Made by a program: the position numbers and the translations under genes. Under the pieces are notes generated by a model, which saw only the letters and a program-made list of their open reading frames with translations, ran no database searches and was not told the origin of the DNA. A stretch of DNA of 51,330 bases from contig CAIVQX010000103.1 of the NCBI GenBank assembly GCA_903908165.1, forward strand, positions 1-51,330, given 5' to 3'. The first letter of the stretch is position 1, and each line of letters opens with the position of its first letter. Of this stretch, positions 1-51,330 are shown in pieces. The stretch comes from an uncultured Methylococcaceae bacterium. GTDB taxonomy: Bacteria; Pseudomonadota; Gammaproteobacteria; Methylococcales; Methylomonadaceae.

Positions 1-218
1 CCTGTTCCGGCAGTTCCTGTTCCGGCAGTTCCTGTTCCGGCAGTTCCTGTTCCGGCAGTTCCTGTTCCGGCAGTTCCTGTTCCGGCAGTTCCTGTTCCGG
101 CAGTTCCTGTTCCGGCAGTCCCTGTTCCGGCAGTTCCTGTTCCGGCAGTCCCTGTTCCGGCAGTTCCTGTTCCGGCAGTTCCTGTTCCGGCAGTCCCTGT
201 TCCGGCAGTTCCTGTTCC
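1..218. repeat. 15-bp tandem repeat (14 full copies) coding GTAGT
   Basis: The unit CCTGTTCCGGCAGTT fills 1-210 head to tail, with a partial copy to about 218. Copies 8, 10 and 13 end in C instead of T, a synonymous Gly change (GGA to GGG) on the coding minus strand. The unit length is a multiple of three, so copy-number change keeps the fibre frame. It is far more G+C-rich than its surroundings. The window ends fall in this repeat, so the true copy number is uncertain. Confidence 0.95.
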
Positions 219-794
219 TTGCGTATTAATTTTATTAGCATCTACAACTACCCCTGCACCGCCTAGATTAGCAATACTGCTTGTAGTTAATGGGGTAACT
301 GTTTGTTCTTTTCCAGCTAAATTTGCCGCAGATTGCTGTGCGGCAGTAATCGCAGGTGAATTGGATAATGCTAAAGTGCTAGGACTAAGAGTAACTGGCT
401 GTGCGCCTAAATTATTACTCATTCCTGTAAAATTATTACCTGCACTTACCGATGGTATTACTGATGATGAATAAGGTACAACTGTCGATTGATTTGCCGC
501 AGATTGCTGTGCGGCAGTAATCGCAGGTGAATTGGATAATGCCAAAGTGCTAGGACTAAGAGTAACTGGCTGTGCGCCTAAATTATTACTCATTCCTGTA
601 AAATTATTACCTGCATAAGGAACAATTGCGTTAGCCGAAGATGCTCCTTGCATCGCTTGATTTGAAGCTAAACTAACAAGCGTTTGATTGCTAATCGGTG
701 TTCCATTAAGCACGACATTTGTATTTGGATTAGCCGCGACAGTTTTAGCCACGTCTATCAAATTGTCACTGGAGTCGATATATAATTTTGCCAT
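1..794 (-). CDS. Tail fibre, N-terminal part (runs off the left window end)
   Basis: ATG at 794 is preceded on the minus strand by AGGAAAAAG, and the frame stays open to base 1. The protein starts MAKLYIDSSDN. Its first ~195 residues are rich in Ser, Thr, Asn and Ala and contain an exact internal duplication (two 124-bp copies, 57-residue period). They are followed by 14 copies of the pentapeptide GTAGT. No catalytic motif is visible. The late operon runs leftwards into base 1 and resumes at 51330. If the single C shared by both ends is merged, the frame continues without a stop into the fibre segment at 51330-49874, giving one 749-codon gene. Literal abutment gives a +1 shift. Role as a virion adhesion fibre is inferred from the S74-ended C-terminal half and from operon position. 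Confidence 0.75.
   Translation of the reverse strand, partial: MAKLYIDSSDNLIDVAKTVAANPNTNVVLNGTPISNQTLVSLASNQAMQGASSANAIVPYAGNNFTGMSNNLGAQPVTLSPSTLALSNSPAITAAQQSAANQSTVVPYSSSVIPSVSAGNNFTGMSNNLGAQPVTLSPSTLALSNSPAITAAQQSAANLAGKEQTVTPLTTSSIANLGGAGVVVDANKINTQGTGTAGTGTAGTGTAGTGTAGTGTAGTGTAGTGTAGTGTAGTGTAGTGTAGTGTAGTGTAGTGTAGTGTAGT
321..615. repeat. Two 124-bp direct repeats inside the fibre gene
   Basis: Bases 321-444 and 492-615 are the same 124-bp sequence with one visible difference (T versus C, synonymous). The start-to-start distance is 171 bp, exactly 57 codons, so the duplication is in frame and duplicates a Ser/Thr/Asn-rich segment of the fibre. The near-identity indicates a recent duplication or ongoing homogenisation. 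Confidence 0.92.
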
Positions 795-807
795 TTTCTT
801 TTTCCTA

Positions 808-3150
808 TTATCTATTTAGTTTTCTTGGTGTGTAATGAAGCACAACACCAGATAAGTTATGTCCTAAATCAATAGCCGTATTGGAGAAAACGACTAGACC
901 AATGTTTGTTCCGCTTCCCTGTATGCGAATTTCTGGTTGAGATACAATCTTTCCATCGTAGTAAAACGTATTCCAAGTGGCTTCGTCCCAATACCCACCA
1001 GCGCCTTGCACTTCTTGGTAATTCATCAAATGCGTTGCAACACTTGGATCAGCATAAGAGAAATCGGGATTGAATCTAATTTCAGAATAACCTACCGAAG
1101 ATAACTCAACTTCAAGTTTTCTAAATCGCTTAATCGCTGAAGGTGATTTTACATTATTAAACGCTGTTCTGATATAGGCTTGAATAGGCTCACCGTCAAA
1201 AGATGATCCGGTATTGGCAACGTAAACATAACCATCCTCGTCACCGAGTAAAACGATATCTCGTCCACTCGCATCTTCCCCACTCCATGCGTAACTAATA
1301 TTCACAGGATAGGTAAATTCAGAGAACTCATGCCCCATTGTCGTAGCGCCTGTTTGCGTTACACCAGAGGTCATTGTCATGATAATACCTGTACCATCAC
1401 TTGCATAAAAACGAACTTGGTTCTTATTCTTATACGCAGCGGTAGCAACAATCTTTTCTCTAAATCTATCAATAACCGGCTGAATAGCGCGACTGATCGT
1501 ATCGTGTTCAAATCCACCAAATACATAAGAAGGAACAATACGAACAATCCCTTTGTCATCAAATGAATAGAGTGAGCCAAGATTCATCAAACCATAATGA
1601 ATAGCGCCAATATCGGGAGAGATTAATTCGGCTTTGTATAAACTGGTTTGTGTATCTACAGATACTTGCCAGAAACTATCTCGACAAGCTACCGCAAGAA
1701 CGCCACCTACAATCGCGCTCATTCCTGTAATGGTATCGCCAAACTCTTGAACATCTTGAAAACCAAGACTTGTCGTTCTAAAGTCATGTGGATTACCTAC
1801 AGCAGAAAATACAACTGTACCAAAGTAAGATAAGGCTAATTGACCATTAATCGCTGCGATAGTAGTTGGTGCGTCAATAGTAATTTGTGTTCTGATCGGA
1901 ATATACACATCTCCATCAAACTCAAACGCACGATTCAGCGAATCACATCCGTAGAGGTTCTTTTTATCTGCATCAGCTTGAAAGTTATGTTGCACAAACT
2001 GGTAGTTACCACCTTGTAGAATGCTAATTTGAGTAACAGGATTACCACTAGGATTATCTACAATCGCAATATCGATAATACCCACTCGGATAGTGTCAGA
2101 TACATTACTTGTCCATGTACCGGTAACACTTGTGACAATAAACCGACCTGTATCACTACGAATATTGATAGGGTCTGAATGAAGCGCCCATTGGCTATAT
2201 GTACCAGAACCGGTTTTAACAGTAATATTAATAACAATTTGATTCGTACTATAAGAAGTAACCGTACCTTCCATATAATTAGTTGGCGAAGCAGTTGCAG
2301 TAATAAGAATTGCTTGACCTGCTACATAGGCTTTACCTGTTTGCGTAGTAAAGGTATGAGCGCCTAATCCCATTGTCATAGTGGTATCACTGGTCGCTTC
2401 TAAATCATCAAGATTCTGAGATGTTTCAATAACTTGGCGTTTAACAGTTGCTGTTGCACCCGAATTCTTTTGATTAATCACAACACCATCAAGTACATCA
2501 ACAGTACAGGTTTTAAAAGGTAGCGATTTAAACAGTGTGATTTGTTGCCATCCGGTAGAAGTAGACTTCCAAATATCAACTGCTGTGCCTGCTGTGTTAT
2601 CACGAAATGCGTAAGCAACGCCTTTATACATACAGACACCGCGAATAACCCCACTGCCAGTTACAGCAGTGATATTAGTGCGGTAATCATCTGCTGTTAA
2701 GCCAAGTGCTGTGGCATGACCAATACCTGTAGGATGCCCATCTTTAGATGGGAGAATAGTCAAAGCACCTTTTAACACACCGCTGACGTTAAAGTTTTCA
2801 AGTACAAATGTACCAGTTACTCTATCAATAATCAGATAGTTTGATTCAACCTGCAATACTTTACCTGTAGCCGCGCTTGTAGCGCCTGTAATCGTTTGCC
2901 CTACTGTGACAGCGCCTACAAACGTGCAAGGGCAGTAATAGTAACTCTGAGCGCTTGGAGAAGGTCTACCGTCAAATCTTTCATAACCATCAATGCGACG
3001 ATAACCCCCAAGTGAATTACACTCGTAGTTATTGATTGAGATACATTTACCGGCATCAATAGTGAGAGGGGGCGATACCAAATCAAGTCCACCTGCAAAA
3101 CGTGAGTATTGCGTCTGGGTTTTAACATTAGGTAGCGCGTTCATTCTCAT
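808..3150 (-). CDS. Tail structural protein (nozzle-like)
   Basis: 780 residues. The N-terminus carries an element I associate with large podovirus tail proteins encoded next to the connector: FAGGLDLVSPPL, then NYEC, then GGYRRIDGYERFDG. The rest is beta-rich with many Gly/Thr/Asn residues, and no enzyme motif is visible. The start ATG overlaps the stop of the connector gene (ATGA), implying translational coupling. It lies between the connector and the fibre, the usual place of a tail-tube or nozzle protein to which fibres attach. Virion location and the nozzle role are inference; I cannot name the family exactly. Confidence 0.6.
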   Translation of the reverse strand: MRMNALPNVKTQTQYSRFAGGLDLVSPPLTIDAGKCISINNYECNSLGGYRRIDGYERFDGRPSPSAQSYYYCPCTFVGAVTVGQTITGATSAATGKVLQVESNYLIIDRVTGTFVLENFNVSGVLKGALTILPSKDGHPTGIGHATALGLTADDYRTNITAVTGSGVIRGVCMYKGVAYAFRDNTAGTAVDIWKSTSTGWQQITLFKSLPFKTCTVDVLDGVVINQKNSGATATVKRQVIETSQNLDDLEATSDTTMTMGLGAHTFTTQTGKAYVAGQAILITATASPTNYMEGTVTSYSTNQIVINITVKTGSGTYSQWALHSDPINIRSDTGRFIVTSVTGTWTSNVSDTIRVGIIDIAIVDNPSGNPVTQISILQGGNYQFVQHNFQADADKKNLYGCDSLNRAFEFDGDVYIPIRTQITIDAPTTIAAINGQLALSYFGTVVFSAVGNPHDFRTTSLGFQDVQEFGDTITGMSAIVGGVLAVACRDSFWQVSVDTQTSLYKAELISPDIGAIHYGLMNLGSLYSFDDKGIVRIVPSYVFGGFEHDTISRAIQPVIDRFREKIVATAAYKNKNQVRFYASDGTGIIMTMTSGVTQTGATTMGHEFSEFTYPVNISYAWSGEDASGRDIVLLGDEDGYVYVANTGSSFDGEPIQAYIRTAFNNVKSPSAIKRFRKLEVELSSVGYSEIRFNPDFSYADPSVATHLMNYQEVQGAGGYWDEATWNTFYYDGKIVSQPEIRIQGSGTNIGLVVFSNTAIDLGHNLSGVVLHYTPRKLNR

Positions 3151-3827
3151 GCGAGTTCTTCCGAAGCAGTAGGGACAGGGCAGTTAAACTGTTCAAGTTT
3201 GAATAGTAATTTGCGATATTCAATGTTGCCGATAGCGTAAAGCTCTTGTGCATTAAGTTGAGTAGCAAAATACATCAATGCTCGCCAAACCACGATCATG
3301 TGAAAACGAGTTTGAAAAGCAGGTACATCAGTATCATTTACAAGCACGAAAGGATTTTTATAATACTCACCTTCTACCGTGTAAACATTGTCTGGTATAG
3401 GATAAAACGTAAGCGAATTATCCGCAGGTTTTATTGTAAAATGTGTTGGGAATCCGGTTTGAATACGCGCATTCCCAAACATGAATAAATCTCTAAACTC
3501 ATCCCATTCAACAGGGATTAGATACTGTTCAGTAACAATCCCATTGGCTGTTAAATAGATGCGCATAGTTTCGGGCGACCATTCGCTTAAATCTAGCAAA
3601 TTGATACCCGTTTCAGAATAATTATTTACACCGATAATGGTATTAAATGACATATCTCCCCGTAGGAAATCCCAATTGGCGTGTTGTAGTTGAATATCTG
3701 CATACGCAGTATTGATGTAATCAACAGCTTGTTTGTATTCACCCTGCTGATTTGCCGTTGTGATGAGTCCTGCACCAGAAATATCTGCTTCAGATAAAAG
3801 GCGATTAGCGAGTTCAAGAAATGTCAT
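3147..3827 (-). CDS. Head-tail connector / adaptor protein
   Basis: 226 residues. The mostly helical N-terminus (FLELANRLLSEADISG) is followed by YINTAYADIQLQHANWDFLR and a later W/Y-rich part with YYKNPFVL. This pattern is typical of podovirus adaptor proteins (T7 gp11 / tail tubular A-like) that sit under the portal ring. Its end overlaps the start of the nozzle-like gene by four bases. Assignment rests on sequence style and on order (capsid, small genes, connector, nozzle), not on a catalytic signature. Confidence 0.6.
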   Translation of the reverse strand: MTFLELANRLLSEADISGAGLITTANQQGEYKQAVDYINTAYADIQLQHANWDFLRGDMSFNTIIGVNNYSETGINLLDLSEWSPETMRIYLTANGIVTEQYLIPVEWDEFRDLFMFGNARIQTGFPTHFTIKPADNSLTFYPIPDNVYTVEGEYYKNPFVLVNDTDVPAFQTRFHMIVVWRALMYFATQLNAQELYAIGNIEYRKLLFKLEQFNCPVPTASEELA

Positions 3828-3855
3828 GGTTAATTCCAGTACGGTTAATTAAATA

Positions 3856-4320
3856 TTATTGCGATAACACTGTAGTCAACCACTGATAACCGCGTGGATT
3901 GGGGTCTTTGATAACACTGAACGGATACTTTTGTGATGTGTTACGCGAAATCATATTCACAGGATTTTCATCATTAGTATTAGGCGCAATAGTAATAAAA
4001 GTATCTGACTTTGCTCTAGCCAAAACTTCGATATATTTACGAGCAACTTGAATAGGCTTACCCACTTCGAGCCATTCAATACGACCATTCACAGCCACGT
4101 CTACAAATCTTGGTGAGTAACGATCCGCAGAGGGTTCTAAACGGATAGTGATTTTTTCTTCCATAAAAGCCAATTCGTCAAAATAGACCATATCCAGTCC
4201 ATTTGATTCAACAATGATTTCTTCATTGTCACGAATATCAGCAACGCTGTCTTGCAGATTAATTGCAGGTTTCGCTCTACCGCGAACTTCTTCTGTGTGT
4301 AATTCTTTTTGAATAGCCAT
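3856..4320 (-). CDS. Conserved virion-region protein, unknown function
   Basis: 154 residues, acidic to neutral, probably beta-rich. It includes ITIRLEPSADRYSPRFVDVAVNGR and a C-terminal part with NPRGYQWLTTV. No signal peptide, membrane segment or enzyme motif is seen. It lies between the decoration-like gene and the connector, and a terminator-like hairpin sits just upstream at 4347-4373. A minor head, neck or capsid-associated role is inferred from position only. Confidence 0.55.
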   Translation of the reverse strand: MAIQKELHTEEVRGRAKPAINLQDSVADIRDNEEIIVESNGLDMVYFDELAFMEEKITIRLEPSADRYSPRFVDVAVNGRIEWLEVGKPIQVARKYIEVLARAKSDTFITIAPNTNDENPVNMISRNTSQKYPFSVIKDPNPRGYQWLTTVLSQ

Positions 4321-4346
4321 TGTTAAGACTCCGATAAATTAAAAAT

Positions 4347-4373
4347 GGCAGTGCGCCTAAAAGACACACTGCC
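4347..4373 (-). terminator. Terminator-like hairpin after the capsid/decoration genes
   Basis: GGCAGTG (4347-4353) pairs with CACTGCC (4367-4373), a 7-bp stem. On the minus strand it is followed by ATTTTTAATTT, so it resembles a rho-independent terminator for the capsid/decoration transcript. The downstream late genes would then depend on read-through or their own promoters. Confidence 0.6.
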
Positions 4374-4382
4374 GATAAAGCA

Positions 4383-4910
4383 TTAGCCAGATACGCGAAC
4401 TGATAAGTTTTTACTAGCTAAAATCATCGCTGTGGTAGCGTTTTGTGATAACTGCACAGTACGCTCACGAACTAAGATTGAATTAGCGCTAACTAATGTA
4501 CGAGTACCTGCCGCAACAGTTTTGATACACACGTTGTCATTAGTAACAGCAACACCTGTACCAGAAGAACCTGTTCCCGCAGCGGTAGCTAAGAACTGAA
4601 CACCAACGGTATTTGAAGGAGCGCCAAGAGCAACCCAGTCAGTTGTACCAACAGTTTTAACAGTGTAGAAAGTATTTACTGCAATAGCTGTCGCAGCTAC
4701 GTCAACAGTAACACCTTCAAACCATTCAAATTTAGAAAGGTCAGTATAGTTTTCAACGCACACATAACGTGCTTTAGCACCAATATCTAACTCAACATAA
4801 TCCGCTGCAACAATAGTCGTTGCGTCAAATGACAAACGAACAAAGGTATCGAGTTGCGAATCTTCGTCATTTGATTTATTTGTTAATACATAAGTTGTAT
4901 TTTCAGCCAT
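4383..4910 (-). CDS. Decoration-like head protein with inserted Gly/Thr module
   Basis: 175 residues, directly downstream of the capsid gene, as decoration proteins often are. Residues ~78-120 form a module (YTVKTVGTTDWVALGAP ... GVQFLATAAGTGSSGTG) that I recognise as a mobile insert in many unrelated phage structural proteins. Removing it leaves a short beta-type protein rich in Thr, Val and Ala. No enzyme motif. It is flanked by two strong hairpins (4931-4952 upstream, 4347-4373 downstream), consistent with a discrete, strongly expressed message. Decoration role is inference. Confidence 0.55.
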   Translation of the reverse strand: MAENTTYVLTNKSNDEDSQLDTFVRLSFDATTIVAADYVELDIGAKARYVCVENYTDLSKFEWFEGVTVDVAATAIAVNTFYTVKTVGTTDWVALGAPSNTVGVQFLATAAGTGSSGTGVAVTNDNVCIKTVAAGTRTLVSANSILVRERTVQLSQNATTAMILASKNLSVRVSG

Positions 4911-4930
4911 TTCATAATCCTCAAAAGGGT

Positions 4931-4952
4931 GCGCTGAGAATTAACTCAGCGC
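4931..4952 (-). other. 8-bp hairpin after the capsid stop codon
   Basis: GCGCTGAG (4931-4938) pairs with CTCAGCGC (4945-4952) around a 6-nt loop, nine bases after the capsid gene. No T-run follows, so it is more likely an mRNA 3'-end stabiliser or processing site than a terminator. Confidence 0.7.
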
Positions 4953-4961
4953 GGGTATTAA

Positions 4962-6020
4962 TTAAAGTGATTTAACGCCAGCGTAGCCTAAAGCCATCCA
5001 CTGATTGTTTTCAATCATCACACCTTTCCACCAGATAGAACCGGCATAACCACGTTGACCGTGTGGATCAGATTTAGTTTTTTCACCCGCTGGGATGAAA
5101 GTAGGTGACATTGATTCTTTACCGCGCAATGCAATTTGCGAGAACGAATCTTGCGCAAATACAAAGAAAGGATATACGTCAATGTTTGTACCTAAAGTTG
5201 ATTGACAACCTGTTGATCCAGTAGCCGCACCAGCGCTCAATTGAGCAGGTAAGTCTGGTGAAGTAATAAAACGGAAACGCTCAACACGACCAATTTCATT
5301 TGGCATTGGAGTGCCACTTGCATATTGTGAAGTTGGGATAAAGCCTGCAATATCACGCAAATCTGGTTCAAAGTCAGTGTGGCAAATAACCACATAGCCG
5401 CTTTCAACAGGTTGTGTTGCAATATTTGGAGATGCTTTTAATGTGTTGGTCACAGGACGAGCATGGTTAGCTTGCATTGCTTTGGTGATTTTACGGATGT
5501 TAGCTAATTTCAAAAAGTCATTAACTGTACCGATAGATGTACCTGTACCTGCGTAGAACACGTTAGTACACGCTTTTAAAGCACCGAATAAAATCATTTC
5601 GTTAACAAGCGCAACACGCTCACCAACTTGTTCAACCATTGCTTTGGGAATGTCATCTTCGTACAAATCAGCCACTTTATCAGTGAAACTGTATAAGCAT
5701 GAGTATTGATTGATTACTGCAGTAATGTCTTGCGCTACGATAGTATCCGCTTGTGGAGTAACGCCTTCTTGCGTTAAGTGGTTAGTTGCCATTGCAGCAC
5801 CACGATCACCAGATACGTTTTGGAAAAATACGTTTGGGTTAGCAGCAGTTGCGTTGTAAGGAACATAGCGACGCGCTACATAAGTTTCACTTTGGTTTTT
5901 AGGCAAAGAAATTTGACGACCTTGTTTTGCTAAAACTTCTAGCGCCACAGCGTGTTTTAAAATCTCGCCTTTGAATTTGTTAATTCTGGCAGGAGATGTA
6001 TTGTAACCTTGAATAGCCAT
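4962..6020 (-). CDS. Major capsid protein, N4-gp56 family
   Basis: 352 residues, the usual length for N4-gp56-type HK97-fold capsid proteins. The visible pattern fits the family: the N-terminal KFKGEILKHAVALEVLAKQG, then QEGVTPQADTI, QYSCLYSFTDKVADL, GYVVICHTDFEPDLRDIAGF, and the C-terminal GSIWWKGVMIENNQWMALGY. Start ATG 6020 has AAGGA upstream, and a small hairpin (6035-6049) sits just before that ribosome site. It lies between the scaffold and decoration-like genes in the late operon. Forms the icosahedral shell. Confidence 0.92.
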   Translation of the reverse strand: MAIQGYNTSPARINKFKGEILKHAVALEVLAKQGRQISLPKNQSETYVARRYVPYNATAANPNVFFQNVSGDRGAAMATNHLTQEGVTPQADTIVAQDITAVINQYSCLYSFTDKVADLYEDDIPKAMVEQVGERVALVNEMILFGALKACTNVFYAGTGTSIGTVNDFLKLANIRKITKAMQANHARPVTNTLKASPNIATQPVESGYVVICHTDFEPDLRDIAGFIPTSQYASGTPMPNEIGRVERFRFITSPDLPAQLSAGAATGSTGCQSTLGTNIDVYPFFVFAQDSFSQIALRGKESMSPTFIPAGEKTKSDPHGQRGYAGSIWWKGVMIENNQWMALGYAGVKSL

Positions 6021-6034
6021 TTTAAAGCATCCTT

Positions 6035-6049
6035 ACGTCATCACGACGT
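6035..6049 (-). promoter_or_regulatory. Late-gene leader hairpin A (before the capsid gene)
   Basis: Minus-strand ACGTC-GTGAT-GACGT, a 5-bp stem with a 5-nt loop, 15 bases upstream of the capsid ATG and immediately before its AAGGA. Similar hairpins with different stems but the same loop pattern precede the portal and the first ejection gene. Confidence 0.6.
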
Positions 6050-6068
6050 TATAGTAAATTAAATTAAG

Positions 6069-6824
6069 TTAGTCTGTATTAAACCCTGCTTCAAAATCAT
6101 CTTCGTAATTTTCATCAAATCCACCAGTGCTTGTTGGCATGACTGCCGCTTCTAGTTTCTGATGCTTTTTATTCTGGTTCTCTTGATACAAAGCCTTATC
6201 TCTTTTATACGCGCTAATCGCAGCGGAAATAAAACCGGAATCCCAAGTAGTATCTAGTCTATCTTGAATGTCCGCAGGTAATTGATTTTTCCAACCATTG
6301 AAATCTTGTGATTGTGCAATTGCTTCCCAATCGGGATGCTCTCTTGTCACAAGTTTCATCTCAAAGTTATTCTCAATTTGAGCGACCTTTTGTTGCAAAA
6401 TGTAATCAATCTGATTTTGATCAATTCCACCTTGTTGCTGTAAAGGTATCTGAGATAAATCTCTTGCTAGTGCATTGGCAAAGTCTTCACCAAATTCCTC
6501 ACGCATATTAGAGAACATCTCAGCAGTAACATTGATTGGTTGAGCTTCTCTTGGTTGCGCGGACGATTGAGCCAGTGCTTCAAGACGCTTAACTTCTCTG
6601 TTAATTTCGCCAATTTTACCGAATAACCGCTGGTTGTTTTGTTCAAACAGTTCACGGATTTGTTCTTCAGAGAATGAAGGATTTTGTTCAATGATTTCTT
6701 GTATTGCGTCTTCTTTGATTTCGTTGGATGGTTCTTCACCGAACTCCTCAAAGCCATCAGCAAACGCTTCATCGACTTCTAATTCTAAATCCGCATTCTC
6801 ACCTTGTACTTGTGATTCTTCCAT
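6069..6824 (-). CDS. Scaffolding-like protein
   Basis: 251 residues, strongly acidic at the N-terminus (ELEVDEAFADGFEEFGEE). It is followed by long charged helices with heptad-like spacing (RELFEQNNQRLFGKIGEINR; VKRLEALAQ), a Gln-rich middle and an acidic C-terminus. It is encoded immediately before the major capsid gene and after the portal, the classic place for a scaffold that guides procapsid assembly. No protease motif is visible, so processing is not predicted. Function is inferred from composition and position. Confidence 0.65.
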   Translation of the reverse strand: MEESQVQGENADLELEVDEAFADGFEEFGEEPSNEIKEDAIQEIIEQNPSFSEEQIRELFEQNNQRLFGKIGEINREVKRLEALAQSSAQPREAQPINVTAEMFSNMREEFGEDFANALARDLSQIPLQQQGGIDQNQIDYILQQKVAQIENNFEMKLVTREHPDWEAIAQSQDFNGWKNQLPADIQDRLDTTWDSGFISAAISAYKRDKALYQENQNKKHQKLEAAVMPTSTGGFDENYEDDFEAGFNTD

Positions 6825-6895
6825 TTTTACTTCCTATGCTTTCGCATTTTAGTCGCAGGGCATTTAGCTGTGCGAGTTACTAATTGCAGGGGATG

Positions 6896-7087
6896 TTACT
6901 CGCCTACGGGTTTTTCTATAGACAACAGATTCTTAATTTCAAGTATCTGCCCTCTAAGTCTATCTGTTGAATCCTGCGATTGAGGATTGTCATTCTTTCT
7001 ACGCAACTCATCTAAACGCGATAAGTAATATTCTCTAATTGCAATCCAAGCAGGAGAATTCGTATCTACTTTTGGTTTATCTATCAT
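6896..7087 (-). CDS. Small helical late protein
   Basis: 63 residues, highly charged and likely helical (AIREYYLSRLDELRRK; DRLRGQILEIKNLL). Its start overlaps the portal stop by four bases (ATGA), so it is translated with the portal. Position suggests a small head-assembly or packaging helper. Family not recognised. Confidence 0.6.
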   Translation of the reverse strand: MIDKPKVDTNSPAWIAIREYYLSRLDELRRKNDNPQSQDSTDRLRGQILEIKNLLSIEKPVGE

Positions 7088-9303
7088 TTCTGATAAGCCT
7101 GTCCATTTGGCGCTCTACCCTGTGGTTCTGTGGGAGGAGTTAGCACCTGTTTAGATAATTGGGTTTGTACATTTAGTTTCTGCGCTGTTTGCGCTAATTG
7201 CGATTTGATTTCAGCTACACTAATTTGAGTTGATTGCGATAGTTCCATAATCTTCATGTCACGTTCCATCTGCTTCATTTGGATTTCGTGTTGACGATCA
7301 ATCTCAGATTGTTGTGCTTTGAATTTGAGTTCTTGCATAGCGAGTGTTTCTTTAACTTGCATCTCAGCCATATCCGTAGATTGCAAGAATTTAGCTTTAT
7401 CCATCTCACCCGCAGCGCGAACTTTAGCAACTTCAATCTGACCTGCGACTTTCGGGTCTTGCGGTGGATTTTGTTGCGCTTGCGCTTGCATCTGTTTCAT
7501 TTCTTCATCACTATATTTAAAGCGCTTACTATCAAGTTTTTGTGCTTTAAATGCTTCATCAATCCATTTAGCAGGATTGATTTGGAAGGCAGGATTCATT
7601 ACAAGAGCGCCAAGTTGCATGATGGCTTGATGTTGTGCGTCACGCTCAAACAGAACAGTAGAGCCGCGAGCTTCAATATTAAAGTCACCTTTCAATTGCT
7701 CATCGCCATAAAGCATGATCCATTCATAATAACGAGTGATGTGTGGAACAGTGACACGATCATCAAAGTTACGAGCAATGTTTCTGCGAATAGTGCCAGC
7801 GTTATTCTGAAGCATGGTCATGCCACCAACAGTATCGGGCGCATTACCTTGCTGACCTTGTAGCATCATGGGTAGACCGGTAATATCCTCTGCCATCTTT
7901 AAGGCATACTGGATAATTGCCATCAAATCTTGGGTAATGATTGGAATGATAATTGAGCTTATCGCGCCACGCGCATCTTGAATTGGTGAATCGGGCGATA
8001 GTCTAAGCAATGCACCGCTACCGACTTCAACTAAGCCACCGTCAGCCGATTCAACACCATCAGCAATAATGGTAGTAGGTCTACCGCCTTTACCGGCATT
8101 GTCGAGCAGATTACGAGTAGCTGCGTTGATGATGCGCTGAGGTTCTCTTACTTGACGCGCAACCCCAATACCTGTCCAAGTATCGTTCATTGGTTGCCAC
8201 ACCATGACATCATAAGGGAACTCGCCACTTTCCAGTGGATTCATTGTAGCCTTAATAACCCGATTATTAACGATGACAACGACAACATCATAACTATCGT
8301 TATCGCCACACTGACAACCAGCAGCTTCAAGATCATCTCTACCCGCTTCGCCATAGTAGTACCACACTTCAAATCTATCGCCATAAGTAGTCTTATCACG
8401 TTTCTTTTCTAAATCGTCGTCAGCACCTTCTCTAAGTACCAAATCAATTTGAGAAGAAATGTAACCTTTTGCTTTGCGTAAATTGCGTAATTCTTTTTTA
8501 GTAATATAATCGCGTTCCCAAACAAAACTTCCGCTGTGAATATCATCACCGCATGAAGGATCGGGATAAAAGTTTCTTACATCAATGCGTTTAGATGCAG
8601 GGCGAATTTCAATCACCTTAACATCGGCAACACCTTCTGCTTGCATTTCACCTTGTGGTGTTGGCATTTGTTTTTGAAACATTTTGTGAACAGAGTTTTG
8701 CTCATCAACAATTGGGTAACATCCTTTCACAACACCTGTGCCGAGAATAGCAGCGTCACGAAGTACCTTGCGTACTTCACGATTCCAATGCGCTTCAACT
8801 AACCAATCTTCAATTTGTTTCTGTGCTTCTTCTGCTTTGTTTTTAGCGTCTTGTTTAATTGTTTCTTCAAATTGCGCAATCGGCATTTGTTGATTTTTAT
8901 ACATGACGATGCCGACATCAACGGGTTTTACTTGAAGTAATTCCATTGTGGCAGGTTTGGGAGTCGGACGAACCTCAAAGTTTGCATCATCTACAGGGAG
9001 AAGCATATCAGCAAGTGACATGGCAGCAATATCTGTGTATTGCTTGGTGATGTTCATAAATACGTTAGAGCCAGTTCGCTTTCTATTAACACGCGAATAG
9101 CCACCACGATCTACAAGATTTTTGGTAATAGACGTACTGACTTCACCACGATTAGCGTCGTCAATTCCTTCATAGTATTCACTATCTTGATCCCAAATTT
9201 CTTCAATGCCCGATTTTTTACGAGCTTGGATAGCCTTCTGTCTTTTGGACAAAAGTGCTTTTCCGAATCGGTCAAGTCTGTCAATTTTAGAATCGTCTAT
9301 CAT
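7084..9303 (-). CDS. Portal protein (podovirus type)
   Basis: 739 residues. N-terminal charged helices are followed by NVFMNITKQYTDIAAMSLADMLLP, then a long mixed domain with RNFYPDPSC and GEFPYDVMVWQP, and VREPQRIINAATRNLLDNA. The C-terminal ~150 residues are a Gln/Lys-rich helical barrel-like region (KQMERDMKIMELSQSTQI). This is the architecture of P22-type portals. It forms the dodecameric ring through which DNA is packaged and ejected and binds terminase. It lies downstream of the terminase genes. Two small hairpins (9333-9368) precede the ribosome site AAAGGAG. Confidence 0.85.
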   Translation of the reverse strand: MIDDSKIDRLDRFGKALLSKRQKAIQARKKSGIEEIWDQDSEYYEGIDDANRGEVSTSITKNLVDRGGYSRVNRKRTGSNVFMNITKQYTDIAAMSLADMLLPVDDANFEVRPTPKPATMELLQVKPVDVGIVMYKNQQMPIAQFEETIKQDAKNKAEEAQKQIEDWLVEAHWNREVRKVLRDAAILGTGVVKGCYPIVDEQNSVHKMFQKQMPTPQGEMQAEGVADVKVIEIRPASKRIDVRNFYPDPSCGDDIHSGSFVWERDYITKKELRNLRKAKGYISSQIDLVLREGADDDLEKKRDKTTYGDRFEVWYYYGEAGRDDLEAAGCQCGDNDSYDVVVVIVNNRVIKATMNPLESGEFPYDVMVWQPMNDTWTGIGVARQVREPQRIINAATRNLLDNAGKGGRPTTIIADGVESADGGLVEVGSGALLRLSPDSPIQDARGAISSIIIPIITQDLMAIIQYALKMAEDITGLPMMLQGQQGNAPDTVGGMTMLQNNAGTIRRNIARNFDDRVTVPHITRYYEWIMLYGDEQLKGDFNIEARGSTVLFERDAQHQAIMQLGALVMNPAFQINPAKWIDEAFKAQKLDSKRFKYSDEEMKQMQAQAQQNPPQDPKVAGQIEVAKVRAAGEMDKAKFLQSTDMAEMQVKETLAMQELKFKAQQSEIDRQHEIQMKQMERDMKIMELSQSTQISVAEIKSQLAQTAQKLNVQTQLSKQVLTPPTEPQGRAPNGQAYQK

Positions 9304-9332
9304 CTCTTAGTTCCAGTTAAAGGAGTTTGCTC

Positions 9333-9368
9333 TGTCATCACGACATGGCGTAGCATCATCTCGACGCT
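9333..9368 (-). promoter_or_regulatory. Late-gene leader hairpins B and B2 (before the portal gene)
   Basis: Minus-strand TGTC-GTGAT-GACA (9345-9333) and TAGCGTC-GAGAT-GATGCTA (9369-9351, one G.U pair) stand in tandem upstream of the portal ribosome site. A TATAAT hexamer (plus-strand ATTATA, 9370-9375) lies immediately before the second hairpin, though I see no good -35. The shared loop pattern GNGAN with different stems matches hairpins A and C. Confidence 0.55.
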
Positions 9369-9382
9369 AATTATAAAGCATT

Positions 9383-9577
9383 TTAGATAATTTCGTTAAT
9401 AGTTGCTGTCGCAATATCAATGGCAGTATCTTGTGGAATTTCTCTAATGTTTTCAACGTGTTGTACTGCACCACCAATATCACCATGAGAAATATCAGTT
9501 ACTGCGCCTTGTGCTTCATCAACTGCTTTCTTAGCACTATCTGAAACTTTATGTACCATCTCATCAAAAAACGACAT
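9383..9577 (-). CDS. Small late protein, unknown function
   Basis: 64 residues from ATG 9577, chosen because GGAG lies six bases upstream; an in-frame TTG at 9589 would remove that site. Starts MSFFDEMVHKVSDSAKK. Amphipathic, Ala/Asp/Ile-rich, with no Cys and no clear membrane segment. It lies between terminase large subunit and portal, suggesting a packaging or minor head role. Not recognised. Confidence 0.6.
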   Translation of the reverse strand: MSFFDEMVHKVSDSAKKAVDEAQGAVTDISHGDIGGAVQHVENIREIPQDTAIDIATATINEII

Positions 9578-9593
9578 ACCTTTCTCCAATTAA

Positions 9594-10871
9594 TTAATAT
9601 CCAACACCACTATCATAAGGTTGCCATCTTGGAGCGGCAACAGGAGCGCGTCTATCTTCATTACTTAAACTTTCAGCATTAACTGCTAAATACCTAAAGG
9701 CATCAGCACTATGACTATAAGTGTCATGCAGTGGCGCACCAGCTTCATTTGTTCTTGGGTTGATACTTCTACGATATCGCTTTAAACATTCGAGTAAACG
9801 AATAGAGTGTGCTTTATCAAAGTAACATTGCGAGAACATCAATCGAGCAGCTTTGATTCCAGATTCAATTGGCATATTAGGTGTAATTTTTACTTTACGT
9901 CCAAATGCCTTTAAAAGTTCTTCTGTACTCTTACCTGTTTTAAAATCCTTAGTTCTTCCGTCATGCGGCAAGAAATCATAACCCCAATTATACTTCTTAC
10001 TATTCAATAGTCCAGCATAATAATCTAAGGTCTTGTGGTCATCTTCAATACTTTCAATAATTCTAATTTCACTTCGTACTTTTTGTACTAATAAAATAGC
10101 CATCGAATCATTCCAACCCAAATCCCAAATAGCATGAACTTTAAGTAATGGGTCATAAGGAACATTACAAATTCTGCCATGTAAAGTTGCCGCGTTAACT
10201 TCATTCGCATATATCGCACCTGTAACTGCGCTACGACATTTACCAAGCCAGATGTTCTCATAGTCTTCTGGATTAGTTTCCATGCAGTGTAGACGTTCCG
10301 CTTCAAGCTCTTTAGGAAAATAAGGATTATCACCAAAGTTCATTTCAACAACAGTTGCGCTTGGAGCAGGGTTTAAAACAAATCGCGTGTAAGTATCATC
10401 CGTATCTAAATCGGGATTGAAACTCACCCAAATCTCAGAATCATCTTTACGAATAGTTGGAATGAGAATATCCCAGCTTTTCTTACTTACTGTTTGCGCT
10501 TCCTCTACCCATACAATATCGCAACCCTCAATAGATTTGATGGATTCAACAGTATGTTGCGCTAAACCGGCAAACATAAAGAGCGATCCATTCATTCCGC
10601 GAATTTCAGTTTCAAGTACAGTAAAGAACGCACCTAAGCCAAGTCGTTGAATTTGATCAGATAATAGCAAATGCACGGACTGTTTAATACTCTTTTGAAT
10701 CTCCCGTGTGCAGAGTACGCGCATAGGTTTTTGAGCCGCTAAGAGTATCAATGCCTGTGCAAAGTTATAACTTTTTCCCGATCCACGTCCTCCGTGTGCA
10801 ACTTTATATCGTTTCGGAGCAAACAAGAATTGAAGTTTCTCTGGGAAATGTACGTCTAAGTTTTCAGCCAT
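9594..10871 (-). CDS. terL: Terminase large subunit (PBSX type)
   Basis: 425 residues. The ATPase domain shows Walker A GGRGSGKS (residues 27-34) and Walker B DIVWVEEA (118-125). The C-terminal nuclease half begins around HAIWDLGWNDSMAI, whose acidic residues are expected to bind metal, and continues with HDTYSHSADAFRYL. Pattern and length fit the Terminase_3/PBSX XtmB family. It cuts concatemeric DNA and pumps it into the procapsid. The gene overlaps the small subunit by eight bases and is followed closely by a small gene and the portal. Confidence 0.93.
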   Translation of the reverse strand: MAENLDVHFPEKLQFLFAPKRYKVAHGGRGSGKSYNFAQALILLAAQKPMRVLCTREIQKSIKQSVHLLLSDQIQRLGLGAFFTVLETEIRGMNGSLFMFAGLAQHTVESIKSIEGCDIVWVEEAQTVSKKSWDILIPTIRKDDSEIWVSFNPDLDTDDTYTRFVLNPAPSATVVEMNFGDNPYFPKELEAERLHCMETNPEDYENIWLGKCRSAVTGAIYANEVNAATLHGRICNVPYDPLLKVHAIWDLGWNDSMAILLVQKVRSEIRIIESIEDDHKTLDYYAGLLNSKKYNWGYDFLPHDGRTKDFKTGKSTEELLKAFGRKVKITPNMPIESGIKAARLMFSQCYFDKAHSIRLLECLKRYRRSINPRTNEAGAPLHDTYSHSADAFRYLAVNAESLSNEDRRAPVAAPRWQPYDSGVGY

Positions 10872-11343
10872 TATTTATTGTCGTGTCGGATTTAATGAAA
10901 TTTAAAGTAATACATGGCAAATCTGCACCATCCTTACCACTGTGTTCAATCTTGTCAATAAACATACCCATATTCTTAGCAAGCAATTCACTTGCACGAA
11001 TACGCGCATCTAACTTAATGTAATCTCCGTTTTCGTCTTTGTTACTGCGAACGAGGTTAGTCCAAAACTCTTGAATTTCATAAATCGACGCTATCTTATC
11101 AGAGAACTTATCTTTCAATTCGTCAATTACTTCAAGTTGTTTTTTACTAAGTTCACCACTAAGTTCCGCCCACGCTTCTTTGACAGCAGGTGTATTTAAA
11201 AGTGAATTTCCTTTTTGGGTCGCACCCTTTTCAGAATAGCCTGCTGCAATAACAGCACTAGGCGCATCTTGACCGTTACTTAAGTAAGCAGTCAAGAATG
11301 CCCGTTGGCGGTAATTGAGCTTGTTGAGAGCATCAAAAGCCAT
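10864..11343 (-). CDS. terS: Terminase small subunit
   Basis: 159 residues with the Terminase_2 pattern: LNYRQRAFLTAYLSNGQDA, AAGYSEKGATQKGNSLLN, then a helical middle and RIRASELLAKNMGMFIDK. The N-terminal helix-turn-helix should bind the packaging site on phage DNA, and the C-terminus contacts the large subunit. Eight-base overlap with terL indicates coupling. The packaging site itself is not identifiable by eye. Confidence 0.9.
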   Translation of the reverse strand: MAFDALNKLNYRQRAFLTAYLSNGQDAPSAVIAAGYSEKGATQKGNSLLNTPAVKEAWAELSGELSKKQLEVIDELKDKFSDKIASIYEIQEFWTNLVRSNKDENGDYIKLDARIRASELLAKNMGMFIDKIEHSGKDGADLPCITLNFIKSDTTINNG

Positions 11344-11344
11344 A

Positions 11345-11668
11345 TTACATCATCGCAGGTCTAGTTGGTTTACCCATAGGTGCTTGTTGCGCTGGAGCGC
11401 CACCCATTCCCATGCCGCCTTCTTCACCCCCAAAGCCTTTAGCAAACAGTGATTCAGCACTTGCATTTTCACCGCCTTCTAAAAGACCTTTGGCAATTTT
11501 CAAAGCATCGTTAAGGTCACGCGCTTTTTGCACACCTGCGCCCATACCTTCTGCCATACCTTCCATTGCGCCTTCACCGCCCTCAGCCATTTGTTCTTGT
11601 TGATTTTCTGTTTCAACAGTGTACTGACCTTGTGCATCGCGTGTAATTGTAACTGCTAATTCTTCCAT
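11345..11668 (-). CDS. Gly/Met/Glu-rich late protein
   Basis: 107 residues. A short beta-type N-terminus (VTITRDAQGQYTVETENQQ) leads into a low-complexity Gly/Met/Glu stretch and a Pro/Met tail. One base separates its stop from the terS start. An 8-bp hairpin (11687-11707) lies upstream between it and the giant gene. Function unknown; position suggests a packaging accessory or minor virion protein. Confidence 0.55.
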   Translation of the reverse strand: MEELAVTITRDAQGQYTVETENQQEQMAEGGEGAMEGMAEGMGAGVQKARDLNDALKIAKGLLEGGENASAESLFAKGFGGEEGGMGMGGAPAQQAPMGKPTRPAMM

Positions 11669-11686
11669 TTTCGTTCCTAGTTAAAG

Positions 11687-11707
11687 GGCGCTACGGTATG
11701 TAGCGCC
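11687..11707 (-). other. 8-bp intercistronic hairpin after the giant gene
   Basis: GGCGCTAC (11687-11694) pairs perfectly with GTAGCGCC (11700-11707) around five bases. On the minus strand it follows the giant-gene stop and precedes the ribosome site of the next gene. No U-run follows, so a processing or stability role is more likely than termination. Confidence 0.7.
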
Positions 11708-11719
11708 AAGTGATTACTG

Positions 11720-14700
11720 CTATCGACGATTATACTGGTAATTGTATTCTATCAATAACTCTTTCTCGTCGTTTTCAAGTTCTTTTAGAAGTTGCTTATC
11801 GCCTTCAATTCGCGCTTCATCTTGTTTGTCACGCAAATCCTCAACCTCTTTAATAATAGATTTTGTTTCATCGTAGAAATCAAGAATAGTTTGGTGACGA
11901 GTTACAAATTTATCAGTTGCCGCTTCGTCATCTAATTTTTCATACTTTTTAAACTTGTCGTAAATATCTTTAGCTTCTTTGCGTTGCGAGTTGTAAACAC
12001 GACGATAATTATCAATAGTATTTTCTTTAACAAAACTAGATATGATAGGTAAAGTAGTTGCTTTCGCTTCATCTTTATTTATTGAAGAAGTATAGATAGA
12101 ATTTATAAATTTATATAGTTGGGTCGCTGCTGATCCGCCAAGTGTATTTGTCAAATATTTCATTGTTTCCGGTGACACATCAATTAAACCAGATTCTACT
12201 TTTGTCCCACCTGTCACTTTGTTCATCCATTTAGCAAAATCGGAATACATTGAGCCTCTTGTTGTAGCCCATTCCTTTTCGCTATCGGGAACAGTTGTTT
12301 TGTAAGTATCTTCTGGATAAATAGGTTTACCCCATTGATTTCTATTATAAGTAATGGCATAAAAAGGTTTGGCAATAGTAGGTATGAAACTTGCCGCCAA
12401 ATCTTGATTATCCCATTGCCCAGACACCATCGGATTGAAATAAGAAAAGTTAGCAAAGAAAGAAGAAATTAATTTATTAATTACTTTTTCTGGATCACCA
12501 CCTAATTGAAGTCTAGCGATTGATGCGCCAAAATCCTTAGCAAAAGATAATCCGTATGCTAATTTTAAATTCACTCGAAGTCCGGTTTTTTCATCCAATG
12601 TAATACCAACATATCTAGTTTTTTCTTCTTCGGGGATTAGTTCATCATCCCCATCATCTCCACCTAATAATGTTAATAAATACCCTAGCATTACATACGA
12701 TGAAAGCACTGCGGTTGCTTGTACCTTATGTTCACCTTGAACTGTAGCGTCTATTAGATTCTCAGTACCTTGAATAGCCGCATTTATAAATAAATACGTT
12801 GCGCCAAGTTCACGACCGAGTACACCGTTACGGTTAAAATTAATAGTTACATTGCGAGCAATTTTAGCAGCTTCCTGTGGAGATTTACCGTTATCAAGTG
12901 CTACTTTAAACGTAGACAGTCGAGTTGCTGTTTCGCTAACATCACCTAAATAAGTTAATAGTTTGGCAAATTTATTGTCCACTACCGTAAGTTTTAATTT
13001 ATCCAACGGATATTCATGGAATTTAGTGTCTATCATTTTTGATTTCAAAACAGCTAAATTAAGCTCGTCTGCTTTTTTCTCAATGGTTGTAATAAACGCA
13101 GTACCCGATTTACCACCGTTATCAAGGTAAAGTCTAATTGTGTTGTCCCATTCCGCATTACCCGATGAGCCTTTTGCCATATACTTAGCAATCCGTAACG
13201 CTGACACTGGTGTTTTACCAAGCACTGTTGAAGCGTATTTTAATCCATAACGAGCGGTATTGGTGTAAAACGCAACCATGGGGTCAACCCATATACCATT
13301 GTTAATAATAAACACAGGATTCCAAATCGTATAAGCGTGTCGCAAAAATCTATTAAAAGCCATCATGGGTTTAAACACGCCATAAATGTTTTCATCACCC
13401 AATCTATTAAATGCTTGAACAAATGCTTCATCATTAACCACAATGCGGACTTGTTTACCGTTTCGCCAATAAGATATTTCCTCATTTTGGTCATAAGGCT
13501 TTCTCATCAAAGTGACTTGTGGCTCACCACCCACTTTGACAATTTCATATTCGCGTTTTTCTTGTCCAGTTCTTGCTGTTTCAGCTTCAACATAGCGACG
13601 CGCATCTCGGAGCGTATCACGAACACCGATTTCACTACCGTGGAAATACATAACGTATTGCGCTTTTGCTTTACCCATAATAGGTTTCATTGGCGTTACT
13701 TCATTTTCCCATAAGTTAATATCGGGATTGTCCTCAACTAATTTATATAATGTGGATTGCACATACATTTTAGAAGATCGGATAACAGCACGTTCCAAAT
13801 TCATAACAATGTTTTCGACAATTTGATTTGCGCGAGATTGTCTACCGAGTGCGCGTCTATCAAACTTACCCGATATTGAAAAACCTTGCCCAATGTTACC
13901 GCGACTAGATTTCTTAGCTTTACCGGTAACTTCATCAACTTCTTCAAAGCCTTTTAATGGTACATGGTAATCAAACCCATCTTCCCATGACTGCGCTTGC
14001 TCTGGTGAAATATCTCCCGATGCCACTAAGATATTTTTAACTATAGTTTGAATGTTTTGCCAATCATCGGTTAATTTTTCAAACTCAGCGTACTTATCAC
14101 CCATTGTATCTTTATATCTTTGGATGATAGCGGCTGACTGTTCATCAGTCATACCACTACCGCCTTCACCTAATTTACGGAATTTAGGATTGATGGATTG
14201 GATATAAGCATTACGCTCGGGTGCGTGTTTAGCATAAAGAAGTAAACCGATTTCATCTTTGTTTACATTCATTTTCGCCATTCTATCAATCAGCGGTTGA
14301 ATGTAACGCTCTTTGAGTTTTTCCAATTGGTTAGCTGCGATATTACCTGCCGCTTCCATTGCAAGAACCACGTCATTACTTTCATCAACCTTACCGCCTT
14401 GCTCTCTAACTCTATCCATTACCACACGGATTCTCAGCAAGTCATCTTGAATCCATTTGCGTAAGAACTGGAAGGATGATTCAGCAGGTATGTTAAAAGT
14501 GCCGTCTGGGTTTCTCTCAATATCGGCAAGTAAACCGCCTGTTGGAATACCAGCAATATCTTGTATCATCCCTTCAGAAACAAATTTACCGTCACCTTTA
14601 CTAACAGATTCAAATGCTTTTAAAACTGCATTATCAGATTTTAATCCTAATAAGTCTTTGATTTTCTGAGTAAATTCTTTCATCCACTGCATTGCTCTTT

Positions 14701-17700
14701 TTACCCAAGAGTCTTTTGCGGCAAATCGTTGCTCTAAAATTCGTGTACCATTAACTGCCCAAAACTCAGAAGGACTATAAAGTTGGTAATGTTTTTCAAC
14801 ACTTAATGTACCATCTTTAAAATCAGCCATCATTGTACGTTTTGCATCTGGACTTCCCATAGACGCTACTAACATATTATTTAATGCTCGTACAAAATTA
14901 GCATCTTGGCTGTTTTTAAATTCACTCGCTAATGCTTTTTCCCATGCTTTGAGAATACCTTCTCGAACATCTTCTGGCATCATCCGCTCAGTATGATGCA
15001 GTATTTCATGAACGGCTGTTCCTGCATTTGAGTTATTTACAAATAATTGAATAACCTGTGATAGTGGATTGTAAGTACCGCCTGTTCCAGCACCTTCTTT
15101 TGCTGTAACACTAAAGCCTAAGTTATCAGCTAGATGTGGGTTTTGATCGAGTAACCATTGTGCAAAATCTGCTTCGCTTTTTTCAAAATACTTATCAGCA
15201 ACACCTCTACGCATTTGCGATACTATCCAATCTGCTCCGCGTCTACGATTAGCACTAGTTACCACTTTACTTTGTTGCTTAGCTCTCGCTGCTTCCATTG
15301 TATCGATTACATTTTGCACACCTAATCGATAACCCTCTGGTGTTATTTTCCCATCTTCAAGTTGCTTTTCTAACTTAATTAATCGCTGACGAGCATTTAC
15401 GCGCACTTCTTCGGTTACTTCTTTTTCATAAATACTTGGATAACGTGTAAGATTTTCAAGCACATTTTCTTTAGGTTTAATTGAAAGGCTTTCAAGGACA
15501 TTCTCTTTCCCTGCAACAGGTGGCAATTTATTCCAATGTTCTTCGCGAATAAAGAAACCCTTTTCCCCATTAGTAGGATTAGTATAAAGCCAAGTAAATT
15601 TATCAATTTCTTTCGCTTGGTCTTTTGTTAAATCACTACGCAATTTTCCTTTTAGCTCCTTACCTTTTGAAGTTGTGTAATTAACAACTGCATCTGGATC
15701 AGTAACTGATGTATCACGAGTGACTTTAGGTGCTTTACCTTTTTTACCTTGTTCATTTAAGGTCGTTTCAACATCCGCCCCAAACGGTTGCTCGTTTGTA
15801 GTCATTCTCGGCATAACTTCAATGGCATCCATCCGAGTAAACAAATCTTCAATATTATCAATGTCGCTCAAATCTAAATTACGAGATTGTGGAACATTGC
15901 CTGTTGAGGATTTTTCAATTACCACAATGCGAGTTCTAACACCTGTTCCTGCGCGTTTAAAAGTAACATCGGGCAAGTTAATACTCATAATTAAATGCGC
16001 ATCGGGATTAAGCATTTTATCTTTAGCATCTTTACCATAAAGGAATTGTTCAAGACGCTTGATTGCTTGCCCCTCTGGTATCAGCGCAACAATACGACCG
16101 CCTTCACGCAAATGCCCAAATGCTTTCGCAACATGGTCAATGGCAGTTTTACCTGCTGTGCCAAACGGAGGATTCATTACAATCGCATCGTACTTGTTGA
16201 TAATGTTCAGTTCTTCAAAGTTTTGACGTTTAATATCACCATCTTGGAATACTAATGCTAGACGTGAGTTAAGTTCAGAACTCGGCTCAATTGCTGTTCT
16301 TTCAGCATCCGGTCTAAACCATCTTGCGATTGCACCATGACCTGCACTTGGCTCTAGCATTTTCTCGCCTTCTTTGGCATCAGCAAGGCGCGTCATTACT
16401 AAACCGACAGGTTCGGGTGTTGCAAAGTAATCCGTACCTTCTGCTGACTTTGTACGCGCATTTTTCTGTTGTTGTGCGTAGTAGTAAGAGCGAGCTTTAT
16501 CCATCTCGGTAACTGCTTTAGCCGCAGAGCGATCTTTTTCTTTACCGCCTTTACCTTCACCTTCATGCCCAACTGGATAACTGCCACTTAGTTCAAACGC
16601 ATCAATAAACGCATCACGAAGTCCGCGAGCAAATTCACCTAATGCTAAGTTTTCAGCCGCGCTTGCACGTCCTGCAATGGTGCTTGCAAACGCCCATCTT
16701 TCCCAGTTTGTACCTGTGTTGACATATCGGAAAATAGCATCTGACTTTTGACCTACTCGGAAGATACGACCTTCTTGTTGAATAGCTGTGGTTGGCGCTG
16801 TTGGCAAACCGATATTGATAAGCACACGTTGGTGTTTACCGGTAGTATCATGGAACGACACACCTTCTTTTGCTGATGCAGATTGCAAGAGCATTAGATT
16901 CTTACCAGAATTATCGTCATTGAATTTTGCAACATCAGCGATACGAGTTTTACTGTCCCCGTTATATATCATTACATCATCGCCAAATTCCTCTTGGAAT
17001 CTTTGAATAGGCGTAACCATACTTCCTTCAAGCGCTTTACCGCTAGTTAGGTCTGGGAACTTTTCTTGAAATTGTCGATACTGTTGCTGAACTGCATCTT
17101 CCGCGTAATCCATGCCTTGTGAGCCAAATGGATTTTTAACACCACCAACTTTATAGTCATGAAATACAATAACTTTTTTACCTGCCGCCAAGTAATCACG
17201 AATCATTGGGATAACTTCTTTGGCTTTAATTGCTTCAAGTAAAAATCTGCGCTCAAGTCCACCAAATCGTTTATTGAGAATCTGCGCTAAATCACGCGCG
17301 TCATTATCCGCAAGCCATTGGAGCGCTTCATCAATACGTTGACCTACTGCCGATTCAGTTAGAATAAAGCGACGATCATAATCGTAATCCACATTAAGTG
17401 TTCTGGCAGATATTGCACCGGATCGTTTAAGTGTTTCATTAAACTGACGTTGCATATTACTGCGATCAACTTTTGCATCGGGTTGCGTTAATTTGTTATA
17501 GCGCATTCTATAGCCAAGGTGTTGCATAAAGTATTTCTCTTTAGCCCCACCAGAGTTATAGCCAGTTGCTTCTTGATCCCCGTAAGTAAACAAATACCCT
17601 TCTGCATAATCGATATTGGATTCATGTGCAAAAGGTGTTGCTGACAATAGAACGACTTTAGTATTGTCGTCCATTTTGTCCCATTCTACTTTTGCTTTAG

Positions 17701-20700
17701 TACGTTCCTTATCGTATTCAGAATATTTGTCATCACGATATTCTTTACGACGCGCCACCTCATCTTGGTAGGCAATTTGAACTTCTGCCGCGTAAGGTGA
17801 CACATCTTTAAACTTAGGTGTTTCTGATTTGAAATCCCATACTGTAAATTTATCGAGATATTCTGCCGCTTTGATTTTGTCAAGTTCAGCAATTAACTCT
17901 CTGTTTTTTCTATTAAACCAGAAAGTAAATCCAAGATTATGATGGGTCAATGCGCGTAACTGATTGAGCGCATTGGTCACATCGCCTTGTTCATTTTGCA
18001 TTAAATATTGAGATTCATCAGTAACAATCAAATCCCAGTTACGGTCTACTAGCGAATCATTGTCGCCAAAGTTTGCATAAGTTGTACCGACAACACCTTT
18101 GCCGGCATCCGTTTTATCTTTGAGGAGAGTAATATCAATCTTAAAGAATTTCTTAGCCGCTTTAATCCAAGAGTCTAAAATGTTTTGCGATGGCGCGACG
18201 ACAATGATGTTGTCTTTACCTTGATCCACAAAGCGACGCATGACACCAAGACCGGTAAATGTTTTACCTGTTCCTGTGCCATTGGTGAATAACACACCTT
18301 TTTCATCTTTAAATCGTTTCTCTGCAAACGCAATATCATTAGCCTGCCCATCATCTAAGAAAGGCATTTCTGTTTTGATATTGCTGACATCTGCTGTTTT
18401 GATTTCTACAGGTTGGGGTGTAGACCCTTTAATTGCTTTTGAAGGAAGTTGCGTAATTGGATTACTTCCTGCTCGTCTAACATCCATTCCTTTGAGGCTA
18501 TCATCAAGAGTTCGTCCGCTGTCAATATTTCCAGTAGCGCTGACCGTAGTTCCTCTTGCTTCGTTTCCAGTATATAGTTCGTTATCGCTTTGTTCTCCAC
18601 CAGTAAGGGCAGTAGATATTGAATCGCTACTGTCACTGTTGGCAATATTCCCTCTGCTACCCACTGGCTCGCTTGTTTGTCCAAATATGCGAGCATCGGT
18701 GTCTGCTTCATCATAAATAGGTTGTTCATCTCTTTCGTCAATAGTGTTTGCGTTTGAGATATATCGTTCCACACGCTTGTTGGTACTTGGTACATTTTCA
18801 GTTTCCTGTGTAGGTTGTTTTGTAATCGCTTCAATGTCAGCTTTATCAATAGTGGTAACGTCATCCATACCCTCAAAATTAGATGCGCGTGGATCAAACT
18901 TAACAGCAAGATACCAAGATTTTAGATAAGGCTTAACGGCTGTTCCTAAGTCTTCGATCATTGCGTTAGCATAAGCCGCAAAAGTTCTTGCACCTTTTTC
19001 AATGTGATAACCGGCTAAGGTAATACCTGCTTGCATTAACTCTGGATCAAGACCGCTATTTAATTGTCCTAGCTTGCTTTTTAAGATAGCCCGAGCCTTT
19101 TCAGCCGCATCATCTGTAAAGACAGTGTTACCGCTTGGTTTAACCTTTGCCGCTAATTCTTCGGTAGTTTTAAATTCATCTCTACGCGCTTCACCGATTT
19201 GCTCTTTTACTTTAATGCTATTGTCAGTATATGAACGGATACCTTGTTCATTTTCAAAGATGATATTTCCACGTTGGTTTTTGCCAATACGTTTTCTTGA
19301 TTCGCCCTTAGGTTGGTTATACTGATCGGAAAATGCTTTAGCTTCCTCTAAGTCATTGAATTCATAGATACTTCCCTTTCCAATTTTAGGCACAAAGCGA
19401 TATTTGTTTTCTCTAATGAATTTACCATTTTCATCAAACGATGCTTTAGCTTCATCAAGTAAGTATTTGTCAAACATTCCACCGATTTCAGCATTTGTTA
19501 CATCTGCCATACCAGTTTTTGTTGGATTTAAATTCCTTCTTTGAATCGCTTCTTCATCATAAACTGTGCCGCCTTTACCTTCATATAAAACAGTCGTATC
19601 TTTGACCGCTTGCTCAGATTTAGATTTGCTGAATTTAATATCAGAATCGTCTTTACTATACAATTCATTATACAAATCAGTAAGATAGGCTTTTGCCTTA
19701 TCTGGATTTTCTTTTGAATAATCATTAAACTTAGAAATTAATACCCCTTTGTTTGCCGCAGGGAGATAAAGAAATTCATCAGAACCGAATACCAATTCGT
19801 TAATAGTAGCAACTTCATCTTCGGTTAAATTGCGTTCTAATTTTGGAATTTTAGCAATAGGTTCTTTTATTTTCGGTGCAAACAAGTCGCCAGATGTTGT
19901 CATACCCGTACCTTTCATCTCATCGACAACAGTATCTACCTCTTGATCACCTTTGCGTTTCTTTTCCGCTTTAAAGTCTTTCATTAACTGATCTTTTTCA
20001 GCTTGCGTTTTAGCGTCTAAGATTGCGTTAAGTTCTTCATTTGTATAGGTATTTAGAAGTTCGTCTTGTTCTTGTTGGTCTTGGTCAGCTTTGTCAGCCG
20101 CCATTTTGTCAATGGCGTTATCAATCCCTTGAGATGTATAGACTTTTTTCCCTGTGCCAAAATCAGCATCCAGTGATTCTCTAAGTTTAGCAATTAAATC
20201 GTTTTCCCCATCAACGTCATAACCCTTATCAGCTAATTGTAACGCCATTCCGTCAAAACCTTCGGAACTTGTTTTAGTAAAATACCAGCCTTTGAAATTA
20301 GAAAAACCCGCTCTATTTGCCATCTCACGATTGATGCCGCCAAGTTTACCGATAGCAGTTTCAATAGGTTCTAACCCAGTTATTGCTCTTAGGTTATTGG
20401 TAGCAGGTTTCTTTTTAGCAACAGGTTGCGCAATAGGTTGTTCTGCTACAGGTTGAATAGTTGATTGTTCTTGGCGTTTTTTATTTTTAAACGCTTCATC
20501 AACAATGAGGCTATCCTCAAAGTCTGTTATTTTTTTATACGCTACTTCTTTTTCAGAATTGGTTGTAGCTTCATTATAAGCCTTGTAAATTTCCTTTTTA
20601 TATTCATCCCCATAATTATTTATAAACCATTGATTTCCAATATCTTTTAGTTCTTTATTTAAAATAGGTAGTTCTAAATTGGCGCGTTTATCATTGGGAT

Positions 20701-23700
20701 TTAAAGCACTTCTTTTTTCATAATTTGCAATGTCCTTTTTTATTCGAGAAATTCTATCCTCAAAGTATTCATTTGATCGTTTATTGTAAACCACCTCTTG
20801 TTTAGGTAGAGCTTGTGCTTTTACTTTTTCAACGTCAGTAAATTTAATATTTTGATATTTACTTTCTAATGCGTCTGCAATATCGGCTTTCTTTTTGCTG
20901 TCATCTGGATTAGTAGCGCGAGTTGATGCGTCGCGCAATGCTTCTACTTTACTCGGAGTTTGATTAAAAGGCGCTGTAAAATCACTTTCAGCAATCGCAT
21001 TAATTACCTTTGGGTATAAGTCTGGATGCGTTTTTGCTGTGACGTGTGGAAGTAAATAGCCTGCAAATCGTTTAATGTTTAACTTATCAACATCTTGATT
21101 TCCAGCTTGAACGCTTTTTACAACATCACTGGCTTGATTAAGCTCGGCAACTTTGTTTTGCGATCCAGTAATACTTTGCTCACGCCATTTTAAAATCTGC
21201 TCAATTAACTGTGGTTTGTTAATGTAGGATTTATTAACACCTAATGGTTGAGCCATCTCGCGTAATTGCTTAACGCTAAGTCCTTGTAATTCCTCAGAAG
21301 TTTTGTCTTTAAGTATTTCTCTGTTTTGCTGAATCGTTCTTACTTTGTTTAGCAAATCAGTTTTTGTACCGCTTGTTGATGCTCCAATAAAGGTAGCAAG
21401 CGTTTTCAAATCTTCATGATTGAATTGTTGCAACACGTCCGCATCTGACATTTGAGTAATATCAGTTTTCAGAATTCGATTACCTACGCGATAGGGTTTC
21501 GGATGAGATGCTTTATATTCATCCAATGTCATATTCTGATAGGCAGTTTTATCTGTTGGTGTTGTTGATACCGCTTCGATATTTCTTTTTTGTACTAAGT
21601 ACCCATCATTTTGCCAAGGCACGACTCTGTATTCATTTTTAGGCTCTATCTTTTCCATAGATTTTGCCATTTGATTTGCATCGCTTAGAGAATTAGTTGG
21701 AAAATGGAATACCCATTTTCCCGCAGCATAGGCTTCATCTTCTTTTTTATTAGCTGATTCTCTTTGTAATTTATTCAGTGTGTCTTTTATAGCAATCTCA
21801 GCTTTGCGAGTCCCTTCAAAGTGACGCTCATTATCTGACGTTTCTTCAGCATAAATTGATTGTGCTTCTTTTGGCGTAGTAGCTTCTTTAATTCGCGTAA
21901 CACGATCAGCATTTCTTGTTTCATAATCTGCTGTTGGTGTTTCTGCTCTTTCAACTTTTCCAAATCCACTAAACTTTCGTTCATTTGTTTCTGAGTCATA
22001 GTATGGTTGAGGATTAATAAGCGAATTGATACTATGGATATCTAAACTATCTCGTTTACCGCCTTCTTCAGATGGAGGCACTACAACTGCTGTAACTTCT
22101 CCATTTTTGCTTCGTATAACTGATTCAATTGGAAACCTATCACCTGTATCGGTAACAATCACATCACCATCTTTAAAACTATTCATTAGTTCTTGAATTT
22201 GGTCTTTTGTCTGAACCTCTGTTATTAGGGTTTCTGCTGTTGGCATTTCTGCTACAGGTGTTTCTGCTACAGGTGTTTCTGGCGCTTGTTCAATTGGCGT
22301 AATGAGATTATTGTAATGATCCCTTTGCGCTTTGTTGAGCGAATACTTCTCACCTGTTGGCAAATACAACATTGAGCCTTTTAGTTCTGCACCACCTTGC
22401 GCAACGGCTTGACCAATGAAGTCTAAACTTTCTTGTGTTGCGTCTAGTTTATCTGACTTGGCTTTTACAGGTTCTTCAACTATAGGTTCAACTACAGGTG
22501 TTGCGGCTTGGATGTTTGCTTGTGTTTGCGCTTCTGTGTGGACAATATCATGTCCTGTTGTATTGGCTTCTACAATATCAGTAAACGCTTGCACTGCTTC
22601 GTCAGCAGTCGTAGTGTTACCAATATCCTCGCCTATCTTTTGGTTATCAACTATAGGTGCATTGACATCCGATACATTAGATTTAGCATTTAAGTTTTCA
22701 TCCGTGAATATGTTTTCGTATTCCTGTAAAGTGCTAGTAGTTTGATCGCTTGTAGGTGTTGTCTGCCCTGTTGTTGCTTGAGTAGTATCAATAGGCGCTT
22801 GCTGAGGTTTACCGCCATTGGCTGCGAAATAAGCATTGCGCTCATCTTCAGTCATGTTCTTAGCATCTTCTGCTCGTTTTTGGCGTAACAGTTCATCACC
22901 TGTTATCGTTTGTGCTGATTCCCCTATTGTACTGGTAAGCGCATGACCTCCGCCCATAGCCATGCCGGTTATCATACCTGTGGCGGCTGCGTTGGGCACA
23001 CCTTCAAATAGGCTTGGTTTATCTAGCGCATAGTTTTCGATAACTTTTTCAGCAGCAGACTGAGTGAGTTCCTCCCCGCCTTCAATACCCATTGAGCCTA
23101 ATATCTGTTTCGCCATATCACGAATAGACATTTCAGCAGATCGCGCACCGGCTCTTAATGTATCAATATCGCTAATACCTAATTTCTTAGCCGCTACGCT
23201 ACCGATACCAGCTAAGAACGCATCAGCCGCTCCTGCACCTAATGCTAACGCTGATTGTTCTGGCGTGGTCAATCTATCTGGTGTTTGCTGACGGATACCT
23301 TCTTCAGCTTGTCCCGACCCGACAATAAACTCCCCTGCTCCTGCACCAAGCATTCCGCTGGCTTTACCTAACGCTTTAATACCTTGTACTGCGCCACCAA
23401 TGCGACCACCGACATAAGATGCAGGTAATGATTCAAGTGCAGCATTGACTGTTGACGATGGATTAGTCAACATTGATTCAACTGTTCCACCAAATGTAGG
23501 ATTAGATTCACGTTCTTTTGCCGCAGCTCTTTCTTCTGACGATTGCTGCGAGGTTAAATATTCCCTAGCTGTTTGATAATTAACACCTTTATCTTCTAAG
23601 TATTTACCAACCTGCCCATTACTTGCCATATCAGCAATACCTGTAATGAATTCGGGAACACTTAATAAACCTTTGCTTACCGCAAGCGATCTGTCATAAG

Positions 23701-24010
23701 CCGTTTTACGAACAGACTCAATAGGTGAATCTATAAATGCTTGCGCAGTTTCCTTAGCAGACTGATAGGCTTTATCAGTAAATGATATATCGCCCTGCTC
23801 TGCTACAGGTTGCTCTAGCGTTTGTGCTACGGGAGTTTCTACAGGTTGCTCGGCTACCTTTTCTTTCTCAGCATCCGTTGTTATTGGGAAATCCTGTAAG
23901 GTATCCCAGTTTGCTATTAGATAGTCTAATGCTTCTTCTTGCGTTGCGCCTTCTGATCCACTGACTGTATATTTCTTTCCATTGGGTGCTTTAAAAGTAA
24001 AAATAGCCAT
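11720..24010 (-). CDS. Giant polyvalent virion protein (helicase, methyltransferase, peptidase-like, LPD38-like)
   Basis: 4096 residues, 24% of the window. Visible modules, approximate residues: short N-terminal domain (FKAPNGKKYTVSGSEGAT, 1-40); Gly/Ala-rich hydrophobic region (180-370); two SAP-like helices (860-940); a conserved polyvalent segment (KARAILKSKLGQLNSG ... HIEKGARTFAAYA, ~1630-1700); SF2 helicase with Walker A GTGTGKT (~1910), DESQ (~1997), SATPF (~2121) and QQEGRIFRVGQ (~2410); adenine methyltransferase with EPSAGHG (~2549) and NPPF (~2611); HEILHH zinc-peptidase-like motif (~3000); and an LPD38-like C-terminus with hydrophobic segments (~3550-4096). This matches the polyvalent/DarB-like proteins thought to be injected with DNA and to block restriction. 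It is encoded among ejection proteins, supporting packaging in the virion. Enzyme activity is inference. Confidence 0.9.
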   Translation of the reverse strand: MAIFTFKAPNGKKYTVSGSEGATQEEALDYLIANWDTLQDFPITTDAEKEKVAEQPVETPVAQTLEQPVAEQGDISFTDKAYQSAKETAQAFIDSPIESVRKTAYDRSLAVSKGLLSVPEFITGIADMASNGQVGKYLEDKGVNYQTAREYLTSQQSSEERAAAKERESNPTFGGTVESMLTNPSSTVNAALESLPASYVGGRIGGAVQGIKALGKASGMLGAGAGEFIVGSGQAEEGIRQQTPDRLTTPEQSALALGAGAADAFLAGIGSVAAKKLGISDIDTLRAGARSAEMSIRDMAKQILGSMGIEGGEELTQSAAEKVIENYALDKPSLFEGVPNAAATGMITGMAMGGGHALTSTIGESAQTITGDELLRQKRAEDAKNMTEDERNAYFAANGGKPQQAPIDTTQATTGQTTPTSDQTTSTLQEYENIFTDENLNAKSNVSDVNAPIVDNQKIGEDIGNTTTADEAVQAFTDIVEANTTGHDIVHTEAQTQANIQAATPVVEPIVEEPVKAKSDKLDATQESLDFIGQAVAQGGAELKGSMLYLPTGEKYSLNKAQRDHYNNLITPIEQAPETPVAETPVAEMPTAETLITEVQTKDQIQELMNSFKDGDVIVTDTGDRFPIESVIRSKNGEVTAVVVPPSEEGGKRDSLDIHSINSLINPQPYYDSETNERKFSGFGKVERAETPTADYETRNADRVTRIKEATTPKEAQSIYAEETSDNERHFEGTRKAEIAIKDTLNKLQRESANKKEDEAYAAGKWVFHFPTNSLSDANQMAKSMEKIEPKNEYRVVPWQNDGYLVQKRNIEAVSTTPTDKTAYQNMTLDEYKASHPKPYRVGNRILKTDITQMSDADVLQQFNHEDLKTLATFIGASTSGTKTDLLNKVRTIQQNREILKDKTSEELQGLSVKQLREMAQPLGVNKSYINKPQLIEQILKWREQSITGSQNKVAELNQASDVVKSVQAGNQDVDKLNIKRFAGYLLPHVTAKTHPDLYPKVINAIAESDFTAPFNQTPSKVEALRDASTRATNPDDSKKKADIADALESKYQNIKFTDVEKVKAQALPKQEVVYNKRSNEYFEDRISRIKKDIANYEKRSALNPNDKRANLELPILNKELKDIGNQWFINNYGDEYKKEIYKAYNEATTNSEKEVAYKKITDFEDSLIVDEAFKNKKRQEQSTIQPVAEQPIAQPVAKKKPATNNLRAITGLEPIETAIGKLGGINREMANRAGFSNFKGWYFTKTSSEGFDGMALQLADKGYDVDGENDLIAKLRESLDADFGTGKKVYTSQGIDNAIDKMAADKADQDQQEQDELLNTYTNEELNAILDAKTQAEKDQLMKDFKAEKKRKGDQEVDTVVDEMKGTGMTTSGDLFAPKIKEPIAKIPKLERNLTEDEVATINELVFGSDEFLYLPAANKGVLISKFNDYSKENPDKAKAYLTDLYNELYSKDDSDIKFSKSKSEQAVKDTTVLYEGKGGTVYDEEAIQRRNLNPTKTGMADVTNAEIGGMFDKYLLDEAKASFDENGKFIRENKYRFVPKIGKGSIYEFNDLEEAKAFSDQYNQPKGESRKRIGKNQRGNIIFENEQGIRSYTDNSIKVKEQIGEARRDEFKTTEELAAKVKPSGNTVFTDDAAEKARAILKSKLGQLNSGLDPELMQAGITLAGYHIEKGARTFAAYANAMIEDLGTAVKPYLKSWYLAVKFDPRASNFEGMDDVTTIDKADIEAITKQPTQETENVPSTNKRVERYISNANTIDERDEQPIYDEADTDARIFGQTSEPVGSRGNIANSDSSDSISTALTGGEQSDNELYTGNEARGTTVSATGNIDSGRTLDDSLKGMDVRRAGSNPITQLPSKAIKGSTPQPVEIKTADVSNIKTEMPFLDDGQANDIAFAEKRFKDEKGVLFTNGTGTGKTFTGLGVMRRFVDQGKDNIIVVAPSQNILDSWIKAAKKFFKIDITLLKDKTDAGKGVVGTTYANFGDNDSLVDRNWDLIVTDESQYLMQNEQGDVTNALNQLRALTHHNLGFTFWFNRKNRELIAELDKIKAAEYLDKFTVWDFKSETPKFKDVSPYAAEVQIAYQDEVARRKEYRDDKYSEYDKERTKAKVEWDKMDDNTKVVLLSATPFAHESNIDYAEGYLFTYGDQEATGYNSGGAKEKYFMQHLGYRMRYNKLTQPDAKVDRSNMQRQFNETLKRSGAISARTLNVDYDYDRRFILTESAVGQRIDEALQWLADNDARDLAQILNKRFGGLERRFLLEAIKAKEVIPMIRDYLAAGKKVIVFHDYKVGGVKNPFGSQGMDYAEDAVQQQYRQFQEKFPDLTSGKALEGSMVTPIQRFQEEFGDDVMIYNGDSKTRIADVAKFNDDNSGKNLMLLQSASAKEGVSFHDTTGKHQRVLINIGLPTAPTTAIQQEGRIFRVGQKSDAIFRYVNTGTNWERWAFASTIAGRASAAENLALGEFARGLRDAFIDAFELSGSYPVGHEGEGKGGKEKDRSAAKAVTEMDKARSYYYAQQQKNARTKSAEGTDYFATPEPVGLVMTRLADAKEGEKMLEPSAGHGAIARWFRPDAERTAIEPSSELNSRLALVFQDGDIKRQNFEELNIINKYDAIVMNPPFGTAGKTAIDHVAKAFGHLREGGRIVALIPEGQAIKRLEQFLYGKDAKDKMLNPDAHLIMSINLPDVTFKRAGTGVRTRIVVIEKSSTGNVPQSRNLDLSDIDNIEDLFTRMDAIEVMPRMTTNEQPFGADVETTLNEQGKKGKAPKVTRDTSVTDPDAVVNYTTSKGKELKGKLRSDLTKDQAKEIDKFTWLYTNPTNGEKGFFIREEHWNKLPPVAGKENVLESLSIKPKENVLENLTRYPSIYEKEVTEEVRVNARQRLIKLEKQLEDGKITPEGYRLGVQNVIDTMEAARAKQQSKVVTSANRRRGADWIVSQMRRGVADKYFEKSEADFAQWLLDQNPHLADNLGFSVTAKEGAGTGGTYNPLSQVIQLFVNNSNAGTAVHEILHHTERMMPEDVREGILKAWEKALASEFKNSQDANFVRALNNMLVASMGSPDAKRTMMADFKDGTLSVEKHYQLYSPSEFWAVNGTRILEQRFAAKDSWVKRAMQWMKEFTQKIKDLLGLKSDNAVLKAFESVSKGDGKFVSEGMIQDIAGIPTGGLLADIERNPDGTFNIPAESSFQFLRKWIQDDLLRIRVVMDRVREQGGKVDESNDVVLAMEAAGNIAANQLEKLKERYIQPLIDRMAKMNVNKDEIGLLLYAKHAPERNAYIQSINPKFRKLGEGGSGMTDEQSAAIIQRYKDTMGDKYAEFEKLTDDWQNIQTIVKNILVASGDISPEQAQSWEDGFDYHVPLKGFEEVDEVTGKAKKSSRGNIGQGFSISGKFDRRALGRQSRANQIVENIVMNLERAVIRSSKMYVQSTLYKLVEDNPDINLWENEVTPMKPIMGKAKAQYVMYFHGSEIGVRDTLRDARRYVEAETARTGQEKREYEIVKVGGEPQVTLMRKPYDQNEEISYWRNGKQVRIVVNDEAFVQAFNRLGDENIYGVFKPMMAFNRFLRHAYTIWNPVFIINNGIWVDPMVAFYTNTARYGLKYASTVLGKTPVSALRIAKYMAKGSSGNAEWDNTIRLYLDNGGKSGTAFITTIEKKADELNLAVLKSKMIDTKFHEYPLDKLKLTVVDNKFAKLLTYLGDVSETATRLSTFKVALDNGKSPQEAAKIARNVTINFNRNGVLGRELGATYLFINAAIQGTENLIDATVQGEHKVQATAVLSSYVMLGYLLTLLGGDDGDDELIPEEEKTRYVGITLDEKTGLRVNLKLAYGLSFAKDFGASIARLQLGGDPEKVINKLISSFFANFSYFNPMVSGQWDNQDLAASFIPTIAKPFYAITYNRNQWGKPIYPEDTYKTTVPDSEKEWATTRGSMYSDFAKWMNKVTGGTKVESGLIDVSPETMKYLTNTLGGSAATQLYKFINSIYTSSINKDEAKATTLPIISSFVKENTIDNYRRVYNSQRKEAKDIYDKFKKYEKLDDEAATDKFVTRHQTILDFYDETKSIIKEVEDLRDKQDEARIEGDKQLLKELENDEKELLIEYNYQYNRR

Positions 24011-24013
24011 AGT

Positions 24014-24832
24014 TTATTCGCCTGTTACTGATTCAAGGGTAAATTGTGATTTGTTTGGAGCAGGTTTTTTAGTCAATGAGTTACCGTAGGTTTTTAACCA
24101 TTGTTGCCTTTTTAAATCTTCCTCTTTGGCTTCTTTGTCGGATGTACCAAGCATACCGCCCGTTTTGTTCCCTATCCAACTCGATGTTGGTTTTTCTTTA
24201 TCGATAACTTCCTGCGCATTGCTATATTTTAAACCCGTAGCTTCATTAGCTTTTTTAACTGCTTCCTTATCTGCCGCTTTAATATCAGCTTTTGTTGCAA
24301 CAGGTTCATCCATAATTGTTTCACCTGTTTTAACATTTCTCCAATACACTATTTTATGACCATTTTCATCAACACCTTGCATTTTGATAAGGTCTTTTTT
24401 ACGCATTCCGCCTTCTGACGGAACGTCGTCATCTCCACTATCTCTACCGCCTTTGCCGACGTGTTCCGCGCGTTTCTCAGATAAGCCAGTATCTGCTTTT
24501 ATTTTTGCAATCTCTGCTTCTGTTTTTTGAGCAGACAGGTTTTTAGGATCATTAGCTTCGCGTATTTTACGTTCTTCTTCTTCAAATTTAGCTTGTCTTT
24601 CCTCAGCCTTACTAATAGTTTCGTCTGCTGATTTTCGATCATATTCATAATCAGAACGTGTATTCTTTCTACCCTCTGACCTAATAGCCGCTTCTTCGAT
24701 CCGTGCCTCACGCTCTGCATCTGCTTTAGCTTTGATTTCAGCGTCTTGATCTTTGCTTAGTTTATTGACAATAGCACCACCTAATCCCTGCGCAGCGCCT
24801 AAAGCAAAACTGGTTAACATTCCATAAGCCAT
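24014..24832 (-). CDS. Internal virion / ejection-type protein
   Basis: 272 residues. A Gly/Ala hydrophobic N-terminus (MLTSFALGAAQGLGGAIV) is followed by a very long charged coiled-coil-like stretch (KAKADAEREARIEEAAIRS; KAEERQAKFEEEERKIRE) and a soluble C-terminus with VYWRNVKTGETIMDEP. Small membrane-active head plus coiled coil is a common build for podovirus ejection proteins. It is only three bases from the giant gene. Role in the DNA-ejection channel is inferred. Confidence 0.6.
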   Translation of the reverse strand: MAYGMLTSFALGAAQGLGGAIVNKLSKDQDAEIKAKADAEREARIEEAAIRSEGRKNTRSDYEYDRKSADETISKAEERQAKFEEEERKIREANDPKNLSAQKTEAEIAKIKADTGLSEKRAEHVGKGGRDSGDDDVPSEGGMRKKDLIKMQGVDENGHKIVYWRNVKTGETIMDEPVATKADIKAADKEAVKKANEATGLKYSNAQEVIDKEKPTSSWIGNKTGGMLGTSDKEAKEEDLKRQQWLKTYGNSLTKKPAPNKSQFTLESVTGE

Positions 24833-24834
24833 AA

Positions 24835-25407
24835 CTATTTACCTCTCTTATTTGATTGAGCAGGCGCTTTGCCTTTAGCCTTCACTGCTTGCATCTTATC
24901 ATCAACATATTTGCCGTGCTGTTGATAGTCTTCAATCTCCTGCTTGCCTTGCGTGATTGCGGCTTTTAGCTGTTCTGGTGTGATGCCCATATGATCAAAT
25001 AGCCTGTCGGTTGTTCGCTTAGTAGTTTGACTAATGATTTCTGGAGTGACCGGTAAACGTAGACCACGCTCTGCAAAGTCTAGCACCTTGCAAATAGTTG
25101 TCGTACCTGCATAGATAAGCACTTCAGCAGGTAGACTTTTCTTTGATTGCTGATAAAGAAGCCACATTAGACCGCTGACTCCTTTGCTAACGGTTTCAAC
25201 TAGATTGGATTGGCTGTCCGGATTCTTAACTAGTTCCATGTTTTGATGTGTCTTAGGATCAAACATTAGAGTTTCGGCAGCTAAGACTGTTTTCTCGTAG
25301 CGCTGTTTGTTTTCGGGTGATACCTTAGACTCTATATTCTTTTGTATCTGGATCAGCATTTCATTAGTCATGCCGGTTTTCTTTGCTGTGTCTTGCATTG
25401 TAGCCAT
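24835..25407 (-). CDS. Internal virion protein candidate
   Basis: 190 residues, helical, with GVSGLMWLLYQQSKKSLPAE and VLIYAGTTTICKVLDFAERG, then a pattern resembling LPVTPEIISQTT. It has a basic C-terminus. Two-base gaps on both sides tie it to the ejection-protein genes. I have seen this kind of gene beside other podovirus internal proteins but cannot name a family. Virion location is inference. Confidence 0.55.
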   Translation of the reverse strand: MATMQDTAKKTGMTNEMLIQIQKNIESKVSPENKQRYEKTVLAAETLMFDPKTHQNMELVKNPDSQSNLVETVSKGVSGLMWLLYQQSKKSLPAEVLIYAGTTTICKVLDFAERGLRLPVTPEIISQTTKRTTDRLFDHMGITPEQLKAAITQGKQEIEDYQQHGKYVDDKMQAVKAKGKAPAQSNKRGK

Positions 25408-25409
25408 TG

Positions 25410-26429
25410 TTATAGTCCTGCGTTAGCGTTCAAGCCAGTATTAGCATCGAGTGAATTGCGTAGACTTGGGACGCTGTTCAGATTAGAGATACGTTGATTG
25501 CGTTGCGCCTGTTCGTATTCATATTGTTTCTGGCGGTTAGCGCTTGCTGTATTCTTTTCCATCATAGCCGCACCGCCTGTTAATGCTGAGAAACTACCAA
25601 TGACATAATCTTTAGGTGTCATGCTTGTCATCAACTTATCTAAGAACGTGCCGGAGCTTGCTGCGCTGTTTGCTGCTAATGCCGCACCCGATCCACCTGC
25701 GCGAAGTGCTTCAGCACCGCTAAGAAAAGCACCGCTCGCAGTTTTGCCGATTAATCCAGAATTAGGTAAGAAGGTAGCATTTTGACCTAATGCGCTACCT
25801 ATCTGACTACTAGTTGCCCCTCCTTGCAATGTTACAGGTGACATCTGAGCCGTATTAATTGCGGCTTCTCTTGCTGCCTGTCCAGTGAATTCACCTAGAG
25901 CAGTGTGACTAGTTGAAGCTAATCCACCTGTCACAGCGCCATGAGCGGCTAAGTTTGCTGCGTTGGTTGCTGCTGCATTAGCCGCATTAGCTGATTGAAT
26001 ACCTGCTGTCCCCATGGCAAACTCACCACCTGCTGCAAGCGAAGCTACTGCACCGGATGCAAGAGAAGCGACGCCACCAGCTAGACCGACAATAGCACCT
26101 ATTTTCATCAGACCCTTATCGCCTGTCACCATGCCGACTACGCTCATAGCTGTACCTGCTACTGCCGCGATTGTGCCAATAGCTGATACCGTAGCGAGAG
26201 CCGCTGTACCGATTGCGCCCATAGAAGCCATTACGCCACCTGCCGCGATAGCTGTGCCTGCTGCTGCGAAAGCTGTGCCTGCTGCTGCGACTGCTGGAGC
26301 AATGAAGAAAGGCATTTCTTTTTGTTTAAAAGGAGGGAGATGTGGATTGCCGATAGGTAAACCCATTTGATCCATTTGCCGACGTGAGAAAGCCTCACCT
26401 GCAACAAAATTTAATTGTCTGATTGTCAT
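25410..26429 (-). CDS. Ala/Gly-rich ejection protein, first gene of the late operon
   Basis: 339 residues. Residues ~40-150 are an almost continuous Ala/Gly/Ile/Val stretch with glycine-zipper spacing, including a short internal duplication of AAAGTA. This suggests insertion into a membrane. A Ser/Asn/Gly-rich middle and a Gln/Asn/Arg-rich C-terminus follow. As the promoter-proximal late gene, its ATG 26429 sits two bases after leader hairpin C, whose loop and 3' arm contain the GAGG ribosome site. An internal ejection protein is the best guess; no homologous name can be assigned from sequence alone. Confidence 0.6.
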   Translation of the reverse strand: MTIRQLNFVAGEAFSRRQMDQMGLPIGNPHLPPFKQKEMPFFIAPAVAAAGTAFAAAGTAIAAGGVMASMGAIGTAALATVSAIGTIAAVAGTAMSVVGMVTGDKGLMKIGAIVGLAGGVASLASGAVASLAAGGEFAMGTAGIQSANAANAAATNAANLAAHGAVTGGLASTSHTALGEFTGQAAREAAINTAQMSPVTLQGGATSSQIGSALGQNATFLPNSGLIGKTASGAFLSGAEALRAGGSGAALAANSAASSGTFLDKLMTSMTPKDYVIGSFSALTGGAAMMEKNTASANRQKQYEYEQAQRNQRISNLNSVPSLRNSLDANTGLNANAGL

Positions 26430-26431
26430 AA

Positions 26432-26444
26432 CGTCCTCACGACG
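26432..26444 (-). promoter_or_regulatory. Late-gene leader hairpin C (ribosome site inside the hairpin)
   Basis: Minus-strand CGTC-GTGAG-GACG, a 4-bp stem whose loop and 3' arm carry the GAGG used by the ATG at 26429. Folding would hide the ribosome site, so this copy could control translation of the first late gene. Confidence 0.5.
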
Positions 26445-26463
26445 ATGAAGTGTAAAGAATTTT

Positions 26464-26492
26464 GCGCGATTGTATCATATCGATACTATAAT
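26464..26492 (+). promoter_or_regulatory. Promoter for the micro-peptide unit, with dyad
   Basis: A perfect -10 TATAAT lies at 26487-26492; the -35 (near 26462-26469) is weak. Immediately upstream of the -10 is the dyad GTATC-ATATC-GATAC (26472-26486), which could be an activator or repressor site. The minus-strand reading of the same segment contains TACAAT, so it could also serve the divergent late operon. Confidence 0.5.
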
Positions 26493-26524
26493 AGAACTAT
26501 GTCAGAAAAAAGGAGGTGATTATT

Positions 26525-26578
26525 ATGGCTATGAAGAAAGGCAAAGGCGGCAAAGGCGGAGGCGGTAAAAAATGCTAG
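26525..26578 (+). CDS. 17-residue Lys/Gly micro-peptide
   Basis: MAMKKGKGGKGGGGKKC is preceded by the near-perfect ribosome site AAGGAGGTGAT at ideal spacing, the strongest in the window. The unit stands alone: TATAAT promoter ~30 bases upstream, efficient terminator ~50 bases downstream. It is highly basic with a single C-terminal Cys. It resembles no enzyme and could bind nucleic acid, membrane or a host protein. It lies in the divergent region between early and late operons. Translation is inferred from the ribosome site; function unknown. Confidence 0.6.
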   Translation: MAMKKGKGGKGGGGKKC

Positions 26579-26624
26579 GTGATTTCTAGCAGGTAAAAAT
26601 ATTTTTATTTGATGTTAAGTTAGA

Positions 26625-26659
26625 AAGCCTGTTGGGTTTAATATCCTACAGGCTTTTTT
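26625..26659 (+). terminator. Rho-independent terminator of the micro-peptide unit
   Basis: AAGCCTGT (26625-26632) pairs with ACAGGCTT (26648-26655), extended by GG/CC inside, and is followed by a T-run ending at 26659. It isolates the micro-peptide transcript from the early operon. Confidence 0.85.
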
Positions 26660-26723
26660 GTGTCTGCAATTTAGCCGCATTAGCTGACCAGTTTTAAGGC
26701 TCAAAGGCAGTGAGTGCGGGAGC

Positions 26724-26751
26724 TTGAAAGGTGATAGCGATTCGATATTAT
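26724..26751 (+). promoter_or_regulatory. Early promoter
   Basis: TTGAAA (26724-26729), 16-bp spacer, TATTAT (26746-26751): a good host-type promoter pointing into the early operon that starts at 26934, leaving a leader of about 175 bases. Confidence 0.55.
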
Positions 26752-26759
26752 CTTAATAA

Positions 26760-26880
26760 AGTGCTTATAAATCAACATCATAGGAAAATATCTAATTTAT
26801 TAAAAAATAATTTTAAATAATAAAGTTAATTAACTTAAATAATTTTGTTGATTAATTAAATTAGATCGAATATTCTGTAA
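26760..26880. other. A+T-rich leader with palindromes
   Basis: About 120 bases almost free of G and C. They hold a 14-bp perfect palindrome AAGTTAATTAACTT (26823-26836) and an outer inverted repeat ATCTAATTTA (26790-26799) / TAAATTAGAT (26857-26866). Possible protein-binding or strand-opening site in the early leader. No gene is seen here. Confidence 0.5.
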
Positions 26881-26933
26881 TCCAGCCAAGAGCTGTGCGC
26901 CAAACAATTTTTTAACTAAACCGGAGAGAGATT

Positions 26934-27155
26934 ATGAAAGCAGACAAAAGTAAATGGGTTCAGAAGATACATGACCACGCAATGGCAAGATATGAAAACG
27001 GCTGGGATTGGATCATAGAGTGCTATCCTCAAGAGGATGTCTTAGAGTTGTTAGATGAAACAGTGAGTACATACGCTCAAGCAATAAAAGAGTTAGGAGA
27101 GTATGTAAAACTAAACAAAGAACAAGAATCAAATGTTTCTTGGGGAGAATGGTAA
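26934..27155 (+). CDS. First early gene, unknown function
   Basis: 73 residues, Trp-rich, starting MKADKSKWVQKIHDHAMARY, with an acidic C-terminal helix. The ribosome site ACCGGAGAGAG is the one shared by most genes of this operon. As promoter-proximal early gene it is a candidate host-takeover factor. The stop overlaps the next ATG by one base. Not recognised. Confidence 0.65.
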   Translation: MKADKSKWVQKIHDHAMARYENGWDWIIECYPQEDVLELLDETVSTYAQAIKELGEYVKLNKEQESNVSWGEW

Positions 27156-27292
27156 TGAAATATTTTATTTTAGATGGTGCGAAAGGATCAGTGGATCAAT
27201 TCAATTTTGTTCGCTGGCTAACAATAGGATGTCATTTAGAGTCGATGCAAGATGGTTGCGCATTGAAAGAAGCAGCATTAAAAGCAAAATAG
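27155..27292 (+). CDS. Small early protein
   Basis: 45 residues (starts MKYFILDGAKGS, ends ALKEAALKAK). Its ATG shares the last base of the previous stop (TAATG), and GGGGAGAATGG lies upstream. Directly after its stop begins the two-hairpin RNA element at 27293. Unknown function. Confidence 0.55.
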   Translation: MKYFILDGAKGSVDQFNFVRWLTIGCHLESMQDGCALKEAALKAK

Positions 27293-27347
27293 TTCAGCGT
27301 GTAACGGCTTACACATTAAGCCGTTATGCAGTGCGCTATTGCACTAC
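27293..27347 (+). ncRNA. Intergenic two-hairpin RNA element, copy 1
   Basis: Starts TTCAGCGTGTA right after a stop codon. Hairpin 1: TAACGGCTT (27302-27310) with AAGCCGTTA (27318-27326). Hairpin 2: AGTGC (27330-27334) with GCACT (27341-27345), loop GCTATT. Copy 2 at 29084 keeps the flanks and loop but changes both stems with compensating bases, which supports a real RNA fold. Confidence 0.7.
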
Positions 27348-27364
27348 TTAACCGGAGAGTACAA

Positions 27365-27550
27365 ATGATTGGTTTGATAATTTTAGATGGTGATTTTGAT
27401 TTTTTCCATATCGAAGATGATATGGATTGGCAACGTGCCGACACCATATTTCATTCTACTTTTTTAGTAGACGGCAATCATACAGGTAGAATTGCGTTGG
27501 ATGATGTCATTGTTTCAGCATTCAAAGCATGGAGAAAAGACAATGTATAA
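27365..27550 (+). CDS. Small acidic early protein
   Basis: 61 residues from ATG 27365, chosen because ACCGGAGAG lies just upstream and after the RNA element. Starts MIGLIILDGDFDFFHIEDD. Acidic, with no Cys. Its end overlaps the start of the gp88-like gene by eight bases. Unknown function. Confidence 0.6.
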   Translation: MIGLIILDGDFDFFHIEDDMDWQRADTIFHSTFLVDGNHTGRIALDDVIVSAFKAWRKDNV

Positions 27551-28145
27551 ACTACACATTACGATGGGTACGGCTAAGATGGAAGGGATTCCATCTTTCA
27601 ACACTGCCGCAACAAAAAACCCTTTCTGCATCAAGATGAACGCCTCAGCGGACAAGTCTTTAATCTGCACTAATTGCTATGCAGTTAACACTGAAAAACG
27701 CTATGTCAATTTGGTCGGAGCGCTGGAGCGCAATAATGATCTTTTTGAGCGCATTCTGCTCGATACAGAGTTACCGCGATTGAATTATGCAATTGCAAGA
27801 TTTGATTCATTTGGCGAAGTTCATAACGCGATCCACGTTTTGAACTATTTTAATATTGCTAGAAAAAATCCAGAGACTACATTTGGATTTTGGACAAAAC
27901 GCAAAGACCTTATTAAAAAGGTATTAAAAATGGTTAGTAAACCAGCTAACGTGATTTTAATTCACTCAAGCGCCAAGAAAAACAAAGCGGATCGTTTGCC
28001 TGCTGGATACGATAAGGTATTTACAGCGCACAAAAAGAGCGATTTAAAGCCTTCTATCACAATCAATTGCAGTAAATCATGTAATGACTGCCGTTTATGC
28101 TACAGCCACAATGATGTGGTGTTTATCAATGAAATAATGAAATAA
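27543..28145 (+). CDS. gp88-like protein
   Basis: 200 residues from ATG 27543. The pattern fits the gp88 family known from mycobacteriophages and other phages: TAKMEGIPSF, NPFCIKM, ICTNCYAV, RFDSFGEVHNAIHVLNYF, NPETTFGFWTKR and the C-terminal CSKSCNDCRLCY. The clustered cysteines suggest a metal or iron-sulphur site; the biochemical role of the family is not established to my knowledge. The start overlaps the preceding gene by eight bases. Confidence 0.8.
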   Translation: MYKLHITMGTAKMEGIPSFNTAATKNPFCIKMNASADKSLICTNCYAVNTEKRYVNLVGALERNNDLFERILLDTELPRLNYAIARFDSFGEVHNAIHVLNYFNIARKNPETTFGFWTKRKDLIKKVLKMVSKPANVILIHSSAKKNKADRLPAGYDKVFTAHKKSDLKPSITINCSKSCNDCRLCYSHNDVVFINEIMK

Positions 28146-28160
28146 GACCGGAGAAATAAA

Positions 28161-28391
28161 ATGAAACTCAATAAAACATACCAAGCGACGTTAGCGGCAC
28201 GTCGCAACACTGGATTAATTCATTCAAGTTGGTCAGTATTCTACAGAGGAGAATACATCTGTGGCGCTGTTTACAATGGCGTGTCAATTGTATCTGTTTG
28301 CTTTCCTTGCGGATTGTTGATGCTAACTAAATCAAAAGACATTGCTAAAAAAGCTATCCGCGCTTACAAAGACGGGAGATTAGAATCATGA
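28161..28391 (+). CDS. Small basic early protein
   Basis: 76 residues, basic, with AARRNTGLIHSSWSVFYRGE and a middle hydrophobic stretch GVSIVSVCFPCGLLML containing a CxxC-like pair. Ribosome site ACCGGAGAAA. Four-base overlap with the next gene. Unknown function. Confidence 0.6.
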   Translation: MKLNKTYQATLAARRNTGLIHSSWSVFYRGEYICGAVYNGVSIVSVCFPCGLLMLTKSKDIAKKAIRAYKDGRLES

Positions 28392-28630
28392 AAATGAAAC
28401 TCGCACACTACAATTTAATGAAACAGGCAATCGCAGAATTGCCACGGGATCAGATGTTAGCATTCAAAGCAAATGATCTAGGTAAAAACAAAGATAAGTT
28501 TTTCGTATGGGGATTGTTCAAAGCCGCCAAGTTGCATTTTACAGCGACAGACTATCTGTATCTGTATCTCGATGATAGTCATATCGAAACGGCTTTAAAA
28601 CGCATTGCAAAAGAATTAGATTATATTTAA
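28388..28630 (+). CDS. Small early protein
   Basis: 80 residues, basic N-terminus (MKMKLAHYNLMKQAIAEL) and Tyr-rich middle (ATDYLYLYLDDSH). It starts within the end of the preceding gene (ATGA), so translation is coupled. Not recognised. Confidence 0.6.
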   Translation: MKMKLAHYNLMKQAIAELPRDQMLAFKANDLGKNKDKFFVWGLFKAAKLHFTATDYLYLYLDDSHIETALKRIAKELDYI

Positions 28631-28646
28631 TAACTGGAGAAACAAA

Positions 28647-28919
28647 ATGAGCTTACAAAATATTAAAAAACTGATTGATAAATTTGAAACAAATCTTTTT
28701 TATAGTCTTGATGACGGAATGAGTGAAGGCAATTTAGTTCACGTTTTACGTTTGCAATTAGATGACGCTCAAAATTCTGATTGGTCGCGTGATGAATTAG
28801 CGGATCATATTTTAAGCGATAGCGATAATTTAGAAGATGAATTACTTGGTTTGAGTGACGCTCAACGCGAAGAATTTAGAGAAATTCAACACGCTATTAT
28901 TAATTATTTTGGAGAATAG
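28647..28919 (+). CDS. Acidic early protein
   Basis: 90 residues, very acidic (WSRDELADHILSDSDNLEDE), mostly helical. Ribosome site ACTGGAGAAA. Such small acidic phage proteins often mimic DNA or bind host nucleic-acid enzymes, but nothing specific shows that here. Confidence 0.6.
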   Translation: MSLQNIKKLIDKFETNLFYSLDDGMSEGNLVHVLRLQLDDAQNSDWSRDELADHILSDSDNLEDELLGLSDAQREEFREIQHAIINYFGE

Positions 28920-28921
28920 AC

Positions 28922-29083
28922 ATGATTACTTATTTACTTGATGACGATACCGTTGTTCGCATTGAAAGCCGAAAAGATATAGGCGACATGGTACACGCAC
29001 AAATATATGATTCTAATAGCGCCTTAATCGACGTTAAAGGGAGGGTAGTCGATATCCTTGAGGATTACGAATACTGGAAATAA
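28922..29083 (+). CDS. Small acidic early protein
   Basis: 53 residues (starts MITYLLDDDTVVRIESRK, ends LEDYEYWK). Ribosome site TTTGGAGAAT overlaps the end of the previous gene. Its stop is followed immediately by the second two-hairpin RNA element. Unknown function. Confidence 0.55.
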   Translation: MITYLLDDDTVVRIESRKDIGDMVHAQIYDSNSALIDVKGRVVDILEDYEYWK

Positions 29084-29137
29084 TTCAGCGTGTAGCGCTT
29101 TAGAATTAGAGCGCTATGCACTGCACTATTGCAGTAA
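29084..29137 (+). ncRNA. Intergenic two-hairpin RNA element, copy 2
   Basis: Begins TTCAGCGTGTA directly after a stop codon, as copy 1 does. Hairpin 1: TAGCGCT (29093-29099) with AGCGCTA (29110-29116). Hairpin 2: ACTGC (29120-29124) with GCAGT (29131-29135), loop ACTATT. Stem bases differ from copy 1 in a compensating way while the loop and flanks are kept. Confidence 0.7.
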
Positions 29138-29166
29138 TACACATTTTAAATTACCGGAGAGCAAAA

Positions 29167-29517
29167 ATGAAATTTATAAAAGAATGGAACGAGTACGTCA
29201 TTGGCTACATTTTGACTTCTGATGACGGTAGAAGTCTAAACGTACAATTTGAAATTAATAGAAATAGCAATCACTCAGAACCTACCGTAATTGCTGTAAT
29301 TGGCGCTGAAGGTGATGAAACGGTTGATGTTTATACTGATGAAGAACAAGAAGAAATAAGAGCTTACATTGTAAATGATGACGACATAAGCATTATAGCT
29401 AAAGCAATGACAACAATAATCTATTCAAATAATTATGACAAAAATATTTGGACAGATTTTTATGGTGTTATGTCTGAAAATGACATACTCGATTTAGCTG
29501 ATACGATTGGTGAATAA
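29167..29517 (+). CDS. Acidic early protein
   Basis: 116 residues from ATG 29167 with ACCGGAGAGC upstream. An in-frame upstream ATG at 29116 would start inside the RNA element and lacks a ribosome site. The protein is acidic and probably alpha/beta, with WNEYVIGYILTSDDGRSLNV and DVYTDEEQEEIRAYIVND. Family not recognised. Confidence 0.6.
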   Translation: MKFIKEWNEYVIGYILTSDDGRSLNVQFEINRNSNHSEPTVIAVIGAEGDETVDVYTDEEQEEIRAYIVNDDDISIIAKAMTTIIYSNNYDKNIWTDFYGVMSENDILDLADTIGE

Positions 29518-29519
29518 AA

Positions 29520-29555
29520 GGCTGTTAACAATAAAGCGCGGTGTAACAGCCGCGC
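29520..29555 (+). ncRNA. Possible H-type pseudoknot between early genes
   Basis: GGCTGTTA (29520-29527) pairs with TAACAGCC (29544-29551), 8 bp. GCGC (29536-29539), inside that loop, pairs with GCGC (29552-29555) just after the stem. The order S1-S2-S1'-S2' is that of an H-type pseudoknot. The competing hairpin is GCGCGG/CCGCGC (29536-29541/29550-29555). It lies between a stop codon and an ACCGGAGA ribosome site. Confidence 0.5.
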
Positions 29556-29581
29556 ACATTTAATTAAACCGGAGATATAAC

Positions 29582-29677
29582 ATGAATACATTTTACGACG
29601 TGGTTGTTGGATCAATTTTGACTACAATTTTCACAGTTATTTTTGTTGCCGAACTGATTGTGATTTGGGGAGAATAA
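29582..29677 (+). CDS. 31-residue single-pass membrane micro-protein
   Basis: Starts MNTFYDVVVGSILTT; nearly the whole chain is one hydrophobic helix ending LIVIWGE. Ribosome site ACCGGAGAT at good spacing. Three bases separate it from the next gene. Probably inserts in the host inner membrane; role unknown. Confidence 0.55.
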   Translation: MNTFYDVVVGSILTTIFTVIFVAELIVIWGE

Positions 29678-29680
29678 GCC

Positions 29681-29932
29681 ATGCTGCTAACATTTGAACA
29701 ATTTAAAGAACAGACTGATCCAAACACAGTGCCGCGTGTTTTTAGAACTAAAGAACTAAATGACACTTTAGCAGTTTGGATATTTTTTGAAAGATATCTA
29801 AAAGAAAATGGACGGTACGAACTTATCGAACCGCTATATCTCAAGAAATTTGAAGTTGGAGTACGATCAAGAGATTACAGCGACGCAGAAATTAGCGAAC
29901 TTTTTAGAATTTTTGAAGAAACCGGAGAATAG
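29681..29932 (+). CDS. Small early protein
   Basis: 83 residues, helical, starting MLLTFEQFKEQTDPNTVPRV, with an acidic C-terminus. GGGGAGAATAAG upstream. Its first residues resemble those of the next gene (LTFEQF versus LTYKQY), hinting at distant paralogy. Unknown function. Confidence 0.6.
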   Translation: MLLTFEQFKEQTDPNTVPRVFRTKELNDTLAVWIFFERYLKENGRYELIEPLYLKKFEVGVRSRDYSDAEISELFRIFEETGE

Positions 29933-29934
29933 AC

Positions 29935-30090
29935 ATGATGCTGACTTACAAACAATACATTCAGTCACTACCTAGCGATTACCTGAAAATGCTGTACGAT
30001 GAAGACATACACCTGTTTCAAGCCTACCGAGAGTATGTTATCGCGTACAAGTCACTAGAAGCAGAATACGGAGAGATTAAGTCATGTTAA
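29935..30090 (+). CDS. Small early protein
   Basis: 51 residues (starts MMLTYKQYIQSLPSDYLK), Tyr-rich, helical. Ribosome site ACCGGAGAAT lies in the end of the previous gene, and the C-terminus overlaps the next gene start by seven bases. Unknown function. Confidence 0.55.
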   Translation: MMLTYKQYIQSLPSDYLKMLYDEDIHLFQAYREYVIAYKSLEAEYGEIKSC

Positions 30091-30494
30091 TACCGCAGAA
30101 AGCAATGAAGGTGAAAGTCCCCAAGGCATTAAAAGTAAACAGGGGACGACCTAAAGTAGATCCAAAGAAAAAGTGTCGCCATTACCAACTATCACTCGCA
30201 GGTGATTTGATAGACTTTATTGAAGGCGCTGGACTTAGATCAAAATCTAAATTCATTAGTATGGCAATCAGAACCGCCATCGAGTTTAAAAAGTATCGCT
30301 CACTGCCTTACGATAGATGTTTAGATTGTGGGTGTGATATGACAGCGCCACTTGACCCAATGGACGGAGCAAAAACCTACGTTGATGAAGATGGTAAAAT
30401 CTTGGACGTGTTTGTTCAATGTGAGGGTTGTGGTGGTCGTGCTGGACATAGGCAATATGATCCGCGAAAACACGGACTAGAACCCGAAGCATAA
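30084..30494 (+). CDS. Putative regulator with RHH-like and zinc-ribbon segments
   Basis: 136 residues. A basic N-terminus (KVNRGRPKVDPKKKCRHYQL) and a segment LSLAGDLIDFIEGAG ... KFISMAIRTAIEF look like a ribbon-helix-helix DNA-binding unit. The C-terminal half has CLDCGCD and CEGCGGR, four Cys suited to one zinc. It is the last gene before the operon terminator and beside the iteron cluster, so it could bind there. DNA binding is inferred, not shown. Confidence 0.55.
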   Translation: MLIPQKAMKVKVPKALKVNRGRPKVDPKKKCRHYQLSLAGDLIDFIEGAGLRSKSKFISMAIRTAIEFKKYRSLPYDRCLDCGCDMTAPLDPMDGAKTYVDEDGKILDVFVQCEGCGGRAGHRQYDPRKHGLEPEA

Positions 30495-30500
30495 AAATAT

Positions 30501-30525
30501 AGCCGGTTTAATCACCGGCTTTTTT
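30501..30525 (+). terminator. Terminator of the first early operon
   Basis: AGCCGGT (30501-30507) pairs with ACCGGCT (30514-30520), then a T-run follows. It closes the plus-strand operon before the iteron region. Confidence 0.88.
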
Positions 30526-30545
30526 GTATCTGCCACAAAATCAAA

Positions 30546-30845
30546 TTGAGACAATGAGACAGGTGAGACATAGCTAAACCTATTTATATATTTTTTACTA
30601 TTAACAATGAAAAACACTAATATTTACCTAAACAAAACTGTTTTACCAATATCATATAATTTATATTTATCTATGTCTCACCTGTCTCAAAATAAATACA
30701 GACCAGAGAAATCAAGGGCTAGAGGGTGAGACATAGTTAAAATTTTACTATGTCTCAGAGACAGAGAACTATGTCTCATTTTCAATTTTGCGCTTTTTTA
30801 AAATGAGACATAGCTGAAAACTTAAATTTTAAAAATGAGACATAG
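30546..30845. repeat. Iteron cluster TGAGACATAG, putative replication origin
   Basis: Seven exact copies of TGAGACATAG: plus at 30564, 30727, 30804 and 30836; minus at 30671-30680, 30748-30757 and 30769-30778. Partial GAGACA copies lie at 30546-30561, 30681-30689 and 30758. The first and second copies extend to a 19-bp inverted repeat (30555-30573 / 30671-30689) around ~100 bases of A+T-rich DNA. Spacings of 21, 21 and 32 bp are close to whole helical turns. The cluster fills a gene-free convergent gap and touches the primase-helicase stop codon. An origin is the best reading; a regulator array is the alternative. Confidence 0.7.
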
Positions 30846-33326
30846 TTAGACTTGTTTATAGTGTTTTTTCACTATCTGCCACACGTCATTCTCATTAGCG
30901 CTGCTCTTGCGCCATAGCGTATGTTTCTTCCTCCCACCGTCAGCCGTCGGGACGTTAAGCCTATCCTGCATCTTTTCATAACCGAGTTGAAGCAAAATGC
31001 GATTAAGCACAGAGGTTTTTGGCAACTTGTTTGCAATAGACGGTTCAAACTCATCAACATTCAATTTGCTCAACAGTGTCACGTCCAAGATAGTTTCATT
31101 AATCACGTCGCAGTGGTAGTGTGCAATCAAGTCTTTCACTTCCTCAGAATCATGCGACACAGAGTATCCGATCATCTTTTCACGCGACAATGTTTTAGGC
31201 GCTCGACCCTTCGGCACAAAGTCCGCGCTAATTTCCCGACGCATAAAGTAGTGGCAAATGGCATCCATGCGACGATCCGTTTCATTAAACAGTTTAACAA
31301 AGTACGCATTGGTTTCATTCTCACCTCCGAGAAGCTCAAACAGATGCTCCTCGCTTTGACAGCGACTATATAAAACACAATAGCGTCTATCCCCCGACGT
31401 AATTGGCAAAGCATCTTGATAATTGGTTAAAAGAAAATACGACGTGAAATTGGGTACGGTGCGTGAATCACAAAACTTTTCTTCGACTTGTATCGTGTCA
31501 TTAGTAATGTATGGTTTCATCCTATCAATAATCGACCATCTGTTATCACCCGATATGCGAATCTCCTCAACGATATTCAGCACCGACCCATACGCCCACC
31601 CGCTAAACGTCCCTTTAGTAAACTGATTAGGATCAAGTTGCGTGGCATTGCTCCCGAGTATCCCCTGCAAAATGCGAGTGAAGTATGTTTTACCGCCACC
31701 TTGCGTACCCTGCAAAAGTATCGCCCAGTTAATACGATCCCCAATCTTTTGCACAATATGCGACATCCAGTCCAGTAGTATCACCCTCTCCTTCGGCTCA
31801 ACGAGCGTGAACTCCAAATGCTTAAGCATCATGTCAATGACCTTCTGACCGTCTTCATCAAGCACTTCACACGGCTCAACACCGCGCTTTTTGTAGGAAT
31901 TGACATACCACAAACCCTCGTGCATAAGCATCGACTCAGCAAGCGGGTAATACATTTTGTCGATAGCTGTTCGCATTTCCCAATCGGTAAGCGCCATAGA
32001 CGATGCGCTTCGCTCCGCTGCGATACACTCATCCATACGATCAAACTTAGCGTTGAACGCTTCGCGCTTGATTGAGTAGTTAAACTTTAAATCGTGGTAT
32101 TCACACGACTTCTCGATAAACACCCAGTCACGAACCCACGAAGGCGACTCAATCACCGTCACACCCTTCTTAGCCGGACACAATTCACGAAAGATTGCGG
32201 CTTTAGTCATCCCTTCACCTTTACCCCATCCGTCAAAGATATCCTGTGCGATCTGCTGGCGTTTAGTGAGCGCCACAACGTGCGCAGGTATCTTGCTAAG
32301 TTTACGACGCAGTTTGTCGTACTCCTCCTCACAGTTCACCTCGCGCCCAACGCCATCGGCTACACTCTCAATCATCTTCTTGGCTTCATCACGGATGACA
32401 ACGCCCACGCTAATACCGCGATCCTTCACCATCTTAATGACTGAAGCAAACGTCAACGGACGCGCTCGCTTGTCACTAGTAAAAGACCGCCACTTGCTTT
32501 CACTTAGCCGAGCGTCGAACTTATCCGAATTAGCTGACCACTCGAACCAGCGCACCTTCCCGTAGTCATTCCCTCTGTATTGATGATGCAGTGCTTGACC
32601 CACCGTGATCCACTTAGCGTAGTCACCTGCTTCATCTGCCATCGCATCAAGATAAGAATCAACCTCCTCGTCGCTGAGTTCTAACGGCTCATGTGCGATA
32701 GCAACTTCAAGAAAGTTATCATCATCAACATCAAACTCCGCATCAAACTCCGACACAGAATTTACCGGTAAACTTACCGGTAAACTTAGCGGTAAATCCA
32801 CATCAACTTCATTGCCATCAAGCACCAGCGTGAAACTCTCATCCCGAAGTTCAGCACTCACACTTGGCATATACATGAATTGAGCAGGCTTGAAAGCACT
32901 CTCATCAATCTTCAAGTCGGTAAGCGTAGCGAACCAGCGCATCACAACCACATACTCGTCACCGGTAATCTCACGAGAGAGTGGTAGTACAATGCGGAAG
33001 CGATAGGCACTAGCACTACTGCGCCAAGTGCTGTAAGCCACAAGTGCAAAACCAAGCATTTCAAGTTCGAAAACAATCTCGTCGTAATCCATCTCGCAAT
33101 CATCAATATCAATAGTGAGAAGCGATCTGCATTCTAAGTTCTCTGTGTTGCGATAACCTTCTTTAAACGACCCACCGCAGAACCAGCCACACTGGTCTTT
33201 GCTTTGCGCTACTTTGTGTTTACCTAATACGCGACACACCGCGTCCCAAGTCACCGTCTTGTTTTCGCATACCGCGCTGTTCTTTTCACCGCGACTAATG
33301 CGGTAGGTTTTATTAGACTCCACCAT
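30846..33326 (-). CDS. Primase-helicase (AEP-like, PriCT-2-like, SF3/VirE-type)
   Basis: 826 residues. The N-terminus has LLTIDIDDCEMDYDE and YSTWRSSASAYRFRIVLPLS, the pattern of an archaeo-eukaryotic-type primase with its acidic metal residues. Residues ~225-315 (EEVDSYLDAMADEAGDYAKW, WFEWSANSDKFD) look like PriCT-2. A C-terminal SF3 helicase of the virulence-associated-E type shows GTQGGGKT (~539-546) and FLLTNYQDALPITSGDRRY. It should prime and unwind at the phage origin, and the iteron cluster starts at its stop codon. It is on the minus strand against the surrounding early genes, 12 bases behind the Cro-like gene. Confidence 0.87.
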   Translation of the reverse strand: MVESNKTYRISRGEKNSAVCENKTVTWDAVCRVLGKHKVAQSKDQCGWFCGGSFKEGYRNTENLECRSLLTIDIDDCEMDYDEIVFELEMLGFALVAYSTWRSSASAYRFRIVLPLSREITGDEYVVVMRWFATLTDLKIDESAFKPAQFMYMPSVSAELRDESFTLVLDGNEVDVDLPLSLPVSLPVNSVSEFDAEFDVDDDNFLEVAIAHEPLELSDEEVDSYLDAMADEAGDYAKWITVGQALHHQYRGNDYGKVRWFEWSANSDKFDARLSESKWRSFTSDKRARPLTFASVIKMVKDRGISVGVVIRDEAKKMIESVADGVGREVNCEEEYDKLRRKLSKIPAHVVALTKRQQIAQDIFDGWGKGEGMTKAAIFRELCPAKKGVTVIESPSWVRDWVFIEKSCEYHDLKFNYSIKREAFNAKFDRMDECIAAERSASSMALTDWEMRTAIDKMYYPLAESMLMHEGLWYVNSYKKRGVEPCEVLDEDGQKVIDMMLKHLEFTLVEPKERVILLDWMSHIVQKIGDRINWAILLQGTQGGGKTYFTRILQGILGSNATQLDPNQFTKGTFSGWAYGSVLNIVEEIRISGDNRWSIIDRMKPYITNDTIQVEEKFCDSRTVPNFTSYFLLTNYQDALPITSGDRRYCVLYSRCQSEEHLFELLGGENETNAYFVKLFNETDRRMDAICHYFMRREISADFVPKGRAPKTLSREKMIGYSVSHDSEEVKDLIAHYHCDVINETILDVTLLSKLNVDEFEPSIANKLPKTSVLNRILLQLGYEKMQDRLNVPTADGGRKKHTLWRKSSANENDVWQIVKKHYKQV
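32761..32796. repeat. Three palindromic 12-mers inside the primase gene
   Basis: TTTACCGGTAAA, then two more copies with a 12-base period (the third carries one change, TAGCGG). They code for a short Leu-Pro-Val/Ser repeat in the linker between primase and PriCT-2-like regions. Could be a simple linker repeat or DNA sites. Confidence 0.7.
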
Positions 33327-33338
33327 GTAAACCTCGAA

Positions 33339-33563
33339 TTATCTTTTAATTATGGGTAAATCCACTGCTTTAATAGCACCCTGTGTCAATTGCTCAACCT
33401 GTATCGCCCTGTTTGCCGGTATCTTACCTTCTGATACCCAGTACGACACTGCCGCTTTAGTTACGCCCAGCTTCTTTGCTAACACCACCTGCTCACCACC
33501 AAACCACGCCACAACATCATCAACGGACACACCGTCAGTAATTTCTTCATTTTCCATTTGCAT
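33339..33563 (-). CDS. Cro/YdaS-like repressor
   Basis: 74 residues from ATG 33563 (MQMENEE). Residues ~12-66 follow the YdaS/Cro pattern: VAWFGGEQVVLAKKLGVTKA, then AVSYWVSEGKIPANR and QLTQGAIKAVDL, a single helix-turn-helix domain. Upstream in-frame ATGs are rejected because they would place coding sequence over the promoter and operator. It leads the minus-strand operon with the primase. Its own promoter (33595-33622) carries a dyad at the start point, so autoregulation is likely. No lysogeny genes are present, so it probably times early genes rather than maintaining a prophage. Confidence 0.82.
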   Translation of the reverse strand: MQMENEEITDGVSVDDVVAWFGGEQVVLAKKLGVTKAAVSYWVSEGKIPANRAIQVEQLTQGAIKAVDLPIIKR

Positions 33564-33568
33564 CTCTC

Positions 33569-33595
33569 TGAGAGTTAAGTTAAGATTGACTCTCA
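33569..33595. promoter_or_regulatory. Operator 1, divergent primase/early region
   Basis: TGAGAGT (33569-33575) and ACTCTCA (33589-33595) form a 7-bp-arm dyad around AGTTAAGTTAAGATTGACT (33573-33591). The 17-base core AGTTAAGTTAAGATTGA recurs with one change each at 35878-35894 and 40470-40486. It covers the predicted start of the minus-strand repressor promoter. Confidence 0.65.
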
Positions 33596-33622
33596 TTTTA
33601 CAACAACAGAGGAAAAACACAA
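33595..33622 (-). promoter_or_regulatory. Promoter of the repressor/primase operon
   Basis: On the minus strand TTGTGT (33622-33617), 16-bp spacer, TAAAAT (33600-33595). The start point would fall inside operator 1. Confidence 0.5.
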
Positions 33623-34293
33623 TGAATGATTTAACTAAACTTTCAAATGAACAACTTGGTGACTTTATCCAAATCAGTTTAATACATGGCACAAACACGC
33701 AGTTCAGCTATGAACTCTTGCACGAAGTGGCATCACGCCTAAAGCACACGGATGAAATCATCAAAGCAGGTATCAGCAATGGTATTCACGACACGCTGAC
33801 TAAACAAAGCACGGCATTCAAGTTTAGACTTGAGGACGTTGTACAAACCCTTGATGACGCACTTGCACCGGCAAGCATTGAAGATAACAAAGAAACTGTT
33901 GAACTCCTCACCATTGATATAACTAGTTACGAAGCGATGGACAAAGCAGTAAAGGAAGCGTTTGAAGAAGAACCAGTGGAAGAAGAACCAGTGGAAGAAG
34001 AACCAGTGGAAGAAGTCCCAGTCAAAAAAGAACCTAAGAAGAAAGAAAAACCAACTGTAAAGGAATCCTTGACAGTTGAAACTTTGCAACCTGTTGAAAT
34101 AGTTGAAGCACTTGCGCCATTTATTACAGCGGAAGCGCTCAAAACCAAAGCACTGGAGATGCGTCAAAAGAATACGATATCACGAGATGCTATTACAGCT
34201 AAATTAGCAGAGTATGGCGCAACGACTATTTTAAAACTTGATCCCACCGTCTATAACGATTTTAACGCATTCTTGGAGAGCCACAATGTTTAA
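33622..34293 (+). CDS. Acidic repeat-containing early protein
   Basis: 223 residues from ATG 33622 with AGAGGAAAAA upstream; upstream in-frame ATGs would run antisense through the repressor gene. The helical N-terminus (NDLTKLSNEQLGDFIQIS) is followed by four EEPVE-type pentapeptides coded by a 15-bp tandem repeat (33963-34020), a Lys-rich segment, and a C-terminal helical domain (FITAEALKTKALEMRQK). First gene of the recombination block, overlapping its neighbour by eight bases. Possibly a replication or recombination scaffold; not recognised. Confidence 0.65.
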   Translation: MNDLTKLSNEQLGDFIQISLIHGTNTQFSYELLHEVASRLKHTDEIIKAGISNGIHDTLTKQSTAFKFRLEDVVQTLDDALAPASIEDNKETVELLTIDITSYEAMDKAVKEAFEEEPVEEEPVEEEPVEEVPVKKEPKKKEKPTVKESLTVETLQPVEIVEALAPFITAEALKTKALEMRQKNTISRDAITAKLAEYGATTILKLDPTVYNDFNAFLESHNV

Positions 34294-34726
34294 AACTAAA
34301 CAACAATTTTATATTTACGATTATATAGACATAAATGTTTTTACTGACGGTATTATCGGCAGTCTTGAAATAGCATTACCTGTATTTAATTTATCTGATC
34401 CTATTACAACTAATCATAACGGTACTGGGTTTTTTGCTGAAATTCCAAACAGCATTAAATTTGTCAACATTAATCATCTAAGAGTTGTTGGCGAATGGGA
34501 GTTAGCACTTTCTTATGATATCGAGGAGATGTTAAAAAAGATAACATCTAAAGGTTTAAACTCTAATCAAATCGATTTAGTTTACGAAAAAATTGTTGAT
34601 AACTTTGTTGATAAAGAGGCTATGCTTTTACCAGAATATAACTTTTATGTTTATGAAAGTTTAGCATCATTAAATAATGAGTTATCAAGAATCAAATGGG
34701 TAACAAGAGGTAAAAATAATGTCTAA
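34286..34726 (+). CDS. Early protein, unknown function
   Basis: 146 residues from ATG 34286, chosen for GGAGAG seven bases upstream. Acidic, mixed alpha/beta (QFYIYDYIDINVFTDGI; YDIEEMLKKITSKGLNSNQI). It overlaps both neighbours by eight bases, so it is part of the block with the DUF2800 nuclease. No motif recognised. Confidence 0.6.
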   Translation: MFKTKQQFYIYDYIDINVFTDGIIGSLEIALPVFNLSDPITTNHNGTGFFAEIPNSIKFVNINHLRVVGEWELALSYDIEEMLKKITSKGLNSNQIDLVYEKIVDNFVDKEAMLLPEYNFYVYESLASLNNELSRIKWVTRGKNNV

Positions 34727-35864
34727 TGAAGAACAACCTAAACACTCATTACTGAGTGCAAGTGGTAGCGCTACTTGGCTGTATTGCTCCGGTAGCGTCG
34801 AGGCACAAAAGCCATACAAAGAGTCGCGCAGTGGATTTGCAGACGAAGGCACGGCAGCGCATGAGCTTGCAGAATTATGCTTAAAAGGTAATCTTAATCC
34901 GTATGATTTTGAGGGCAAAACCCTACCAGAAACCAACTGGATAACCATAGACAAAGCAATGTGCCGTCATGTGAGTGATTACATGGACTTCATCGAGGAA
35001 TTTAAAGGTCACAAAATCTACGAGCAGAAACTCGACTACAGCGAGTATGCACAGGACGGTTTTGGTACAGCAGATTGCGTGATACTGGATGGTGATACCG
35101 TCATCATTATTGACTTGAAGTACGGACAAGGTATTAAGGTCAATGCTGATACCACGCAAACTAAAATCTATGCGCTCGGTGTACTTAGCGAGTTTGGTAT
35201 GCTCCAAGATATTAAAACCATTCGGATGTTCATCTATCAACCCAGACTGGATCATGTAGATGAAAACGTGATGACTATAGATGAGTTACTACGTTTTGGC
35301 GAATGGGTAAAAGACAGAGCGCAACTGGCTATGCAACCCAACGCGCCACTCACAGCAGGTGATAAGCAGTGCCAATGGTGTAAGCACAAGGCAAGATGCC
35401 CAGAGCTGATGCGGTACACTGAGAACGCGATACAGAATGAGTTTGCAGACTTTGATGACATGGTGAGCGTTAATCGCTTAAACGATGAGCAACTTAGCAT
35501 TGCACTGAGCAGCGCTCCGTTGATTAAATCATGGTTAAGTGCTGTTGAAGAAGTAGTTAAAGAGCGCTTAGAATCGGGAGAAGGCTTTAAAGGGTACAAA
35601 CTTGTGGAAGGTCGAAGTTCTCGTGAATGGGCAGACATTGATGAGGCAGAAAGTGCGCTACGAATTGACCACACCGACGAAGAACTTTACGAAATGAATT
35701 TTATTTCTGTGGCTAAATTCGAGAAGCTGGTAGGCAAGAAAAACATAAAAGAGTTTGAAAATCTGATAGTTAAGAAAACAGGTAAACCCACTGTTGCTTT
35801 AGAAACTGATCCGAGAAAATCATTGTCAGTTTCTAGTAATGATTTTTCTGATTTTGACGATTGA
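34719..35864 (+). CDS. DUF2800-family RecB/Cas4-like nuclease
   Basis: 381 residues. The PD-(D/E)xK core is visible: GTAAHELAE (~45), GTAD with D119, and IDLKYGQG with D132 and K134. C23 and the later C218, C221 and C227 (CQWCKHKARC) match the cysteine spacing of the iron-sulphur cluster in Cas4/AddB-type nucleases. This is the DUF2800 pattern. The neighbouring SSB-like DUF2815 gene suggests a phage recombination or DNA-end processing pair. Its stop codon overlaps the promoter for the next operon. Confidence 0.88.
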   Translation: MSNEEQPKHSLLSASGSATWLYCSGSVEAQKPYKESRSGFADEGTAAHELAELCLKGNLNPYDFEGKTLPETNWITIDKAMCRHVSDYMDFIEEFKGHKIYEQKLDYSEYAQDGFGTADCVILDGDTVIIIDLKYGQGIKVNADTTQTKIYALGVLSEFGMLQDIKTIRMFIYQPRLDHVDENVMTIDELLRFGEWVKDRAQLAMQPNAPLTAGDKQCQWCKHKARCPELMRYTENAIQNEFADFDDMVSVNRLNDEQLSIALSSAPLIKSWLSAVEEVVKERLESGEGFKGYKLVEGRSSREWADIDEAESALRIDHTDEELYEMNFISVAKFEKLVGKKNIKEFENLIVKKTGKPTVALETDPRKSLSVSSNDFSDFDD

Positions 35865-35889
35865 CAGTTTATGTAAATCAATCTAAACT
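35861..35889 (+). promoter_or_regulatory. Promoter before the SSB gene
   Basis: TTGACA (35861-35866), 17-bp spacer, TAAACT (35884-35889). The -10 lies inside operator 2. Confidence 0.65.
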
Positions 35890-35894
35890 TAACT
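35878..35894. promoter_or_regulatory. Operator 2, before the SSB gene
   Basis: Read on the minus strand, AGTTAAGTTTAGATTGA: 16 of 17 identical to operator 1. It covers the -10 of the 35861 promoter, so binding would block transcription. Confidence 0.6.
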
Positions 35895-35973
35895 CAACTT
35901 AGCTCTCCGGTTGAGTTGTTACCGAGGATGGGAAATCACTTTAATAATGGCGATTTATCAATAACCCATCCTC
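35890..35973 (+). other. Two leader hairpins before the SSB gene
   Basis: AACTCAAC (35891-35898) pairs with GTTGAGTT (35910-35917); GAGGATGGG (35924-35932) pairs with CCCATCCTC (35965-35973). They form a structured 5' leader of about 130 bases. No terminator follows. Confidence 0.65.
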
Positions 35974-36018
35974 ACTTTAATCCCATAATCCATAACGCCA
36001 TAAGGCAAGAAGGTTAAA

Positions 36019-36543
36019 ATGTCAGATACACAAATTAAATTAGGTGAAGTTCGTTTGTCTTTTCCATCTTTGTTTCGCAAAGCAGTTTTCGACAATGTTG
36101 AAACTAAATACGAAGCAACTGTATTAATGCCTAAAGACAGCAAACAACACAAAACGGTACAAGCCGCAATTGATAAATTCATTGCGCAAACATTCAAAGA
36201 CGGTGCGCCTAAAGGGTTAAAAATCACCTGTTTTATTGATGGCGATGACAAAGAATATGATGGTTACGCTAACATGATGGCGCTTAAAGGATCATCGAAT
36301 AAACGTATTCCTGTATTCGATAAAGACCGTGCACCAATTACCGAAGATGACGATAAAGTCTACGCTGGATGCTATGTCAATGCTATTTTTGACTTTTGGT
36401 ATTCAAGTCATCCTAAAGGCGGCAAACAAATATTAAGCAACCTCCTTGGCGTCCAGTTCAAGAGAGACGGTGAAGCGTTCTCTGATGCTAAAGTTGCAAG
36501 CGCTGATGCGTTTGATGACGAGTCAGATGAAGACGATTTTTAA
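36019..36543 (+). CDS. DUF2815 single-stranded-DNA-binding protein
   Basis: 174 residues. IKLGEVRLSFPSLFRKAVF at the start, EATVLMPKD, GYANMMALKGSS and YAGCYVNAIFDFW fit DUF2815, an OB-fold family related in role to T7 gp2.5. The strongly acidic tail (DDESDEDDF) is typical of SSBs and should contact replication partners. Expressed from its own promoter at 35861 behind a structured leader. A long structured RNA follows its stop. Confidence 0.85.
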   Translation: MSDTQIKLGEVRLSFPSLFRKAVFDNVETKYEATVLMPKDSKQHKTVQAAIDKFIAQTFKDGAPKGLKITCFIDGDDKEYDGYANMMALKGSSNKRIPVFDKDRAPITEDDDKVYAGCYVNAIFDFWYSSHPKGGKQILSNLLGVQFKRDGEAFSDAKVASADAFDDESDEDDF

Positions 36544-36549
36544 ATACTC

Positions 36550-36985
36550 TGTGTCCTCAGTGTAAAAGACGGTTGGTTTAATACCGTAAAAATTAAATGA
36601 CAGCTTGGAAAGACAAGCACTATCAATAAAAGCATTGCTCGCTCTCACCGCAAATGAGAACCTTGTGACCCTTAATGTAGAGTAATACGGTATAGCTACC
36701 CGTACTATGGGGTAAGAATTAGTGGTGACGCTAATTTGTCACTACGATAGGGAAGTATCGAAACTGACTCGTAGGATATAGTAAACAGTGCTTTTATTGA
36801 TAGTCTGGTAAACTATTGATGTGACATAAAATACTCTCCTTTATTAATCGCGTTAGGCGGAAAGCAGTCAATTACCTAGCGCGATGCTAATGGGTTTTAA
36901 TAAGTATCCGTATTTATTAAAACCTCAAGCTCCACCTAAAGACCTCACCGACAATTTGTTACTCCAGATTGTCGGTTTTTTTATA
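36550..36985 (+). ncRNA. Long structured RNA ending in a terminator, before the DNA polymerase
   Basis: A gene-free ~430-base stretch. A 16-bp perfect helix, 36619-36634 with 36789-36804, closes a ~154-nt domain. Inside are TCTCA/TGAGA (36643/36655), TACGGTA/TACCCGTA (36686/36697, one bulge), an 8-bp stem 36722-36729/36738-36745 and GATA/TATC (36746/36756). A small hairpin GCTTG/CAAGC precedes the domain. After it come 11-bp stems 36847-36857/36875-36885 and 36893-36903/36914-36924, then the terminator at 36947-36982. AAATACTCT occurs on both sides (36542, 36830). No match to a known RNA class is recognised by eye. Confidence 0.75.
36947..36982 (+). terminator. Terminator 23 bases before the polymerase start
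   Basis: ACCGACAAT (36947-36955) pairs with ATTGTCGGT (36968-36976) and runs into seven T. It ends the structured RNA and sits directly in front of the DNA polymerase ribosome site, so it may act as an attenuator. Confidence 0.9.
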
Positions 36986-37005
36986 TTCACAAATAGGATA
37001 CCCCT

Positions 37006-38799
37006 ATGAATACTTATATTATTGACACCGAGTGTTACAAAAACTATTGGCTATTTTTAGCCGTCAACCACAAGACCGGATCAAAACTTGAAATAGAATT
37101 GTTTGGCGAAGATGCAAAACTCTCCGAGGAACAAGCTAAAAAGATTGAGCGTCTACTTCTAAATCACGAAACCATATCATTCAATGGCTTGAACTACGAT
37201 ATCCCAATGATATGCGCTGCGATGGATGTCTGGAACTGCAAAAAACTTCACAAACTTTCCACTAAAATTATCACTTCACAGAAAGTCACTTGGCAGATAC
37301 TGCGTGAACATAAACTCAACGTGCCTGCTTACAAGTATCACATTGATATTATTGAACTTCCTATTGGTCAAGCGTCACTCAAAATCTACGGTGGGCGAAT
37401 TCACACCAAGAAAATGCAAGATTTGCCAATTGATCCCAATGCGCTGATACAGGATACTGAGCGTAGCCTTATGCGCAAGTATTGCAGAAACGATACACAA
37501 GTCACAGGTGAACTCTTTGATGCGCTGAGAGGGCAAATAGACTTGCGCAAAGAGATGACAACGCAATACGGCATCAACCTCAATTCCAAGTCCGATGCAC
37601 AGATTGCTGAAGCGATTATCAAATCGGAATTGTACGAGCAAACGGGTGAGCATTACCGTCCCAAGCAGTACGATGCGAATTACACATTCAGCTATCGCAA
37701 TCCAGAGATTATTCAGTTCAAAACACAGGTACTCTGCGATATCTTTGACCAACTACTTTATGAAACCTTCACGCTCAAAGATAACGGCAGTGTTGAACTC
37801 CCCCAATGGTTAGTTGCGCCTATTACTATTGGTAAAGGTTCTTATCAAATGGGTATTGGTGGATTGCATTCACGCGAAACCGCGCAACACATCGAGGCAG
37901 CAGGTGACTTTTACTTATCTGATTTTGACGTGGCGAGTTATTACCCAAGCATTATTCTGCATCAAAGGTTATTCCCCGAAACGATGGGTGAACCGTTCCT
38001 TAATCTTTACCGAGAGATTGTAAAGAAACGCATCACAGCAAAACACACTAAAGATAAAGTCACTGCCGATACCCTAAAAATCGTACTTAACGGATCATTT
38101 GGTAAATTTGGTAGCAAATACAGTAGCTTATACTCACCGCAACTGCTCCTGCAAACCACAATCACTGGTCAACTCTCATTATTGATGTTAATCGAAGAAC
38201 TTGAACTCAATGGCATACAGGTAGTAAGTGCAAACACTGATGGTATTGTGACGCATTATCACGAAAGCCAAATACCAGCGCTCCAAGATATTCTATTTAA
38301 TTGGGAGATCACGACTAGCTATACACTTGAGCAGACAGATTATCGCGAGATTGCCTCACGAGATGTGAATAACTACATTGCTGTGAAACTCGACGGTAAA
38401 ACTAAATGTAAAGGCTGTTTTGGTGAAGCGTCACTGAGTAAAAACCCAGATGGCTTGATTATCTATGAAGCAGTCGCGCAATTCATTGCTAACGGTACAC
38501 CGATTGAAAAGACAGTTACTGATTGTGATGACATTAGAAAGTTTGTCACCGTCCGCAGAGTAACAGGTGGCGCATTGTTCCAAGGGGATTATCTTGGTAA
38601 AGCAGTCCGCTTTTATCACAGTAACAGTTCAAGTCTTGCTGATATGTCACTTGTCTATGCAAAGAACGGGAACAAAGTCCCAATGTCACAAGGGTGTCGT
38701 CCGTTGATGAATCTGCCGGATAGCTTCCCCGATGATGTTGATTTTTATTATTACTACACCAAAGCAAAAGAAGTGCTAAAAGGTGTTGGTTATATTTAG
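37006..38799 (+). CDS. Family B DNA polymerase
   Basis: 597 residues. The 3'-5' exonuclease motifs are DTE (D7/E9), FNGLNYD (~60-66) and YCRNDTQ (~159). Polymerase motif A is DFDVASYYPSIIL (~306-318), motif B KIVLNGSFGKFG (~358-369) and motif C NTDG (~410-413). Length is short for the family, and no protein-priming insertion is obvious. It replicates the phage genome with the primase-helicase and DUF2815 protein. The ribosome site AGGAT follows a terminator hairpin, so expression may depend on read-through. A second terminator lies right after its stop. Confidence 0.93.
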   Translation: MNTYIIDTECYKNYWLFLAVNHKTGSKLEIELFGEDAKLSEEQAKKIERLLLNHETISFNGLNYDIPMICAAMDVWNCKKLHKLSTKIITSQKVTWQILREHKLNVPAYKYHIDIIELPIGQASLKIYGGRIHTKKMQDLPIDPNALIQDTERSLMRKYCRNDTQVTGELFDALRGQIDLRKEMTTQYGINLNSKSDAQIAEAIIKSELYEQTGEHYRPKQYDANYTFSYRNPEIIQFKTQVLCDIFDQLLYETFTLKDNGSVELPQWLVAPITIGKGSYQMGIGGLHSRETAQHIEAAGDFYLSDFDVASYYPSIILHQRLFPETMGEPFLNLYREIVKKRITAKHTKDKVTADTLKIVLNGSFGKFGSKYSSLYSPQLLLQTTITGQLSLLMLIEELELNGIQVVSANTDGIVTHYHESQIPALQDILFNWEITTSYTLEQTDYREIASRDVNNYIAVKLDGKTKCKGCFGEASLSKNPDGLIIYEAVAQFIANGTPIEKTVTDCDDIRKFVTVRRVTGGALFQGDYLGKAVRFYHSNSSSLADMSLVYAKNGNKVPMSQGCRPLMNLPDSFPDDVDFYYYYTKAKEVLKGVGYI

Positions 38800-38834
38800 A
38801 AACTCAAACTTATTTTTTCGTTTGAGTTTCTTTT
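38799..38834 (+). terminator. Terminator after the DNA polymerase
   Basis: GAAACTCAAAC (38799-38809) pairs with GTTTGAGTTTC (38820-38830), 11 bp, followed by TTTTA. The first base overlaps the polymerase stop codon. Confidence 0.8.
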
Positions 38835-38850
38835 ACAATGAGGATAGAAA

Positions 38851-39150
38851 ATGCTTGAAAAAGATATTGAAAAATACCTGTGCGATCAAATCAAAAAAGT
38901 AGGTGGAACGTGTGAAAAGTTCACGTCACCTAATAAACGCTTTGTGCCAGACAGATTAATCACGCTGCCGTTTCAACCTATATTCTTTGTTGAATGCAAA
39001 GCGCCTAAAAAGAAACCCAGTGAAGCGCAAGAACGCGATCACCAAAAGCGACGTGATATGGGCGTTCATGTCTATGTTATTGATTCAAAAGAAAGTGTCG
39101 ATACGCTATTGCTTTATAGATTACCCGTGGAAGGCGATTATGCGCACTAG
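38851..39150 (+). CDS. VRR-NUC nuclease
   Basis: 99 residues, a stand-alone VRR-NUC domain: FVPDRLITLP (D34), FFVECKAPKKKPSEAQ (E48, K50, Q60) and HQKRRDMGVHVYVID. The family cuts branched or structured DNA. In phages it is commonly placed beside a SNF2-type helicase, as here, where the two genes overlap by 11 bases. Probable role in resolving replication or recombination intermediates before packaging. Confidence 0.9.
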   Translation: MLEKDIEKYLCDQIKKVGGTCEKFTSPNKRFVPDRLITLPFQPIFFVECKAPKKKPSEAQERDHQKRRDMGVHVYVIDSKESVDTLLLYRLPVEGDYAH

Positions 39151-40471
39151 AGATGAACTGCGTCACTACCAAGTGCGCACATCGCAGTTTCAAATAGAGC
39201 AGGAGCGAACATTCTGCGCTCTTAAAATGGGGATGGGTAAAACAGCGTCTACGCTTACTACAATACGCGATCTACTTGATGCCTGTGTGATTAGCAAAGC
39301 ACTGGTTATCGCACCACTACGAGTCGCTAATAGCGTCTGGGCGCAAGAAGCAAAGGAATGGGAACATCTCAAAGATTTGAAATTTAAAATCTGCACAGGC
39401 ACAGAATCTAAAAGGTTATCTGCTTTGCACCATGACGCGGATGTGTATGTTATTAATAGAGAAAATGTCGTATGGCTTGTTAATCATTATAAAGACAAAT
39501 TTCCTTTTGATATGGTGGTTATAGATGAGAGCAGCTCGTTCAAATCCCCCACAAGTAAAAGAGTTAAAGCACTGCGCAAAGCACTTCCCTACATTCACTA
39601 TATTACCCTACTTACAGGTACACCCTCCCCTAATGGGTTACTTGACCTATGGGCGCAATGCTATCTGGTAGATTACGGTAAAGCACTTGGGCGAACAATG
39701 AGCGCCTACAAACAGCGATTCTTTGAACAGGATTACAGCGGATACAAGTATATTCCGCGATCCGATTCCCAAAGTAAAATTGAAACGCTGATATCACCCT
39801 TTACTATTTCGATGGAAACCAGTGATTACTTGGAGATGCCCGATTACATTGACCTTTATCAAGAATTGGATTTAGACAAGGAAGTTATTGAAAAATATAA
39901 ACTATTTGAAAAAAATCTTTATATTGAGTTTGAAAACAGTGAAGTAGAAGCTATGAGCGCTGCGTCACTTGCCAATAAACTCCTGCAATACTGCTCTGGC
40001 GCTGTGTACATCGATGAATTTAAAAACTATGAAGTAGTACACGATGCCAAGTTAGATGCACTGGAGGACATTATTGAGCAGAATGACGGGGAGAATATCC
40101 TTGTTGCCTATAACTTTAAAAGCGACTTGGAAAGATTGCTTAAACGCTTTCCAAGTGCGCGTGTACTCGATAAACATCAAAGCACAATTGACGATTGGAA
40201 TGACGGTAATATCCCTTTACTTTTTGCCCATCCCCAGTCGGCAGGTCATGGGTTAAACATTCAGCATGGTGGCTCAATGATTGTGTGGTTCTCACTGAGC
40301 TGGAGTCTTGAATATTACCAGCAATTCAATGCTCGATTGTTTCGGCAAGGACAGACGATGGCTGTGCGGATTATTCACCTAGTCTGCAAAGGTTGCATTG
40401 ATGAGCGAATTATTAACGTATTGAAATTAAAAGACATTGTTCAATCTGACTTACTTCGTGCGTTAAAATAG
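39140..40471 (+). CDS. SNF2-type DEAD-like helicase
   Basis: 443 residues from ATG 39140 (GGAAGG upstream). Walker A-like KMGMGKT (29-35), KALVIAPLRVANSVWAQEA, DESSSF (~130), LLTGTPSPNGLLDLW, and the second lobe with SAGHGLNIQHGG and QQFNARLFRQGQ. This is the compact phage SNF2/SF2 helicase that travels with VRR-NUC. Likely an ATP-driven DNA translocase in replication or recombination; the unwinding polarity cannot be read from sequence. Confidence 0.9.
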   Translation: MRTRDELRHYQVRTSQFQIEQERTFCALKMGMGKTASTLTTIRDLLDACVISKALVIAPLRVANSVWAQEAKEWEHLKDLKFKICTGTESKRLSALHHDADVYVINRENVVWLVNHYKDKFPFDMVVIDESSSFKSPTSKRVKALRKALPYIHYITLLTGTPSPNGLLDLWAQCYLVDYGKALGRTMSAYKQRFFEQDYSGYKYIPRSDSQSKIETLISPFTISMETSDYLEMPDYIDLYQELDLDKEVIEKYKLFEKNLYIEFENSEVEAMSAASLANKLLQYCSGAVYIDEFKNYEVVHDAKLDALEDIIEQNDGENILVAYNFKSDLERLLKRFPSARVLDKHQSTIDDWNDGNIPLLFAHPQSAGHGLNIQHGGSMIVWFSLSWSLEYYQQFNARLFRQGQTMAVRIIHLVCKGCIDERIINVLKLKDIVQSDLLRALK

Positions 40472-40488
40472 TTAAGTTAAGGTTGACT
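40470..40488. promoter_or_regulatory. Operator 3, before the small-gene/nucleotide operon
   Basis: AGTTAAGTTAAGGTTGACT, differing from operator 1 at one position. It covers the -35 of the promoter at 40483. Confidence 0.65.
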
Positions 40489-40510
40489 GAGCAAATAAAA
40501 TAAGTACAAT
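40483..40510 (+). promoter_or_regulatory. Promoter of the small-gene/nucleotide operon
   Basis: TTGACT (40483-40488), 16-bp spacer, TACAAT (40505-40510). The predicted start, about 40517, coincides with the first base pairs of a leader hairpin. Confidence 0.75.
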
Positions 40511-40515
40511 AAACA

Positions 40516-40571
40516 CGACTCAAAGAAAAAGCCTACCGCCAAAAAGTAACACTAGACGGTAGGTAGAGTCG
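40516..40571 (+). other. 5'-end leader hairpin
   Basis: CGACTC (40516-40521) pairs with GAGTCG (40566-40571), and CCTACCG (40532-40538) pairs with CGGTAGG (40557-40563). The transcript would begin in the outer stem, a form known to protect phage mRNAs from 5'-end decay. The remaining leader to 40652 has no gene. Confidence 0.7.
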
Positions 40572-40652
40572 AGGAGTCTAACACATAAACGCATTTCAAG
40601 CAGTTGGAATGAAACGCAAATTAAGTATAACACAAACAAGAGGTTATAAGAG

Positions 40653-40904
40653 ATGTCTGAAATAAAATTCGATCATGAAAAAATTATCGCTCAAATGGTA
40701 AAAAATGCTTTCAAAATAAAACATGACTTTGGTGCAGCTAGAGCAGATTTATTTTTTGAATTAATTTATGCAATTGGAGTAATGATTAAATCCCAAGAAG
40801 GCGGTTATGTGGATAGAAACGAATTTATTAAGGAGGTAAATAAAGTTTTAAACCATGTTTTAAATGATTTAGATAAGGAGTTTTCAAATGAGAGTATTTT
40901 TTGA
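40653..40904 (+). CDS. Small helical protein, paralogue 1
   Basis: 83 residues (starts MSEIKFDHEKIIAQMVKNAF). Clearly similar along its length to the gene at 41048: FDHEKII/FNHHDII, FFELIYAIGVMI/TFELVQAVGYLV, EFIKEVN/LFIKEIN. All-helical, acidic. The pair brackets an unrelated small gene. Unknown function. Confidence 0.65.
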   Translation: MSEIKFDHEKIIAQMVKNAFKIKHDFGAARADLFFELIYAIGVMIKSQEGGYVDRNEFIKEVNKVLNHVLNDLDKEFSNESIF

Positions 40905-41070
40905 AGATAACACCTCTGATGCGTATTGGTATGCTGAGGAGGAAGAAGATGAGAGAAAGTATTGGACGCACTCCCAATGGGACGCATTCAATGCACAAAG
41001 AGCTATAGATACCGAAAAGCAATTACGCAAAATGTTAGGAGATAGATATGTCGAACCAAAGAAAATTTAA
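40888..41070 (+). CDS. Small Trp/acidic protein between two paralogues
   Basis: 60 residues, starting MRVFFEDNTSDAYWYAEEEE, with Trp-rich and acidic first half and a charged helix at the end. AAGGAG upstream. Overlaps both paralogues (17 and 23 bases). Unknown function. Confidence 0.6.
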   Translation: MRVFFEDNTSDAYWYAEEEEDERKYWTHSQWDAFNAQRAIDTEKQLRKMLGDRYVEPKKI

Positions 41071-41314
41071 TCATCACGATATTATTTCAAGATTACTGAG
41101 AACTGCGCTTGAGCATGATGATCAACGAGAAGCCTTTAGTGATTTAACTTTTGAGCTTGTACAAGCCGTTGGCTATTTAGTAGGTAGCACTGAGAAACAA
41201 GAGGATAGAGAACTGTTTATCAAAGAAATAAACAGTCAAATTAGTGATTGTATTAAATTACTTGATGATGTTAGACAAGAGCTTGGTAGTAAATCAGCAA
41301 CATTGGTAGCGTAA
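41048..41314 (+). CDS. Small helical protein, paralogue 2
   Basis: 88 residues, starting MSNQRKFNHHDIISRLLRTA. Paralogue of the protein at 40653 with a different C-terminus. AGGAG-type site inside the preceding gene. Function unknown; pairing suggests a heteromer or subfunctional copies. Confidence 0.65.
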   Translation: MSNQRKFNHHDIISRLLRTALEHDDQREAFSDLTFELVQAVGYLVGSTEKQEDRELFIKEINSQISDCIKLLDDVRQELGSKSATLVA

Positions 41315-41332
41315 TAACTGAGGACACAGACA

Positions 41333-41500
41333 ATGGACGCATTAATTGAATTTTTAAAATACCTAGATGACAGCAACATTGCTTACCTTTTAATGATAGC
41401 TTTCTTTTTAGTGATAGGTGGCTTTAACAATGTTGCTCAAAAAGAAAACAAAAGGCTAAGAAAATTACTCCGTAATACAGTTAAGGAGAATGGGCGATGA
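41333..41500 (+). CDS. 55-residue single-pass membrane protein
   Basis: Starts MDALIEFLKYLDDSN, then one hydrophobic helix (AYLLMIAFFLVIGGF) and a basic tail (KENKRLRKLLRNTVK). GAGGACAC upstream; stop overlaps the next ATG (ATGA). Likely inner membrane with a cytoplasmic basic tail. Unknown role. Confidence 0.6.
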   Translation: MDALIEFLKYLDDSNIAYLLMIAFFLVIGGFNNVAQKENKRLRKLLRNTVKENGR

Positions 41501-41712
41501 CCAAATTAACTGACAAACAAAAATCTTATAAAGATTATTTAAATAGTGTACCGATATCTAAACGGACTACGCCTTATAAGTTCTACCAATATAAAGACTG
41601 TTACATTGACTTTTTTGTAAAAATTAATTTAGAGGACACATCATATGAACGAGATATTCTTAGCCACACTGACATTGACAATATCATTTCTGACATCAGA
41701 AACCACTATTGA
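41497..41712 (+). CDS. Small basic protein
   Basis: 71 residues, Lys/Tyr-rich N-terminus (MTKLTDKQKSYKDYLNSVPI), acidic end. Coupled to the previous gene by ATGA; AAGGAG lies upstream. Its last 68 bases overlap the next gene in another frame. Unknown function. Confidence 0.55.
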   Translation: MTKLTDKQKSYKDYLNSVPISKRTTPYKFYQYKDCYIDFFVKINLEDTSYERDILSHTDIDNIISDIRNHY

Positions 41713-41905
41713 TAAAAAAGGTCACACCACACAAGTAGAACGTATTGCTTACACAACAAGCGTTTTGCCTTATGAAACGATGGTGGCTTGCATGAATGCA
41801 AAAGAAGAATACAATTTTGCATTTGGTGCTTACCAAATGAGTAAACGACCAGCAAGAGTGATTACCGCTATTTGCAATGATGTTAAAACGGGGACAGTAC
41901 AATGA
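41645..41905 (+). CDS. Putative exported two-cysteine protein 1
   Basis: 86 residues. The N-terminus MNEIFLATLTLTISFLTSE looks like a short signal peptide or anchor. Two Cys (MVACMNAKEE and TAICNDVK) could form a disulphide in the periplasm. Similar in design to the protein at 44047. AGAGGACAC upstream. Possibly acts at the host envelope; no family recognised. Confidence 0.6.
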   Translation: MNEIFLATLTLTISFLTSETTIDKKGHTTQVERIAYTTSVLPYETMVACMNAKEEYNFAFGAYQMSKRPARVITAICNDVKTGTVQ

Positions 41906-42102
41906 CCGAAACAACACTTAAAGAATATAGCCAGTTGTACAAGATACCGCAAAACACATTGATGTTTCACATGGAAAGATTATGTATTGAACCGACAGGC
42001 AAAACACAACGCTCACCAAAAGGCAGAGAAAGTTTTACATGGAAAGTTAGCGATATGGACTCAGCTAGAGCAAAAGTTAAACGTAGGATGGTGCAGCTAT
42101 GA
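41902..42102 (+). CDS. Small HTH-like protein
   Basis: 66 residues: TLKEYSQLYKIPQNTLMFHM reads as a helix-turn-helix, followed by a basic region with RSPKGRESFTW and KVKRRM. Overlaps both neighbours by four bases (ATGA). Possible DNA-binding regulator; moderate support. Confidence 0.5.
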   Translation: MTETTLKEYSQLYKIPQNTLMFHMERLCIEPTGKTQRSPKGRESFTWKVSDMDSARAKVKRRMVQL

Positions 42103-42302
42103 AAGACAATTTTGAAACGGTAATGCTGGTAATATCATTTGTTGTGGGGATGTGTGGGGGAATCTTAATCGATGAACTTGTACATCGCAATGATGAAACA
42201 GTAATCAAAACAAAAATAGGTGAATTCATGATCCGCGATCAAAAGGTATATGGGATTTACGAAATTCAGCGCAATGCGCAAGGTGATATGGTGGTGAGAT
42301 GA
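42099..42302 (+). CDS. Small membrane protein
   Basis: 67 residues. Hydrophobic helix VMLVISFVVGMCGGIL near the N-terminus, then a soluble domain with IKTKIGEFMIRDQKVYGIY. Four-base overlaps on both sides. Unknown function. Confidence 0.6.
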   Translation: MKDNFETVMLVISFVVGMCGGILIDELVHRNDETVIKTKIGEFMIRDQKVYGIYEIQRNAQGDMVVR

Positions 42303-42448
42303 CAAGATTAGAATGTATGACTCGTTTAACAATGGCACAAAAGAATAAAAAAGAACTGAAGAAAATCAAACTTCAATTACTTAAAGAAATTCAACAACTT
42401 AAATTAATGCTTCGTGCATTAGAGGAAGAAGAACAATGGGTGAATTGA
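42299..42448 (+). CDS. Small basic coiled-coil protein
   Basis: 49 residues, starting MTRLECMTRLTMAQKNKK, then a Leu-rich charged helix (ELKKIKLQLLKEIQQLKL) ending in a Glu run. ATGA overlap with the previous gene. Unknown function. Confidence 0.5.
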   Translation: MTRLECMTRLTMAQKNKKELKKIKLQLLKEIQQLKLMLRALEEEEQWVN

Positions 42449-42513
42449 TATTCTTTACAGGTATTGTGGTGATGATTGTGTGCTTCTTGGTGGAGTATGC
42501 CGATGGAGATTGA
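42436..42513 (+). CDS. 25-residue membrane micro-protein 1
   Basis: MGELIFFTGIVVMIVCFLV then a short acidic tail. It overlaps the previous gene (GAGGAAGAAG ribosome site within it) and the next one. Reads as a single transmembrane helix. Translation inferred from the tightly packed gene chain. Confidence 0.45.
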   Translation: MGELIFFTGIVVMIVCFLVEYADGD

Positions 42514-42580
42514 GGATATCGCATCACTAGTATTTTTTGTTTTAGGTTTAGTTTTAACGGGCATATGGCTATGGCATTAG
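42503..42580 (+). CDS. 25-residue membrane micro-protein 2
   Basis: MEIEDIASLVFFVLGLVLTG then IWLWH: a single transmembrane helix, opposite charge pattern to its neighbour. TGGAG lies upstream, and it overlaps both flanking genes. Translation inferred from packing. Confidence 0.45.
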   Translation: MEIEDIASLVFFVLGLVLTGIWLWH

Positions 42581-42735
42581 ACAAGGTTAGACGAGTTGAA
42601 CCTGTAGCACCTGCGCCCAATGCGACCCATTGTAAACACAATCACTGGCGAATATATAACAGCCTTGGGTATCGAGAATGTGACGAGTGCAGAGAACGTA
42701 GACCAATCTTTAATGACATACGGCATCAAAGATGA
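42571..42735 (+). CDS. Small zinc-binding-like protein
   Basis: 54 residues, starting MALDKVRRVEPVAPAP. HCKHNHW followed later by CDECRERRP offers Cys/His ligands for one zinc. Coupled by overlaps to micro-protein 2 and to the next gene (ATGA). Unknown function. Confidence 0.55.
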   Translation: MALDKVRRVEPVAPAPNATHCKHNHWRIYNSLGYRECDECRERRPIFNDIRHQR

Positions 42736-42992
42736 ACATCTCACAAATCTTTATCGGCTTATCACCATTTTTAAAAGACCGATTTTCCAGTGAGGTGTTC
42801 ACACTTGGACTCATTAATGATTTGAATGAGGAGCAATTTCAAGCACGATGTAGACGTTTAATACGCCAGCACAACGGTGAAAGCAGAAAGTTATACAAAG
42901 CCTTAGCTAATTTAAATAAAGCGGAAAGAGAGCGATTCTTTGACGTTATTTCAGATGATAAAGCAGGAGTTACCAATGCCACAGAAAATTGA
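42732..42992 (+). CDS. Small helical protein
   Basis: 86 residues, starting MNISQIFIGLSPFLKDRF, basic middle (RCRRLIRQHNGESRKLY). Overlaps the TSCPD gene by 17 bases. Not recognised. Confidence 0.55.
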   Translation: MNISQIFIGLSPFLKDRFSSEVFTLGLINDLNEEQFQARCRRLIRQHNGESRKLYKALANLNKAERERFFDVISDDKAGVTNATEN

Positions 42993-43599
42993 ACAAAAGA
43001 TTGTAGGATACCAAGTAGTTGTCAAGGAATCCTTGACAACTGAAATACCCGTACCTGCGCAACTTATGCACGAGCTACTACCTAGACCAAATTGTCTAAC
43101 CGGTACAACGTACAAGGTCAAAACGCCACAGAGTGAACACGCTTTGTACATTACGATCAATGACATGGTGCTTGATGATATCCACCATCCGTATGAAATG
43201 TTTATCAATTCAAAGAACATGGATCATTTCCAGTGGGTACTTGCATTGACACGCTTAGTGTCTGCGGTATGGCGCAAGGGCGGTGATAGTACGTTCTTAG
43301 TTGAGGAGCTGAAAAACGTATTCGACCCGAAAGGTGGGTACTATAAAAGAGGTGGTGTGTATATGCCATCACTCGTAGCTGAAATAGGAACAGTTATCGA
43401 GCAACATCTCAAAAGCATTGGCGTGATTAAAGTTGAAGTGGATGAGCATCAACAGGCGTACTTAGAAGCTAAGAAAGAAGAAGTAGGCGAAGAAGGTATT
43501 AAGAACGCTGAGTTATGTACATCATGCAACACCAAATCTTTAATACTTATGGATGGGTGTCTGACGTGTTTACAGTGCGGCTTTTCAAAATGTAATTGA
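42976..43599 (+). CDS. TSCPD-domain, ribonucleotide-reductase-like protein
   Basis: 207 residues from ATG 42976 (CAGGAG upstream). LTGTTYKVKTPQSEHALYI, FINSKNMDHFQWVLALTRL and RGGVYMPSLVAEIG match the TSCPD region found at the end of class II ribonucleotide reductases and as separate phage proteins. The C-terminus carries CTSCNTKS and CLTCLQCGFSKC, a zinc-ribbon-like tail that may also act in disulphide exchange. No reductase core is encoded in the window, so it may modify the host enzyme or have a separate role. Lies directly before dUTPase and ThyX. Confidence 0.7.
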   Translation: MPQKIEQKIVGYQVVVKESLTTEIPVPAQLMHELLPRPNCLTGTTYKVKTPQSEHALYITINDMVLDDIHHPYEMFINSKNMDHFQWVLALTRLVSAVWRKGGDSTFLVEELKNVFDPKGGYYKRGGVYMPSLVAEIGTVIEQHLKSIGVIKVEVDEHQQAYLEAKKEEVGEEGIKNAELCTSCNTKSLILMDGCLTCLQCGFSKCN

Positions 43600-43610
43600 G
43601 GGGAAACAAA

Positions 43611-44045
43611 ATGAAAATTGAAATTAAGCGATTAGACAAAACCGCAATTATCCCGACTTATGCAACTGAGAAGTCAGCAGCGGTAGACTTGCGAGCCAAC
43701 ATCAGCAAAGCGATGACATTAGATTTAGGCGAAACGGCTTTAATCCCTACAGGTCTTGCAATCAATGTATTTGACGGTGAAGTAGCTGCTTTGATTCTTC
43801 CGAGAAGTGGCTTAGGACATAACTACGGTATTAAGCTGGGTAATAGCGTAGGTTTAATTGATGCAGACTACCAGAAAGAATTGTTTGTATCTATCAAGAA
43901 TACCGGCAATGGCATTTACAGAATCAACCCACAAGACCGCATTGCTCAAATGCTTTTCACACCAGTGATAAGAGCAGAGTTTGTAGAGGTTGAGGAATTC
44001 AGCAGTTCAACTGATCGCGGTGGCTTTGGAAGTACGGGGAAATAA
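43611..44045 (+). CDS. dut: dUTPase
   Basis: 144 residues from ATG 43611 (GAGGGGAAAC upstream). All five trimeric dUTPase motifs are visible: SAAVDLRA, PRSGLG, GLIDADYQKEL, PQDRIAQMLF and the C-terminal RGGFGSTG. Hydrolyses dUTP to dUMP, keeping uracil out of phage DNA and supplying the ThyX substrate encoded just downstream. Confidence 0.95.
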   Translation: MKIEIKRLDKTAIIPTYATEKSAAVDLRANISKAMTLDLGETALIPTGLAINVFDGEVAALILPRSGLGHNYGIKLGNSVGLIDADYQKELFVSIKNTGNGIYRINPQDRIAQMLFTPVIRAEFVEVEEFSSSTDRGGFGSTGK

Positions 44046-44046
44046 C

Positions 44047-44247
44047 ATGATTGCAACAACAGCCTATATTTTAATTAATACTATTGTGGCGTTTGGTGAG
44101 GTTACGCAAACCGCTACAATTTTTGCAGACAAACCATCGTGCGAATCCGCAGCAACAAGACAAGACTTTGTGATGAAGTCACTTGAGGTGCATGGTAGAT
44201 GGAATCTTACCTGTCATCCGTACTCACTTACTGAGAATAAGAAATGA
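44047..44247 (+). CDS. Putative exported two-cysteine protein 2
   Basis: 66 residues from ATG 44047. MIATTAYILINTIVAFGEV looks like a signal peptide or anchor; two Cys (KPSCESAAT, NLTCHPYS) follow. Same build as the protein at 41645. It sits between dUTPase and ThyX and overlaps ThyX by four bases. Unknown function, probably envelope-directed. Confidence 0.6.
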   Translation: MIATTAYILINTIVAFGEVTQTATIFADKPSCESAATRQDFVMKSLEVHGRWNLTCHPYSLTENKK

Positions 44248-44819
44248 AAGTCACGCTAATACAGAACACACCTAACCCAGAAGAACATATCGGATTACTT
44301 GCAGGTATCTGCTACGGTAAGACGGGTGAGCAATCACCAGAACAGTGTATTAAGAGAGCTTACCACTGCGTAACTAAAGGGCATTTATCTACACTACGCT
44401 TTGCTCATGCTACGTTTTTAGTTGAGGATATTAGCCGTATCTGTTCACATCAGTTTGTTCGCAGTAAGCACTTGGATTTCCTGCAACGTAGTCAGCGGTA
44501 TTGTAATGAAGAAGAAACTAACGTGGTTATTCCAGAAAGTATTAGCAAATATGACGTACAGGATTTTGTTTATAACGCTCAAATATTATATGAAAACTTA
44601 ATCAAAAATGGCGTTAAAAAAGAAGATGCACGATTCATCCTTCCACAAGGCACAACAACAGAACTGTTGGTAGTAGGTAACTTCCAAGCATGGTATGACT
44701 TTATAAAACTGCGTAGTGGTAAAGAAGTGCAGTGGGAGATACGAGCAGTAGCACATGAGATTAACCGTCAGCTTCATAGCATTGCACCTAATATCTTTGT
44801 GGAACTAGACGATGAATGA
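44244..44819 (+). CDS. thyX: Flavin-dependent thymidylate synthase ThyX
   Basis: 191 residues. The pattern around ICSHQFVRSKHLDFLQRSQR aligns with the ThyX signature RHR-x7-S, but here the triplet is R73-S74-K75 with S83 at the correct distance. RFAHATFLVEDISR, RFILPQGTTTELLV and QWEIRAVAHEI agree with the family. It converts dUMP to dTMP using FAD and folate; dUTPase upstream feeds it. The altered triplet may change dUMP/FAD contacts. Confidence 0.88.
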   Translation: MKVTLIQNTPNPEEHIGLLAGICYGKTGEQSPEQCIKRAYHCVTKGHLSTLRFAHATFLVEDISRICSHQFVRSKHLDFLQRSQRYCNEEETNVVIPESISKYDVQDFVYNAQILYENLIKNGVKKEDARFILPQGTTTELLVVGNFQAWYDFIKLRSGKEVQWEIRAVAHEINRQLHSIAPNIFVELDDE

Positions 44820-45036
44820 CTTTAGACTGTGTGAAGAATGCGGTTATACCAAACCTACCATGTTGTTTGCTAAGTTTAGTTTAACTTGTAAAATGTGTAT
44901 GCACCAAATGGGTATGAAGACAGCTGTTCAAAGACGTAAGCGCAAAGAAGAAAGCTCGTTAGATACTAAACTGTATAAAGCATTTATACGCAATCAAACA
45001 TTTAGACCGACAGGTTGGGAGATGACACTATTATGA
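44812..45036 (+). CDS. Small zinc-ribbon protein
   Basis: 74 residues. CEECGYTKP and CKMCMHQ give a C2-C2 zinc-ribbon; basic middle (RRKRKEE). Overlaps ThyX by eight bases and the DUF3310 gene by four. Possible nucleic-acid or host-protein binder. Confidence 0.6.
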   Translation: MNDFRLCEECGYTKPTMLFAKFSLTCKMCMHQMGMKTAVQRRKRKEESSLDTKLYKAFIRNQTFRPTGWEMTLL

Positions 45037-45398
45037 GTACAAACAAAACACAAAAGCTATGCGAAGCCTACACACAAGGGCAGTTCTACACTGGCGATAG
45101 TGTACACGCAGGTAACTTAGATGCGGAAACTATTCAAAAGATAATTGACCACGGTTTTGGCAATTTCAATGAACTTAAAGCAGACATGGTGAACTCCCCT
45201 TCACACTATAAAACTGGTAAAATAGAATGTATTGAAGCGATGGAAGAAATGTTAACCGCTGAGGAATTTATTGGCTATTTGCGAGGTAATGCGTTCAAGT
45301 ATTTATGGCGTTATCGCAGTAAAGGCAAAGCCTATGAGGACTTGCAAAAAGCACAATGGTATTTAAACCGATTAGTATCTATTCATAACCCAAAATAA
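45033..45398 (+). CDS. DUF3310 protein (T7 gp1.7-like)
   Basis: 121 residues from ATG 45033 (ATGA overlap). The C-terminal ~70 residues show the DUF3310 pattern: NSPSHYKTGKIECIEAMEEM, GYLRGNAFKYLWRYRSKGKA and DLQKAQWYLNRL. T7 gp1.7, in the same family, is a nucleotide kinase, which fits the neighbouring dUTPase and ThyX genes. The N-terminal part is not recognised. Confidence 0.88.
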   Translation: MSTNKTQKLCEAYTQGQFYTGDSVHAGNLDAETIQKIIDHGFGNFNELKADMVNSPSHYKTGKIECIEAMEEMLTAEEFIGYLRGNAFKYLWRYRSKGKAYEDLQKAQWYLNRLVSIHNPK

Positions 45399-45399
45399 T

Positions 45400-45687
45400 A
45401 TGCTTACATGGTCTGACTTGGTACTACCGCCTATTAATTTATGGTCACTGCCAAGTCAGTGCAATTTAACGAGAAATAAGAAAATGGCAACAGAAGAAGG
45501 GAATACAGACTTAGCGGCTCAACATGAAGAAATGATGCGCGATAAAGCAATTGGGATCATTCGCAAGAAAGCCGCTAATATTGATACATCAAACCCAACC
45601 GGCTTATGCTGGAATTGTGGAGATTACGTTGGACATAGTAGAAGATGGTGTGATGCAGATTGCCGAGATGATGAAAATGAAACCTAA
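45400..45687 (+). CDS. Zinc-finger protein (DksA/TraR-like ending)
   Basis: 95 residues. The C-terminal SNPTGLCWNCGDYVG ... RRWCDADCRDD is the four-Cys pattern of small DksA/TraR-like phage proteins, which can act on host RNA polymerase. The first part holds DLVLPPINLWSLPSQ, which I recall as a separate short phage peptide, so this may be a fusion. Neither ATG 45400 nor the internal ATG 45484 has a strong ribosome site; I keep the longer form because the peptide looks conserved. Confidence 0.65.
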   Translation: MLTWSDLVLPPINLWSLPSQCNLTRNKKMATEEGNTDLAAQHEEMMRDKAIGIIRKKAANIDTSNPTGLCWNCGDYVGHSRRWCDADCRDDENET

Positions 45688-45823
45688 ACTTAGAAAAATA
45701 GGTCGGCTTTGGGTATGTTATACCGAGTGGGAAGATACGATAACCTGTACCGGTAAATCGCCAGAACACGCTTACTCTCGATGGCTTGTTAAGAACCAAT
45801 TGCAGATAGAACAAAGCCGCTGA
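45668..45823 (+). CDS. Small phage protein, last gene of the rightward operon
   Basis: 51 residues from ATG 45668 (starts MMKMKPKLRKIGRLWVCY, then TGKSPEHAYSRWL). The layout, basic start then a W-C strand then a GxSPxxAYxxW ending, is common in small phage proteins of unknown role. It overlaps the zinc-finger gene by 20 bases. Its stop codon lies in the bidirectional terminator. Confidence 0.6.
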   Translation: MMKMKPKLRKIGRLWVCYTEWEDTITCTGKSPEHAYSRWLVKNQLQIEQSR

Positions 45824-45838
45824 AAAGCGGCTTATTTA
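45814..45838. terminator. Bidirectional terminator between convergent operons
   Basis: AAGCCGCT (45814-45821) pairs with AGCGGCTT (45826-45833) with a GAAA loop; T-rich on the right, A-rich on the left. It can end the rightward early operon and the leftward lysis operon. Confidence 0.85.
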
Positions 45839-46285
45839 TTAGGGCGTTAAGAACAACTCTGCTTCGGCATTGCGTCGTCGCGTAAGACCGGCAAGTGGTT
45901 TTCCATTTGCTTTATCCCAACGCAAAAACTGCTTTGCAATCTCCGCTTTACTGTCACCGGCTTTGAGCATTTTGACTAGTGTCGAACTGGCTAAATTACC
46001 TGCTCCGATATTGTAGGTGAGCGATACTAAAGCATCAAATTCGTTTTGTGATAACTCTACTTTAATGGCATTTACCGCGTGTTCATAAGACGCTAATGTT
46101 TTAGATAATAGCAGTAAAGCCGCTTCTTCATTTGCTAAAGTCTGACCTTGCTTAACTGCGCTACCATCTGAATATCGCGTTGATCCGATACCAATTGTCC
46201 ACACACCGGCAGGGCATTTATAAGAAGTTAATTTACAACCTTCAAACTCTTTAATTAACGCTAGACCTTTTTTACCAATGTTCAT
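45839..46285 (-). CDS. Endolysin, GH24 lysozyme (P22 type)
   Basis: 148 residues. IKEFEGCKLTSYKCPAGVWT places the catalytic E15, C24 and T30 with the E-x8-(D/C)-x5-T spacing of P22/lambdoid-type GH24 muramidases. ALVSLTYNIGAGNLASST and GLTRRRNAEAELF complete the pattern. No signal or SAR anchor, so it needs a holin for release. Last gene of the late operon, four-base overlap with the holin-like gene before it. Hydrolyses peptidoglycan at lysis. Confidence 0.93.
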   Translation of the reverse strand: MNIGKKGLALIKEFEGCKLTSYKCPAGVWTIGIGSTRYSDGSAVKQGQTLANEEAALLLLSKTLASYEHAVNAIKVELSQNEFDALVSLTYNIGAGNLASSTLVKMLKAGDSKAEIAKQFLRWDKANGKPLAGLTRRRNAEAELFLTP

Positions 46286-46524
46286 TTCTTTGCTCTCATA
46301 GAAAGTACGGTTATCAATTTTTGTGTTAAGCGGATCATGTCGTTATCGAGCAGACGTATTTGGTCTATTAGCTCGATTAGCGCATCCGTGGTTTCATTTA
46401 GAATAGGCTTAACAATAGTTGTTACCCATATCCAAACAAAGTAGACGATATACCCCATACTACTTGATGCAATAATGGGGAAGCCGTATTGGTTGATATA
46501 CTTTGCAAGTGCGTCAATATCCAT
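46282..46524 (-). CDS. Holin-like membrane protein, paralogue 1
   Basis: 80 residues: short start, GFPIIASSSMGYIVYFVWIW hydrophobic segment, then a charged helix (LIELIDQIRLLDNDMIRLTQ). Similar in design and motifs (GFPI, LI..I.QLD-like) to the protein at 46524. One membrane helix plus cytoplasmic coil, as in UviB/BhlA-like holins. Coupled to lysozyme by ATGA. Confidence 0.6.
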   Translation of the reverse strand: MDIDALAKYINQYGFPIIASSSMGYIVYFVWIWVTTIVKPILNETTDALIELIDQIRLLDNDMIRLTQKLITVLSMRAKK

Positions 46525-46802
46525 CAGTCAGTACGCTCCTCTTGTGGATTTTTAAACCGTGCCACTTTCTCTTTCTCAATAGGCATATCAAGTGCTTCTG
46601 TCATCAGTACGTCTATCTTGATGATGTCTTGTGACATAGCCGTCACTCGTCTATCTAGTTGCTTGATGATACCGATAAGGCTTTTGATCTTCTCAAGCAC
46701 ACTATCAAGCAAGAACTTGATAGTGAGGAATACAAAGTACATCCCCACACAGGCAGCGGCTATAGGGAATCCAACATCAGTAACGAATTGCAAGAATTCC
46801 AT
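46524..46802 (-). CDS. Holin-like membrane protein, paralogue 2
   Basis: 92 residues: VTDVGFPIAAACVGMYFVFL hydrophobic segment, then a helix with LIGIIKQLDRRVTAMSQDI and a charged tail. Paralogous to 46282-46524. TGATG overlaps on both sides bind the three small genes into one lysis cassette. A holin/antiholin pair is plausible. Confidence 0.6.
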   Translation of the reverse strand: MEFLQFVTDVGFPIAAACVGMYFVFLTIKFLLDSVLEKIKSLIGIIKQLDRRVTAMSQDIIKIDVLMTEALDMPIEKEKVARFKNPQEERTD

Positions 46803-47017
46803 CAGCGATTACCGAGCCACCATGTTAAGAATGAGAATACCGCCCCAATCGTAAATACCACACCACCGATAAAGCCTTTGTATTTAGTTTGCTCGTTCTT
46901 CATTTCTTCAAGAGTAGCGATTATGGCATCAAGTTTTTTTCCGCGATCTTCAAAAACTTCTTCAAGAGAGTCAATTCGTTGCTCCACTTTAGCTAAACGA
47001 CAGGCTTCGTCGGGCAT
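46802..47017 (-). CDS. XhlA-like single-pass protein
   Basis: 71 residues: N-terminal coiled coil (CRLAKVEQRIDSLEEVFEDR) and C-terminal membrane helix (GFIGGVVFTIGAVFSFLTWW). This tail-anchored layout resembles haemolysin XhlA-type proteins that help holins. AAGGAT upstream. No spanin gene is recognised in the cassette. Confidence 0.6.
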   Translation of the reverse strand: MPDEACRLAKVEQRIDSLEEVFEDRGKKLDAIIATLEEMKNEQTKYKGFIGGVVFTIGAVFSFLTWWLGNR

Positions 47018-47064
47018 GACAATATCCTTATTTTTTCTTAGATTGAAATTTATAAATTTTATAT

Positions 47065-47646
47065 TTAGATAACATTAAGATTATCCCAAGAAAGAATTGG
47101 CATATTGCCTTTGATATCACCGAAATTTTGGGGTTCGGCTCTAGTTCCCGCATCAACTTCAGCATAAATTTCATTATACCGTTCCCAATACGCATCACGT
47201 TGACTACAACCGTATTCAGCTTCAGCTTTAAATTGAACATTGGTACTATTTAAATATAAAACCAAGCTATCAATACTAAAGTATCCGCGTTCTTCAGCAA
47301 ATACATTTAGCTGAGTTAAAGCTCCATAGCTAACGCTTCTACGAATTTGAATTTTTTGATTCTCGTCATATTGCTTTTGAGCATCTTCTCGTTCTTTTAC
47401 CGTATCGTATAAAGGTGTGACTTTATATTTAACTTGCCAAATACCATTAATATTTTCCCCACCATCTAAATCAGCGCGTTCTAACACTGGATTGAATTCT
47501 GGCAATGGTACAGGTAGCGCGGTATCAGCATCATGTGCTTCTAAAACATCTTGCGTCAAAATAGCAGGTAATGGCGCATTTTTAAAAATACGAAATTCTG
47601 ATTCGGTGTATATTTTTCCTGCGATTCTATCTCTAATAAAGCTCAT
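47065..47646 (-). CDS. Tail-fibre-associated protein, unknown function
   Basis: 193 residues. Starts MSFIRDRIAGKIYTESEFR. The middle has KYKVTPLYDTVKEREDAQKQ and a helical end with QRDAYWERYNEIYAEVDAG. Genes of this kind after fibre genes often code for fibre-assembly helpers, but I see no diagnostic motif. Located between the propeller tail protein and the lysis cassette. Confidence 0.5.
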   Translation of the reverse strand: MSFIRDRIAGKIYTESEFRIFKNAPLPAILTQDVLEAHDADTALPVPLPEFNPVLERADLDGGENINGIWQVKYKVTPLYDTVKEREDAQKQYDENQKIQIRRSVSYGALTQLNVFAEERGYFSIDSLVLYLNSTNVQFKAEAEYGCSQRDAYWERYNEIYAEVDAGTRAEPQNFGDIKGNMPILSWDNLNVI

Positions 47647-47657
47647 ATTTTTTCCTA

Positions 47658-49874
47658 TTAACTTGTTAAATAACCAACGGCAGTAACCTGTGGTTTATTT
47701 CCCCCATCACCATATGCCGCAACATAATTACAATTAGTTAACGATGGGGTTTCCCCTGTTTTATATAAAACTCCCGCTAGATTAATTACTTGCGCATTTC
47801 CGCACCCACCTTTGGTGTAATTTAAACCATCGGTTGATTTGTAGATACTTCTAGTTTGATACCCTGTATCAGTATACGCAATACCCACAAAATAAGTACC
47901 ATCGGAACATAATTTTATCCATCCACCATAACATAATTGTTGATTAAAAAACCCATACGCACCAGTGTTGCAAGTATATTCAGTGAAATTAATACCTCCA
48001 TCCGTTGACACCCATATTTTTGTACTGTAACCAGCAGTAATTACTATGACGGAAGTTGGTAATGCAGTTATACCTTCCCAATTTAAATACGTCCCAAGAC
48101 CTCCACCAATTGCAGCGGTTGTCCAAGAAGTACCGTTAGTTGTTTTGTGGTAATACATTATTCCAGATGCATCATAAGAGAACAGTGTAATTGTTGTACC
48201 GATAGCACATCCAAGTAGAATAGTATAACCTGCGCCAATGCTAGAATTAGTCCAACTTGCTCCGCTATTTGTAGAATAAGCATAGCCACCGACATTATAC
48301 CCATAAGATATCATTAATCCGCTTGAAGACCCTAACGCAATAACTGTTCTTGACCTATCAGATGAAGGTAATGTGACCGCACTCCATGTTGTTCCATCTG
48401 TTGACCGTCTATAAGTACCTGTCCCAGTATATAGAACTGCCGCTGTATTTGATGCGACAACGCCTGCTTGACCTACATCTCCATCAAAAGTGTAAGTAGA
48501 CCAACTTGAGCCATTATTATTTGAAAAATGAACCCCGATTCCAGCACCTAGCGACCCTGTATTATAATAACCTGCAAACGCACTAAAAAAACCAATTGAA
48601 GAATTGGTTAAATAACTTTGTTGGTTTCCCCAATATGCCCATACATATTGGAATGGTTGTCCACTTGTAGTGCTAAACCATGTATTTGCTAGCAGATTCC
48701 CTGTACCTGCAAAAGAACCTTCCCCAACTGTAACATAATTACTTCCCGTTTTTACTATCGCGCGTAAGTCTGTGATATTATCATATATGATGGTATATGC
48801 CCCTGTGGAATTTGCTGGACATTTTTGTATTCGATTACTTCCCCCAATCCAATACGGATTAGTCCCATCATTTATTAATTTTATCGGCTGATTAAAATAT
48901 ATAGCCGTTGCATCGTACAATGTCCAACTTGTCCCAGATGAAGTTGTACTGACTAATCGTAACTCCCCACCGTTAGTTGAATGTTGCAATACTGCATAGA
49001 ATTTATTAGATACGGTATCAAATTGAACATTGTAAACGTATATGCCATATGTACTATTTACCGTAATCCCTGTATTTGTCTCTGTCCAATTAGCACCATT
49101 ATCAGTAGATATGAGAACATAAACAGTTGATGTACCTCCACTATCTACTTTACCCATCATTAGAAGATTAGAACCATTGGAAGCTATATCAGTGTATTTA
49201 GTAGGCTCACTACCCTGCCCATAATTGTAAAAAAGATAATTAGCTACAGGTGAGCCTACATTACAAAACGCCCATGTGTTATTATAAGCCGTTTTATAAG
49301 ACAGACTGGTGATATTACCAAATAGACTATATATCCAAATATTATTTATTAACGTGGTTCTATAATAAGTATCAGTTAGTGTATCCACCCAATTATTTAC
49401 TGTAGTGATAGTCGATGTAAAAGGGCATCGATAAGTAGAATGGGTAAAAGCAGAGCTAGATGTTTGTATTCTAACTATAAAATACCAAGCGTTTGCATCT
49501 GCAAAAACTGAAAGAATATTGTAGTTTATAGGAAACGCAATCGTCCCCCATGTCTGCCCGTTGTCAGAACTATAATAAATTAAATTAGATAATGTTTGAG
49601 TACCAGCAATAACATAACCGTTACCATACGCAATTTTATTTGCCCCACCTCCTTTTGCAAGCGTCATGTATATACCTGTCACCCCAGCAAAACTTGATTT
49701 ACCCCAAAAATTAGTTGGCATTACAATAGCACCCGAAGCTACTCCTGCTAAAGTGCGAACATTGGTATCATTTAACGAAATTTGACCTGTTGCAGATTGG
49801 CTTAATTCAACTGCAACAGATTGACCAGTGGTTGTTCCAGCAAGACTTATTGCCCCAGATGAATTGAGTGCCAT
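47658..49874 (-). CDS. Tail protein with Asp-box beta-propeller
   Basis: 738 residues. The N-terminal ~60 residues (SGAISLAGTTTGQSVAVEL; SLNDTNVRTLAGVASG; NFWGKS) are a common phage tail attachment module. The rest contains at least seven Asp-box-type repeats: SSDNGQTW, STDNGANW, SNNNGSSW, STDGTTW, STNSGASW, STDGGINF, STDGLNY. This is the signature of a sialidase-like propeller that binds or cuts surface glycans. Its ATG overlaps the fibre stop (TAATG). Receptor binding or depolymerase activity is inference; catalytic residues cannot be assigned. Confidence 0.75.
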   Translation of the reverse strand: MALNSSGAISLAGTTTGQSVAVELSQSATGQISLNDTNVRTLAGVASGAIVMPTNFWGKSSFAGVTGIYMTLAKGGGANKIAYGNGYVIAGTQTLSNLIYYSSDNGQTWGTIAFPINYNILSVFADANAWYFIVRIQTSSSAFTHSTYRCPFTSTITTVNNWVDTLTDTYYRTTLINNIWIYSLFGNITSLSYKTAYNNTWAFCNVGSPVANYLFYNYGQGSEPTKYTDIASNGSNLLMMGKVDSGGTSTVYVLISTDNGANWTETNTGITVNSTYGIYVYNVQFDTVSNKFYAVLQHSTNGGELRLVSTTSSGTSWTLYDATAIYFNQPIKLINDGTNPYWIGGSNRIQKCPANSTGAYTIIYDNITDLRAIVKTGSNYVTVGEGSFAGTGNLLANTWFSTTSGQPFQYVWAYWGNQQSYLTNSSIGFFSAFAGYYNTGSLGAGIGVHFSNNNGSSWSTYTFDGDVGQAGVVASNTAAVLYTGTGTYRRSTDGTTWSAVTLPSSDRSRTVIALGSSSGLMISYGYNVGGYAYSTNSGASWTNSSIGAGYTILLGCAIGTTITLFSYDASGIMYYHKTTNGTSWTTAAIGGGLGTYLNWEGITALPTSVIVITAGYSTKIWVSTDGGINFTEYTCNTGAYGFFNQQLCYGGWIKLCSDGTYFVGIAYTDTGYQTRSIYKSTDGLNYTKGGCGNAQVINLAGVLYKTGETPSLTNCNYVAAYGDGGNKPQVTAVGYLTS

Positions 49875-51330
49875 TAGTTATTCTCCAATTCTTGTATTCT
49901 CAAAGTTAATTCTTTAATAGCTTCAAATGCAACCGCAACTAGCTTTTCATAATCAACCGCTAACGTACCATCTTCACGGGTTCTTACAGCGACATCAAGA
50001 ACTTTTTCAACATCTTGAGCAATTACACCAAAATCTGACTTTCTAATAAAATAACCATCTGCGCCACCTTTTTTATCAATATACTCATCAGTCCAATCAA
50101 ATAGTTTACCACCTATTGCATTTGCAATATTTAACGCATTAGGAATAGAACGGATATTTTCTTTTAATTTTTTATCAGATGAATAATATGCTGTGACGTT
50201 GTTTGTTGCTCTAATTTCGCCAGATGTACCAGATGCGGCTGTCCCAATTCCTAATGAACCTAATTCTACTGATGAAGTTGTAGCAATAGATTGCGGTAAA
50301 GATAAAGTGACAGCACCCGTGGCGACTGATGCAATTACTTGATTAGCTGTTCCCGTAATTGAGGTTACCCCCGCAGCAGGTAAAGGTTGCCAAGTCGCTG
50401 TAGTTGAACTGGTTGCGGTTAACACATATCCGCTAGTTGGTGCAGTTGCTGCACTTATTGATATAGTGGTAGTAGCTGATTTTAAATCGTAAGCTATTGC
50501 ATTTGTACAACTTGATAAATCACCGCTTGTAGGCGTACCTAAAATTGGCGTTATTAATGTAGGTGATGTAGCAAAAACTAATTTACCCGTGCCTGTTTCG
50601 TCTGTAACAGCAGCCAATAAATTAGCACTGGTTGGTGTTGTTAAAAATGTATTTACGTTTGTACCAAATTGCCCTGCTACAAATGAAATTGCACCAGTCA
50701 TTGTGCCGCCAGATAATGCTAAGTATCCCGAAGCAGGTAAATATGCTGTAACCCAAGCGCTTCCACTGTAAACACGCATTTCGCTCGATGTTGTATTCCA
50801 GTATAGAGCGCCAGTTAGTAGCGCATTACCGTCATTATCAAGTGTTGGATCGGATGCTTTTGCACCTAAATACCTGTCATCAAACGAGTCATAAGCGGCT
50901 GCTGCGGATGTTGCACTTGAACTGGCTGATGATGCACTTGCAGATGCCTCACCTGCTTTTGTTGTAGCAGTTCCAGCAGATGTTGATGCTGATGATGCAC
51001 TTGCAGATGCCTCACCTGCTTTTGTTGTAGCAATACCTGCTTGTGTTGTAGCAATACCTGCTTGTGTAGTGGCAATACCAGCTTGCGTTGTAGCAGTTCC
51101 AGCAGATGTTGATGCTGATGATGCACTTGCAGATGCTTCACCTGCTTTTGTTGTAGCAGTTCCAGCAGATGTTGATGCTGATGATGCACTTGCAGATGCT
51201 TCACCTGCTTTTGTTGTAGCAATACCTGCTTGTGTAGTGGCAATACCAGCTTGCGTTGTAGCAGTTCCAGCAGATGTTGATGCTGATGATGCACTTGCAG
51301 ATGCTTCACCTGCTTTTGTTGTAGCAGTTC
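49874..51330 (-). CDS. Tail fibre, C-terminal part with S74 chaperone domain
   Basis: The frame is open from the right window edge to the stop at 49874 (about 485 codons); ATG 50779 is internal. From 51330 to ~50920 it codes Ala/Ser/Thr repeats (TATTKAGEASASASSASTSAG and ATTQAGI). Then comes the common fibre motif YDSFDDRYLGAKASDP and ALLTGALYWNTTSSEMRV, and a Ser/Thr/Gly shaft. The last ~105 residues are the S74 intramolecular chaperone: SSDKKLKENIRSI (self-cleavage site), FDWTDEYIDKKGG, SDFGVIAQDVEKVL, VDYEKLVAVAFEAIKEL. The chaperone drives trimerisation and is cut off. The 5' part of the same gene is at 794-1. Confidence 0.85.
   Translation of the reverse strand, partial: TATTKAGEASASASSASTSAGTATTQAGIATTQAGIATTKAGEASASASSASTSAGTATTKAGEASASASSASTSAGTATTQAGIATTQAGIATTQAGIATTKAGEASASASSASTSAGTATTKAGEASASASSASSSATSAAAAYDSFDDRYLGAKASDPTLDNDGNALLTGALYWNTTSSEMRVYSGSAWVTAYLPASGYLALSGGTMTGAISFVAGQFGTNVNTFLTTPTSANLLAAVTDETGTGKLVFATSPTLITPILGTPTSGDLSSCTNAIAYDLKSATTTISISAATAPTSGYVLTATSSTTATWQPLPAAGVTSITGTANQVIASVATGAVTLSLPQSIATTSSVELGSLGIGTAASGTSGEIRATNNVTAYYSSDKKLKENIRSIPNALNIANAIGGKLFDWTDEYIDKKGGADGYFIRKSDFGVIAQDVEKVLDVAVRTREDGTLAVDYEKLVAVAFEAIKELTLRIQELENN
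50920..51330. repeat. Ala/Ser/Thr-coding repeats in the fibre
   Basis: Repeated blocks built from GCAGTTCCAGCAGATG and GCACTTGCAGATGC units (minus-strand coding) recur at about 50935-51000, 51085-51150, 51150-51200 and 51250-51330, separated by QAGIATT-type units. All units keep the frame. Such repeats extend the fibre shaft or its attachment part. Confidence 0.85.

Follow-up and report, generated by a model that had tools for sequence, protein, structure and literature searches.

A modular structured RNA ahead of a phage DNA polymerase gene appears to belong to an unlisted RNA class shared with P1 and E. coli prophages

The gap between the ssDNA-binding protein and DNA polymerase genes

The window, by which we mean the whole 51,330-nucleotide stretch analysed here (contig CAIVQX010000103.1 of an uncultured Methylococcaceae bacterium assembly), carries on its + strand a gene for an Enc34-type ssDNA-binding protein (PF10991; 36019..36543; 109.9 bits against a Pfam cut-off of 26) and, downstream, a DNA polymerase gene (37006..38799). 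The latter scores 19.1 bits with Pfam DNA_pol_B_2, below the cut-off of 25.8, and is 44.0-45.8% identical to five phage genes annotated as DNA polymerase among the matches listed. For the gap between them an earlier note had proposed an undescribed, terminated RNA fold of ~430 nt. The sequence, an inverted-repeat tool and the predicted fold place all the parts that it named where it had put them: the perfect 16-bp helix (36619-36634/36789-36804), which encloses 154 nt, the hairpins that follow it, and the terminator. The repeat tool lengthens the arms at 36619 and 36804 to 19 nt at 95% identity. The predicted folding energy of the 442-nt stretch is -132.2 kcal/mol (z -6.65, none of 100 shuffles being equally low), and the domain with short flanks has a fold z of -4.10 (none of 200 shuffles). 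As the opposite strand of the 442-nt stretch is nearly as stable (z -5.55), folding energy is uninformative on the strand.

A protein-coding frame was sought in the gap, where the longest overlapping ORF in the window's ORF list has only 41 aa. For 16 homologues, the longest run of a frame without a stop measures 12-40 codons when the + strand is read and 20-43 when the - strand is, apart from one - frame of 59 codons in L060. The Rfam/Infernal search that the earlier note had proposed returned no match in the whole window at the gathering score and, at a relaxed E-value, six weak matches far under it (the best at 21.1 bits, with 59 required). ARAGORN found no tRNA gene in the window, and the group I and group II intron, RNase P and tmRNA models (Rfam or ARAGORN) gave no match there, in agreement with the impression that the element resembles none of these RNAs.

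The + strand element opens with a 5′ module (36549..36587), delimited by reading relatives' sequences, that consists of the motif CTGTGTCCTCAG (36549-36560) and a small hairpin (36569-36587) with the stem ACGGT/ACCGT in the window and ACGAT/ATCGT in relatives. The leader hairpin GCUUG-GAAAGA-CAAGC (36602..36618), which has one site in the window, directly adjoins the frame helix P1, whose 5′ strand (36619..36637; helix 1 of alignment A2, described below, 99.3% paired) and 3′ strand (36786..36804) form inverted repeat I1. Inside the frame lies a UCUC/GAGA hairpin with the loop ACCGCAAAU (36643..36666; alifold helix 33-36/46-49), in which three of four pairs are invariant and the stem register slips between groups; its loop GCAA could possibly form a pseudoknot with UUGU at 36663-36666. 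It is followed by stacked helices (36668-36671/36710-36713, 36677-36680/36705-36708 and 36686-36690/36700-36704, together 36668..36713; helices 3-5 of A2, 98.4-100% paired) with a UAGCUA loop (36693-36698) that is kept in all 16 homologues. An 8-bp hairpin AAUUAGUG/CGCUAAUU (36717..36736; helix 6, both-side changes in five of eight pairs) and a helix enclosing the conserved AUAGGGMAG (36739-36747/36769-36776, spanning 36739..36776; helix 7, both-side changes in six of eight pairs) complete the domain.

The 3′ frame strand can also form an alternative hairpin, AUUGAUAGU-CUGGUAA-ACUAUUGAU (36796..36820), in which 36796-36804 and 36812-36820 make nine pairs, two of them G-U; this hairpin and the outer 9 bp of P1 are mutually exclusive. 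Beyond it lie (i) a separate hairpin module with the loop CGGAAAGCAGUCAAUUA (36847..36885; 11-bp stem 36847-36857/36875-36885, one G-U), of which there are 12 variants including the window's, with stem letters that change in pairs (by reading), (ii) an A/U-rich hairpin with 14-nt arms (36893..36924; inverted repeat I3), replaced in relatives L042 and L190 by a GUGUCC pseudoknot module (by reading), and (iii) an intrinsic terminator (36947..36983) of 12 pairs (36947-36976) followed by TTTTTTT, which together with its flank has 13 variants, the window's included. The loop CGGARAGCAGUCAAUUA of the 36847-36885 module is kept across its 12 variants, which were found with a pattern that already contained these letters.

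In relatives, the hairpins beyond 36820 and the 36549-36560 motif recur independently. The proposed ~430-nt RNA is structured, conserved and terminated, and it is not a single fold, since the gap is made of adjacent modules. As judged from this comparison, the conserved unit is the predicted 186-nt domain (36619-36804) with its leader hairpin (36602-36618), and not one 430-nt fold.

Homologues, covariation and strand

IMG/VR searches with the two flanking proteins gave 27 and 25 loci, partly on the same contigs, and a DNA pattern from the 3′ end of the domain gave 42 IMG/VR stretches. Alignment A2 holds 16 of the 36 sequences collected by a motif script, fragments, overlapping hits and truncated copies having been left out, and the consensus structure tested on it was obtained by RNAalifold from A2 itself. 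Of 846 cells in 53 pairs, which are not independent events because many of the 16 sequences are close relatives, 99.3% pair (88.2% in shuffles). Both-side changes occur in 20 of the 53 pairs (13.1 in shuffles), and the covariation score is 0.372, compared to 0.152 for shuffled alignments and 0.03-0.08 when the structure is slid. The weakest measure is the number of further pair types (44, compared to 39.6 in shuffles, 21 of 500 shuffles being as high). Covariation in the 16-bp helix, whose absence had been named as grounds against a functional RNA, was found: three of the 18 counted frame-helix pairs change on both sides and 14 are invariant, and one inner pair is C-G in ten sequences, A-U in five and unpaired in one.

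Among the A2 cells, G-U pairs (102) far exceed A-C combinations (1), and the RNA is therefore read from the + strand. A covariance model, the other check that had been proposed, scores the window at 184.3 bits on the + strand and 37.3 bits on the - strand, and in 100 loci it gives 34 matches of at least 170 bits, one being truncated where its contig stops. The probability that the fold arose by chance in non-coding DNA is negligible: we found nothing in favour of this explanation, and it is contradicted by the covariation, as well as by the z of -6.65 and the homologues in many contigs. The covariation, the strand asymmetry, the homologues and the absence from Rfam together uphold the proposal of an undescribed structured RNA ahead of the polymerase gene. 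That this RNA would be functional follows from conservation only.

The homologues of the window domain that the searches retrieved are mostly near relatives. The window gap had no blastn match in phage and plasmid records. The domain DNA was found in one of 35 genus genomes and the leader in one of 237 family genomes, in both cases the window's own genome. A leader pattern that demands GCTTG had no match in genome contigs, and missed a contig of an uncultured Methylomonas MAG because the leader of the latter is GCCG. On this contig, whose polymerase is 94% identical, the gap corresponding to the window's holds several modules, namely a tRNA-like unit with a second domain of type A (described below), a terminator, a window-type domain and a framed pseudoknot module. 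Because of this related gap, the phage host is likely to be a methanotroph.

Constant frames, inserts and second domains

Counted from where the protein match ends, the gap spans 441-1257 nt in 15 relatives with both genes (462 nt in the window), three of the 15 having instead 1617-1990 nt with an extra ORF inside. By reading, the gap contains arrays of up to three units (L041). A unit consists of a leader, GCUUG-GAAAGA-CAAGC or GCCG-GAAAGA-CGGC, and an ACUAUC...GAUAGU frame round a variable insert. A 21-mer containing the leader hairpin, AGCTTGGAAAGACAAGCACTA, occurs exactly in 90 IMG/VR stretches. With a 400-nt signature we counted 96 leader-anchored units, a number in which some contigs appear twice with different ends; 89 of them close the frame helix by our rule, and the other seven were excluded from insert clustering. 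A recount with 60 nt of upstream sequence and an 80-nt signature gave 82 distinct leader sites and 64 different closed inserts. Clustering of the 89 units by 6-mers gave 24 insert families; window-type inserts fall into two of them, which makes the true number slightly lower. The largest family, of 15 units, is joined to type A second domains in five units, to type B with three different middles in six, and to other ends in four.

The surroundings of the units vary as well. The ORF clusters on either side of 75 sites make up 48 different pairs; this number is too high, because ORFs were picked mechanically and contig ends were scored as none; the commonest pairs occur eight, six and five times. 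The neighbours include polymerase, primase-like, PhoH-like and terminase-like ORFs, assigned by reading except for the window's own genes. Comparison of the loci shows that the predicted inserts and second domains are combined in different ways and that units stand in tandem. By its sequence, 36602-36820 of the window is one unit of a modular structured RNA, with the 154-nt domain as its insert.

Several observations were made beside these arrays. In L029, L032 and L041 an ORF that is PhoH-like by eye lies between the array terminator and the polymerase gene. In many relatives (L042, L043-L053), about 740-860 bp interrupt the polymerase gene itself near aa 340, a pattern that would fit an intron, intein or homing gene. 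In L056, L064 and L085 a variant leader hairpin, CAGCACGGAAAGACGGC, stands alone shortly upstream of an ORF.

In many units the frame is followed by a second domain of type A or B. Type A second domains were aligned as A3 (31 distinct sequences, 24 pairs). RNAalifold's type A fold was replaced by one that we drew with a CUCAG/CUGAG stem, so that the structure was derived from the very sequences on which it was tested. In A3, 97.4% of cells are paired (91.0 in shuffles) and 58 cells show both-side changes (22.0 in shuffles); the number of pairs with a both-side change does not exceed that of shuffles (5 and 4.9; 435 of 500 shuffles as high), and neither does the number of further pair types (484 of 500). 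Type B consists of a hairpin with a GGCUGA loop, a variable middle that falls into 12 families, a hairpin with UCAG in its loop, and a closing helix (GATAGTT/AACTATC, and GTTGTGGTG/CACCACAAC with kin). Methylomonas-type loci supply 41, and named records 16, of the 57 distinct type B domains. The stems change in pairs (for example GCGTA/TACGC, GTGCA/TGCAC, GCATA/TATGC and GCGAA/TTCGC); among 33 first arms there is one with two mismatches and another with a single mismatch. Folded singly, five type B domains are not clearly beyond shuffles (z -0.45, -1.06, -1.48, -2.42 and -2.44), both arms being visible in only some of their minimum-energy folds. Kissing of the type B loops is only suggested, because the complementary CUGA and UCAG are invariant.

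The window unit, which we typed as "other", has no second domain of type A or B, the loop letters of both being absent from its gap; one or the other is present in the equivalent gap of relatives. We considered, and abandoned, the idea that the second domains are HDV-like or hammerhead ribozymes; these domains presumably do not fit the topology of HDV-like theta ribozymes.

A competing downstream partner of the 3′ frame strand is common to the different kinds of unit. It pairs as GAUAGUU/AACUAUC with type B and as GAUAGUA/UACUAUC with type A (last pair mismatched in three of 31), and in reduced units the 3′ frame strand pairs in a short downstream hairpin. A partner of at least six pairs lies within 22 nt in 18 of 26 window-type rows (14.5% in shuffled sequences), and within 160 nt in 58 of 62 leader units (40.8% in shuffled sequences), these rows not being independent, as the same downstream sequence is found in several and L009 appears twice in the set of 26. 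Of the eight window-type rows that have no partner within 22 nt, two have type B and six run into AATATATT, an A/T stretch with a T run seen in five.

Such exclusive partners could act as a switch in cis, through which the RNA would govern processing, the terminator ending at 36983 or how the polymerase gene is translated. The position of the unit between the ssDNA-binding protein and polymerase genes with a terminator ahead of the latter, the retention of exclusive pairing in reduced units, and the six window-type units that enter an A/T stretch, five of them with a T run, all suit this explanation. We nevertheless consider it unlikely, as units elsewhere stand beside many unrelated genes and, in other phages, after tRNA genes or in a late region, and as the inserts vary widely.

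The GUGUCC pseudoknot mentioned above occurs both as a framed insert and as an element before the polymerase gene (L069:3719-3825, L181:7522-7626 and about 2800-2920 in L190); its second stem is CUCACA/UGUGAG or CUCGCGC/GCGCGAG, with an A-rich linker. We also considered the GUGUCC motif as an anti-RBS; by reading, this suits the polymerase start in some relatives and does not suit other genes.

Some inserts resemble tRNA. A T-arm motif, defined as a 5-bp stem round TTCRANY, was found 19 times on the + strand and never on the - strand of 78 array regions (35.3 kb), compared to 17 and 2 times in the surrounding 552 kb. Two of the 19 belong to tRNA genes (L057, L096) and two (L002, L025) to a hairpin that follows the window-type domain. 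Inserts in L042 (the same contig as L003), L004, L053 (two inserts) and L135 pass the Rfam tRNA cut-off, and no other insert in the 28 loci scanned does. ARAGORN reads the L140 insert as tRNA-Leu(tag) and one insert family as having the four-base anticodon aaca with no amino acid. The window's own insert is different: there is no T-arm in 36544-37005. The arrays thus resemble phage tRNA genes and arrays in that some inserts score as tRNA and true tRNA genes lie beside some arrays, and differ from them in that the inserts are locked in a long frame helix and many are not tRNA-like.

Enterobacterial phages and possible roles

Named phages were reached only through the second domain of relatives. 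The L102 stretch with type A matches two Erwinia jumbo phages over 41 bases at 92.7%, in an unannotated place after tRNA-Asn, and, with E values up to 1 allowed, a type B unit matches 51 phage records, those listed weakly. Reading of the fetched places revealed the same build in other letters, a CACAAC/GUUGUG frame, often with a leader hairpin, in the order CACAACAGGTAAGAGCA, insert, TGCTCTTTCCGTTGTG, GTGAAT, GCGCAGGCTGATGCGC, middle, GCCGGAGATCAGCACCGGC, CACCACAAC. The frame duplex is present in 20 of 20 rows from 18 enterobacterial loci at -14.5 to -32.3 kcal/mol, energies of the best placement taken without a shuffle control; two of these rows are the same P1 unit, and L198 (no upstream frame), L191 and L196 (both type A) were left out.

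In P1, the units follow tRNA-Asn and tRNA-Thr, at a place where the reference record has plp and upl overlying on the other strand. The P1 unit matches 108 of 50,697 phage records at E 1e-3, five of them over at least 80% of its length; of the 50 phage matches listed, 23 have no feature, 14 fall on a hypothetical protein, 7 are unannotated and 6 concern tRNA-Thr or Plp. Among 5426 E. coli genomes, 1055 contain a match to all or part of the unit, which in 225 covers at least 80% of it; the matches lie at 711 places on chromosomes and 478 on plasmids. Of the 30 E. coli matches listed, 21 have no feature beneath them and 9 have the neighbouring tRNA-Thr there. In the lambdoid phages HK633 and CUS-3, units lie between pR′ or Q and the holin gene. 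Rfam found only tRNAs in 20 loci. A scan of 20 enterobacterial loci for tRNA genes found them in 8 and none in the stretches scanned of the other 12, and a search of MG1655 2,464,000-2,476,000 (prophage CPS-53) with loose motifs found no unit. Its architecture suggests that the window RNA is a member of an unlisted phage RNA class that is also represented in P1 and E. coli prophages.

Two P1 records agree fully on the sides compared and differ by one 196-nt cassette, which is the exact spacing of two 11-nt GTTGTGATGAA repeats in P1. Direct repeats flanking an exchanged cassette, together with the HNH-like ORFs (by reading) that recur beside arrays, would suit a mobile or recombining DNA cassette whose repeats serve DNA exchange, RNA folding being secondary. 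This is quite improbable given the RNA signatures, namely 102 G-U compared to 1 A-C and T-arms on one strand, and repeats need no compensatory changes within an insert. Cassette swapping as such also fits roles other than the decoy that we favour below.

We know of no precedent for unrelated phages that share an RNA frame and differ in the RNA inserts swapped into it. Tandem structured RNA repeats are known from ToxI-type RNAs, copies of which phages use for escape; the units described here are likewise tandem and structured, but longer and with variable inserts. No description of a window-type RNA was found among the papers listed by searches of the openly licensed PMC literature, subscription papers and preprints being mostly outside that scope. 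Structured phage RNAs whose role is not understood have been described before, among them GOLLD and ROOL, which the available part of PMC12286853 describes as phage-borne, non-coding and structured, often near tRNA islands, the GOLLD linker sometimes containing tRNAs. The present RNA shares the phage-borne, structured and non-coding character and the frequent vicinity of tRNA islands, but GOLLD and ROOL each form one fold of 600-800 nt, whereas here units of roughly 100-300 nt combine a shared frame with swapped inserts. The GOLLD and ROOL models had no match at the gathering score in the window or in sets of 16, 12 and 20 loci. Against all Rfam families at a relaxed E-value, the L082 unit had four matches far below gathering and the L089 unit none.

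That units assemble into a scaffold through loop-loop contacts, as GOLLD and ROOL do, is improbable in view of their small size, their very different inserts and this lack of an Rfam match. It would account for the palindromic UAGCUA loop, present on a covarying stem in all 16 homologues, which only suggests an RNA multimer, and for the complementary type B loops GGCUGA and UCAG, which are too invariant to test; GOLLD and ROOL are themselves phage RNAs near tRNA islands, as far as the accessible text of PMC12286853 goes. HDV-like theta ribozymes provide a further likeness as phage RNA elements linked to tRNAs, in the portion of PMC10879173 available. Likewise prophage-borne and tRNA-associated are the Pas sRNAs of E. 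coli lambdoid prophages, which are Hfq-bound (PasA has 84 nt) and have tRNA hits near some of their genes; no frame with inserts is described for them in the available part of PMC13192938, and they are set apart here by description, not by sequence.

We favour, tentatively and as a plausible rather than a probable reading, a unit that acts in trans as a decoy or sponge for a host RNA-binding protein or a defence RNase. We do so because of the constant frame with swapped inserts, the partial tRNA mimicry, the tRNA genes next to some arrays and the cassette exchange. The covariation of the window domain and of type A and the paired changes in type B arms count for the decoy, as do the + strand signals and the varied combinations and neighbours of the units; the window's own insert, which is not tRNA-like, and the 12 of 20 enterobacterial loci that have no tRNA gene in the stretch scanned count against it, together with the closeness of most homologues of the window domain, the eight window-type rows lacking a partner within 22 nt and the single folds of the five type B domains. 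Phage tRNAs have been proposed to counter host defences that target tRNA or RNA (PMC10264068 and PMC11455837, in the parts available).

The decoy would operate as follows. The + strand transcript of the replication operon would carry the unit and end at 36983. The constant frame, consisting of the leader hairpin, the frame helix and a 3′ strand with two competing partners, would display an exchangeable insert. By mimicking a host RNA, which in some units is a tRNA, this insert would tie up a host RNA-binding protein or defence RNase. The competing strand may switch the frame between open and closed, for example on binding or processing, and swapping of cassettes would change the target as hosts differ. 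A wider formulation, which we regard as possible yet doubtful, is a combinatorial phage RNA platform extending from methanotroph phages to P1, in which a switching frame would display interchangeable mimics against host defence or RNA-handling proteins and the mimics would be reshuffled as cassettes.

If the units are made and act in trans, they would be the phages' own RNA counterpart of exchangeable anti-host proteins. Stretches next to some phage tRNA genes that carry no RNA annotation would thereby gain a role, as would those between Q or pR′ and the holin gene in HK633 and CUS-3. As the build is present in P1, with two records one cassette apart, these ideas can be tested in standard laboratory strains.

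Three features elsewhere in the window may be recorded. The 12-mer CTGTGTCCTCAG of the 5′ module (36549-36560, + strand) occurs again inverted at 41318-41329 on the - strand; two or more copies with at most one mismatch were seen in 1 of 100 window shuffles. About 2.4 kb of the window (40471-42940) has no ORF of at least 100 aa. On the - strand, 11720-24010 is a single ORF of 4096 aa with parts that by eye are helicase- and methyltransferase-like.
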